Shown: one piece after another, positions 1 through 64,000 of the stretch
How the letters are laid out: every line of letters begins with the position of its first letter
Position numbering within the stretch: the stretch's first letter is position 1
Translations under genes and position numbers: made by a program
The notes under the pieces: model-generated
The model's database searches: none
The model's input: only the letters and a program-made list of their open reading frames with translations
What the model was told of the DNA's origin: nothing
From: Owenia fusiformis
Taxonomy: Eukaryota > Annelida > Polychaeta > Sabellida > Oweniidae
Length of the DNA: 64,000 bases
Assembly (NCBI GenBank): GCA_903813345.2
Contig: CAIIXF020000004.1
Location: 18,833,513-18,897,512 of the forward strand
Direction: 5' to 3'

Positions 1-280
1 GTGATATTAAACAATTGTCAATGTAAATTGTCTATTGACATGTTACCTTAACAATGATTCAATTCATCGCAACATGTGATATTAAACAATTGTCAATATA
101 AATTGTCTATTGACATGTTACCTTAACAATGATTCAATTCATCACAGTATGTGATATAAAACAATTGTCAATGTAAATTGTTTATTGACATGTTACCTTA
201 ACATTGATTCAATTCATCGCAACATGTGATATTAAACAATTGTCAATGTAAATTGTTTATTGTCATGTCAATTCATTGGC
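1..280. repeat. 75-bp tandem repeat cut by the left edge
   Basis: About 3.6 copies of a 75-bp unit starting GTGATATTAAACAATTGTCA and ending ATTCATCGCAACAT. The first copy begins at base 1, so the array probably continues outside the window. Confidence 0.88.
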
Positions 281-1134
281 TTTTCACACTCTCCCATTTT
301 TCAACTGTTTTCAATTGCTCACCCATTTCAATTCTGCATTGTCCCTTTTGCATTATTTCTTCAGATTGTTTACCAGCAATTAATTGTATGAGTTGAAAGT
401 GTTGGCTAAATAATAGTTCTGACATTTATGCCTCCCAATGATAGCTGCCCTGGAAGATGCCTATTAGTTGCCAACTCATTCATGGATCATGCACGGTTCA
501 CTCAACAGATTTATGTCCCAAATATAAGGATATGAACTTATTCATTAATTATCATGTCAGAGTGGCCCAAACTGCAAAGGCTCTGTTTAAATTAATACCA
601 AGATTCTATGAGTTATGGCATCATATATGAATGTCGATTTTTGACCAATGAAAAGACTGAACCATTGTGGCAAAATGGGGAGAGTTCAATCTAAGATCAT
701 AATTATTTAGCACAAATAACAGAACTAAGGTTTTCTTTATGATTCTAATATGGAGCCATTTTGGTATGGAAGTTCTTGCTTAAATAGGCGTCATACCTAG
801 TAATCCATAGCTCCAACTAAATTGTTTTTATTGGGATATCATTTATCAGATTAGAATGTAGATTAGATTGGAAGGTCTTCATAAATTCTTACTTCATGCT
901 TATTTTGTTACATACAGTATTGCTACATGTATCAGTGCCTGTGTTATTCTTAGTGCTGTCTCTGGTTATATTTTCTGATATTGTTGATGTGTCCTATAAA
1001 AATGTCTCTCCTTGGGAGGGCAAAGCTACATCCTCATTGCTCATTTGTGTTCAGTAGATTTCTAATCTAGATTTCTTTCTTAGGTAGAATGGTAGATTAG
1101 TTGGATGGAAAATGTGAACATTTGGATTTTGGTT
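281..1134. other. No feature recognised
   Basis: AT-rich sequence without a convincing exon, repeat or RNA gene on either strand. If the open frame at 1135-1422 is the last exon, this would be its 3' side; no clear poly(A) signal on the minus strand was seen close to the stop. Confidence 0.5.
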
Positions 1135-1422
1135 TCATACAATTTGTTTTCTTTGTTTTTTCTTCAAATAAGAAAGTAGGGCATTTGATAGTATTTTAAA
1201 ACTGAATATAATAACACAAAAAATTACAGTTGTATTACAAAAACGGGTGTTCATGTGTTTATCATTCACAAATGTTTCAATCTGCCAAGGTTTGAAGCAG
1301 TCTTCTTGATGTGATGTAACAACAAATGTCATATAATATCCTTCCTTTCCTTCAAAAGGTTCAACAAAATTCTCAAACTGAATCTCAAACATTGTTTGCA
1401 GCCTCTTTCCAATTAATTGATA
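1135..1422 (-). CDS. Candidate further exon, possibly terminal
   Basis: The minus strand has a good ccttgcag acceptor, then an open frame in phase 0 from YQLIGKRLQTMFEIQFEN through FVEPFEGKEGYYMTFVV and a Cys-containing stretch to NTRFCNTT, then a hydrophobic stretch (VIFCVIIFSFKILSNALL) and a basic tail KKKQRKQIV with a TGA stop. It could be the last exon with a C-terminal membrane helix. Alternatively the coding part ends at one of two weak GT sites near 1215-1230 and the rest is AT-rich intron. Exon j ends in phase 1 and this starts in phase 0, so at least one exon between 1423 and 10085 would be missing. No domain is recognised, and no AATAAA was seen close downstream. Confidence 0.4.
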   Translation of the reverse strand, partial: YQLIGKRLQTMFEIQFENFVEPFEGKEGYYMTFVVTSHQEDCFKPWQIETFVNDKHMNTRFCNTTVIFCVIIFSFKILSNALLSYLKKKQRKQIV

Positions 1423-1819
1423 CTGCAAGGAACACAGCCAGTTAAAGCCACCATTAAGATAGCAAAATATAATCTCTTGACTAAATGTAGCACATCAAAC
1501 TCGGAACATATTTTCCAAAACTGATGTGATTTGCATTGATCTAACTGCCGAACACTAGGTTTGTCGAATGAAGCACTTCGAAGAATTGCAATGTGGTTAT
1601 GAAAAGAGGTGTTTATCAATTGCAAAATGTTCCAGTGTAAAGCGCCAGTATTTTCATTTGAAGCAATGCCATTTTTCGCTTGAAAGCTTTGAAAGATTAT
1701 GATGTCAAAAAGGTTCATGAATTTGTTGATCCACAAAATATTGCATTTATATGAGATATTTCTAATAATGATTGGACATTTCAAAGCCAGTGGGCAATTT
1801 AGCACCTGTTCAATCATAT

Positions 1820-2335
1820 AACACCAACCACAAGATGCATCACTGCAAGTCGCAATCATGTGTCCCTGCAAAATGTGTCCTTGCAAGTCACAATCATGTG
1901 ACACCAACCACAAGATGCAACACTGCAAGTCACAATCATGTGTCCCTGCAAAATGTGTCCTTGCAAGTCACAATCATGTGACACCAACCACAAGATGCAA
2001 CACTGCAAGTCACAATCATGTGCCCCTGCAAAATGTGTCCTTGCAAGTCACAATCATGTGACACCAAGCATAAGATGCAACACTGCAAGTCACAATCATG
2101 TGTCCCTGCAAAATATGTCCTTGCAAGTCACAATCATGTGACACCAAGCATAAGATGTGACCCTGCAAGTCACAATCATGTGTCCCTGCAAAGCGTGTCC
2201 TTGCAAGTCATAATCATGTGACACCAAGCATAAGATGTGACCCTGTAAGTCACAATCATGTGTCCCTGCAAAATGTGTCCTTGCAAGTCACAATCATGTG
2301 ACACCAAGCATAAGATGTGACCCTGCAAGTCTCAA
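1820..2335. repeat. 80-bp tandem repeat
   Basis: Six to seven copies of an 80-bp unit with two related halves, each containing GCAAGTCACAATCATGTG followed by either CCCTGCAAAATG or ACACCAACCACAAG. It lies directly left of the mobile element at 2366-4037. The overlapping Cys-rich open frames here are by-products of the repeat. Confidence 0.9.
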
Positions 2336-2365
2336 GTCACACTCAGCACCAGAAACAAAAATGAT

Positions 2366-4037
2366 ACAAGAACACAAATGTGTACAAAATGTCCCCACCA
2401 ATGGGTGATCCCATGAAATGGTTATCCTGAAAATGAGTAGACAAGACTTTACCAACACAATTTGAGGACGGAAAATCCAAAATGGCCACCTTAAAATTTA
2501 CCCAGAATGCCAAAAATTTAGTCAGTTCTAGATTTTCAAACTAAGAACCACCCCTGAAAATTTTTAATTGATCCGTCACACAGTTAACTAGAAAACATGT
2601 AAACAAGACTTTACAGACAAGATTTTAGGATGGAAAATCCAAAATGGCTGCCTTGACATTTACCCAGAATGTCAAAAAACTAATCTGTTCCTAGATTTTC
2701 ATACTAAGAATCATCCCTGAAAATATGAAATTGATCTACCAAATGGTTCACCTGAAAACGCGTAGACAAGACTTTACAGACAAGATTTTTGGACAGAAAA
2801 TCCAAAATGGCTGCCATGACATTTACACAGAATGCCAAAAAACTAATCAGATGTAGATTTTCACACTAAGAATCATCCCTGAAAATTTGAAATTGATCTA
2901 CCAAACGGTTCACCTAAAAACGCGTAGACAAGACTTTACAGGCAAGATTTTAAGACGGAAAATCCAAAATGGCTGCCTTGACATTTATCCAGAATGCCAA
3001 AAAACTAATCAGATCTAGATTTTCATACTAAGAATCATCCCTAAAAATTTGAAATTGATCTACAGAACGGTTCACCTGGAAATGCATAGACAAGACTTTA
3101 CAGACAAGATTTTAGGACAGAAAATCCAAAATGGCTGCCTTGACATTTGCCCAGAATGCCAAAAAACTAATCAGTTCTACATTTTCATACTAAGAATCAT
3201 CTCTGAAAATTTGAAATTGATCTACCAAACGGTTCACCTGAAAACGCGAAGACAAGACTTTACAGACAAGATTTTAGGACGGAAAATCCAAAATGGCTGC
3301 CTTGACATTTACCCAGAATGCCAAAAAACAAATCAGATCTAGATTTTTATACTAAGAATCATCCCTGAAAATTTGAAATTGATCCACCAAACGGTTCACC
3401 TGAAAACACGTAGACAAGACTTCACAGACAAGATTTTAGGACGGAAAAATCCAAAATGGCCGACAATAAAAAAGTGATTATGTGTTTTTGCTGATTTCTT
3501 CTTACAAAATTATCACATATAACTACTGTTAACAATAACATAGGCTTTTACAACAAAGTACATCTGAAATTATTTATAAAGCTACTAAATAGTTAAAGTA
3601 TGAAAACTCAAAAACACCATTCAATATGATACAAAGTATTATCGTGCGCTAACTTTTCTTAAGACATTCAAAATGGCTGACATGACTGAGCTAACAGGTC
3701 CAAAACCTAATCAGATCTAGAATGAAGTGAGCTGAACAAGATGTTAAAGTTTTAAAAGCAACTGTGAAGCCGTTTTTCTTAAAGTTTGCAGACAAGGATT
3801 TTAGCATTTGACTTCAAAATGGCCGACAGGAAGTAGGTATCGAGTTAAAATTTTTTCATCCACATCTGTATGCCCTCATAAGTTATCCCTGAAAATTTGA
3901 AGGTGATATCTGTAGCGGTTTTGGAGAAAACTCCCGGATGTACGGACAGACGGACAGACGGACGGACGGACGTACGGACGGACAGACGGACGCGCCTAGG
4001 CCGACAATATGGCCCCACACTATGTGGTGGGGACATA
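2366..4037. mobile_element. TGTCCCC-family element, copy 1 (7 internal repeats)
   Basis: The element starts ACAAGAACACAAATGTGTAC, which is followed by AAAATGTCCCCACC, and ends TGTGGTGGGGACATAA. TGTCCCCACC and GGTGGGGACA form short terminal inverted repeats. The interior holds seven copies of a 162-bp repeat (2436-3412 by the GTAGACAAGACTTT mark), then a unique part, then a (GGACGGAC)n-like tract at 3940-3990. It contains no coding region. Open frames over the tract give Arg/Pro/Ser/Val strings and are not genes. This is likely a non-autonomous DNA element of unknown superfamily. Confidence 0.8.
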
Positions 4038-7000
4038 AAAAGGAATCAAAGACATAGACATTACAAATTGTCTCAATGCATGAATGCTTAATGGTAATTG
4101 AGATAGCTCCTGGTATAACTGCATTACCATTGAGGAAACAGATGCTGCAAACATCCAATGTGATTTTGTGGAGAATATGCAATTGCTTGAAGGATTGAGA
4201 GATATGCACGCTCGACAATTTGTTCAAGCTGATAATAATTGTCACCCTGTCATAAATGATAATATCAATAGCTATAACTCACCCCTACATTAAACCAGAT
4301 AGCAAAAGCAATCTTGATATACATCAATCATGCAGATGCAATTATAGGGGACCAATCTTTACATAATGTCTATGGATCTGCATGGAAGATTTCTTAAAGA
4401 ATCAATGCTTAGAGAACAGGCAATAATGGAATGACAAGATTAGCTATCATCCATATATTTGATAGTTAATAATACAATATAAGGGGAAATGTCAGAGTAA
4501 CTGGTAACTTTGGTCCAGTGTAGCACTTCCCACCAACAAACAATATAAGCTCATTGAATCAATCCTTGGAAGGATATAGCCAAGTAGTGAAGTTGGTTGT
4601 TTTAGTGGCTATACATGTAGTTCATTGGTTGCAGATATGTTTGTTCAATGTGTTTCTAGAAAGCACCTAGATTATATAGCATTATATATGACAGCAATAA
4701 ACATTTGGGCAGATAAGCTATTATACTTGTGGCTTTGATTGAGGAGAATCCGCACTCAGCTTGACATTTAGATCTATTCCTCCATTAAATATATCCAACT
4801 GATAAAATTGACTAAAGGATTAACTTTCACTCTGTAGAACAACTAGGAATCTCCAATAAGTCAAATGATAAAATGGGGATTAAAGTGTCACCCTTGCCAT
4901 ACTTATTCCAGAAGTAGTGCAACTGAAGAAGCAGACTCTCTTGTATTGTTCTATATGAGAAATACCTGTTCCTTTGTAATTGTTCTGCTTGGTTGCTGAA
5001 TTTAAACTATTGCATACTTGCATGATGTGATAGTCAATGGCTAAATGGTTACTTCAGTCTCAATTAACATTTGATCCATCTTGTTCTTGGATCAGTCCTT
5101 CTCTATTGAAATGTAATTCAGGGATGAAAACCCATTCACACCATTTCAGGTTCATTATAAGCATTATAGTATTACAGAGTAGAGTGCATTGTAGATATAT
5201 AAAATGGTTCTTTTCCAACTATAACATCTGACCTTCATCATTGAGTTAAAGTGTCACTTAATGCCAACTTCTTCATGTAAGTGGGTAGGAACTGAAGCTT
5301 ATCTACTTAAATGATCACTTCATGTCTCATAGCTCCAAGACATCATCAAATTGGCCATTGTATTGGCTTTATTTCATTAAGTCCTCCCACATCCATTTGA
5401 AAACATTTCATTTTCCTTTTGTATGATTCTTCAAAACAATTAAATGTGTAACATACAACATAGACAAAGTTGTAGTGTCCTTATTCTGGGACAAAATGTG
5501 TAACATACAATTTGTATGTTACACATTTTGTCCAAGAATAAGGATACAACATACACAAAAATGCAGTGTCCTTATTCTGGGACAAAAAGGGTTTAATCAT
5601 TTTAAAGGATTTGATCTGCCCAAGAAACACTTCATTACAGGCTGCTTTGGTATCCATATAGTAACATAAAAATACAGTTTGAATAACCCATTACATAACA
5701 AACTTGTGATGCATTTGAAAAGTCTATCAATATATTGGAAGCACTTTTGAGGAAAAGGTCTTTACTCCAACTAAAAGTAAAAGCTGAAAAAGTTTATTGA
5801 ATAGGAAATGAGATGTTAAATCTGACTGAGTGATTTCTCCCCTGGGCTACAAACAAATCAAAGCGCCTGTTCATCAATACCAAATATGGTACCTTTCAAA
5901 TGAGATCTCTATACGCATCTCTGGCAACAGAAACCTAAATGAATGTTTCCATTCTGAGAATAAAAATGCCATGGTATGTATGTCACAATTTGCACTATTC
6001 TCTGAAATAATACAATATATTCTGGCAATTGCCAATGGGCTACTGATAAGGATAGGACAGACAAGAAAGGTCTGCAAGGATTTGTGTAATCAAAGAAAAC
6101 ATGGAAGACTGTCAAATGAGGAGCTGGTGCACCCTAAAGCCTATAAATCTATGTCAACATGCTTCTAATGCCAATACTTGGGGTTTGGATGAAATAAATG
6201 CAACTTGTTATGATTCTGACATCAGTGAAGTAGGAACAGAAAACACCTCCATAATCAGAATGACATCTATTACCTGAGAGAATATGCTCTCTATTTTGAT
6301 TCGAAATTTCAAAATTGGCATCCAAAGCAGTTTCCCGGTTCTTCAAACAATTTCAGTTATCAGATTGTTGTAAAATTCATTAGTTTTAATAATTCAGTAG
6401 AATGGATATGATTATCTGTGCCATCCTTCATATTTTGCCAATAAATTAATGAGTTATCTTTCTTAATAAGCAATTAATACCTAAATGAGCCATTGCTTGA
6501 CTGAACATCATATATAAGGTGTTGATGGAACACCTACTATGTGAGGGGACAGCATCTGAAGGGACACCAAGTATGAGAGAACAGCATCTGGCAGACCACC
6601 TTTTGTGAGGGAACAGTATCTAAACAACAGTTGCAGTATTCAATTCATTTTGGTGGATAATTTGGCATGATGATCATTGGTATAATATAGATGTTTGGGT
6701 AGAAACCCATTCTTCAGATATTCTTCCTTGTGCTTTTAGAAAGTTATGTTCCTATTGAATATGGAAGATGCGCAAAAGTCGTGAAGGCATTCAATATCTA
6801 ATTTATTTCAACAAAACAAAAAAGCTCTTCATTTCTTACAAGTTCGATAGAATAAATAGCGAGCAAAAGCTGATAATTTCTTTGGGATATTGCAACTCCA
6901 ACTCATCAATGACAGTCAATGATAAAAATAATATGATTTATAAATGGATTTGAGAGTCCATAGATCTTTGATCTATTCAGTACAGGCGATATGAATATTA

Positions 7001-10000
7001 TAGTTCCTTCCGGATTGGACAAAAACATCACTTTTTCCTTGACATAACTCAAATGAAGAATGTAGAGAAATAATCAACAAATATAAAGTGGGAATATATG
7101 ATCTTAACTGGGGAAATATATGTTTAGGTAAATCTTAATTGACAAATTCATATAAAATGGCAAATTAATTTAGGTTTGAGAATTTGGATGGGCAGAAATA
7201 TTTGAAGCAAATTATCCAATTATGGTGTTCCACGATGAAGCTTAATTTGAACGAACAGTCTCATTTTACTTCAATTTATCCCTTATTGAATTTTCATTTT
7301 TGTGATGAATAGCCCTGCATAGCCTACACTTGTGAACTATATCATTCTTACTGGATATTTAGGCTAGTTTTCCAAGAAATAAATAGAACAGAGGGCTTCT
7401 TATTCAATTTTAGATAGACTCATGGCTATTTTATATCATATAGTTTTGCCTTTACAATTCTATGTCCTCATAGCTCAATAAGAAAAAAAGTACCATAGCT
7501 ATAGGTAATATGCAAGGGTTGCAGAAGGACAAGATCTAATAAGTCGTTGAAAAATTACCCAATAAACCAAATGAAATATTATCAACATCATACATGGGAT
7601 TTGGTTCCTTTTGATTTCTGCATCCATTATCTGGACTAGTTAGCCTCCAGGGAGATATACTATGGGAGAATATAGTATGGGAGAAGTCTCTACTACTGAC
7701 CTTAAGTCAGACATAAATCAACAAGTTCTGTTTTGTTCTTTACTTCGAGATAATTAACATAAGTTTATATGATAAGATGTATCATATTATTGTAAATATA
7801 CAATGTAGTAAGAAATGAATGTTGGTTGTAGTCTCTATTGTATTTGTTAGTATTAGAGTATACAAATGGCTAGTCGGAATGTTAAGAGAGAAACCACTGG
7901 TATCCATAAGTTAATCTTATTTGTAACCTCTATATATTATTGAGGCATCTTTCTTTTCCTTTCCCATCAAAGCAGGCCGTCAAATTATATGATAGATCCT
8001 TTAATGGGATGACTCCTCCTCCTTCAGATATATGCAATCATTTCACAGACTAATGAAACTACTTTCACAATTTTCCTGATTGGGATATGAAATGATTTAT
8101 CAGAGCAGAAAGGAGTTTGTTGAAGTTTGATGACCCGACTGATGACAATGTACCCTCAGATAGGGTTCATTTATACATGCAATTTATTAATCCATCTTAG
8201 GGAGAGGTTAACGAGACTTGCTATATTGAGTGATTGTCAGGGACTGACTTCATTACACAGCATTAAGTTAAATAAAATGCAACTCATGCATAAAAGCATC
8301 TATAACTCTCCATAGGCAAAATGTGGTGTATCGTTACATAAAACCTTGAAAAAACCTTGACCTATTGAATGCAATAAGTACTCACAAATCATTTACCAAA
8401 TTAAAGCTGAAAATAAGTCTCTAATTTATTCTTCATTATTAAACTTGTACAGGGATCCCCATCGCTGTGGTAACCAAAACAAAAACACCAAGGGCAGTTT
8501 AGCAACAAGACAATATCAGAGGATTATTGATCCATCCTTACATGTATTGTTGTGTCAAATAGAGACTGCTGGAATTCGAAAGACTGCCTTTATCAATAAA
8601 CGGTCAATTTTAGTAATTTAGAATAATATACAACTTACTTTTCTATTTGTCACTTTTTACAGATTACATGAAAATGGCGGTCAAAAAATTAATACATATG
8701 TTGGCAAAAAAACATTTAACTAACAATTAAGAATAAATCTGAGCATTTTGCCATTTTCTGGAAATAAAAGAGTATAGCATACAGGAGTATAACACATAAT
8801 GTGATATATATGAGAAATACAAATATACCTATATTTTATATTCAAGTGAATTTGTTCAAGGATTAGTAGTGCTAAATATGTTAGGAAACATACCAATACC
8901 AATGTTTATAGTCATTAATGATAAAATAAAAAATATGTTATGAACATGAAATTAAGCTAGGGTAGAGGTATACTGATGAATTAAATGGTAATCTTTGGGC
9001 TTATATTCCAAAGTCATTCTTTTGATTTGCTGTTTGTTGGTTTTCCTCAAAGCTATCTGATTATAAGCTTCAATTTGGCCAAACTTCTGATGGAAAAATA
9101 AAACCATACATGTTAAGGGGGATCAAAATGTTCTCTATCTTAATAACAAAATCGGTCACACAAACTTTTTTATTCAATGATGAAGCACGATCATGTCAAA
9201 ATAAAATAATATATATTCATTCTATCGTAGATCTCCGGGTACATAACAACCTTTAATAGGATGGAGATTGGAGAACGTGAGCCAACCAAAATATACTTAC
9301 ACGTACATTAGCATGGGTATTATTGATATATTTCCTAATTTTGTTAGTTTTATTAATTTCTTATAAAAGCTTAAAGCAATCAAAAGACACCCTATGGTAA
9401 AGCAGTTCCAACCCTTTTACTCACTAGTATTTATGCATGCTGATGATATAACTTGTCTTAAACATTGATAAATTGATGTTCAAAATTGCTTTGAATAAAG
9501 ATACATAGAATTGCATGCATTATAATCATCATGCATGGTGACATATACAGATAGGTCAGGGGTCAGATTTTGAGTTTGTTGGATATATAATAGATGACTT
9601 TACTGACCATAGTTGTCAAAAGATATAAGTTGGATTTAAGTTGGACATACAGTAAATTACATAATTGACCATTATTGTTGAATGATAAGTTGGATATATG
9701 ACACAGATCTATAGAGAACTAGTAAATGTCAACATACATTTCTATAAAACTCTGATTAAAAAAGAAATAGACAAAACATGCATACATGTCTGAATGTTAT
9801 AGTTTAAATACATTAAGTCAGATAAGAGTCTTTAGAAAGGTCCCACAAAATGCATATCTTTATAACTTAAAAGATAATTAATAATATAAAATATACAATT
9901 TTATGCAAAAATCAATCACATCTTATTTGAAAAATAAACAAATTACAAATATTCCAATTTTAGATATTCATAAAAAAATCAAATATATTATTCAATTTAT

Positions 10001-10085
10001 AATTTAATGCCGTGGATACAAATTAAATATATTTTTCAAATGAAAATTTGGCTGATTTGCATAAATTGTTAATTGCAAAACTTAC
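4038..10085. other. Intronic sequence, apart from the hairpin at 5479-5543
   Basis: Six kilobases of AT-rich sequence. The region at 6530-6620 has a few irregular GAGGGAACAGCATCTG-type repeats. A phase 1-to-0 exon must lie somewhere between 1423 and here if the 1135-1422 exon belongs to the gene, but I could not find one with good splice sites. Confidence 0.5.
5479..5543. repeat. Near-perfect hairpin, 32-bp arms
   Basis: CCTTATTCTGGGACAAAATG with TGTAACATACAA is followed at once by its inverse (TTTGTATGTTACAC, ATTTTGTCCAAGAATAAGG). The arm motif GTGTCCTTATTCTGGGACAA occurs again as a direct repeat at about 5566-5585, so the hairpin arose within a small local duplication. Confidence 0.75.
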
Positions 10086-10157
10086 GAATACATAGAGTGT
10101 CTTGACTGGTTGAGCAAACTTGTGCTTGGTAAGTCATTCCAGTGCACTTTGAACATG
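10086..10157 (-). CDS. Exon j: TNF-receptor-type cysteine-rich repeat, second part
   Basis: This exon is 72 nt, phase 1 to 1, with a ccaattag acceptor and a TATTC|gtaagt donor. It encodes (A)CSKCTGMTYQAQVCS followed by TSQDTLCI. It continues the repeat of exon i: joined, they read DRVCTACSKC, the usual C-x2-C junction of TNFR repeats, and QDTLC mirrors DRVC. The acceptor has a weak pyrimidine tract, so the 5' boundary is slightly less sure than the others. Confidence 0.72.
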
Positions 10158-11769
10158 CTAATTGGTATAGAGAATCATGGCAAATTAGTGAGCGCTTCAA
10201 AATGACACACTTGAACATTTCATATAACTGAACCATCTTGAACTGTTTGACTTGAAACAGCTCATATGTCAAATGACAAGAATGGAAGTTATACATACAA
10301 GTATAAGTAATTGAAGTGCCTTTCATTTTAATTAAGTATGTAAAATGTGTTTTTCAGGTGTTCAGTTCAGTTTGGTTCCCTGATTGTTTATGCATCAGTA
10401 TATTCTGAAATGATCAAGTAAATATGTCAAAATATTAATTCAATACAATCACACTAACTTTGAAGGTCTTTTAACAACTCAGTTGACAAAAATGGTATGC
10501 ATCTCCAAATATGGTAAATGTCTTCCCATATTTGGCCTGCATGACCATATTTGGAAATCTAACAATACAGACTATATCAAAATGCAATAATTGGTAAGTA
10601 GAACCAGTAAAACATTATCTTAACCTAGCTCTTAATACACAATTACAAAACGCAGTCTTAAAATAATGTTTTATCAGGTCAAAACTGCCTTTTATATTAA
10701 TTATCATTAATTAATTAACAACTTATTTCAGTGATTGCCATACAAAATAACTAGATAATTATAATTCAAAAATGATGCAATCATCATGCATGCTAGCAAA
10801 ACTTCTTAAAGAAATGAAACATACTTGTTCATTCATTTATTTGAATCAAAAATGTTAATTTCTTCAAAAAGATGTGAACAGATCATAAAAAAACATTGAC
10901 CTAATAACTAATTATACTAAAACTAGAATGTATATTAATTATAATCTAAAAAACAAACACTAAATAACACAAATGTTAAACAAAATGCATTAAAACTAAT
11001 AAGCAGTAAAGAGAATTGTTGAGCAACAAGGATTGAAGGAGACGGTGATAATATGAATACTCGCACCAGATATACAAATGATCAATGTATACGTTGATCA
11101 AAAATACTGTTCTTTCATTAATTGATGATTACCAATATGATATATCTTATTTGTATTGAGCCATGTTAAAATATTATTCAGAAAATGGAAAGATGATAAT
11201 TGTCTCTGAAATGACCAGTATTAGGGAGAGAAGTCAAATAAGAGGCCCAACCAACAGCTCCACTAGCAAATCATATACCAGGGAAGCAAACATTTCCACC
11301 ACTTCTTGGTTGTGACAGACTAATTTTTCATAATTCATCAAAATTAAATTTTAAACAAAGAATTAATCATGTATGACTCTTTATGACTCTGTGTATTATG
11401 GATCTATTAAGTGACAGTGAAAACCATTTTCATATTTCCAATGGTATATCACAACCTGGGGTCAAATTGCCTTCATCTTACATCTCTTTAAAGAGGTATT
11501 AGGAAGTAATAGCAGTCAAAGAAATGCAAGCAAACAGATCACATTGGCATCAGTGACAACAGAGATAGGCCTAGAAAGAATAACATGTTATGTTCAAATA
11601 TGGTTTAAGATGACTACTTTAGCATTGAATAATTTAAACAGCTTATATCAATAAGGTAAGTATTTGTAAATAATATGACATTACGGCTATCTCTATTGCC
11701 ACCATGACGCAAGCTTCTCTATTTAAGAATTCATATAATTGTAATCTAGTAGAGCAATGTTAGCCTTAC
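10158..11769. other. Intron between exons i and j
   Basis: AT-rich, no repeat family or extra exon recognised. A short inverted pair, CATATTTGG/CCAAATATG, occurs around 10507-10555. Confidence 0.55.
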
Positions 11770-11844
11770 CTGTGCAGACCCGGTCATGTGTGGAGTTGCA
11801 GACAGACGACTCATAAAAGCCCTCCTCACATAGACCCCCACATG
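11770..11844 (-). CDS. Exon i: TNF-receptor-type cysteine-rich repeat, first part
   Basis: This exon is 75 nt, phase 1 to 1, with a tatttcag acceptor and a GCACAG|gtaagg donor. It encodes PCGGLCEEGFYESSVC followed by NSTHDRVCT. The GFY...C....DRVC spacing is characteristic of TNFR/NGFR cysteine-rich repeats, and the pattern continues into exon j. An N-glycosylation sequon (NST) is present. In the mature protein it follows the calcium-binding EGF directly. The family assignment rests on motif spacing only. Confidence 0.77.
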
Positions 11845-12450
11845 CTGAAATATACATGCAACCAGGTTAACCAGATGTTTAGAAAAATATCACTCCTCAT
11901 TTTGAGCATTTTATATAGAAATAACCAAGTAGCCACTTTGACATTGGAGGTTATTTTAGAAATTCCCTCTTGAACAGAGATTGTAAAGCCATAAAAGAGG
12001 TAGAAATTGGTGGTTTATTTTTTCAAGCAGTCAAATTTCCACATCAACATCTATAATCTGAACCAATGGAATTGAATGGTATCACCCATATACAAAAAAC
12101 AGTCACTAATGGATGGGCAAATGGACAGAAGTCTTCTTTATCTATATCTCAACTCATCCTTTCTTCGGAGATCTAATGAGAATTTACAGTGAAATTATGC
12201 AGAAGTAATCCAAAATGACATTAATTGGTGAGAAATAAATGCTTTTGCCAATAACTTCCCAGTAACAAAAACATCACTAAGATTCCCTGTGCAAAATAGT
12301 CATAGAGAAGTGAAAACACTTGATGTTTACGTGACATGCATATATTACATATGGTATTATGCATTATAATGCACAAAATCTGATTTTAGGCATACAGTCT
12401 AACAACAAGCCCCTTTGTAACCCCCTCCCAATATTTGACTACAAAGATAT
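11845..12450. other. Intron h-i, segment left of element copy 2
   Basis: Plain AT-rich sequence; nothing recognised. Confidence 0.5.
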
Positions 12451-14453
12451 ACAAGAACACAAATGTGTACAAAATGTCCCCACCTATGGGTGATCCCATC
12501 AAATGGTTATCCTAAAAATGAGTAGACAAGACTTTAACGACACAATTTGAGGATGGAAAATCCAATATGGCCACCTTAAAATTTACCCAGAATGCCCAAA
12601 AATTAGTCAGTTCTAGATTTTCATACTAAGAAGCACCCCTGAAAATTTGAAATTGATCCGTCACACAGTTAACCAGAAAACATGTAAACAAAAAGACTTT
12701 ACAGACAAGATTTGAGGACCGAAAATCCAAAATGGCTGCCTTGACATTTATCCAGAATGCCAAAAAACTAATCTGTTCTAGATTTTCATACTAAGAATCA
12801 TCCCTGAAAATTTGAAATTGATCTACCAAACGGTTCACCTGGAAATGCGTAGACAAAACTTTACAAACAAGATTTTAGGACAGAAAATCCAAAATGGCTG
12901 CCTTGACATTTACCCAGAATGCCCAAAAACTAATCAGATCTAGATTTTCATACTAAGAATCATCCCTGAAAATTTGAAATTGATCTACCTAACGGTTCAC
13001 CTAAAAACGCGTAGACAAGACTTTACGGGCAAGATTTTAAGACGGAAAATCCAAAATGGCTACCTTGACATTTATCCTGAATGCATAAAAACTAATGAGA
13101 TCTAGATTTTCATACTTAGAATCATCCCTGAAAATTTGAAATTGATCTACCAAACAGTTCACCTGAAAATGTGTAGACAATACTTTACAGACAAGATTTT
13201 AGGACAGAAAATCCAAAATGGCTGCCTTGACATTTACCCAGAATGTCCAAAAACTAATCAGATCTAGATTTTCATACTAAGAATCATCCCTGAAAACTTG
13301 AAATTGATCTACCAAACGGTTCACCTAAAAACGCGTAGACAAGACTTTACGGGCAAGATTTTAAGACGGAAAATCCAAAATGGCTGCCTTGACATTTATC
13401 CAGAATGCATAAAAACTAATGAGATCTAGATTTTCATACTGAGAATCATCCCTGAAAATTTCAAATTGATCTACCAAACGGTTCACCTGGAAATGCGTAG
13501 ACAAGACTTTACAGACAAGATTTGAGGACGGAAAATCCAAAATGGCTGCCTTGACATTTACCCAGAATGCCCAAAAACTAATCAGATCTAGATTTTCATA
13601 CTGAGAATCATCCCTGAAAATTTGAAATTGATCTACCAAACGGTTCACCTGAAAATGCGTAGACAAGACTTTACTGACAAGATTTTAGGATGGAAAATCC
13701 AAAATGGCTGCCTTGACATTTACCCAGAATGCCCAAAAACTAATCAGATCTAGATTTTCATACTAAGAATCATCCCTGAAAATTTGAAATTGATCCACCA
13801 AATGGTTCACCTGAAAACGTGTAGACAAGACTTTACACACGAGATTTTAGGACCGAAAAATCCAAAATGGCCGACAATAAAAAAGTGATTATGAGTTTTT
13901 GCTAATTTCTTTCAACAAAATTATCACATATAACTACTGTTAACAATAACATAGGCTTTTACAACAAAGTACACCTGAAATTATTTATAAAGCTACTAAA
14001 TAGTTTAAGTATGAAAACTGAATAACACCATTCAATATGATACAAAGTATTATCGTGCGCTAACTTTTCTTAAAACATTCAAAATGGCTGACATGACTGA
14101 GCTTACAGGTCCAAAACCTAATCAGATCTAGAATGAAGTGAGCTGAACAAGATGTTAAAGTTTTAAAAGCAACTGTGAAGCAGTTTTTCTTAAAGTTTGC
14201 AGACAAGGATTTTAGCATTTGACTTCAAAATGGCCGACAGATAGTTGGTATCGAGTTAATTTTTTTTCATCCACATCTGTATGCACTCATAAGTTATCCC
14301 TGAAAATTTGAAGGTGATATCTGTAGCGGTTTTGGAGAAAACTCCCGGACGTACGGACAGACGGACAGACAGACGGACAGACAGACGGACAGACAGACGG
14401 ACGGACGCGCCTAGGCCGACAATATGGCCCCACACTATGTGGTGGGGACATAA
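12451..14453. mobile_element. TGTCCCC-family element, copy 2 (9 internal repeats)
   Basis: It has the same ends and order as the copy at 2366-4037 and is in the same orientation. It carries nine 162-bp repeats, followed by the same unique part and a GGACAGACAGAC-rich tract at 14350-14405. It lies in the intron between exons h and i. Confidence 0.8.
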
Positions 14454-14564
14454 AAACCTTGTCACACAGGGAGGTGGAGAGGTATGTAGTCGGGGGCACC
14501 AAGGCTCGTAGTAGCAGACATACTAATAAATATATATTGTATATGTATGATGCATTAACATTTT

Positions 14565-14713
14565 ATTAGAATTTATCCTATTATCGCCCAATCATCTTTT
14601 CGAATAGATCTAAATTTTCATTTTTTTCTTGATTTTTGTTACTCAAGTTGCCAGAGTCTTTCATGAAAAAGTAGGGTGTGTGTTACTAGAGTATGTGCAT
14701 CTATTAGAGAGAA
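14565..14713. mobile_element. Relic half-copy of the 61569-62064 MITE
   Basis: TATTATCGCCCAATCATCTT, AAGTAGGGTGTGTGTTAC and ATCTATTAGAGAGAATACAG correspond to the right half of the complete copy, which has TTATCGCCCACAATG, AAGTCGGGTGTGCG and TAATAGAGATAATACAG. The left half is missing. Confidence 0.5.
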
Positions 14714-15261
14714 TACAGAAAATAGCTAACAGATGGGGGTATGCACATTTGTATGGCTTCTAGACAAGGGTAGGGGTCTAAATGTAAGAATTTAAACCTG
14801 ATTCCAGTACTACAGCTACGAGCATGAACACAAATATAATTCCAAGTATTGATTTAATAAGGTTCCTTCTAATTGAATCTGTTCCCTCGTGGTATAAACT
14901 GATAGCTCCATTTTTCGGGATAATCAAAATTGCCTCATTTTTTGTTGAACTTTAGCCTTCAATATTGTTTGATTTAATGATAGAGTTATGTAGTCCATAA
15001 ATTATATATGATGAGAGCCAAATCTTAGTACTCCCAGTAGAAATACAAAGAATAAGGACATAAAGGTTTAGTATTGAGGTGTGAAAGGAAAACAATAGAC
15101 TGATCTTAAAGTTAAATGCAAGGGCTCACAAAATCTTATGATTCATAAAGGACCGTGCTTATACTCTAGAGAGGGTATATGCACATGCAACATGCTCATC
15201 AACTGGATGTGTTTATTTTCACATACATGTAGATTAGAATATAAATAAACCCCAACAGTTC
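14714..15261. other. Intron h-i, segment before the foldback element
   Basis: No exon or repeat recognised. Confidence 0.5.
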
Positions 15262-16661
15262 AATTACTCAAGGGGCGAGGAGGAAAATTCTCAATAAATG
15301 GTGTATAGTTGGTTTGGCAGCATTTTCAGTTAGGGGAGAGTCTTGGATGAAACTTCCACCTAGGTGATAACTTCACAGAGTGGTAGGAAGTTCTTTTTTT
15401 TGAGGAGTTAGCCCCCCACCCCCCAAAAACACCCCACCCGGGGAAAAAAATTGTTCACAGTAAATAACCTTAGATATTTTGATGTTTGTAAGTGACATAC
15501 ATAGATATTATATATATGAATCATTTGCAGTATAATTGATGCTGATTGCTCCTAAGGAAATTGAATATTAGTACAAAGTGTGTACCCCAGGGGGCAAATT
15601 CGTGACTCATTTTCTTACTATTTTGATCCTAACTTTTCAATTAGACACTGTAAGAGGTTGAAAAAATTCATGGGAAGTGCCCAATAGCAGGGTTAGTAAA
15701 CCTGCAAGATGCAAAGCCATGGAAGAGGTAGGAGCTGAGAAAAAAATTGTTGATTTTTCGAAAAATTTGACATTTTTGACAGTTGGATTTTGTGTATGAC
15801 TATAGCTGACCCCTATAGTTTCTAGATCCATCCCTCTATAATGATATTTATGGTTTTATAGTGTGGAACTAAGATGTAAAACATAATTTAGATGGGTTTT
15901 AAGGAAGTTAAAGGTTTTAAACAAGTCCAAAATTTGAAAAATTGTAAATATAAGGTTTCAAATTTACATATTCCAGGTATAGCCATGGCTGACCCCTATA
16001 GTTTCTAGATCCATCCCTCTATGATGATATTTATGGTTTTGCCATGTGAAACTAATATGTAAAACACAATTTAGATGGGTTTTAAGAAAGTTTAAGGTTT
16101 TAAACAAGTCCAAAATTTGAAAAATTGTGAATATAAGGTTTTAAATTTACGAATTTCAGGTATAGCCACGGCTGACCCTTATGGTTTTTTCATCCATACC
16201 TCTATGATTAAATATACAGTTTTAGAGTGTGGGACTAAGATTTAACATATCTAAAATGAATTTTAAGGAAGTTTAAGGTTTTAAACAAGTCCAAAATTTG
16301 AAGAATTGTAAATGTTAGGTTTCAAATTTATTAATTTCAGGTATAGCCAAAGATGACCCTTATGGATTTTACATCTATACCTCAGGGATGAAATATATAA
16401 TCTTAAGAGTATTTAACTAAACTGTAAAAGATACCTAAGATGAGTTCAAGGTTTTAAACAAGTGCAAAATTTGAAAAATTGACCTCAAAATTGGTCTTAA
16501 ATTCACGTTATTCAGGTACAGCCTTGAAAGAGCCCTGATAATTGAAGGTTATGAGTATAATAGTATCAACTATGATATCGTAGCTTAGAGACCAGGTGTA
16601 GAATATATACCTGTTGCAGAAGTTAGTCTGCTGCATATAGATGGAATGAAAAGTCGTGAAC

Positions 16662-17168
16662 TACAGTAAAATCCCTCTTATCTGAATGCTACTAGTATTT
16701 GGACCAGCTAAAAGCATTCTAATTAGGAGTGTTTGAATTTTGAGGTTTTTACATCTACAATACAAGTTCTGGATTTTGAAGAAATATGGATGCATTCTCA
16801 ATGAAAAATATTAATAATATTTATACTGACCACATAAAAAGCTTAATAGCATTCCAAAATCCAATTCAAAAGTTTTGATATCATAACAATTCAGTGTTAA
16901 ACTGACAATATTTGAGCAATTTTGTAAGAACTATGTGATATTTGGTAAAAAGAGTTCAAGTTAGACAGGTTAATTTTTCAAATATGAGTGTTCACTGTTC
17001 GAAGTAAGAGGTATTCAGATTTCAATTTTTAAACATAGGAGTTAATGGGAGGAAAAATTGGACTGGGAAAAGTGTTCAGATTTGTGGGTGTTCAGATTAG
17101 TCAGGTGTTGGGGTGATTGGTAGGTATTCACAATAGTCTGATTTTGGGATATACAGGTTTCACTGATA
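16662..17168. mobile_element. Possible MITE (CAGTAAAATCCC ... CAGGTTTCACTG)
   Basis: ACAGTAAAATCCCTCTTATC on the left and ATACAGGTTTCACTG on the right form weak inverted ends. The interior has repeated TGTTCAGATT-type motifs. The match is short and the boundaries are tentative. Confidence 0.35.
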
Positions 17169-17569
17169 ATATATCATCATGATGATGAACTAGAACTACT
17201 GTACTTGGTGCATTTGATAATTTTTACCACAATGTTAATACTATGTCAGGAAAAGAAAGCACCCATGACACTTTGCTTGTACAACTTGAAAATCATCAAC
17301 ACTTTAAGATTTGATAAAGGTGTCTACCAAATGAGTAATCCACATAAATTCAAATTCAAGCACTTGGCATGATATTCCCTATGATGCTATTTTATAGATT
17401 TTTAGTCAATGTTATTGATCAGCTTATTGGTTTCATTACTTTCTCTAGAATCTAAAACTGACCTTGGGTTTATGAGAGTAGTAAATTGGAATGCAGTTAT
17501 ATGGAGTATTGAATTGGCCGGAATTGGACACATGTTGCCTAGCTATGTGTGAGTAAACTATGATCTTAT

Positions 17570-18120
17570 ATGGATACAAACAGTTCGTTTGACAATGATC
17601 ATCTATCTTATCCTGTAAAATCACAACTTAAAAAGGGGTTTGAAATGGAGATCGATGAAACCATACCACAAATTGATAAAACTTTCGTGATCGATGCAAT
17701 GGCTATGACAAAAGGAAAATTAAGATTAACTTATATGTTGAAATTTGGAGAGTTTTGGAAAGCTATATTTGACTACTCCATCAAATCTAGTAAAGGAGCT
17801 CAAAGAATAGATTTCATATTAGACTCCTAGTAGTCTCCATCAGTAAAGGATTCTGAAAGAATGCGAATTTTCAAAGATTACAAAGAAATTTAATAAAGCC
17901 GCATTCTAAAAGTGTGCTAAATGTCAAGATTGTTTTAAGTGGAACTATTGGGGAGAACTCAAAGATCTGTGAAAATGATAACTGAAATCCCCTGTTAAAT
18001 TCCACTCTTGAAGAGGCTGATTTTAAACTTATTCACTCTGTTTTACATTCAGCAGGAGAACATGTGGGACTGCAGTAATTTGCATCAAATGACACTGATT
18101 TTCTAATTTTATGACTATCA
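17570..18120 (+). pseudogene. Decayed ORF inside the foldback element
   Basis: An open frame from 17570 to 17830 encodes MDTNSSFDNDHLSYPVKS onward to KGAQRIDFILDS. It is followed by stops, but recognisable continuation remains in frame (SPSVKDSERMR). A second conserved-looking piece at about 18013-18110 reads EADFKLIHSVLHSAGEH and then ASNDTDFLIL. From memory this resembles the EADTR...H...DTDVLVL signature of uncharacterised, often transposon-linked proteins in marine invertebrates and cnidarians; I could not search for it. Stops and frame changes show that it is dead. It may be cargo or the remains of the element's own protein. Confidence 0.45.
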
Positions 18121-18849
18121 TTTCAATAAATGTAAAAAATTCTTCAACTGCTAGAAAATGTCATTTGCAAAGTCAGTATGTAGACATTTTCTAGAATGTC
18201 TGTTTGTTTGAAACATATTGATCATAGATATCACCATATATACTTTTTTGATCTACATGAAGATTTTAGTGTGACAAGACCCTTTTATCCTGGAGTTCCT
18301 TATCTCATTGCACTAACAGGAGTTTCTAGGCCCAGCCGGGTATGATCCTTATAATCCTTATTTTCCCAAATAATTACTGTTGCCTGATGACAAGTTGTTT
18401 TATTGGGAGTGTAGTGATTATAATTTGATAATTTATAATAATATTTTGTATTAGGAGATGATCATTGCTTAATTACAGTATGGGCATAACAAAATATCGA
18501 GAAATCATGTTTCTTTTAATTAATAACCATGTCTTTATGTATTTTGACAATGTAGAACATTACATCGATAATAAAATATCAAATTATAATTAATTAGTTA
18601 TAATCCATTTAATCAATCAATTACTACACTGTATACAATATCCCTAAGAGCAGTTACACTTTAGGGGGGGGGGGATTTATTAACCTCTCACCCCCTTAGG
18701 AACTCTAGGGTAAGGTCCTCAACTCTAATGATTTTTCTTTTAACAATACTTGTAACATGGATCAAACCTGACCACAATATTTTCAACATCTAATTTCTAA
18801 GCTAAAATGTCATACATTCAAAAAGAGAGACATCCAAGCAATACCTGAA

Positions 18850-19045
18850 ATCGTAAAGGAGGACTGAAAGTATCGCAACAGATTTAGGACAGTCACATGT
18901 TGGATTTTTGCTATTTTCTGAGGATTTGCGGAGGTAATGCAATTGCCTATCATATGCACCTGCTTAAATCCTCAGGAAACAGACAAAATCTAACATATGA
19001 CTGTCTGAAATATGTTGCAATACTTTCCGTGCTCCTTTGAGACCT
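18850..19045. mobile_element. Small palindromic MITE nested in the foldback element
   Basis: AAGGAGGACTGAAAGTATCG at the left is matched in inverse by the right end (AATACTTTCCGTGCTCCTTT). The arms are about 75 bp with some mismatches, around a short centre. It has no coding content. Confidence 0.6.
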
Positions 19046-20899
19046 GATATTTCTCAATTTTTCAAACATTGCACTTGTTAAAATTCTCAAACTTCCTTAA
19101 AATTCATCTTCGGTATGTTTTACTTCTTAGTTTCACACTCTGAAAATATATGTTTCATCATAGAGGTATGGATGATTTTGGACTTGTTTAAAATCTTTAA
19201 CTTCCTTAAAACCCATCTGAATTATGTTCTACATCTTTAGTTCCATACTACAAAACCATAAATATCACCAAAGAGGGATGGATTTAGAAACTATAGGGGT
19301 CAGCCATGGCTATATCTGGAATTTGTAAATTTGAAACCTTATATTTACAATTTTTCAAATTTTGGACTTGTTTAAAACATTTAACTTCCTTAAAACCCAT
19401 CTAAACTATGTTTTACATCTTAGTTCCACACTATAAAACCATAAATGTCATCATAGAGGGATGGATCTAGAACCTATAGGGGTCAGCCATGGTTATACCT
19501 GGAATTCGTAAATTTGAAACCTTATATTTACAATTTTTCAAATTTTGGACTTGTTTAAAACCTTTAACTTCCTTAAAACCCATCTAAATTATGTTTTACA
19601 TCTTAGTTCCACACTATAAAACCATAAATATCATCATAGAGGGATGGATCTAGAAACTATAGGGGTCAGCCATGGCTATACCTGGAATTCGTAAATTTTA
19701 AACCTTATATTTACAATTTTTCAAATTTTGGACTTGTTTAAAACCTTTAACTTCCTTAAAACCCATCTAAATTATGTTTTACATCTTAGTTCCACACTAT
19801 AAAAACATAAATATCATCATAGAGGGATGGATCTAGAAACTATAGGGGTCAGTCATGGCTATACCTGGAATTCGTAAATTTGAAACCTTATATTTACAAT
19901 TTTTCAAATTTTGGACTTGTTCAAAACCTTTAACTTCCTTAAAACCCATCTAAATTATGTTTTACATCTTAGTTTCACACTATAAAACCATAAATATCAT
20001 TATAGAGGGATGGATCTAGAAATTATAAGGGTCAGCTATAGTCATACACAATATCCAGCTGTCAAAAATGTCAAATTTTTCGAAAAATCAACAATTTTTT
20101 TCTCAGCTCCTACCTCTTCCATGGCTTTGCATCTTTCAGGGTTACTAACCCTGCTATTGGGCACTTCACATGAATTTTTCCAACCTCTTACAGTGTCTAA
20201 TTGAAAAGTTAGAATCAAAATAGTAAGAAAATGAGTCACGAATTTGCCCCCTGGGGTACATACTTTGTACTAATTTTCAAATTCTTTAGGAGTTATCAGC
20301 ATCAATTATACTGCAAGTGATTCATATATATAATATCTATGTATGTCACTTACAAACATCAAAATATCTAAGGTTATTTAGTGTAAACAATTTTTTCCCC
20401 AGGGTGGGGTGTTTTTGGGGGATGGGGGGCTAACTCCTGAAAAAAAAGAACTTCCTACCACTCTGTGAAGCTATCACCTAGGTGGAAGTTTCATCCAAGA
20501 CTCTCCCCTAACTGAAAATGCTGCCAAACCAACTATACACCATTTATTGAGAATTTTCCTCCCCGCCCCTAGAGTAAATTGTTTATTTTCCTTATGCTTT
20601 ATAAATTGTATGAGTGCAACAAAAGAGTCATTATTTCGAAATACATCATGATCCTTCTTTTTATATTTATGACAAGCAATATAGGAGATCAGAATATTAA
20701 GTTAGACAAGGGGCATAATCTAATCTTTAGAATCAAAATAGAAATAAAGTGAATCTGCACAATTCAATTTAACTTACTGATTGATTCATTGCACAGTGAA
20801 GTAATTTCATACTTTTTGTTATTTCCTATTATTCTTTAATCATCTGAAACCAAACCCAAACTGGATATTATAATCTCCCATACCCAGATCATTCAAGGA

Positions 20900-21600
20900 A
20901 TGGCAATTTAAACTAAATAAGAGCAACACCAAAGCCTAGCAAATCCCATCAAACAGCCATGGCTACCATTTGCAAAATCTGTCTACTACTTTTTCAAAAT
21001 GACCACCTGTCATAAGACAGTGTGAGTATAAGTATTCACATATCAAATATGAAGAAAATCACTCTACTACATTTCGAGTTATAATGAAAAAGTAAAATAA
21101 CACATGTAAAATGACCACCTTCTAGCCAAAGTGTCGAAAACAGTGTGCCATGCTTATGAGTTTCCACATATCAAATATGAACAAAATCGATCTACTACTT
21201 TTCAAGTTACAGCAAAAATCGTAAAGGCCGTCATTTTTCAAGATGGCTGCTGTGTGTTTCTTAGATATCTACATTTCTAGCCAAATTAATGTCCTACATA
21301 ACTCCTATATAACTTTTTTACATTCAAAGCATATTGCTATTACAGTTTTAGATATTGTACCTAAATTACTGTAAAATCAGCACTAAAATGGCCGCCATTT
21401 TTCGACAAGTGACTATTTTGAAAATCGGTTTTCAAACAGAACTTCTACCCCCATAGGGTATATAGTATGAACAAAACCAGGCCAATGGTATTTGAGTCAC
21501 CTGGACAGATGTATGGATGGACTCACAGACGGACAGAGGCATTCCCTATATCTCTCTGAATTTCGTTCAATGGAATAATAAGCAGCCAAACCTGACAAAA
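20900..21600. mobile_element. Dispersed repeat with GACGGACAG tail
   Basis: It begins near GCCTAGCAAATCCCATCAAA and contains repeats with AAAATGACCACC and ATGGCCGCCATTTTTCG. It ends with CTCACAGACGGACAGAGG and a short tail. The start motif recurs at about 47876 (GTAGCAAAACCCATCAAAC) and 56975, so it is a dispersed family. No open frame and no clear terminal inverted repeats. Confidence 0.5.
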
Positions 21601-22836
21601 ACCATTATAGGCCATTACAAATTGTAAATAAATGAGACATTTTACTTGCATATCAGTATCAATATAAACCTACCATACTACCCCTATGAGCTAGAATATG
21701 ACATTCTAATCTCAAATTCAGTTTAATTTGTCTCACTTGTCTAATCTAGGTGTGAACCAACATATTGAGGGAAATTATATGCAGCCATCATGCATATTTC
21801 ATGAACTAAACTCTATCTCTGGCCATGATTATAATTTCTCCCTATAACATTGGATTCCTTGAGTTTCATTTATATATTCATATATCATGCTGAATCTTCC
21901 TTTACATTCACTTTCATGTTTAACATGACCCTCATTCACATCAACTGATCTTAATGCACAAATTTGTAGGTTATTTATATAATACATGTGACAAGTATAA
22001 TTGTAATGCTATTTTAATTGCATGATTTCCATTATATAAATATCGATCTTAATTTCTGCTTTTTGTAATGCTTGTGCTTTTTTAATACAAAACATTTGCA
22101 CTCTGCACCCTCAGTGGGCGTATCAGTGCCTATATCAAATTGGGTTCTGGAAAAAATGAAATGGTGTTCAATATGGAGAGGAGGAATAATGTTGCCCTCA
22201 TATCAGTGGCTACAAACTTGGTGAGAATGTCTAGATACAATTTGAGATATTTATTCCTTATGCCCAGTCAAAAATGAAAAATAGATTAGAATAGAATTAG
22301 CAAGAAAACATATAAAATTAAAGTCATTGCTTACAATGACGCACAATGTTAGAGAAAATATGATTTATAAATCAGAGAGCAATGTTGAGGTATGAGCATT
22401 ACCATATTGACAATTTAAACATAAAACATGATGAAAGCATTTTCTGGAGAATCTCTTGAGAATTCAGTTGAAGATCTTTCAATGTTGGACAAGTATTGTT
22501 TCACAAGGTTTCCTCCGTTATCCTTCTATTTATATTAATCATTGTTGGATGTATTCTTCAATTGGCCCTGCATCATAATTGAGTGAATCTTGATCAAATT
22601 AAAACTAAAATTCAGCTCTCTGAATTATCGTAAAGAAGCGCTTTAAGTCTCCTTCACACTCATCTCTCCAGCCAAAGGGACAAAACACTTCCTATATAAA
22701 GCTATAAAAAGTCTGGAATATATGAGCCACTTTGCTGATGGGGTGGTTAACATTCAATTCATTCTGCCTTGATTACCTCTACATGCTTGCCATCTATTTA
22801 GTTGCAACACATTTGTTTTCACACATACATTCAACA
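21601..22836. other. Intron h-i, segment before the CACTGTG element
   Basis: AT-rich and without recognisable features. Confidence 0.5.
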
Positions 22837-24817
22837 TATCACACTGTGGCTAGTCGATCTATGTGGATGCAGTCATTTATATGCAATGTATCGTGGGTGC
22901 TCGCATACATTATAGGGAATGGGATCATTGCAAAAATATGACAGCAAATCGAGGTAGTGATCTCAGAGTTTCTACTTAACATTGTGACTTGAAATCTTGC
23001 ATACATATTCAATATGCATAGTATGACAATATGTGAAAGTTTCAGCTACCATATTCCTGTTATAGGGAAAATATTTGAAAAACATTTCGTAAACGTCAAC
23101 ATATATGTATAAAATGGATGCCACTATGTATCATTTGGATTCAGAATGGTAACAAATGGATACTATAATAAATTATACTTTTATCATGATGATTTATTTA
23201 CTGATGGACAACTGGCCAGATTTTCTTTGTATCCATTGTTTGGATAAACATTCCTCATTCAGTAAAGTAATTAGCCACACCATTACAAAACACCCTCAGG
23301 AAAAATTGAAAATACTATATATAAACCCATCAACTGGAAAATCCCATTACAGATGAAAAAACTATGGTTTTATCCCTAATACTGTTAATTTGAAAAACGG
23401 GTCCATAACATGTCATGTAATGATGACAATGAAAATGTTGGAATAAGGTACGCCAATGAAGTGAATTCAGAGCCAAAGACCCATCAAGCCACTGGAATAC
23501 TCACAAATCAAGTTTCATAGCCTTGCCCGAGTCGGTCTCTTTTACTTATCTTGATTTCTATTATGACTGCCTTGTACCCCAGAGAAAGCCACGTGCTTTA
23601 CCGACCCAATGTTATTGTCGGTAAAATTTGACCAATCAACGACGGCCCTACATTGCCGGACTAGGTCTTCGTGCATTTCCATCGTGAATTCAGTTTTGAT
23701 TTTGAATCAACATTGAATTACATGATTTCATTTATACGAGTATTATGACTGCTTACATTCCAATGTACATTTAATAACATAATATATTGTAACTCTCAAG
23801 AAACACTCGATCAGATCAGATAACGTTTTGATTGGTCAATCAGCCTGAAGTCACACGTCGTGTCCATGCGATCTTGTCAATCAATAAGGTTTCGCGATAC
23901 CCTTAGGTAGCGTAGGTATTATGTGAATCTCGGAACCACTGAATAACTTAGCATAATATCAGTGATGATGCATTGGATTGTACAAGGTGGCAATAATTCA
24001 AGATCAGATAAGTAAATAAATACTGACTTGGGCAAGGCTACAAGTTTCAGAGCCATTAACATTCCTTAAAAGTGACAATGAGCAGCCAACATATAGACCA
24101 TCCGTAAATCTTGATAATTTTGTCAGCTCAGCTGAACGAGCCTACACATTCCTTGAAACAAATGACTCAAATTCAAGAATAACATTATCTATTTACAATT
24201 TTTTTGAAATCGTGGTAAGTGGAATCTTTCCAATTACCAATATAGCATTATTATTGTTTTTGGACACTGTGGATTAAAATATTAAAAATACACACATTCA
24301 AAATGATTCAATTAAAACCTAGTCAGTCTGTTCATTGAATCCATTCAGAACATCTACTAATCCACATGATACATCATAATTAAATTGCTTTTTTAAAGCG
24401 GATATTTCATACCATAACCCAAAAAATATTATAAAATGCATTGTATTTGTATTTTACTTCACACAGACATATTTGTGTACGTGAAATAATTATATTACTT
24501 GAATTTTTTATTCCCCATTATAAGGTAAACCAATGGCAAATTATACATACCTTCCCACAGCTATGAGCGAGATGATAAAACTGGTCGAGTGAACTCGTTT
24601 GAGTTATCTATTCTTCGTAAAAATATCAGAGAATGTGTGTTGATAGTGTAGCTTTGGTTTTGTAAATCAATGAAGTATGATATACACGGATGAGTAAATA
24701 TAGATTATTTAAACAGAAGTGCAAAATTCTTCCATTGAAAAGTACAGAGGCGAGCACCCACGATACATTGCATATAAATGACTGCATCCACATAGGTCGA
24801 CTAGCCACAGTGTATCA
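22837..24817. mobile_element. 2-kb element, 62-bp TIRs starting CACTGTG, 5-bp TSD
   Basis: The sequence at 22842-22903 (CACTGTGGCTAGTCGATCTA onward to GTGGGTGCTCGC) is repeated in inverse at 24751-24812 with two mismatches. The pentamer TATCA lies immediately outside both ends (22837-22841 and 24813-24817). A 5-bp target duplication and a CACTGTG start are features of Transib/RAG-type elements. Transposase was not seen, so this would be non-autonomous. Superfamily is inferred from ends only. Confidence 0.65.
23505..24058. mobile_element. Palindromic element nested in the CACTGTG element
   Basis: CAAGTTTCATAGCCTTGCCC near 23510 is matched in inverse by GGGCAAGGCTACAAGTTTCA near 24030, and the arms continue inward past ACTTATCTTGAT. 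The interior is comparatively GC-rich (for example GCCCTACATTGCCGGACTAG). No coding region. Confidence 0.6.
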
Positions 24818-24995
24818 ATGAAAACTTCATAACCTGGTTATCCGAAATTCTTAGGTTAGTGCAAACGTTTCACAAAAGAGTACAGAGAGTGACTGCCAAA
24901 ACTTTTTTGAATTAGGAAAAGCAGACAAAATCTGGGTATACTGAACTTATCTTCATCTGATTAATATGAAGATGAAATTGGAAGAGACTACTCAC

Positions 24996-25118
24996 GCTGA
25001 CAGGTAGCTCCTACACTGTAGAATCCTGGCTCACATACACACATATAGGAGCCTATAGTGTTCTTACATGTTGCTAGTGGATCACACATAAACAGGCCCT
25101 CCCCACACTCATCCTTAT
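24996..25118 (-). CDS. Exon h: calcium-binding EGF domain (the intact copy)
   Basis: This exon is 123 nt, phase 1 to 1, with a ttgcag|ATAAGG acceptor and a TGTCAGC|gtgagt donor. With the split codon it encodes DKDECGEGLFMCDPLATC followed by KNTIGSYMCVCEPGFYSV and GATCQ. This has all six EGF cysteines, the D-x-D-E-C calcium-binding start, and the C-x-N-x4-Y-x-C pattern associated with Asp/Asn beta-hydroxylation. It is the last and only complete member of a 24-copy tandem series. The other 23 copies lack the donor and the final cysteine and carry Phe in place of the fifth Cys. Confidence 0.87.
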
Positions 25119-28100
25119 CTGCAATAAATGAAAACATGTCATATATGCAATGTAGAATCCTGGCTCAAATACACACATATATGAGCCTATAGTGTTCTTA
25201 CATGTTGCTAGTGGATCACACATAAACAGGCCCTACCCACACTCATCCTTATCTGCAATAAAGGGCAACATGTCATATATACAATGTAGAATCCTGGCTC
25301 AAATACACACATATATGAGCCTATAGTGTTCTTGCATGTTGCTAGTGGATCACACATAAACAGGCCCTCCCCACACTCATCCTTATCTGCAATGAATGGA
25401 AACATGTCATCTATGCAATGTAGAATCCTGGCTCAAATACACACATATATGAGCCTATAGTGTTCTTGCATGTTGCTAGTGGATCACACATAAACAGGCC
25501 CTCCCCACACTCATCCTTATCTGCAATAAAGGGCAACATGTCATATATGCAATGTAGAATCCTGGCTCAAATACACACATATATGAGCCTATAGTGTTCT
25601 TACATGTTGCTAGTGGATCACACATAAACAGGCCCTCCCCACACTCATCCTTATCTGCAATAAATGAAAACATGTCATATATGCAATGTAGAATCCTGGC
25701 TCAAATACAATCATATATGAGCCTATAGTGTTCTTACATGTTGCTAGTGGATCACACATAAACAGGCCCTCCCCACACTCATCCTTATCTGCAATAAAGG
25801 GCAACATGTCATATATGCAATGTAGAATCCTGGCTCAAATACACACATATATGAGCCTATGGTGTTCTTGCATGTTGCTAGTGGATCACACATAAACAGG
25901 CCCTCCCCACACTCATCCTTATCTGCAATAAAGGGCAACATGTCATATATGCAATGTGGAATCCTGGCTCAAATACACACATATATGAGCCTATGGTGTT
26001 CTTACATGTTGCTAGTGGATCACACATAAACAGGCCCTACCCACACTCATCCTTATCTGCAATAAAGGGCAACATGTCATATATACAATGTAGAATCCTG
26101 GCTCAAATACACACATATATGAGCCTATAGTGTTCTTACATGTTGCTAGTGGATCACACATAAACAGGCCCTCCTCACACTCATCCTTATCTGCAATAAA
26201 TGAAAACATGTCATATATGCAACATAGAATCCTGGCTCAAATACACACATATATGAGCCTATGGTGTTCTTGCATGTTGCTAGTGGATCACACATAAACA
26301 AGCCCTCCCCACACTCATCCTTATCTGCAATAAAGGGCAACATGTCATATATGCAATGTAGAATCCTGGCTCAAATACACACATATATGAGCCTATAGTG
26401 TTCTTACATGTTGCTAGTGGATCACACATAAACAGGCCCTCCCCACACTCATCCTTATCTGCAATAAAGGGCAACATGTCATATATGCAATGTGGAATCC
26501 TGGCTCAAATACACACATATATGAGCCTATGGTGTTCTTACATGTTGCTAGTGGATCACACATAAACAGGCCCTCCCCACACTCATCCTTATCTGCAATA
26601 AATGAAAACATGTCATATATACAATGTAGAATCCTGGCTCAAATACACACATATATGAGCCTATAGTGTTCTTACATGTTGCTAGTGGATCACACATAAA
26701 CAGGCTCTCCCCACACTCATCCATATCTGCAATAAAGGGCAACATGTCATATATGCAATGTAGAATCCTGGCTCAAATACACACATATATGAGCCTATGG
26801 TGTTCTTACATGTTGCTAGTGGATCACACATAAACAGGCCCTCCCCACACTCATCCTTATCTGCAATAAATGAAAACATGTCATATATGCAATGTAGAAT
26901 CCTAGCTCAAATACACACATATATGAGCCTATAGTGTTCTTACATGTTGCTAGTGGATCACACATAAACAGGCCCTCCCCACACTCATCCTTATCTGCAA
27001 TAAAGGGCAACATGTCATATATGCAATGTAGAATCCTGGCTCAAATACACACATATATGAGCCTATAGTGTTCTTACATGTTGCTAGTGGATCACACATA
27101 AATAGGCCCTCCCCACACTCATCCTTATCTGCAATAAAGGGCAACATGTCATATATGCAATGTAGAATCCTGGCTCAAATACACACATATATGAGCCTAT
27201 AGTGTTCTTACATGTTGCTAGTGGATCACACATAAACAGGCCCTCCCCACACTCATCTTTATCTGCAATAAAGGGCAACATGTCATATATGCAATGTAGA
27301 ATCCTGGCTCAAATACACACATATATGAGCCTATGGTGTTCTTACATGTTGCTAAAGGATCACACATAAACAGGCCCTCCCCACACTCATCCTTATCTGC
27401 AATAAAGGGCAACATGTCATATATGCAATGTGGAATCCTGGCTCAAATACACACATATATGAGCCTATGGTGTTCTTACATGTTGCTAGTGGATCACAAA
27501 TAAACAGGCCCTCCTCACACTCATCCTTATCTGCAATAAATGAAAACATGTCATATATACAATGTAGAATCCTGGCTCAAATACACACATATATGAGCCT
27601 ATAGTGTTCTTACATGTTGCTAGTGGATCACACATAAACAGGCCCTCCCCACACTCATCCTTATCTGCAATAAATGAAAACATGTCATATATACAATGTA
27701 GAATCCTGGCTCAAATACACACATATATGAGCCTATAGTGTTCTTACATGTTGCTAGTGGATCACACATAAACAGGCCCTCCCCACACTCATCCTTATCT
27801 GCAATAAATGAAAACATGTCATATATACAATGTAGAATCCTGGCTCAAATACACACATATATGAGCCTATAGTGTTCTTACATGTTGCTAGTGGATCACA
27901 CATAAACAGGCCCTCCCCACACTCATCCTTATCTGCAATGAATGGAAACATGTCATATATGCAACATAGAATCCTGGCTCAAATACACACATATATGAGC
28001 CTATGGTGTTCTTACATGTTGCTAGTGGATCACACATAAACAGGCCCTCCCCACACTCATCCTTATCTGCAATAAAGGGCAACATGTCATATATGCAACA

Positions 28101-28240
28101 TAGAATCCTGGCTCAAATACACACATATATGAGCCTATAGTGTTCTAACATGTTGCTAGTGGATCACACATAAACAGGCCCTCCCAACACTCATCCTTAT
28201 CTGCAATGAATGGAAACATGTCATATATGCAATGTTTATG
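25119..28240 (-). repeat. Array of 23 truncated EGF-exon copies (134-bp unit)
   Basis: Twenty-three head-to-tail 134-bp units, with acceptor positions at 25118 plus multiples of 134 up to 28200. Each unit carries a ttgcag acceptor and the EGF exon up to EPGFY, then passes into intron sequence. The exon end coding SVGATCQ and its gtgagt donor are missing. Every array copy has TTTGAG where the intact exon has TGTGAG, so the fifth cysteine is Phe. The units with acceptors at 25252 and 26056 also carry an in-frame TAG (GGG TAG GGC). The unit length is not a multiple of 3, so reading from one unit into the next shifts frame and reaches a stop. The copies differ from one another by only a few substitutions each, which suggests recent expansion or homogenisation. 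Confidence 0.93.
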
Positions 28241-28714
28241 ATACTGTTGCTGTGCATCTTATTTCAGTGGTTAATAACACACCTTTTTCAAACTTAGGGG
28301 CGAATGACCACAGTCAATAGCATATACATGTACATGTATCTGGTTAAAATGTGAAAAATTTTTTTGATGAAGATAAACATTTCAACATGGAACTAGATAA
28401 AGGCCATATCGACCATATACATATGCCATAGCACTAAACAAAAATGAAAAATGTTCACAATTCATCAATTTTATGCAGTATAGAAACAGAAAATACTCGA
28501 TAACTTAAAAAGAGCTCAAAGAGGATAATACGTACTGATATAATATAAACTGTATCACAAGTATGCATTCTGTTAGATGGTCAACAACTTGAACATCATT
28601 AGATGGTGCTGCCATCTTCTAATTCATTCCAACAGTTAAAACTTTACATAATTTGTAGGTCAATTTGCATGCAATGTTATGAGCTTTACAATGTAAAGTT
28701 ATAAGTGTCCTTAC
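28241..28714. other. Intron g-h, part outside the EGF array
   Basis: About 470 bp between exon g and the first array copy; nothing recognised. With the array, the intron is about 3.6 kb. Confidence 0.55.
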
Positions 28715-28867
28715 CCATACAAAGGTCCCCTACTTGGTCAAAGCCCCTATCACATATACAGCTTCTGACCATCGGGTCACATCCTGCTAGATTCTGTGAG
28801 GCAGCCCTTGGGCACAATATGTCCTCAAAACATGGTTCATTGGCAATCATTTGAGCACTGGGGACAT
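28715..28867 (-). CDS. Exon g: EGF-like domain
   Basis: This symmetric exon is 153 nt, phase 1 to 1, with an atttgcag acceptor and a GTATGG|gtaagg donor. It encodes a full six-cysteine EGF-like module: C-FEDIL-C, ten residues to the third Cys, DPMVRS to the fourth, C-I-C, then DRGFDQVGDL before the last Cys. The GF after the fifth Cys is typical of EGF. The phase 1-1 arrangement is classical for EGF exons and agrees with exons f and h. Binding partners are unknown; this region would be extracellular. Confidence 0.82.
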
Positions 28868-29047
28868 CTGCAAATATATTATTGTTTAGCTCCTCCATAG
28901 TGGCTATCAATTCCCCCTCCTGCTTCACTTTAAGTATAATATAAGTATAAATATCTCGTAATACTTGAAGCAAATGTTAGTTAGACTGTAGCATATTATA
29001 TTACTAAGCATTTCTCTCAGTTAAATATTTGAAGATTATTAACTTAC

Positions 29048-29140
29048 CAAATATGTGCACATTAGTTGTATCTTTCTGAGACCAGGCATTCACATCAAGT
29101 GAGCCCCCTCTCTCATGATGGAAGAACACCTTGAAGCTAT
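29048..29140 (-). CDS. Exon f: extracellular segment with four tandem acceptors
   Basis: This exon is 93 nt, phase 1 to 1, with a ccttccag acceptor and a TATTTG|gtaagt donor. With the split Asp codon from exon e it encodes DSFKVFFHHERGGSLDVN and then AWSQKDTTNVHIF. No domain is recognised. The acceptor and the first 36 or so coding bases are repeated at 29227, 29314 and 29401, each 87 nt further upstream in the transcript, so this call uses the acceptor closest to the donor. Choosing an upstream acceptor would keep the frame and lengthen the exon by 29 codons per copy. Confidence 0.72.
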
Positions 29141-29430
29141 CTGGAAGGAATAAACAATGTGATTGTTGTAGTGAACACACTTTATAGTGTGCCCCTCTCT
29201 CATGATGGAAGAACACCTTGAAGCTATCTGGAAGGAATAAACAATGTGATTGTTGCAGTGAACACACTTTATAGTGTGCCCCTCTCTCATGATGGAAGAA
29301 CACCTTGAAGCTATCTGGAAGGAATAAACAATGTGATTGTTGCAGTGAACACACTTTATAGTGTGCCCCTCTCTCATGATGGAAGAACACCTTGAAGCTA
29401 TCTGGAAGGAATAAACAATGTGATTGCTGC
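29048..29430 (-). repeat. Four-copy 87-bp repeat across an exon acceptor
   Basis: Four nearly identical units place a ccttccag acceptor plus the first 36 or so coding bases of exon f at 29140, 29227, 29314 and 29401. The period is 87 bp, a multiple of 3, and the frame used by exon f stays open through all units. The spacer between copies contains TTGCAGTGAACAC, also the core of the adjoining 33-bp minisatellite. The repeat unit therefore joins minisatellite-derived intron to exon. Confidence 0.9.
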
Positions 29431-29454
29431 GGTGAACACACTTTTAATAGTGAG

Positions 29455-30362
29455 CACTAAGTTGCAGTGTGAACATTTAATAGTGAACACTGCATTATTA
29501 TGAACACCTTCAATAACAAATGCTAAGTTGCAGTGAACACCTTCTATAGTGAATAGTAATTTGCAGTGAACATCTCCATTCAATAGTGGACACTAAGTTG
29601 CAATGAACACCTTCAATAGTGAATAGTGACTGCAGTGAACACCTCAAATAGTGAATACTACTTGGCAATGAACACCTCCAATAGTGAATACTAAGTTGCA
29701 GTGAACACCTCAAATAGTGAATACTGAGTTGCAGTGAACACCTTCAATAGTGAATACTAAGTTGCAGTGAACAACTCCAACAGTGAATACTAAGTTGCAG
29801 TGAACACCTCCAATAGTGAATACTGAGTTGCAGTGAACACCTCAAATAGTGAATACTGAGTTGCAGTGAATACCTCCAATAGTGAATACTAAGTTGCAGT
29901 CACCTCCAATAGTGAATACTAAGTTGCAATGAACACCTCCAATAGTGAATACTAAGTTGCAATGAACACCTCCTATAGTGAATATTAAGTTGCAGCGAAT
30001 ACCTCCAATAGTGAATACTAAGTTGCAATGAACACCTCTAATAGTGAATACTAAGTTGCAGTGAACACCTCCTATAGAGAATACTAAGATGCAGTGAATA
30101 CCTCCAATAGTGAATACTAAGTTGCAGTGAACACCTCCAATAGTGAATACTAAGTTGCAATGAACACCTCCAATAGTGAATACTAAGTTGCAATGAACAC
30201 CTCCAATAGTGAATACTAAGTTGCAATGAACACCTCCAATGGTGAATACTAAGTTGCAGTGAACACCTCCTATAATGAATACTAAGTTGCAGTGAATACC
30301 TCCAATAGTGAATACTAAGTTGCAATGAACACCTCCAATAGTGAATACTAATTTTCAGTGAA
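29455..30362. repeat. 33-bp minisatellite
   Basis: About 27 imperfect copies of a 33-bp unit built on AGTGAACACCTCCAATAG followed by TGAATACTAAGTTGC. The left end is more degenerate, with shorter and longer units. The array lies in the intron between exons e and f and abuts the 87-bp acceptor repeat. Because 33 is divisible by 3 it gives artefactual open frames; I see no reason to regard it as coding. Confidence 0.92.
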
Positions 30363-30642
30363 CACCTACAGCATTTATTCTACATACTTTCTCCACACAA
30401 CATTTTTGTATTTCAAGACAAAATCATTGCAACTGTTTTCATTCAAGCAACTTTTAGTATTGATCATTCTAGCTCCAAGGGAAATTCTATTCAATCTAAG
30501 AATAAATCAAATCTATTATTTCAACATTTCTACATCTTGCCATTTATTTGTAAAACTGAATTTCTTACTGAGAAATGCTTATGGTTATTATCTTAAATAT
30601 AAAACAATATTCAGATTCTGTTAGATTATTATCTGTTTGTAC

Positions 30643-31070
30643 TACATACCTAGGGAAGCATTTGTATGGGATCAATGGAAAAGCAGGCAGGCTATACTTA
30701 GAGGTTATGTCACTATGACGTGAAATATGCCTGAGTTCTCCCAATATAGGCCGACCTTGGGAGGCTCTATATTTGGGCAAGAACGAAGGCATATTTCACG
30801 TCATAGTGACATAACTGATGTATTACATGCCTTTGTTCCCATGGTAACTTTGTATCAATGACGTGACGTCATGATATTATCATGGTTATTAAAGAAATCT
30901 AATATCAAAACGAGGTAAGCGGGCTATATCGAGGTAATCGGGCAATATCGGTGGATATAGCTCGCTAACTTTCCCATTGACTTCCATACAAATGCTTCGC
31001 TAGGTATGTAATACAGGCCGATATAGCCCGCTTCCTCTGATTACTATGACAACATTATGATGTCATGTTT
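30643..31070. mobile_element. Foldback MITE next to exon e
   Basis: TACATACCTAGGGAAGCATT at 30643 is matched in inverse by AATGCTTCGCTAGGTATGTA ending at 31010. Inside, a stronger palindrome has arms TTATGTCACTATGACGTGAA and its inverse (about 30700-30812). GCGGGCTATATCG near 30920 and its inverse near 31025 suggest that the element extends to about 31070. It ends about 55 bases from the donor of exon e. Confidence 0.65.
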
Positions 31071-31124
31071 CCTTTCTACTAAACTATATGGACACAGCGA
31101 TATGTTATGTATTGTCAATCTTAC

Positions 31125-31398
31125 CTATATGCATATCAAGTGGAATCTCTATGCTTATATCAACTTGGGGTCCTTCACAACTAGCATACACCATAGCAAT
31201 CACCGTGACAACAGTCAATAGCATAAGGTTTGATGTCTTAGTTAAACCTCTTGGACTTCCAGGCCCTGTCTGGTGAGGCCCAGTATGATGAGGCCTTGTG
31301 TGGATTTGTCCAATATTGTTAGGCCTGGATGGATTAGGTCCTGTGTGATTGAGATTTTCAAAACCATTGCTGTTCATGTCACCATGGTTTCCATTTAC
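31125..31398 (-). CDS. Exon e: Pro/His-rich linker and second hydrophobic segment
   Basis: This exon is 274 nt, phase 0 to 1, with a gttttgcag acceptor and an ATAG|gtaaga donor. It encodes 91 residues. The first 57 are a low-complexity Asn/Pro/His/Gly linker with HTGP-type repeats ending in PRGLTKTSN. Then comes a hydrophobic segment LMLLTVVTVIAMVYASC, followed by EGPQVDISIEIPLDMHI. Basic residues before the segment predict that the N side is cytosolic and the C side is outside, the orientation expected for a second span after exon b. The same hydrophobic stretch also resembles a signal peptide starting at its Met, so it could instead mark the start of a separate downstream gene or of an alternative transcript. 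The exon is solid; its role is uncertain. Confidence 0.75.
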
Positions 31399-33812
31399 CT
31401 GCAAAACAATTTAGGAATAATTTACAAACTTAGTCCAATATGTAAGCTTTTTTGGAGCATCATAGGATTTCTACATATTTATCATAAAACTATTAAGGTG
31501 TTGCACATACAGTTAATGATGTGTTTGGATCTTCCAGGTTCAATTTTAGTTAATAGGGCTTTGATTTGATTTTTCAAGTGTTACCCTTTTTCATCATTGT
31601 TTGCATTATAACCATCTCCATCATATTGTGATGAAAAATTCTGCTCAAAAGACCCATCTCATCAACTTCTAATTCAAATGTATTTATAACAAGTGGAAGA
31701 TAGTGCTATAAAGTATGTGACCCTCCATGAAACCTAATTGCAAGTATATGTAATTGAAAGTTGCCAGTAATCTCTATTAAACACTGTAAACCTATTAGTG
31801 TGCTAGCAATTTCTTTGTCAGATAATATTGGTGGCAAATGTGATTAAAATAGACAGTTATTGATAGAGAATTCAATAAGCCTCTGGACAATTCATCTCCT
31901 TTATTCCCATATAGTTATTCTGGGAGAGATCTCTCTCACACAGTGCTCTGACTCACTCAGTCTTTATATAAGCTATCGTGTCTATACTATGGTTTTATTT
32001 TTATACCTACAATCATAAAAACATGAGTTTTATCTTTGTGTATGCTGACTTTATTTCACTTTCATTATGAGTTTATTTTGAGTTGGTTTTGATTCTATTC
32101 TACAAATGGCAAATAATGGTCATAATAATGCAGCTTATAAGACCTGCTAAATTCTATATGGCCTTTGGGAGGCATTATTTATCTCCAAATTTATTGTTAC
32201 TGCTTTACAGAATAGAATTTCTCATTACAATTAGGTGTATCATTAGATATATCATGGCATGAGTGAAACATAAGCTTGGCCCAAAGGAATAGAGTTGGTC
32301 TGTTTTAAATCTATTTATCAACTGATATAATAATTGTTGTAACATTATCGGCACAAGAGGACATATCAGTGCATATATAAAACAAGACACACAGTGACTC
32401 TCTTTTTCATTAAGAAAATCAAAATAGTTAATTTACCCAAAAGAACTTGGCACTAGTCTGCTCTTGCATCTGTAAAAAATTGAAGTTGGACGGATTTTCT
32501 TGAAATTTTGATATGACAAGATTTGAGTTCACCCACCTAGACAGATGCAGACATTCACACTATCAATGGAAGACAAGGACAATATAGCAATTAGAAAATG
32601 TGTAAACAACCAATTGAGATTATATAAATGTACAAACAACAACACTTGGTTGGATGCCAACCAGTATTGTAATAATAATGAGAGAATATCTCTACTTTTT
32701 ATATTAACAAAAATGTCATTTAAAATTTTGAGGGCAAACTATTTCTAGATGTTAAAATTTTGAAGGTTACGCCAATCCTTCTCATAATGCATATAAGTCA
32801 TCTGATTTCCCAGACACACTGTGACAAATTACATGTTTTGATTTCTGAACAAACCAAAATACAAATGACCACATTCATGAATATTAAAATCAAAGTTTGA
32901 GAATTTTTCGATTATGACCAACTGCAATCACTGATTTAATGAATGAATAAGACCATATGTGAAAATGAAAACTATATCTTGTCAATATTTTTGTGAAAAC
33001 AAACCAAAAAACATAAAGTCATCACTGAAATCCCCTGTGCCATATGTGTCTCCTCCAAAGAATGTGACTTGCATTCTAAATACATGTAAACCGATAAAAT
33101 TCCTCTTAAAAGGAACACAAAAAGTTAATAACAACTCTAGAAGAATAATTGGAAAAGTTAAAGAGGTTTAGTAAAACGATTTATTGAGATAACATACATC
33201 CATTTCAAAAGGATACAGTAATTTGGAGATGTAATAAAAGGTTTCTACTAGCATTTCAACATGATAAAGTGTGAATTGTTTCCGAATATTATCTGCTGTT
33301 AAATTGCATCTTTGCAATTTTATCCACATAAACCAATCTAATACTTTCATAAAATTCATATATTTATCTATCTTTCAAGAGCAACTTCATTTACTTTTCT
33401 CTCCAATCATTATTCACTTAATACCTTCTTTCCTGATCAAAAAACAAGACCAATGTGATATCCTTTAGCCAATATCCCTGAGGTGGCATTTCAAGTTATT
33501 TACAGGGCAGAATGCTCACATATCATTTCTTGTAATTTCTGTATTTCGTTATTTTTACATTAACAGTTCATATGGGTCGATATTTTGGAACAAGGGTGTA
33601 TTTGAGTAGGGGTAGCTATGGGCGTAATTCATCAAAATTTCTATATGGAGAGTACGATTTGGGAGTTATTACAACTCTTTGAAGTGGTGAAAATTTCACT
33701 AAGGATTTGGGAGATATTATAATTTTATGATATCTTTTATTGAAATTTCATTTTATTTTAGTTGGAAAATATAATTCTTCTTTTAAAATGTGAAGTTATC
33801 ATTCACACATAC
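31399..33812. other. Intron d-e, left part
   Basis: AT-rich. No exon with good splice sites and no repeat family recognised. Confidence 0.5.
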
Positions 33813-34109
33813 TTAACCTCTTGAATCCCAGGCCCTTAAATTGGTTGAAACCAGATAATTTTTCATTTTTGCGAGTTTTTGACATTTTACTCGTAACTTA
33901 CATATACAACAGGTGATCATCGTTTTAGTAAAATTAGACAGCAGAGATCTACACATCTTAAAACAATTTTTGTGTAAATTGGGTGAAAATTGTTCAAATA
34001 AGAACAATTTTAGTGAAACACTTGTGACAGATTTTCTAGTCAGTCAAGGTTTCAAGGTCATTTCTGAAGTGACAAGAAATCTCGTCACTCCAGGTAGTCA
34101 AGGGGTTAA
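33813..34109. mobile_element. TTAA-flanked piggyBac-like MITE
   Basis: The element is bounded by TTAA on both sides (33813-33816 and 34106-34109). The ends are CCTCTTGAATCCCAGG and, in inverse, CCCCTTGACTACCTGG. A TTAA target with CC-C-TTG ends is typical of piggyBac-type elements. It is 297 bp with no transposase. The small open frames inside are not credible genes. Confidence 0.65.
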
Positions 34110-35254
34110 TGAAAACATGGCCAGGCAAGCATTGATATATGACAATGAGTAGAAGAGCCACTGCTCATAGATACATTTTATGAGGATGTAAATTAGACAT
34201 TCGTACACATTTTTTCAACATCGTGAAATACCTTAAGAGCCATCTCTTGAGACTGACCAGGAACACAGAACCAATTTGACACTTAGAGGTGTTAGAAAAT
34301 GGACTTTAAGACCCATGGGTTCAAATTATGGAAATGTAGCTGTCATATATGATTCCCTGTGTGCAATATAATGTCTTACTTTTAAACAAACAGCAAAATA
34401 GCTTTTTATATTCTATCTGAACTTGATTTCTGGAACATTGCATAATAAATCCATAGATGCACTTTCAAAGCTTTGACTTCACTAATCAAATGAAATGGTG
34501 ACGACTTCTGAACATAAATTTTTGAGTTCCAAAATAGTTTTCCATCATTTGATGATATGTTTCACTGTTCACATGTATATTTAGAATTATGGGTTCCAAA
34601 TGTTAAACAGCAGTAACTTCAACATATTCAAGATATATAATAAAAAAGTAAGAAACACGTGACCTATGTTTTTACTCTTTTAAATAGTAGGTCACTGTTA
34701 AAGAAAATCATTAACCCTTAACTAGTAATCGATGTAGATTCATGTATTTTTTATGCAAAACTGAAAGATGAAGACCATGCAAGGACATGAGTTATGTGTC
34801 CCTGAAAATAGGACGAGACTCCAATAAGTAAATCCCACTGAAATATCAGAACATACATACCTACCTTAAATATGGATGAGGATACAATTAAATCAATGTT
34901 AGTAACAACAATGCTAAAAGCAATTCAGACCAATGCAATTGTCACTAACACAATCTTAATGCATTTAAATGTATGTTGCCACTAAAATAGTTGCTGGCCT
35001 TCATCTTCCAACCAAACTAGCAAACCTTTAGAAGGCATTAGCTCTACTCTTCACCCCCTCATCCCTTCCAATCTTCCATATTCAAATAAATTAAGGGATA
35101 TAATTAACACGCATAAAAATGTTGTGCAAATGAAAATTTTAAAATGATAACAACTAGATATCAACAACATAAATAATCTCTATTCTCCCTGAGATTACAG
35201 TGAAAGATTCCCAACAACATTAAATTAGAAAAAATCATGCAGCCCAACTGGCCC
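34110..35254. other. Intron d-e, between MITE and donor array
   Basis: AT-rich; nothing recognised. Confidence 0.5.
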
Positions 35255-36735
35255 ATCTTTCCAAATGCTGGCATATACTGAGAATGTCCTCCTCCCTCAG
35301 ACTTACTTCTGCTATTATTTTATGTAGACCATCTTTTCAAATGCTGGCATATACTGAGAATGTCCTCCTCCCTCAGACTTACTTCTGCTATTTCTTTATG
35401 TAGACCATCTTTTCAAATGCTGGCATATACTGAGAATGTCCTCCTCCCTCAGACTTACTTCTGCTATTTCTTTATGTAGACCATCTTTCCAAATGCTGGC
35501 ATATACTGAGAATGTCCTCCTCCCTCAGACTTACTTCTGCTATTTCTTTATGTAGACCATCTTTTCAAATGCTGGCATATACTGAGAATGTCCTCCTCCC
35601 TCAGACTTACTTCTGCTATTTCTTTATGTAGACCATCTTTTCAAATGCTGGCATATACTGAGAATGTCCTCCTCCCTCAGACTTACTTCTGCTATTTCTT
35701 TATGTAGACCATCTTTCCAAATGCTGGCATATACTGAGAATGTCCTCCTCCCTCAGACTTACTTCTGCTATTTCTTTATGTAGACCATCTTTTCAAATGC
35801 TGGTATATACTGAGAATGCCCCTTTCTCACTCAGACTTACCTCAGCTATTTCTTTATGAAGACCATCTTTCCAAAAACTGATATATACTGAAAATACCCC
35901 TCCTCCCTCAGACTTAGCTCAGCTATTGTTGCTTTATGGAAACCATCTTTCCAAATGCTGGCATATACTGAGAATGCCCCTTTCTCACTCAGACTTACCT
36001 CAGCTATTTCTTTATGAAGACCATCTTTCCAAAAACTGATATAAACTGAAAATACCCCTCCTCCCTCAGACTTAGCTCAGCTATTGTTGCTTTATGGAAA
36101 CCATCTTTCCAAATGCTGGCATATACTGAGAATGCCCCTTTCTCACTCAGACTTACCTCAGCTATTTCTTTATGAAGACCATCTTTCCAAAAACTGATAT
36201 ATACTGAAAATACCCCTCCTCCCTCAGACTTAGCTCAGCTATTGTTGCTTTATGGAAACCATCTTTCAAAATGCTGGCATATACTGAGAATGCCCCTTTC
36301 TCACTCAGACTTACCTCAGCTATTTCTTTATGAAGACCATCTTTCCAAAAACTGATATATACTGAAAATACCCCTCCTCCCACAGACTTAGCTCAGCTAT
36401 TGCTTTATGGAAACCATCTTTCCAAATGCTGGCATATACTGAGAATACCCCTCCTCCCTCAGACTTACCTCGGCTATTTCTTTATGAAGACCATCTTTCC
36501 AAAAGCTGACACACACTGAGAATGCCCCTTTCTCACTCAGACTTACCTCAGCTATTTCTTTATGAAGACCATCTTTCCAAATGCTGGCATATACTGAGAA
36601 TGCCCCTTTCTCACTCAGACTTACCTCAGCTATTTCTTTATGAAGACCATCTTTCCAAATGCTGGGATATAATGAGAATGCCCCTCCTCCCACAAACTTA
36701 CCTCAGCTATTTCTTTATGGAGACCATCAACCTGA
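35255..36735 (-). repeat. About 19 tandem copies of an exon donor (76-78-bp unit)
   Basis: Each unit repeats the end of exon d (GATGGTCTTCATAAAG, AAATAGCTGAG), the gtaagt donor and the start of the intron. Units near the exon are 77-78 bp; the seven farthest are 76 bp and read GCAGAA|gtaagt. Between about 35840 and 36400 two variants alternate, giving a dimer of about 158 bp. Fifteen of the 19 copies keep GT at the donor; four (near 35910, 36070, 36230 and 36389) read ctaag instead. The first unit after the true exon is 77 bp, so use of the second donor would shift frame and reach a stop. Confidence 0.9.
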
Positions 36736-36785
36736 AAGTTTGGTCTGTCTCCATGGTGCACTGGTGTGCTGGTCACTGGTGCTGC
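36702..36785 (-). CDS. Exon d: cytosolic segment whose donor is tandemly amplified
   Basis: This exon is 84 nt, 28 codons, phase 0 to 0. It has a gttttag acceptor and a GCTGAG|gtaagt donor. The peptide starts AAPVTSTPVHHGD and ends VDGLHKEIAE. It is proline-rich at the start and may form a short helix at the end. The last 30 or so coding bases plus the donor and the first part of the intron recur about 18 more times downstream (see the repeat at 35255-36735), so the true exon end faces a row of competing donors. The exon itself is supported by splice sites and phase. The function is unknown. Confidence 0.68.
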
Positions 36786-39700
36786 CTAAAACAAAACATA
36801 TTAAACATATGTAATAGAAATATAAAAAATAAAATCCAAATGCTTTATTCACGATTTAAATACATATGTCTGTTTTCAGTAAATAAAAAGGATGAAGTTT
36901 TCTCATATCTCAACATTTAGCTATATATTCTTCCCTTTTGTATTGTATGTTTGGTGTCACTCTGTGGAATAGCAATGATTAATTCCCTAAGTATAGTCCA
37001 TCAAATTAGGCAATAATACAATAGTACATACTCATGGGAGCACTTCCATCACACACCAATGTTACCATTTTCATTGAAATTGCCAAAACATTATTTGCCA
37101 ATGCTGTAAATTAAAATAATTTGTTTAGTTTATGATACATAAGACCTCTATTTTTAGGATAGTTTTTAACCGATTCTTATTTCATGGGTTAAAAGAAGCA
37201 CCTGAGTCCCCATGAACAGCATTTTCATATTGTTTATAGGGTTTTATATGTTACATGATAGTGTCTGATTGAAATTGCAAGTGATCATACCATAAATCAT
37301 TAAGTCCCCCTGACTTGATCATTCATCACATCTCTGACTGTCCCCTGGTAGGCCAAACACCACCCCATATCTTTAATACTGTCATAAATGTCCACTAAAG
37401 CGAATTTCCATGATTTTTCTAGCAATTTATGCACCCCTTGAGATCAATATAGAACAGCAATCGGACAGTGTATAGGTTCACCCTATGAGCACTATGTCTT
37501 CTGAAATGTTTCCTGACTTAATATCTATAATATAACTCATAATTCACATGACCCTCCAAAGAATGGATTAAAGTCGAGAGAAATCCATCTGCTTAGTTAA
37601 ATAAAACTAATATAGATGAAATAGTGAATTTTACACTGAACCTAGAATATTTTTACCCTTTGCATTCATTCGACTTCACTTCTTAAAAGAGAGCTTCGTC
37701 TTCACTCTTTTAGTTTACAAAAATCAATGATATCATCTAGCCAATCAGATTTCATCGTTGAAATACAGACGACTTTCTATGTGTTCATTTCCTCTGACAT
37801 TATTGCATAGTTAAAGAGTACATATTTAACATGTGTTCTTTCCACTTCACTGATTGGTTGAGAAAGGGCCAAAGTGGTAGATTTGGAATTATATTTTACC
37901 TGGGCTGCCACAGGCACCAATTTTTGGGGTGGGCTGCTAAACTGTATAGTATAAACTAGACATATGGTAGTTTATAACTAGACTCTGTGCGCAGGGTAAA
38001 ATACTTTCAACTTACATACACATGTAATTAATGAAATACGCAATGTTAACACAAACTTTTTAGGTTTTATAGTTTATTAATTCAGACAACATACAGCAGA
38101 CACAGGGCCAATGACAAACTGGACAATTGTTTTTGTAATTGTAATTGTCTAGTTATTGTCTAGTTAATCATAAATGTATGATTTTTACTCTAGATTTAAG
38201 AGCCAAGTGTGCTCTGTACTTTGGATTGTGCATTCTTCTTATTCTTCTTAGCCAGATTTTCTGATGGTCATGTTCCAAACAAATTATTTAATCATTCACA
38301 CTTCAGACTCATTCATGCTTGTGGTTTATAGAATCTGCATAATATTTATCATCTACTGTGTCTTTTCATTATAAGAAGAGATAGATGAAGGGAAGATATA
38401 AACATAACTAGCAGGAAGGAGGTCCATTGCAAATCAACAATTATAGCATCTCTTATCATAATTAAAAAGGATATATCACAGCCTAGAGTTGTGAATCTGA
38501 TCACAAGAAGTTAATGGATTTTCCGGTTGAATTATTTGAGATGGTAGAACTTCAGCAAATTCATTAAATTCTGCAGAATGAATAAGGAGATCATAATAGC
38601 ATTGAAGACACTTTACCACTATAGTTCAACCTTTAGCAGACTGCACATGGACTGGTCTATCCAAAGCTAACCAATGGTCTAACCAATGTTAACAGCACAT
38701 TAATAAGTGATGCAATATGCCCTGTGTCAAAAAAGCCAACTGACCAGGCAGCTATTTGGTTCCATTAGGTATTTGTGTTTTATAACTCATGTAGAACACC
38801 TCCCATTATACGTCTTATATGAAGGAAAGGGAAAGCCCCAGAGCTAAGAGATAACAGACATGATTACATATATGTCTCTTGCTTACCACCTTCATTGTTT
38901 GAATTTTCACTGGCTTAGTTTCAAAATGATATGCTTCAATGTGATGTTTTAATTGATGTAGGCATATTCCATACACCTTCCTTTATCTTGATATGAATTA
39001 AAAAGCAATGATATTGGTTAACATGCCAGAAATCAACATAATATTATTCGAAGCGTATTTCAAATATTTTGAGACTGCAATGTTTGTTTGTCGATTTTGA
39101 CCAATCAGAGACATATGTCATCTCAATACAGGTTTACATTATAAGAGTACGTCATCTTTGAACTCTGGGGTTAATCCTCCCCTGTCTTATAATGTTCAAA
39201 GATTTCACGCTGTTAATTTCAGACATTTTCTTGGGTGATAAAAAGAGAATTGGTTTTAGAATTTAGAGAACTTAGTAAGGTGATCAAAGATTAGTTTGTA
39301 GTATCATGATCCTATATTCCAAGGCAGGGAGCACCACGCACAAACCACCATTTTTGAAAAAATGTACAAATAGTATTATTCTTCTATAAAACCAAATGGT
39401 CCAGGAACAAATAACTTAATGCTGTAATGTGAGTTTTGAAAGGAACGTGTTGAAGGTTGAGTAAGTCAAATTTCAGAACTTGATTTTAATTTAAGTCGTG
39501 ACCCTATCAGCAACCAGAGTAAAGTGCTTTCGCAATCATAGCACAAAACATAAAAAAACATATTCAGTATTTATTGATGTCATCATGAACTTCAGGTCTT
39601 CTGACTTATGAAGAAGCTCAAGACAACATAGATTAAACTTGCTAATATGCATGACATTATTGTCTAATCCCTGAGGCTTCCATTCATCTAGTTCTTTCTC

Positions 39701-41504
39701 ACTTTGTCTCATAATCATATTTCAATGATTGGAAAACCAAGATGAATGGCAGGACAGACAGGAAGGTGGGTGGTTACATGCAATAGTTCTAAAAACATCA
39801 ACATTATCAATAATGATAGCCAGTTAGACTCCTGAGTTCCTAATCTAAAAAGGTCTTAATTTAAGTGTTCAAATTCTGGTACTTTTTGAACAATTTTAGA
39901 TAAAATACTGTCTGTTATCAGTTCTTATAGAGTGTTTGGTAAGCATGACTTGACTGGTGTATACTTAATGGAAACCTGGCATGTATGAAGCTCATGTTAG
40001 ACACAATTATGAGCTGCAAGTTATAAACAGTGTGATAATTGCTCAGAAAGAAACAAATTACAAAAAGTCATTTCCAGTTCTTTGCTCATGGTATTTGCTT
40101 TGTTGCTAATAAATGTAAATCAAAATTAATAATGATACATTTTGTTCAAAATGTTTGATTTTAAGACGAACAACTCACACTTATTTGATTATTTGACATT
40201 CACAGTATGTACAATATCAGATTAAACACTTTGTTCTAATTCAGTAATTCAGTTTAACAGATTTTTGATCAGTTCTGGGGCTCAAACTGCAGAACTGAAT
40301 GCACAAAAAGCAAACCTTCAAATGTGTGGTAAAAGAGATGTAAGAAATCATACTGATTTTAAACTTCATATCTGTTATTACTAATAACTAGAACACTTTC
40401 TCAGTACAAAATATTCAAAATGAGTTAAGAATTGCAGAAACTGTGCAGTTTGCACAAAACAATGCTAAAAACAATAATTCTTACAGATTTGATTTTTCTT
40501 GCGCATCATTCTTTTTTTACACAAACACAATCATGATGACCTTGGCGATTAATCATGAAAAAAACAAGCAGAATAATTGTCAAGGGAGGAACTGTTAGAG
40601 ACAAGATCTCCAAATCAATACATGAAGTATTATTCCCATCCAACATTGTTCTCTCCTTTTCTATGGCAATTAGAAGAACTAGTCTTGTCTAAAACACAAT
40701 TAGAATGCTAATTCAATACATTAGTCACTAGTATTGTAGTATTTCAATGAATTTCTGCAAAGCCTTGCCTTATAAACTACATGTCTAGGATGACATCATC
40801 GTTCATGCATGGTAAGTCATTCCATATGTACACAGAGAAGAGCAGGAGTTGAAATATCAAGAGGATCATTGTTTGAGCTCTGTCTTTTATTGCCAATAGA
40901 TCACGATTAATTGTGAACTAGCAAAAATTACTTCCCTTACAAAGAAAATGAATAAGTTCTATAATTTTGAGGAAATCACAAAACAGGCAAGATTACAAAG
41001 TCCACACTGCTGAACAGCAAAGTCATTACATTTCCTTCAATCCAAAATGAAAAGATTGATGGTGAAATTAATTTGTGAACACTGGGAAGTAATTTGAAAG
41101 ATTAAGTGTTGAATTGTTTGTCAGGCTTGTCTTTGTCTCAGCCATGTAATCAATCTGCCAAACTAATTATTTACCATCAGTCAATGAGATATTTTCTTTC
41201 CTACATTTGGTAACAGTGAACAACACTGCTTTAGCAATAGACTAATACGTGATAGTCGAAAACATGGTCATTAACATAAATATCTCCCGCAATGCATCAC
41301 TTAAAGTGGGACAAATTTTCATTGGTCACTTAATTAAACCAAATTCTCCCAACCTTAAAACCATATTATTGTCGGGAAAATAAAGTTTATACTAATATCA
41401 AGTTGCTATACACGAGGAATTGCTTCTTGAGCTCTTCAACTTGGGAGGTAAAAATATTGTTGTCATTCTGAACTATAAGTTATTGAATGATTTGAAGTGC
41501 AATA
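36786..41504. other. Intron c-d, right of exon d
   Basis: Nearly 5 kb with no recognisable exon. At 37888-38001, ATTTTACCTGGGCTGCC and GCGCAGGGTAAAATA form a possible short inverted-end element, too weak to name. Confidence 0.5.
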
Positions 41505-41702
41505 CAGGATATATTCTGCTCGAGAATTCTGTATTGGAACAAGACGAAGTCGAGTGCCAATACAGAATATCGAGACAGAATTCAATAACGTTTTTATCGA
41601 GTGATCCTCTGTATTGCTACTGATATTGTCCCCTCCGTACCAATATTTTCTGTATTGCGACGGAGATGATCAATAGGGACAATCTTAGTAGCAATACAGG
41701 TT
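41505..41702. mobile_element. Hairpin-rich intronic element
   Basis: Two palindromes sit side by side. ATTCTGTATTGGAAC pairs with GTGCCAATACAGAAT. CCTCTGTATTGCTACTGATA, continuing TTGTCCC, pairs with GGGACAATCTTAGTAGCAAT and ACAGG. The GTATTG core recurs several times. It is probably a small MITE, possibly extending to 41330-41760. Confidence 0.45.
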
Positions 41703-43745
41703 GGTACAGCACAAGAACTGACCAATCAGAGGGCTTCATTTTACAGATCATACGATAATATCGTGTATTGGACTATTGTCTTATTCACAGGTTTCTGTCT
41801 TAGAATGTACTTAAGAGCCTTAAGATGGTCTTGTATACTTCAATTAGAAATAGTGTGACAAAACATGCCCAATCATAAAACAATATGTAGGATGTATCCA
41901 CAAGTTATTCACTGGACATCATTTACCAGTTTGCATCTATAATTAATATTAATGCTTATTCAATCAAAAAAGTGTAAATGATGCTCTATTTCAAAAAGCA
42001 TCAACCTGTATAAAATGAACACCTATATGGAGTCACTATACACAGGTGTTCACTAGAGAGAGGTGTTCGCTAAGACGGATTTAACTGTACATAGAAAAAA
42101 CAACTAGCAAAACTGGTCTCTTCTAGATTTCCTTATCAAGAAGCTTCCAAGAAATGTGAAATGAATTTATTAAACAGTTCAGCTGAATACACAAGGACAT
42201 ATCCAAGATTTTAAGACAGTTGCTTATCAGATAAGATTTTCAAACTAAAAAGTGATCGCAATATAGGACTCAAGGGTGTGATAAAACCACCTTCACACGC
42301 AAGTAAAATTCAAATGCAGTCTCTTGCCCCCAAGAGCAAAACACTGAATAACTGAAAAGACACTGCAATTTGATATTTGGGATTAGCTACAAGAATTGAG
42401 CTAATAAGAGAGCTTGTATGAGGTTATTTTTAATAAGTTTATATCTTTCATCAGAAAAGTGGAAATATATATGGTACTTTCTTTACCAATTATATTATTA
42501 TATAGAGTGATAGCATCAATTGATTCAACTCAAATGTAAAACTTGATGATGAAGTCTATACACCACAAGCATTATCAGATATAGTTTCCTCTATTATATA
42601 TATAATATATATATGGCCCTGTATTCCATTAACTGAGGATGAGTAATCCACCCTGCATTCATTTCACTTAGCTTTTTGAAAAATAGCTTTAACTATGAGT
42701 TAAGTAACTGCTGAGACTTATTGATAGAGAGATCCAAATATTATAATGTTTCGAAATTGATAGAGAGATCCAAATACTATAATGTTTCGAAAATAAGAAA
42801 GAGTAAAGGATCTGATCATGAACAATAAAGTATGATGTAACAGACCCATCCATTCACGAACAGCAACAGCACGTGACTCTCTTGAAAATCGCTTGTTATT
42901 TTTTAGTTGTGTGTAGGACATGGAGCAATCAGAGTGTGAGGAATATGACAGTGATATAATAATATAATATCTTTGTAATTCAAGCATTTTTATTTGAAAA
43001 TGTTTTATATAGCGGGTGCTTTTATGCCAGATGCTATATGTTTCAGCCATAAATATATATCTCATCAAGAGAGATGCCTCTCTCTCATAGTGCTCACAGG
43101 GGGCAAATGTTACACAGGTCTCATACAAATTGCATCTAAATGGGATAAAACACTAAGACAAATTGATTTATGGAAGAATGCTTTCAAATCTGGTCTATTA
43201 TTTTACTTCTGCTGGGTTTTAAGTGAAAAAATCTGTTACAGAATTACTATATAAGTGTTCCCCACTCCCAATATAAAAGTAACTAACACAAATATAATGT
43301 CATGAGTGCCAACACTAACTTATAACTGTCAAGTTAAGAGACAATGAAAGGAGCATCCATTTCTGTTTGCCATTATCTTAAAATTAATATGTTTTGTTGA
43401 ATTTCATTAATTCAGAAGTGGCACAGTCACAACTATACAAACAATTCCTGTACATAAAACATATGATGTTTGAAGACTAAATCTGATTGGCAAAATTCAA
43501 CCACAACATCACCGACAGAAATAGGATTAAACATTTTTTGAAAAATGTGAAACTTTAGGTCATTAAAGATTTATTTCTGTTTCATTCATTTATGTTTCAG
43601 AAAATAGTATTTATACATCTATGTGAAATGGAATAAACTGGCAAATAATGAAAACCTTTTGGTTTCCAACTCTTTACTTTTTAAAACTTTGTATTCAAAA
43701 GTTACTTCTAACATGAATGTCATATTTTGCATTAATTCAACTTAC
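41703..43745. other. Intron c-d, left of exon c
   Basis: AT-rich, with the small direct repeat and AT run listed separately. At 42040-42090, GGTGTTCACTAGAGAGAGGT and a following TTTAACTGTAC resemble the end of a common MITE type, but only one end is visible. Confidence 0.45.
42715..42788. repeat. Two-copy 36-bp direct repeat
   Basis: ATTGATAGAGAGATCCAAAT followed by ATTATAATGTTTCGAA occurs twice in succession with one or two differences. A run of alternating AT lies nearby at 42592-42612. Confidence 0.7.
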
Positions 43746-43795
43746 TGGTTCTAAGTCCAAATGATCATCCAGGGAGTCTTGATCTGTGACATCAT
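43746..43795 (-). CDS. Exon c: short acidic cytosolic segment
   Basis: This exon is 50 nt, phase 1 to phase 0. It has a ttttccag acceptor and a GAACCA|gtaagt donor. Together with the last base of exon b it encodes DDVTDQDSLDDHLDLEP, a strongly acidic segment expected in the cytosol directly after the basic juxtamembrane run. No domain is recognised. It is short, but both splice sites are good and the phases on each side fit, which is the main support. Confidence 0.68.
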
Positions 43796-43859
43796 CTGGA
43801 AAATACACAAAAATATAATCTAACAAGGCATTAACATGACAAAATGCTCACAATATTAT

Positions 43860-44302
43860 AAGTTCAATCTTAAGTCAGGTTTGAATTTCTGAGATCTTGT
43901 AGATGATTATGAAAAAATTTGGTGAAATTTGAAGCAAGTTAAAAAAGACCTTTTTGACCCTGAGAAGGTCAGTGAAGGTGAAATCTCAAATCTAACTTCT
44001 GAGAACTTATAGTTGATTTAAAAAGTTGATAACTTGTAGATAATTTTGAAAAATAATTGGGTCAGTTTTAAGCAAGTTGAAAAAAGACATTTTTGACCTT
44101 TTTTAACCTTTTTTGAAAAAATTGAAGTCAGTCTAAACAGTATTTGTTAAGTTATTGAAAGTTGTAAGAATTTGTTACAGCCGCCAACCACCGATCGCCA
44201 ACCACCGATCACCAACCACCGATCATCAACCTCCAATCGCAGCCACAAAAAAAAATGGAGACCATAACAATATGTCACCACTTTTTGGTGGTGACATAAT
44301 AA
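43860..44302. mobile_element. Related-looking repeat element ending TGTCACCAC/GTGGTGACA
   Basis: It contains degenerate repeats around TGATTTTGAAAAA and TTTTTGACCTT, then about five copies of a 14-bp unit CAACCACCGATCGC (44179-44245), then ATGTCACCACTTTTTGGTGG followed by TGACATAATAA. The layout (repeats, short tandem tract, terminal palindrome with TGT...ACATAA) mirrors the TGTCCCC family, but the sequences differ. Left boundary uncertain. Confidence 0.5.
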
Positions 44303-46369
44303 TAAACTGGAAGGTCATATCTATTAAAATCAGTCATAAAGAAAGCAAATCCCCATGTATCCCAAACTATGATTTAACAGATAAAGAAACAATGTCTAAT
44401 AACCCCCTCCCCAATCATTCAGGAACCATTATCATAATCCAAGACCAGAAATCAAGGGACATTTCATTCATACCAAAGACCATTTCAACATGTGTCAGTG
44501 CATCCCAACAAAGGAGACGAGCATAAAAACCATTCACCCTGTTCCCAAAGTACTGTCTCAATACTTTCAATATTAATCTAAATGAGTGAACACAATAATT
44601 ATCAAAAAAGGACTTTTTATATTGTTTTTTGTGTGATATTTAGAGATTTGCATATAAAACCTCTAATAACTTACTTTTCCTTCTTAATAGCATTTTGAAT
44701 TCAGTGAAGTTTTCCACAATAAGAACTTTGATCATGATTTTCAACTTCAAGTGTAGGCCAAATCTCCATTGATGCAATGCAATACTTTACTTTAAAACAT
44801 TTGTGTATTTGTTTGGAAACCCAACATTTTCATGATTAATCACAATATGTACATTATCAGGGTCATTCAATAGTATTCCATTCAGGTTTTAGATTCAACC
44901 AACACTTTTTGATACATCATGAAATTAAGTGACTATAGCAAGTTTTTAACATTGAAGTCTATGGCAGTCTGACCCAACCATAACAAATAAACACAAGGGT
45001 GACATCTATCATATCAGCTTTATTCAGCTATAGAGAAGATATACATTTTTGTTTTGATTTTGAGTGCCCATGGAGGTCAGTTTATATTGTTCTGACAGGT
45101 ATCCTCTGCTCAGGTCAGGTATGGCAATAGACCCATATTTTTGCATTTTGGAACAACAATGGTCATAGAATTATCTTAACTTTTGGGATGGCAATGATTG
45201 GGAATTTTCTCATATCCATTATGACTGATTGCTTGGTCACTTATTCTAGAATATGGTAGGAGAATGATCCTTTTTCATAATGAATTACAAATATAGACTT
45301 TGCTTTTCGATGATCTAGCTTTTCTATAAAGACATATACAATGGTGTGGCGTTGGCCTTGATTTTTTGATAATTTGGGATGACTACTGGGCCATTTTATA
45401 TTTGGTATGGCAACATTCATTATTGACTGGTAGGTATGGGAACATACATAGATAGTCAAGCCTAGGATCTGCCTCGAGCTTTACATGCAGTAAACCCCCC
45501 CCCCCAGGCATCAGTATAATCTGATATTTCCGATGTATTTTCATTTATCTTTATTTTATTTATTGAATTTCCCTTTTATTTCCTTTGATGTTTATTGCTG
45601 TTCTACAATTCAATACCTAAAAGTAATAAGTACAACTCATATATATATATAGACTATATATTAGAGAGAAGTATCTAAATCAAAAATGTTGAATGTCCAA
45701 CATATCAATCTCCAACTAACAGAGCTCAGGAAATGTATGTTTGAGTGCTTTCCACTGATCCATTGCAAAAGCTTACCTTCTGGAAAATGTTAGTTGGACA
45801 CTTTTACAATCTTTAATTCAGATAATCATATTAGGCTGTTTCTTGAATGTCTAAACTATATATTTTCAATATACATTTATGAACTTATATTGTATCACTC
45901 TCTAAATATCTATAGGATTTTTAAGAAACATAGCAAATGGCAACATAAATATGTTTTTGAAATCCTTTGAGAAAGTTTTTTCCCTGCATTATCAACCAAT
46001 CAAATTAAATGGATTCTAGCAATGATATGCTAATAATCAGTCGTAGATCTTATCAAGTCACCAATTTTTATTATTTCATCATTTGTACTTTTAATGCTTT
46101 ACCCAATATGGGAAAATGCGAGAAACGGTATGTAGTGCAGTAATAGGAAGTCCTTGACTGAAGGCAAGCATTTCTTCTTTCTAGTTATTTGTTATATACA
46201 AGATTAAAAGATGCTACTAGATCTGTATTTGTTACCAATGCTCATTTTTGTAGTCAGGATACTACTACATGTACTTTACATCCATTGAGAAGAATCTCTT
46301 GCATTGGTAATATTACCTCAAAATGTTCAAAGTCATCTATCATATTAAATATCAAAATAACTAGCAATA
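44303..46369. other. Intron b-c, middle
   Basis: No exon recognised. A run of 11 C lies at about 45497. Confidence 0.5.
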
Positions 46370-46955
46370 TACAGGGTGGGCCAAAAATGCCACTTTTTTC
46401 AAGACACTATAACTTTTTTATTTTCCAACCTCCAGACCCCAAACTTTGCAGTTATATAGTGCCAGGGGTTCTTAGTAATAATATAATGTAACAAGTCCTT
46501 CAACTTGGATAATATTTGATCTAAAAGGGGAGTTCAATTGGTCTGCCACCCTAATTGATGATATATTTTAGTTTCAGTCGCCTTGCTGATATTGCAGTAT
46601 CAATGAAATGTTAGCTTTTTTCAACCTGTCTTAACTGCCCATACAATCTCCTGGAAACCTTCCCATACCCTATACTCACTGGGATTTGCATCAGGGCTAT
46701 TAGCTTGGCGATCATCAGGCCGTGTCAGTTCAGGAACGTTTTGCAAATTATGCTTATTTCTCATGGCACACCACATGTTTAAGTGAGACGCTGGTAACAT
46801 ATTTTATTCAAGTATAAGTGTATAATTTATCATCCATGGCTAGATAACAACCTCAAGTTTCATTTGGTATGCAAATTATGATTTTGTATCAAAAATTAAT
46901 AAAAAAAGTTAGGGCATTTTGAAAAAAAAGTGGCGTTTTTTTGGCCCACCCTGTA
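46370..46955. mobile_element. TA-flanked MITE, CAGGGTGGGCC ends
   Basis: TA plus CAGGGTGGGCCAAAAATGCC on the left is matched in inverse by TGGCGTTTTTTTGGCCCACC and CTG plus TA on the right. TIRs of about 30 bp and a TA duplication point to the Tc1/mariner group. No transposase is present. Confidence 0.78.
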
Positions 46956-47686
46956 CAGTAGCTTGGCATGTAGATTAACAAGGGGCTGACTCATATAGAA
47001 AGGGAGATGCCACACATTACACATTCAAAATAATCTGTTTAGCTCATAAGTCTAGAACAATTATTAAACAAGTTTATTTGTTGATTTTGAGCATCTCTTT
47101 GTAAATGTGAAAAGATATCACATTATCTAAAGTGGTCCTTTATATCGCTATGGTTACTAGGAATAAAGCTTTCAGAAAGATAACCCTTAAAGCAAGATCA
47201 GCCTCAATCTGTTATGTAAATGTTTCAATGGTGAGTGAGCATTTACTGGTTGGTTAATTATTCCAACATCTGTCTTATTATGTGTGATTAACTGCTTTGA
47301 TGTTGTTATAATATTATGATTTGCCTACAGCTTCTCCTTCCTTTGGCATCTCTACTTTCAACATGTCATTTTCATGAAGTTGTTTCAGAATACATTTGTG
47401 GTTACTGCAAGATCAAACTCAATTTATCATAGGCACTCAGAGATAGCAGAATTGACCAAGAAAATACTACCTCCTCCTCATGCATACCAAGGAGAACAAA
47501 TGTAGTCCTTTTTAGCTTAGTACACAGAGAGTAAGGGGTGAATTTTCATTTTGGAACAACTATACCATCCATTCTGTTGCCTGGGCACTTTATATCCCAC
47601 TACATTCAAAATATACATATCTGATATATCGTGTTCACCCCTTGCTTAGGATAGACATCTCCCAAATCATTTCATAATCAACATAC
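46956..47686. other. Intron b-c, segment adjoining exon b
   Basis: AT-rich; nothing recognised. Confidence 0.5.
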
Positions 47687-47837
47687 CTGGGTTCGATTCC
47701 TCTGGGGGTAGAAAATTTCCACGCTTGCGTCTGATACACACCCATATAAGGAGAAGGAATGTGATGATAAAAGCAATGCCCCCTAGTATTGCACCTATCA
47801 GTATTTTTGTCATAGTAGGATCAGGCTCCACTTCATC
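47687..47837 (-). CDS. Exon b: transmembrane segment 1 and start of cytosolic part
   Basis: This exon is 151 nt, phase 0 to phase 1. It has an ataattccag acceptor and a CCCAG|gtatgt donor. It encodes 50 residues. An acidic stalk (DEVEPDPTMTK) is followed by a roughly 22-residue hydrophobic helix from ILIGAILGG to LLLIWVCI, then the basic stop-transfer run RRKRG and NFLPPEESNP. By the positive-inside rule the N-terminal side is outside and the RRKRG side is in the cytosol, a type I orientation. It joins exon a in phase 0 and exon c in phase 1, where the split codon reads GAT (Asp). The membrane call is very secure; the receptor family is unknown. Confidence 0.82.
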
Positions 47838-49339
47838 CTGGAATTATAAAATGTTATTTATTACACAACAGCAGCACCAGGGAGTAGCAAAACCCATCAA
47901 ACATATAGTCAGTAAACTAGATGATACCATGACATCTCATTTCTCAATGAGGCTATGAGTATCAGAATAGATATAAGAGAATTGATTCATATAGGCTAAG
48001 CATGTCTCAGCCCATCAGCTTAGAGTATTTCAGTTTATTTTTTCAAGCTATATGCAACTAAGAAACATTATTTTACAGTGCATTAATATAGTTTCATAAT
48101 GAACTGAGCAGTGCCATTATTGGTAAAAGAGTGTGACATCAACGCAGTGCAATAGTGTTTCATAAATAACTGGATAGTTTATTTGAAATTTACAGGGTTC
48201 CTTAATGGATCTAAAAGCATTCATGCATGTTCAAAACCATCCTGATAATGTACTCAGACTCTACCATTGATTCAGATTAACAGATGGACAGACATGTGAG
48301 TGATTATGATAACTCACACTTGTGAGCTAAACAATTTTAGTATAGATAACCTCTATAATATTTTGTAAACAACCACAACATAAGGCATGAAATAATGCCT
48401 ATCAATATCATATTTCAGTACATCAATCTCAAAAGACCAATAATACCACAGGAATAAGATATTCAGAAATTAAAATCGATTCACGAAACAAGAATTCCTT
48501 TGATAATTTTTGTGGATATCTATGATCGATACAATACACATCTAGAGCCAGTAGCAGTGCTCTATAATCACTCTTCATCTCTAAACTCATAATCAAAAAA
48601 ATTAAAAAGAAAACTTAAACAATGTATTTATCCTTCTTCATTCCATATTCAAACAACAGCAAAACCATATTTGAGATATATCTTCAGCATAATAACATTA
48701 ACACCATTGCTGGTATTACTGGTACAACAAGAGAAATATTACATTAAAGATTTCATGAGAAATAAAAATATGAATTAATTGATTCATCATTACAATTCAG
48801 CAATAAACGATGGATATACTGACAATATTAGAGTGCACATCATTTGATTAAATAGGTTGAATAGGGTTTCAGGTTTTAACAGTATTTAGTGCTGATTCAT
48901 TGAGAAGCCCCCTACCCAAGAAAGTCTTACAAGAGATTCTAATGTACTCTACAAGATGTTATAGGTCTCCCTTGAGAATCCTCAATATATAAAGCACAAG
49001 AGGTGGATGTATTGATAAAAACATTATTTCTAATTTCCACTGTGCAACACTGGGGATCAGTTCATCTAATCCAAGACAAACATAATGTAATCTGAACAGC
49101 AACATTTAATAACTTTAACAAACACAGATAATCTCAGCAATAATACTAGGATTATTTGCCAACTAAGAAGACTTGTTTGCTGGATTTATACTCACTTTCA
49201 AATAGATCAATTTCATATAAATGTAAATGAATTAAATAGACCTATAAGACCAGAAGGAGGGGGGGTTGTGCTTAACTCACTTATTGTAAACCACATGCTT
49301 CAAACAGTGTATATATTTATAAGAAAAGCTAGAAGCTAG
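47838..49339. other. Intron a-b, segment adjoining exon b
   Basis: AT-rich; a short match to the GTAGCAAAACCCATCAAAC dispersed repeat at about 47876, otherwise nothing. Confidence 0.5.
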
Positions 49340-49555
49340 TAAAGAAAAGAAACAGCTTAATACTGATAAATAAGACCAAGAACAGCTAAATGCTGATAAA
49401 GAGGAGGGAAAGCTAAATACTGCTTCAAGAGAGAACAGCTAAGTACAGAAGAAAAAAAAAGAACAGCTAAATACAGAAGAAAGAGAACAGCTAAATACTG
49501 ATAAAGAGAATGACCACGCTTTGTAATACTGACAAAGAAGAAGAACAGCAAGTGA
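49340..49555. repeat. Degenerate purine-rich short repeat
   Basis: Irregular copies of an AGAACAGCTAAATACTGATA motif are mixed with GAAGAAA runs. Unit length varies between about 20 and 33 bp. No coding value. Confidence 0.6.
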
Positions 49556-49574
49556 TACAAAGGGATAACTATAA

Positions 49575-50215
49575 TTATTATATCATTGCTAGAATTTGTG
49601 TCCTTTGATTGGCTGATTCAGTACCATGTGATCAAAAATACCAAAGCGTATTTCACAGTTCCCTTAATTTTGGAATTATAAAAGACGTATTGCCCGGCGT
49701 ATTGCCCGCCCGGGAATTCTGAATCGTCCCGTTTCGTCCAGTACAGTTGTGACGTGCATCAAAATGGCAGACGGAAAAAGATTTAAAAGTCTGAATTCCG
49801 ATGAAAAGAACGACATCTTGAGGGATGTGCATTCTAAAAACACCATTAAATCAACGGAATGACATCTAATGTCTTAGAACATTTTCAAGTGTTATGTCCA
49901 CAAACGAAATAGACGTTAAATCTATCGATAAAATCGTTCTGGATGGAATTTTAGAGGATTTTTTTGGAACTGCGAACGAAGGATGGGGAATATTACAAGA
50001 GTGCCAGTCTGCAAAGTAAGCGAATGTCTAGCAATGATATAATAAAACAAATATTTCATTCTATGTTCGGGCAATACCTGTTGCACTTTCAATGATTTTT
50101 GCAGCATGTATTTCCATCGCCCTACGGGCTGCGGGCAATACATACTGCAAAAATCATTGAAAGATGAACAGGTATTGCCCTTCATAGAATGAAATATTTG
50201 CTTACTACTGATAAA
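49575..50215. mobile_element. Element with inverted motifs and GGGCAATACCTG palindrome
   Basis: TTATATCATTGCTAGAAT at 49578-49595 recurs in inverse near 50028. A strong palindrome at about 50045-50212 has arms TTCGGGCAATACCTGTT...CAATGATTTTTGCAG and their inverse around TCGCCCTACGGGC. Between them lies a decayed coding fragment. Confidence 0.5.
49764..50022 (+). pseudogene. Crypton/DUF3504-like fragment
   Basis: An ATG opens MADGKRFKSLNSDEKNDI followed by LRDVHSKNTIKSTE and a stop. Shifted frames then read IDVKSIDKIVLDGILED and LELRTKDGEYYKSASLQS. The SKNT-K-T, EL-LE.F and ELR.KDG.YY..SL order matches, from memory, the N-terminal domain of Crypton-derived tyrosine-recombinase proteins (DUF3504, as in ZMYM/QRICH1 relatives). 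At least two frame changes and a stop make it a pseudogene; the catalytic recombinase half was not found. Confidence 0.55.
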
Positions 50216-51196
50216 CAGGGAGAATAAATATTACTCCGGTTTACACAGATTTATAGGTACAACCAAAAGCTTACTCACTAAGTCTTGAGGATTTGAAAAT
50301 GTTTTTTCACCTTGTCATATAGATAGCTTAGTCCTGAGAGAATTTATATGCAAATATTCCTAGGATATGTATACTTAGAACAATCTCAAGTAATCTACAG
50401 ACTTGAGAGGGGATAATTAGAATACAGTAAAACCTGAGTCAGCTGAACACATTCATGATCAACAAGCCTACATTCTTGCTTTTCTTGATGTACAATGTAG
50501 AAGTTAGCAATGGTTCTGGGAAGCATCTCACAATAATACAACTATCCACATGAGACTATATTTTTAACATACAATAAGATATCCCAAATGTGTGAAATCT
50601 TAGGCAATCGTATGTCATATTTGAAGTATTTTGTGGCTCATAGCTTTGATCAATGTGTATTTGAATTCATATGTCCTATGACTAGGAATTATTCTATTTG
50701 CAATGTTTTCTATTTGAAATATGATTTTTGAATATTTTAACAGTGTCATCTTTTGCATAATGGATTGATCATGGTGATTACATGCTGATATTAGTGTAAT
50801 AACTAGCAGTGATATTTTGGTGATTGGTCTGATATATGGATACTGATTGAGAAATGTGATTACAAGAAATGAATAACAGTTTTAAATTGAGTACCAGTTT
50901 TGACAAATGGATGAGCCAACTGGAAGGACTGAAGGAAGCCTTGAACATCTCATAAACTCAATTTGTGAGACAAGAAAACATATTTAAACATCATTGCAAC
51001 ATATTAGCCAAAGAAAAGATATTCTAATATGACTAACAAAGACACAGCCATCTTCACCCCATGCAAGATATTGCCATCTTTCATCCTAAAACGTGCAAGA
51101 TGAGATTTACTTGTGACATTCGATAAAGAAGAATTATCAAAGTTCATCAAGAATGGGCAATCTTGCACAGGTGCTCTTGCAAGAACCTTGTCTACA
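50216..51196. other. Intron a-b, no feature
   Basis: AT-rich sequence without recognisable exon or repeat. Confidence 0.5.
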
Positions 51197-53601
51197 TACA
51201 GGGTGACCCAAGAAAAACAGAGTAATAATCTCTGAAATACCTATCCTATCAAACCAATTTTTTATATGCATAAACTGGAATCTATGGATGATAATATGAT
51301 ATCAAGTTTGTTACACACTAGAAAAACAGCAACTCCACAGATAGTGGCAATCTTGAAAATTCCATCATGAACAGAGCATATCAGCTTCTAAAATTTAAAC
51401 CAAATCCATTAATTGGTATTTGAGTTACCAAAGAATACATTTTTACGAAAAATGGTGGCCATTTTAAAATATAGCTGCCATCTTGAAAATTTCTCAAGTT
51501 GATCTCCTTTGTCCCTAGGTAGCAGCATATAAAATCTAAACCAAATCTGTGCACTGGTATACAAATGTAAGGTATTTTTAAAAAATGGCAGCCATTTTGA
51601 AATTCAGCTGTCATCTTGAAAATTCTTTCACGAACAGGGCTACTATGTCGCCAGGCATCAGCATATAAAATTTGAACCAAGTCCGTTCACTGGTATTTGA
51701 GTTATGATTACATTTTTTGGGGAAAAGTGGCTGCCATTTTGAAATTCAGGTACCACTTGAAAATTCTTGTGCAAGAAGCAATTTAAAAGATTAAAAATGT
51801 ATCAAATTTCGGCTGGCTACAATTATCCAACACAGTGGCGTGACCTTACATGACTTTTTAATGTTAATGCTGACAGCTTTATGTTCAATAGACTAGATGC
51901 GAGTAGAAATAATCTTGATTTACATCATTAGATATTCAAAATTCAGTCAAAGTGATGTCATATTTGAATTCTACATGTAAAAGTACATCTAGAAATATGG
52001 TTTCGAAAATTGTTTATCAACTTTGAAAATTTAATTTTTTTGAAAATGTGACTTCTCGTTCGGGTTGATTACCCATAGACCCCATGTTACAAAATCATAA
52101 AAAGTGAAATATTTTTTCTTGTATTTAACAAATACCATTTTCTTTTACTGGACATATTTTAATTTGCATAATTATTAGATACAAAAGGGTTATATGAAAA
52201 TTGAACCATTAAAATAGATATAATTTAAGTTAAATGGAACTTTCTCGTATACCCGCCATGCTATCTGACCCGAACGAGCCACCTGGTGGTCAAACTGGTA
52301 ACTTCCTACTCGCATCTGCGTTATTAGGTTGATAAGTTTAATATGGGAGCTATAGGATGCTTCGATCAACCACATAGCTTGACTTGTCAAACAGAACAAC
52401 AGTGTCCCTTGGCTTCAGCATATAAAATTTGAACTAAATCCATTTACTGTTTTTTGAGTTATCAAATATTTCATTTTTATCGAAAAAATGCGGCCATTTT
52501 GAAATTCAGCAGCCATCTTGAAAATGTTTTCTTAAACAGAGCAACTGTGTCCCTAGGCATCAGTACAGTATATAAAATTGAGATGAAATCCGTTAACTGG
52601 TATTTAAATTATCAAAGATTATGTTTTCTTGCGAAAAATTGTGGCCATTTTGAAAATCAGTAGCCATCTTGAAAATCTCTTCTTGAATAAAATTTGAATC
52701 AAATCTGTCAATCGGTATTTTAGTTATTGCACGGACAGACTTCGTTCGATGGGATAAAAATTGATTATTTGTGATATCATGGATAATCTTAGAATATGTC
52801 CAATTTTTAGAAAATCAACATTGAGCCAAAATCATATCTTGAGATTTATGAAATATTCAGAAGGAAATTTCAAAGAAGACATCAAATTAAAGTCTCATTA
52901 AATATTTCAATTGAGAAATGAAGTATAGGCAATGGTAAAACACCAAGTAAAACATCAGATGACTGAAATTCCTGGCCTCTGAGCAAGAACACATCAAACG
53001 CTATATAAAATTCTATTGGATGAATTCTTAAAAAATCATTAAGATAGCAGAATGATCAGTCAAGACCATTGTATAACATGTGATTACAAAGTCAAATATT
53101 TAATAATGAGTTGGAAGAGGAAGAGAGGAGAACTGTATGGAAAAATCAGCTTATACTTATCTAGGGAGGTTTGTAAGAATGGGGTTATGAGAACACCTGA
53201 AAGCACGGTGTTTTATTGCATTGAACGTAGTTCCAAGATATCATTCATAAGGTCCAGTCATCTTTGAAGATGGCTTAAATGTTGCTTGGAGACATTCCCA
53301 TTGATTGATCTCAGCCTCTATACTCACAAAATGCAGCTTTACAGGAAGGCAAAAAAAATGTATTTGGATTAAACAAACAATGTGTAATTCCTTTTGGTTG
53401 AGACAGAAATCTTACATTTTCCTTTCTTTCAAAAGTGGGCACATTATTAATTGACCTTAACAAGAAAAATTTTGAATGTTATATTTGGTCTCACATTGTC
53501 ATCCATAGATTGTAGTTTCTGTACATGAAACATGAAGCTGGTTACACATGTATTAAAGGAATTATTTTATTTTCAGAGTGTTATTTTTGGATCACCCTGT
53601 A
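51197..53601. mobile_element. 2.4-kb TA-flanked element, CAGGGTGACCCAA ends, with nested repeats
   Basis: The left end TA|CAGGGTGACCCAAGAAAAAC matches the inverse of TTATTTTTGGATCACCCTG|TA on the right, and inner motifs (AATCTATGGATGA) also pair. The interior (about 51364-52760) is occupied by another repeat with units of about 130-150 bp marked by CATATAAAATTTGAACCAA and ATGGCNGCCATTTTGAAAT. That repeat is itself interrupted at about 51890-52322 by a segment with TAGATGCGAGTAG inverted ends. It is therefore a nest of at least three insertions. No gene was found. Confidence 0.65.
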
Positions 53602-54129
53602 GACTATAAGCAACCAGTCAATATACTTCTATTACACATAATGCAATGAATTATATCATGAATTATAGAAGAGGTATTTACCCATGGGCCATGAGTAACT
53701 TTATCAAATAAGTTAGATTGGTAATTACTAGGAGTCAGTGATTGATGGCATAATCATTAATTATTATCCTTTATAAAATATATAATCATTATCATATAAT
53801 ATTGGTTAATTCAAATAGCAGATACCAATACATATACTGTATTTTAACATGGACCTCTAAAACAGAGACAATCTTAGTTAGATTTAGTTAGATATCAATA
53901 AGAAGCAAGTTTAATATAATGCGGTGGCTGCAATGATTGGAGAGTGTAATGTTATTATTGTTGAAGTAATCCATGCCTCCAAGGGTACATTTGGGACACT
54001 CCTCTACAAATCAATTGGTTAAGGGGGCATTTTAAATCTTTAATGATAAGTTTTCAAGAGACTTCCAAAGCCCATGTCCCAATTAACTTATTTCAATATC
54101 TAAACTATGAAATTAGATTAGATAACAGC
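53602..54129. other. Intron a-b, segment before the 35-bp minisatellite
   Basis: Very AT-rich; nothing recognised. Confidence 0.5.
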
Positions 54130-55518
54130 AATATGATACATATTTTAACTACTGTTGCAATGGCAGTATGACATATAGTTTTACTATTGTTGCAATGGCA
54201 ATGAGACATATAGTTTAACTACTGATGCAATGGCAGTGTGATGTATAGTTTAAGTACTGTTGCAATGGCAGTGTGACATATAGTTGCAATGGCAGTGAGA
54301 CATATAGTTTTACTATTGTTACAATGGCAGTGTGCCATGTAGTTTTACTACTGATGCAATGGTAGTGTGATGTATAGCTTAACTACTGTTGCAATGACAG
54401 TGTGACATAAAGTTGCAATGGCAGTGAAACATATAGTTTTACTATTGTTGCAATGGCAGTGTGACATATAGTTTAACTACTGATACAATGGCAGTGTGAC
54501 ATATAGCTTTACTATTGTTGCAATGGCAGTGTGACATATAGTTTTAATATTGTTGCAATGGCAGTGTGACATATAGTTTAACTACTGGTGCAATGGCAGT
54601 GTGACATATAGTTTTACTATTGTTGCAATGGCAGTGTGACATATAGTTTAACTACTGATGCAATGGCAGTGTGATATATAGTTTAACTACTGTTGCAATG
54701 GCAGTGTGACATATAGTTTAACTACTGATGCAATGGCAGTGTGATATATAGTTTAACTACTGTTGCAATGGCAGTGTGACATATAGTTTTACTATTGTTG
54801 CAATGGCAGTATGACATATAGTTTAACTACTGATGCAATGGCAGTGTGATATATAGGTTTAACTGCTGATGCAATGACAGTGTGACATATAGTTTAACTA
54901 CTGATGCAATGGCAGTGTGACATATAGTTTAACTACTGATGCAATGGCAGTGTGACATATAGTTTTACTATTGTTGCAATGGCAGTATGACATATAGTTT
55001 AACTACTGATGCAATGACAGTGTGACATATAATGTAACTACTGTTGCAATAACAGTGTGACATATAGTTTAACTACTGATGCAATGACAGTGTCACATAT
55101 AGTTTAACTATTGTTGCAATGGCAGTGTGACATATAGGTTAACTACTGATGCAATGGCAGTGTGACATATAGTTTAACTACTGATGCAATGGCAGTGTGA
55201 CATATAGTTTTACTATTGTCGTAATGGCACTGTGACATATAGTTTAACTACTGTTGCAATGGCAGTATGACATATAGTTTAACTACTGTTGCAATGGCAG
55301 TGTGACATATAGTTTAACTACCGATGTAATGGCAGTGTGATATATAATTTAACTACTGATGTAATGGCAGTGTGATATATAGTTTAACTACTGTTCCAAT
55401 AGCAGTGTGATATATAGTTTTACTATTGTTGCAATGGCAGTGTGATATATAGTTTTACTATTGTTGCAATGGCAGTGTGACATATAGTTTAAGTACTGAT
55501 GCAATGGCAGTGTGATCT
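54130..55518. repeat. 35-bp minisatellite
   Basis: Roughly 38 to 40 copies of a 35-bp unit, CAATGGCAGTGTGACATATA then GTTTAACTACTGTTG. TGTTG alternates with TGATG, and TTTAACTAC with TTTTACTAT, so there are at least two unit subtypes in higher-order mixtures. It sits in the intron between exons a and b. Confidence 0.93.
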
Positions 55519-56949
55519 ATCAGAAAACAAAATATCTTGACATAATGAATTTTGTCAAGGGCAATGTAGTTTAACGAAACAGTTAGAATGACTATAAAAC
55601 TGCTCTATTTTTGATTAATCTATTAAATGATGTTGACAAAGCAATTGTAATACCTTAAAGATACATCAAAACATTTTTAATAATTTTAAAGGGAAAACAT
55701 GTGAATATGGCTGGCCATTATAACCGCTGTCTCAAGGGATGCTATTTTCCTCAGAGTAATTACCTAATTTATCAAGATGGAGCTAATCAAACAAAATTAC
55801 AGTCTTATAGAAGAGAAGGGGACCAATTCACCCAAACAGTATTAGGTTTCGTTTTTGACAGATGCAGAACATGGTCTTTGATTGGTCATTTAGTGCCAAT
55901 ATGTTGCGTGTCTTTTCAAGTGAATACCACAACGCTCTTACAAATCTTTATCTTAAATGCCATGTTTCAATGAGAAATCAATTAAAACACGGCCCTTAGG
56001 TAAAAAGCTAAGGGCATTACACTTGAATTAAGGAAGGTTTTTCTATGAGATAAGAATAGAAAAAACATAACCTCAAAAAATTGAAACTAACACAAGGAAT
56101 TGATTTATAATGTCTTATTATGATTTGGTTCATTTATGTTTCCTTAGAATCAATGTACAATTAGCTTTGCTATAATGAATATCTCCGACATTGCATTTTA
56201 AAATGAAGTATTAGCAACCAAGTCCATTGCAAAGTTTTCCCTGAAGATACCACTGGAGATTAATGGATGAGAAATGTCAGCTTTATTCCAGTCACATCAT
56301 GGGTTATTTTTATGGAAATTGGTTGGGGTTAATGCAATTAGTCTTCACAAAAGAGATAAGGCTTGCATGGGGAGCAATTCACTTCAATGTCACAAGATTA
56401 ACAATTACACTGGGCATGGCCTGAAGAGGGAAACATCACTAGCACTAGGAAATATCATTAACTATGAGCACAGAAGAGGGAAGATTTAACAAGAATAAAG
56501 CAAATGGAAATCTCATAGACTATGTATAGAATCCAACAAAATTGTAAACCAAATTATTGTTGAAGAGAACATATAGAGGATTAGCAAATAGCCATTCATA
56601 GAAGTGCCCATGTTCTTTCTATTTAGGATTGAGTTTGTCCATTTCCCTTAATTCTATTTTAATACCCATATGTATCAACATTTGGGATTGACCCTGAGAG
56701 GAGTCCCCTTGATATAACTACATGACTTTGATGTTTTTAACTCTCTTTTTGCGATGTATTCACATTACAGTGAGAGTCAATTTCAATAACTAAAGCGTGG
56801 CAAGCAAAACCCAAATTCTCATTTAAATCTTCCTAGAGAATATCCTTGAATGGAATTGCTTGATTTTGACATATATAAGTTATGTAAATTCTTCTTGTAA
56901 TATAATGTCAATTCTTCTTAAATCATTTAATTAAAAATGGTTTACTATG
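55519..56949. other. Intron a-b, no feature
   Basis: Short open frames at 55701-55973 and 56274-56489 on the plus strand have no recognisable domain or splice context and are not called as genes. Confidence 0.45.
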
Positions 56950-57645
56950 AACTAGACAAATGGCAACTCCTGGAGTAGCAAATCCCACCGAACAAAACAT
57001 ACTTTATCATTCATCATTTTGAACATTAATGAATAGCATGGCTGAAACAACCTGTTGTATTGCCTCCTTTTGGCAAAATCTACATACATGATATGATGTG
57101 ACATCATATCATAACACCCTTCTTCAGTAGAAGTATCAGTTTGAGTGAAGGTATTTCAGTTATCAAACAATTTTTTTTATGAAGAATCTATGGCCATTTT
57201 GAATAGTGTGACCATAAAAGGAATCATCCCTTTCCTGGCCATATGAAATAGCCTTAGCATTTGGACCAAATCCTATGACTGATATCTTAATTTTCAAAAA
57301 TGTTATTTTTATACATTTACAGGGTGTCCAATAAATAAGGTGAAGGTTTCTTAATATTACACCAATCTTGGCGAAATTTTCAGAGTTTGTAGCCCAAACC
57401 TTTTTACCTTTATTCTGTGAATTTAAAGTGTCTTCTATTTGATTGGCCAGAGTTGTGGTTGCTATAGCAACAGAAACAACAAAAAGGTGGAGCAAGTTTG
57501 TTTACGTCACAACTTTCCAAAACATATTTCTTCTTTCTGATAGCTTTATTCATACTCCCAGGTCTATTACTACCACAAATACAATATAATAAAAACAGTC
57601 CTACAGTCCCTTTGTTATGAAAATAAGCTATTCAACATAATGTCC

Positions 57646-57960
57646 ATCTCTAGCTATACACTAAATCTTTTGCCTATTCACCCACTCTCTAAACACACTT
57701 TCAAACCCATTCTTGCCCATTTCCTGAAGTCTTGCTAAGGCATGTGATCTAAGTTCATCAGTGCTTCCAAAATTTCCTCTCAAATCACGCTTGAGTTCTG
57801 CATATAAGTAAAAGTCATTGGGTCCTACAAATAGAAGCTCTGGGGAATATGGAGGGTGTGCAAGTAGGGGTAGCCCCAGTGCCCTAATAGTTTCACTAGT
57901 GAGCATAGCTGTGTGTGAACTCAGATCACATGCCTTAGCAAGACTTAGGGAAATGGGCAA
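57646..57960 (-). pseudogene. Mariner-type transposase fragment, minus strand
   Basis: The readable frame includes GLPLLAHPPYSPEL, NDFYLYAELKRDLRGNFG and FESVFREWVNRQKI. The HPPYSPDL...D motif holds the third catalytic acid of mariner transposases; here the Asp of NDF is kept, but three residues appear inserted before it. The catalytic first half is absent, and a stop cuts off the C-terminus that survives in the other arm. It is non-functional. Confidence 0.75.
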
Positions 57961-58042
57961 GAATGGGTTTGAAAGTGTGTTTAGAGACTGGGTGAATAGG
58001 CATAAGAAGTGTATAGCTAGAGATGGACATTATGTTGAATAG
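57917..58042 (+). pseudogene. Mariner transposase C-terminus, plus-strand arm
   Basis: The inverted copy encodes ELRSHALARLREMGKNGF, ESVFRDWVNRHKKCI and ARDGHYVE followed by a stop. This is the classical mariner C-terminus (KCI...GDYVE). It duplicates the end of the minus-strand fragment and cannot form a protein by itself. Confidence 0.72.
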
Positions 58043-58680
58043 CTTATTTTCATAACAATGAGACTTTAGGACTGTTTTTATATTGTATTTGTGGTAGTAA
58101 TAGACCTGGGAGTATGAATAAAGCTATCAGAAAGAAGAAATATGTTTTGGAAAGTTGTGACGTAAACAAACTTGCCCCGCCTTTTCGTTGTTTCAGTTGC
58201 TATAGCAACCACAACTCTGGCCAATCAAATAGAAGACGCTTTAAATTCACAGAATAAAGGTAAAAAGGTTTGGGCTACAAACTCTGAAAATTTCGCCAAG
58301 ATTGGTGCAATATTAAGAAAGTTACAATATCTTTCACCTTATTTATTGGACACCCCGTATATAATTACATTCAGTCCAATTCTGTTACTGGTATTTAAAT
58401 CATCAAATGTTACTCTTTGTGAAGTCATTTTGAAAATTTCTTCCAAGGCATAACTCCTATGTCTCTAAGGCATTTGAACTAAATCTGTGAAATGGAATTT
58501 GAAATATCAAAGATTATATTTTTCATGAAAAATGGTGCCCATATTGAATTGAGCAGCCATAATGTGAACTCCTTTTTGATCAGAGGTCCTATGCCCAAAA
58601 GGCACAGCCTTTAAAATCTGAACCAAAAGATGAATCGATGGATGAAGGGACGGACGGATGGCTTCTCTATTATATATCCC

Positions 58681-60469
58681 TTCCAAACTTTAATCAGTAA
58701 TATGTGATCATCTGAATAGTAGAATAGTATAATATAAGTATAATATTTTCTACCACAAAAAAGAAAAAAGATGACATGGTTCACCATGATGACTAGATAA
58801 GTCTCATCTATATTATAATACATCCAGAAATTAGCATCAGTGCTTCACAAAAATGCCTGTCTTCTACCATTCATTATTACCATCATTTACCATTACGTAC
58901 TCCCACAGAGTATAACCAAATCAAAGAATAGTTTTCAGTTACTGTCAGGATGAACTGATGCATAAGTGGGAATAGACTTGGGAATGTCTAATGTATGTAC
59001 ATTATACTGAGAAATATCAAGAAATTTACAAAAATCATTTTGAACTAATATGTTGCTTAGTCTCAGAAAAAATGAAGCACTCTATGCAATGGCGAAATCA
59101 ACCATTCTTCTGCAGGAATTCGGTTAAACACCATTGTGATCTAAAACGAGAAAGTACAAACACTCAAAAACATCATTTTTCTCTTAACTTTTTACCACAT
59201 TTACACAATGGTTTCTAATACATACACTTTACCAAAAAATAGTTTCAAATATTATCCTAGGTATTTATTTGAGCCATTCACGTAACTGCGATAAAAAGTT
59301 ATACAATATGTTATTATGATCTTTTGGAGTGTAGGATGTCTGTGCCATTTTCAATAACTTCAAATTGGATCACAACTAGATTCCTTTCTTCAAGTAGTGC
59401 TCCCTTTAATGAGGCCACAGATTCCAATATAGACAATTACCTACAATTAACAGCTGAGCAACTTCTTGAGACCTTTCGCATGAATAATCGTAAATACTTA
59501 GGAATTCTTAAGAAAGGAATGAAAAGCATCACTTGCAATGTCCAAAACTCATCAAACACTCAGTTGAACAAGTATTCCTCAAATGTAAGGATTGAATTAA
59601 TTTCCCAATATTCGATGAAAGCATTCAATGGTGAGATATAAGTATCATATTACATCACACCTTCAAGTGTTTTTGAATTTCTGGTCAATAATCATGAATG
59701 TTATATACTTATTATTAAAGGCCCCATATGAAATTTGAAAAGATGTTTTTATCATTAATTTTTTTTTTCATGACTTTTAAAAGAGATTTTTGTGAGTAAA
59801 GAAATTCAGAAAAAGTAATGTCAGCTTTTAATTTCTCAAATATTCACATTTCTCAACATTTTTCAAATAAAAAACGAATAATAAACCTCCTCCCCATAGT
59901 CTAATCACTCTGGGAGGTCAAGACGATACAAGACAAGGTGAAATATGGAGTAACTTCAATCTAACTCTGTATTCCAAATGATCAAGAGAAATGACAGTGT
60001 ACATCAATATCTAATTTCAAGCAAATGCAATAAATTCAAATGATTCCTTTAATATTCTGTTCAAATGAACATCCACGCAACTGAGAGAACGTACAAGTGA
60101 ACAAACAGCCCTAAGATTCTATGGAAGTTACTATTGGCAGAAAAAGTGAAGGATCAACAGTTTAGTCAAGTGTTTTATATTGATCTGAGATTTATGGCAT
60201 TATCACTTCTCATTATTCTTTAGGCTTTATAAGAGCCGATGGAATTAATTGATCTTTGATATACCATATGATGCCTTCAGACACTAATGAAAAGACATAC
60301 ACAGTATTGGAATGTTCGATGGAATCTTGAAAAATTGCTCACATTCTTTCATGCACATTTATATTAATCCCTCCACATACAACTGTGGCAAGAAGGCAAA
60401 TGGTGAAATCATCATAGCATTACAGCATAATTCAAGGCATACTTTCATTGGTTTTATTAAAGCACTTAC
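58681..60469. other. Intron a-b, segment adjoining exon a
   Basis: AT-rich. A 105-codon plus-strand open frame at 59324-59641 shows no recognisable domain and no splice or promoter support. Confidence 0.45.
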
Positions 60470-60619
60470 CACTTGGAGTACATAGACTTTCCCGATGCGT
60501 GTGTCAAAGACTGTATAGTTAGTGATGATGTCAGAGAGTCCATCTTGCGTTTGTGCAAACCTGTCCATGTTGATGACAATCCTTGATGTACTATAGCCAT
60601 CCCTGATAATGATGTTGCT
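60470..60619 (-). CDS. Exon a of minus-strand membrane-protein gene (ectodomain part)
   Basis: This internal exon is 150 nt, exactly 50 codons, phase 0 at both ends. The minus strand shows a tattttcag acceptor before AGCAACATC and a GTG|gtaagt donor. The encoded stretch runs from SNIIIRDGYSTSRIVINMD to IGKVYVLQV. It looks like soluble, probably extracellular sequence just before the membrane span coded by the next exon, and contains an NYT N-glycosylation sequon. I do not recognise the domain. Nothing further upstream of this gene was found between 60620 and 64000, so earlier exons and the start codon should lie beyond the right edge. The exon call is strong from the splice sites and open frame; the extracellular placement is inferred from the following exon. 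Confidence 0.72.
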
Positions 60620-60734
60620 CTGAAAATATACAAACATTTATCACGTTTTAAGAGGCTCTTGTCTCTTTCTAAAAATGGAAGAATATTGGATCCATTACAT
60701 AGTTATGGTTTAGATATAAGGTTGCTCTCTCATA

Positions 60735-61019
60735 TACAGGGTGTTCCAATGACTATAGGAGCCATATCCAGGGATGAAAGCACACTAGTTGTTCACAACT
60801 TTGCCTAGTATTCGCAAATCTGTCTTCAGAGATGTGCCCATTTGGAGCATATTTTTTTGAATGGCTAGCAAATGGGCCATATACTTGCTATAGTGGTGAA
60901 ACTTTGTCAACTTTAAGAACATTGAAAAACTTTAATTTTGTAAACTTTCTTTTATAAAACTCTATTGGTTAAAAGATATTCATTTGTTAGGTAGGTAAAG
61001 TTTTTTGGTGCACCCTGTA
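60735..61019. mobile_element. TA-flanked MITE, CAGGGTGTTCC ends
   Basis: TA|CAGGGTGTTCCAATGAC on the left pairs with the inverse of TTTTTTGGTGCACCCTG|TA on the right. About 285 bp, no coding region. It belongs with the other CAGGGTG elements but is a separate subfamily. It lies 115 bp upstream of exon a. Confidence 0.65.
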
Positions 61020-61568
61020 CTAAACCTCTCTATGAAAGCCTTCTCTCTATGTTTAGCAGCCTGTTAAAAATATTCACTTTCATATATTGCGTCTCAAAAG
61101 ACAAATAAATTAAGCAAACCAATTCCTATTTCTTTGACCATTCAAATTTCCAAATGTATATTTCATCATAAAATGTCTAGCCTAAATTTGTCAAAATAAT
61201 TGTTCATAATTCCCAATATGCCCATTATGCCAGCAAGCCTGTGTTGGATTGTCAGCCTTAGTTCTTTTACTTCACATATTCAACCATCTAATATGATTTG
61301 AATGTGAGATTCTGATGTTGTGTCTTAAAGAAAAAGAAGAAGAGAAGTTGTTTCCCACAAAGAGACAGACAACAGTAAATACATGTATAGAAAAATTCTC
61401 TGTAACAGTAAAACTTTTGCAAGCATATCTAAAAAATATACAGTGATAAATATCCTACATGGTATTCAAAAATTCAAAATGGCCAATAAGTAATATACCC
61501 AACATCCCCAAAACCTACTATTTTCCATTGGTTAACATGGGAATGTCGATTTTCAAAAATTCATCAAG

Positions 61569-62064
61569 TACCGTATTATCTCTATTAAACGCACAGTGCG
61601 CTTACCAAATTCCTGTAGGGGAGAGGTTTCAAGCAGCTAAATCCCCTGGAATTCTAAAAAATTATGATGGTGGGCGATAATGAGTGAAAATTTACTTCTA
61701 TACCTAAAATCGATCTAATATAGTAGATATGTGTGTTTATTAGAGAGAATATGCTATATGTTATGTTTTTACCTTGAATTGTGAGCTCCTAGACGACAAA
61801 TTTAGTATATGAATACACTATTGTGTGTTATTTACACGAACACCTGAAGATATTTCTTACGTTGCATGATGGGAAATCATGACGTCATGAATCATGATGC
61901 ATTATTTTAACGAACGGTGAAAATACACTATTATCGCCCACAATGTTTTTTTTATTAGAGCTTCGTCAGATCTCAATATTATCTGGACAGGACTTTCTAA
62001 CCTGGGACAAAAAGTCGGGTGTGCGTTTATTAGAGAGTGTGCGTTTAATAGAGATAATACAGTA
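61569..62064. mobile_element. TA-flanked MITE, CGTATTATCTCTATTAAACGC ends
   Basis: TACCGTATTATCTCTATTAA at the left is repeated in inverse as TTAATAGAGATAATACAGTA at the right. CGCACA motifs follow inside both ends. It is 496 bp. A decayed relative lies at 14565-14713. Confidence 0.7.
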
Positions 62065-62100
62065 GTATAAGTATTTTCATCGCAGGTTAAGTAAATAAAA

Positions 62101-63269
62101 ACAAGAACACAAATGTGTACAAAATGTCCCCACCTATGGGTGATCCCGTCAAATGGTTATCCTAAAAATGAGTAGACAAGACTTCACCGACACAATTTGA
62201 GGACGGAATATCCAAAATGGCTGCCTTGACATTTACCCAGAATGCCAAAAAACTAATCAAATCTAGATTTTCATACTAAGAATCATACCTGAAAATTTGA
62301 AATTGATCTACCACACGGTTCACCTAAAAACGCGTAGACAAGACTTTAGGGGCAAGATTTTAAGATGGAAAATCCAAAATGGCTGCCTTGACATTTATCC
62401 AGAATGCCAAAAAACTAATCAGATCTAGATTTTCATACTAAGAATCATCCCTGAAAATTTGAAATTGATCTACCAAACAGTTCACCTGGAAATGCGTAGA
62501 CAAGACTTTACAGACAAGATTTTAGGACGGAAAATCCAAAATGGCTGCCTTGACATTTACCCAGAATGCCCAAAACCTAATCAGATCTAGATGTTCATAC
62601 TAAGAATCATCCCTGAAAATTTGAAATTGATCTACCACACGGTTCACCTGAAAATGCGTAGACAAGACTTTACAGACAAGATTTTAGGACGGAAAAATCC
62701 AAAATGGCCGACAATAAAAAAGTGATTATGAGTTTTCGCTAATTTCTTTTTACAAAATTATCACATATAGCTACTGTTAACAATAACATAGGCTTTTACT
62801 ACAAAGTACACCTGAAATTATTTATAAAGCTACTGAATAGTTAAAGTATGAAAACTGAAAAACACCATTCAATATGATACAAAGTATTATCACACGCTAA
62901 CTTTTCTTAAAACATTCAAAATGGCTGACATGACTGAGCTAACAGGTCCAAAACCTAATCAGATGTAGAATGAAGTGAGCTGAACAAGATTTAAAGTTTC
63001 AAAAGCAAATGTGTAGCCTTTTTTCTTAAAGTTTGCAGACAAGGATTTTGGCATTTGACTTCAAAATGGCCGACAGGAAGTAGGTATTGAGTTAATTTTT
63101 TTTCATCCACATCTAGATGCACTCATAAATTATTCCTGAAAATTTGAAGGTGATATCTGTAGCCGTTTTGGAGAAAACTGCCGGACGTACGGACGGACAG
63201 ACAGACGGACATACGGACAGACGCGCCTAGGCCGACAATATGGCCCCACACTATGTGGTGGGGACATAA
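62101..63269. mobile_element. TGTCCCC-family element, copy 3 (4 internal repeats)
   Basis: This is the shortest of the three copies, with only four 162-bp repeats and otherwise the same termini, unique part and GGAC-rich tail (63185-63225). It begins 37 bases after the end of the MITE at 61569-62064. Confidence 0.8.
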
Positions 63270-64000
63270 TAAAAGGTAAAGAGGTTTTAACACTATTTCA
63301 ATGGGGGAGCAAAGGTTGCCAAACTTATGGAGGTGTTGCGCATGCGTGGAAATGAACCGAATCAGTTGTAGATTGCCCTTACTCGTCTAATCTGAAAACT
63401 TTTCAGAAAATATATAACATATTTCTTATAAAATTACTCAAAAATTTTCAAAGTAATACTGATTTATGATATCAAAATTTTTGTATTTCAAGCATTGACT
63501 AAATTCAAATCATAGGTTTTGGAATGCCATTAAGCTATGTGGTCAAAAGAAATATTATTATTCATTGAGAATGCATTTATATATTTCTTTAAAAACTAGA
63601 ATCTTGCTTATGCAAAAACCTCGAAATCTGAACAACTCCTATTCCAAACGCTTTGAGGTGGTCCCAATGATGTTCGGATTGGACAGGTTTTACTGTAGAC
63701 AATGTTGGAAACTAGAGTATAGTACTTTACTCAAATATAACATTTATCATGTAAATGATATCAAACTAACATTGATCATTCCTTATATGAGCTTTATGTA
63801 AGACAAATAATAATTAGAAATGACATGATCCCATAAAAAATATTAAAAAGCTATTCATATTTTGTCAATAGAGAATTCCACAAGAATTCCAACGTCACTT
63901 CTTCACAGATGCATGAAATAATGCAGTGATATCAACAGAAAATGAAAAGCTTATTTTAGTACAAACAGACTGCATAATATTTTCTGTTGATGATCTCAGA
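63270..64000. other. Right end of window, no feature
   Basis: AT-rich. AACAGGTTTTACTGTAG-like sequence near 63685 resembles a MITE end, with no partner found. No upstream exon of the minus-strand gene was identified here. Confidence 0.45.

Follow-up and report, generated by a model that had tools for sequence, protein, structure and literature searches.

Why should one gene carry three tandem arrays, each of them laid across a splice border? The question is raised by a minus-strand gene in a 64,000-nucleotide stretch of DNA from Owenia fusiformis (the window), a gene with an EGF domain and a predicted membrane anchor. A sequence-only reading had described an acceptor array with 23 extra copies (array A), a second acceptor array of four copies (array B) and a donor array of about 19 copies (array C). 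All three were found again, each copying a splice border (Table 1), and the copy numbers hold, with 24, 4 and 19 splice positions counted. The arrays are likely to be mirages, that is, minisatellite-like tandem duplications across splice borders which are tolerated because the extra copies become intron.

Judged by reading frame, phase and splice consensus, the exons would belong to one expressed gene, with exons 2 to 5 joined in phase 1. The exon amplified in array A matches the EGF_CA domain (E 5.9e-9, 36.5 bits, cut-off 27), and the hydrophobic segment of exon 2 is predicted, by eye, to be a type II membrane anchor. In a genome search, the sole match of exons 1 to 3 was their own locus, and a protein search (150 of 607 candidates scored) yielded for the cysteine-rich and EGF exons, outside their own locus, distant EGF exons of at most 51% identity among the matches listed. 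A comparison with paralogues was dropped on these grounds, there being among those matches no close relative of the latter two exons in which the absence of the arrays could be looked for.

Table 1. Exons and tandem arrays of the gene, in positions of the window
Feature	Position	Strand	Description
Exon 1 of the part studied	36702-36785	-	APVTSTPVHHGDRPNFQVDGLHKEIAE; ends at working donor 36701-36700
Exon 2	31125-31398	-	N-terminal stretch rich in N, H, G, P; hydrophobic segment LMLLTVVTVIAMVYA
Exon 3	29048-29140	-	DSFKVFFHHERGGSLDVNAWSQKDTTNVHIF; working acceptor 29141/29140
Exon 4	28715-28867	-	Cysteine-rich, phase 1-1; sub-threshold match to EB module
Exon 5	24996-25118	-	Calcium-binding EGF domain, phase 1-1; working acceptor 25119/25118, donor 24995
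Array A, acceptors	25017-28235	-	134 bp x 24.0, 96% matches; working copy and 23 extra
Array B, acceptors	29105-29444	-	87 bp x 3.9, 98% matches; 4 copies
Array C, donors	35253-36728	-	76 bp x 19.1, 158-bp higher-order period; first copy is the working one
33-bp minisatellite	29501-30367	-	33 bp x 26.3; purely intronic, same gene, upstream of array B

The geometry of the three arrays is the same. Every unit holds intron, splice site and exon: that of array A consists of an intron end of about 32-35 nt and 99-102 nt of exon start (about 32/102 nt at the border), that of array B of an intron end of about 51 nt and 36 nt of exon start, and that of array C of 27 nt of exon end followed by about 50 nt from the intron start. 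In each case the authentic copy is attached to the exon, with its duplicates towards the intron; in the control border arrays inspected, too, the copy that fits the exon is the attached one, the others being intronic. One splice site in each array is taken as the working one, leaving 23 extra acceptors in A, where all 24 have AG, three in B and 18 extra donors in C. The earlier description has to be supplemented by a fourth array of the gene, the 33-bp minisatellite, which is purely intronic. Donor spacings in array C are 76-81 bp.

Extra copies in arrays A and C have decayed. In array A, the codon for one cysteine of the EGF domain, TGT in the working exon, reads TTT (F) in all 23, and 3 of the 23 contain an in-frame stop. 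Of the 19 donor positions of array C, 15 read GT and four read CT and are dead. Two differences from the working copy are common to all 23 extra copies of array A, as concerted evolution that excludes the boundary copy would leave them, and the higher-order unit of array C is consistent with concerted evolution as well. The exon parts of the extra and working copies of array B are identical over 36 nt, and this array is therefore uninformative on the point. The divergence of exon parts relative to intron parts was left out of the argument because indels inflate the intron figures.

Duplications of this kind have been described in amphioxus, where mirages, minisatellite-like tandem duplications of an intron-exon border, are reported from Adh3, the globins BflGb6 and BflGb9, troponin C and PGBD5 (PMC3087553, PMC3902484). 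According to these descriptions, the acceptor array of BflGb6 has a unit of 150-160 bp, with three and six copies in two haplotypes, the donor array of BflGb9 has a unit of 157 bp, the clusters evolve in concert with the boundary copies excluded, and RT-PCR suggests that splicing is undisturbed (PMC3087553, PMC3902484). The border duplication is of a published kind, and it is not special to the gene studied here. The present arrays are alike in their border-spanning units at acceptors or donors and, in array A, in homogenisation within the cluster; they are unlike in having more copies (24 and 19, against three and six in the BflGb6 haplotypes), in numbering three in one gene and in belonging to a class that is common and enriched at borders in the genome sample described below. 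The genome has 12 chromosome-size contigs of 31.9-62.2 Mb, about 478 of its 498 Mb, unlike amphioxus with its roughly 18-20 chromosome pairs; searches of it with COX1 and hemerythrin returned one candidate each and no match. The extra copies are probably spliced out harmlessly as intron.

Such arrays could arise as follows. A segment of roughly 30-160 bp, comprising either intron end and exon start or exon end and intron start, would give rise to a head-to-tail duplicate, with replication slippage or template switching as the probable cause and, in some cases, short microhomology as the site. Further slippage, or unequal exchange between copies of the array, would then lengthen it and make the copies partly uniform. 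The original junction stays with the copy still attached to the exon body, which would place the extra copies on the intron side, and these would leave with the intron provided that the splicing machinery treats the exon as a unit. Since they would be removed in this way, mRNA and protein would be unchanged and the array would drift nearly neutrally. The strength of the acceptor alone cannot be the selector, as 7 of the 23 extra acceptors of array A share all 20 intron bases compared with the working one. Read by eye, the junctions show ACA at the start and end of array A (in the consensus of copies), GCTCACT in array B, with one later change in copies, and GATGG bounding array C; microhomology is not general, being 2 bp at control locus L089 and about none in the donor array of L035 and the acceptor array of L093. 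A dispersed repeat was considered as the source of the units and rejected: beside array A, the one high-copy repeat in the stretch searched is at 24000-24814; the array A unit as a query returned copies from its own locus only among the matches listed (40 of 986 candidates scored), and the units of arrays B and C each returned one candidate, at their own locus.

If extra copies were instead retained by selection as back-up or alternative splice sites, as the sequence-only reading had suggested, their splice signals and frame would matter, and on this evidence such buffering or choice is improbable. The splice dinucleotide is indeed retained in most extra copies found (AG in 60 of 68 and GT in 56 of 66 across 20 arrays, in a comparison that missed copies with indels, 3 of 18 in array C, and read locus L097 in the wrong frame), yet retention is expected anyway of young and similar copies. 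Units are not kept in frame, since 6 of the 13 examined are divisible by three where chance would give 4.3. In array A, read-through was tested from three upstream acceptors, at distances of 1, 2 and 23 copies, and meets 4, 8 and 62 stops, the three downstream donors tested in array C all lead to stops, and to these may be added the missing cysteine and the dead donors. In the read-throughs tested, open, in-frame copies such as an alternative-splicing cassette would have occur in array B alone, where the reading is open through all four copies, 87 is 3 x 29 and the four acceptors are identical across the last 20 intron bases. The open read-through runs against the mirage reading, and the three features would suit a functional cassette of alternative acceptors giving proteins with 0, 1, 2 or 3 inserts of 29 residues, a proposal to which little probability can be given: a stop-free, frame-keeping unit can come by chance in a very short array, and array B seems to have grown out of the minisatellite next to it, with which it has the core TTCACTGCAAC in common. 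The mirage reading is also troubled by a mild excess of synonymous variants among extra copies (26 of 68 against 16.2 expected, P 0.006, 13 arrays pooled, mainly A, C and L097), which pure neutrality does not predict and which could be due to mutation bias, to use of some copies or to exchange with the working exon; when variants are scored against the working copy, as in the 20-array comparison, the figure of 44/149 against 37.2 is not significant (P 0.12).

The presence of three such arrays had been thought unusual for a single gene. Tandem arrays of at least 100 bp occupy 20.1% of the window, as against 3.9% of 30 control loci. Border arrays are not peculiar to the gene. Control exons were chosen from match lists before their DNA was searched for repeats, and comprised 52 kinase loci (60 matches), six EGF loci, two of them fetched without upstream flank, eight CCT stretches (46 matches; about a dozen clusters listed) and 40 of 144 listed kinesin matches, mainly high-scoring ones. 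In these 106 loci with 152 exon matches, 17 of the 36 arrays lie across an exon border where uniform placement predicts 4.82, a 3.5-fold excess reached in 0 of 1,000,000 draws, with border status assigned by eye, the ends of HMM matches, some of which cross introns, taken as borders, and one genome sampled. Two arrays that stop at a border (L017, L085) and a possible border array (L037) were counted as non-border, and L097, a kinesin locus chosen for its visible repeat (159 bp x 17.9), was excluded from these counts and included in the comparisons of copies. The 17 lie at 16 of the 152 matches; one chaperonin stretch (L096) has three, as the gene studied here does. The excess persists with loci as the unit of counting (13 of 24 against 4.65, P 5e-5) or with L093 and L096 excluded (12 of 27 against 3.98, P 7e-5), and is seen in CCT stretches (8 of 15 against 1.61, P 4e-5), kinesins (4 of 7 against 1.59, P 0.04) and kinases (5 of 13 against 1.56, P 0.01).

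Uniform neutral duplication does not itself predict such an enrichment, and a local process favouring exon borders, the other suggestion of the earlier reading, gains some support from it. It is possible, if rather doubtful, that the borders of this lineage are mutational hotspots at which a border-tied process, such as breakage coupled to transcription or splicing, or template switching close to branch site and donor, preferentially starts tandem duplications; the kinase exon L035, both of whose borders are amplified, would fit. However, none of the 13 arrays in the 30 top-scoring kinase loci is on a border (0.81 expected; 17 of 49 against 5.63, P 2e-6, when these loci are added), nor is the one array in the six EGF loci, and the same excess could result if arrays that keep one selected copy survive longer or are easier to detect. 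The sample of one genome and the assignment of borders by eye also weigh against the hotspot. Misassembly is a far less probable source of the repeated copies: arrays are known to be difficult to assemble, and an amphioxus mirage was apparently misassembled in a draft genome (PMC3087553), but the present copies differ mutually at many sites in patterns without exact repetition, and arrays of this kind are also present in other genes, spread over several chromosome-size contigs.

With the mirage reading preferred, the arrays can be set beside other repeat-driven changes in introns. They share their turnover with ordinary intronic minisatellites, of which the 33-bp array is one, and differ in having coding sequence and a splice site within the unit. 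In the Rogers model, a new intron is said to arise inside an exon from AGGT copies; as there, tandem duplication carrying splice signals comes first, but in the present case the exon stays as it was and an intron already there becomes longer. Rogers' idea on intron gain is mentioned in the amphioxus mirage literature (PMC3087553), intron gain by tandem genomic duplication is described for potato RdRp (PMC4974935), and the C. elegans minisatellites described in PMC4039745 are repeats within introns. Mirages as reported in PMC3087553 and PMC3902484 concern a handful of amphioxus genes, while the frequency and excess found here suggest a bias at splice borders, either in mutation or in survival. 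An extrapolation from 16/152 would have roughly one exon in ten bearing a border array, thousands genome-wide, and it is a speculative and on balance unlikely proposal that borders in this lineage are preferred starts of duplication; if true, the genome would hold a lasting stock of part-exons and duplicated splice sites from which new introns, alternative acceptors or new exons could arise. Two questions become testable in one species, namely whether borders are hotspots and how the spliceosome chooses among near-identical neighbouring sites.

Gene predictors may be misled in genomes with such arrays. A strict-threshold splice-site exon scan of this locus recovered, of the known exons, the array B read-through alone. 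A donor-like ATGTAAGA also lies 51 nt into 19 of the 24 copies of array A, and would make frame-neutral mini-exons of 17 residues possible.

The gene holds all three border arrays of the sequence-only reading, as seen from Tandem Repeats Finder coordinates and from the splice sites read. In each, one working copy is joined to the exon body and the extra copies lie on the intron side.

Exons and Tandem Repeats Finder arrays of the gene (window positions)
Feature	Position	Strand	Description
Exon 1 (of part read)	36785-36702	minus	read from sequence
Exon 2	31398-31125	minus	read from sequence
Exon 3	29140-29048	minus	read from sequence
Exon 4	28867-28715	minus	read from sequence
Exon 5	25118-24996	minus	read from sequence; calcium-binding EGF domain
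Array A	25017-28235	minus-strand gene	134 bp x 24.0
Array B	29105-29444	minus-strand gene	87 bp x 3.9
33-bp intronic minisatellite	29501-30367	minus-strand gene	33 bp x 26.3
Array C	35253-36728	minus-strand gene	76 bp x 19.1, higher order 158 bp

The junctions from exon 2 to exon 5 are all in phase 1. Exons 1-3 match only the window locus in the genome, and the EGF domain of exon 5 lies above the curated cut-off (E 5.9e-9). We infer that the five exons form one expressed gene, and a hydrophobic stretch seen by eye within exon 2 suggests a type II membrane protein. An open frame at 10072-10353 (minus strand), whose TNFR cysteine-rich match is weak and below threshold (E 0.0054), is possibly a further exon of this gene. 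Downstream of exon 5, a dispersed repeat, 813 bp or longer (24000-24814), reaches the end of the stretch searched and has at least 39 further copies at 93-97% identity among the best 40 of 986 candidates scored.

These arrays have an already known structure, the mirage. Passages of PMC3087553 and PMC3902484 describe mirages, in which an intron-exon border at either end of an exon is tandemly duplicated, in the amphioxus globins BflGb6 and BflGb9, Adh3, troponin C and PGBD5, with splicing apparently undisturbed; in BflGb6 the cluster evolves in concert while boundary copies are excluded. The globin authors propose there that mirages are a route to new introns (PMC3087553). The window arrays share the structural features of the amphioxus mirages. 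Among the open-licence papers listed, no genome-wide mirage count was seen, and those found to use the term for such a structure are on amphioxus. In the source genome (498 Mb) there are 12 contigs of 31.9-62.2 Mb. Amphioxus has about 18-20 chromosome pairs, so the source animal probably belongs to another lineage.

All 24 acceptors of array A carry AG, with the last copy running on into the remaining EGF exon and the other 23 returning to intron after about 100 exon bases. Because all 23 extra copies have TTT for the cysteine codon TGT and TCA for TCC, the array probably grew from an already decayed copy, leaving the working copy outside its homogenisation. In-frame stops occur in 3/23 extra copies (two GAG to TAG, one AAG to TAG), and read-through from an acceptor 1, 2 or 23 copies upstream meets 4, 8 or 62 stops. 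Sequence does not make every extra acceptor weaker: seven of the 23 equal the working one over 20 bases, so acceptor choice would have to be decided by position beside the exon body and its donor. Exon definition predicts site choice by just such a position. Array B has four acceptors spaced at 87 bp, its read-through is open for any copy number (29 residues added per copy), and it adjoins the 33-bp minisatellite, with which it has the core TTCACTGCAAC in common. Of the 19 donor positions in array C, 15 read GT and 4 CT; the first is the working donor, and stops are met from the three downstream donors tested. By eye, ACA (A), GCTCACT (B, one change in copies) and GATGG (C) suggest microhomology at the array edges; three control arrays have 2, 0 and 0 bp, and it is therefore not general.

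Variants relative to the working copy, pooled over 20 arrays, comprise 44 synonymous (37.2 expected, P 0.12), 102 non-synonymous and 3 stop changes; in this count L097, a kinesin locus, was read in the wrong frame and indel-bearing copies were missed. For variants among the extra copies themselves (13 arrays), the numbers are 26 synonymous (16.2 expected, P 0.006), 39 non-synonymous and 3 stop, those of L097 being mainly synonymous (6/8). Coding constraint on extra copies is thus weak at most, and it lies mainly in A, C and L097. In 6/13 arrays the unit length is divisible by 3, about as by chance.

The window gene is not exceptional within its own genome, where arrays show an unexpected bias toward exon borders. 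Kinase, EGF, chaperonin (CCT) and kinesin exons of this genome were taken with surrounding DNA through family or protein searches, as parts of match lists picked before the repeat search. Arrays had a period of at least 20 and a score of at least 80, border status was judged by eye, and expectations assume uniform placement of one repeat unit within the same loci. Across 106 control loci, 17/36 arrays straddle an exon border (4.82 expected), a number reached in 0 of 1,000,000 draws; they lie at 16 of 152 exon matches. Border arrays make up 8/15 for CCT (1.61 expected), 4/7 for kinesin (1.59), 5/13 for kinase (1.56) and 0/1 for EGF (0.06). Counted per locus they are 13/24 (4.65 expected, P 5e-5), and without loci L093 and L096 12/27 (3.98 expected, P 7e-5). 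Against this, the 30 kinase loci with the highest scores, most of them long single matches, hold 13 arrays with none at a border (0.81 expected).

Three border arrays in one gene had been thought unusual, a view that does not survive their frequency in control loci. L096, a CCT stretch (G000:C11:134600-142700), also has three (96 bp x 4, 53 bp x 20 and 28/118 bp) besides two further arrays, and closely parallels the window gene; L035 has arrays at both borders of one kinase exon. In L097 (G000:C2:23266359-23269174), taken on purpose and excluded from the border counts, an acceptor-side border array repeats the end of a kinesin motor exon about 18 times at 159 bp. Duplications may start at borders, or border arrays may survive or stay recognisable longer. 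The enrichment describes one genome, and as the point of interest it merits a proper genome-wide count.

Other repeats were also seen. At a kinase exon donor (L017, G000:C11:19329697-19330146, reverse) starts a 23-bp array of 35 copies whose units resemble the intron start gtaagtaatga. EGF exon pairs at G000:C4:25903751-25916127 repeat every ~1.46 kb at near-equal scores; they appear to form a tandem array of whole exons. One 162-bp tandem unit occurs at 2416-3460, 12500-13871 and 62161-62708, and a similar 162-bp array lies on the other strand of control locus L023; by this likeness, judged by eye, the unit is a putative dispersed satellite, which a transposon may carry. The 183-bp arrays at 15805-16363 and 19175-20036, ~3 kb apart, have units that look by eye like mutual reverse complements.
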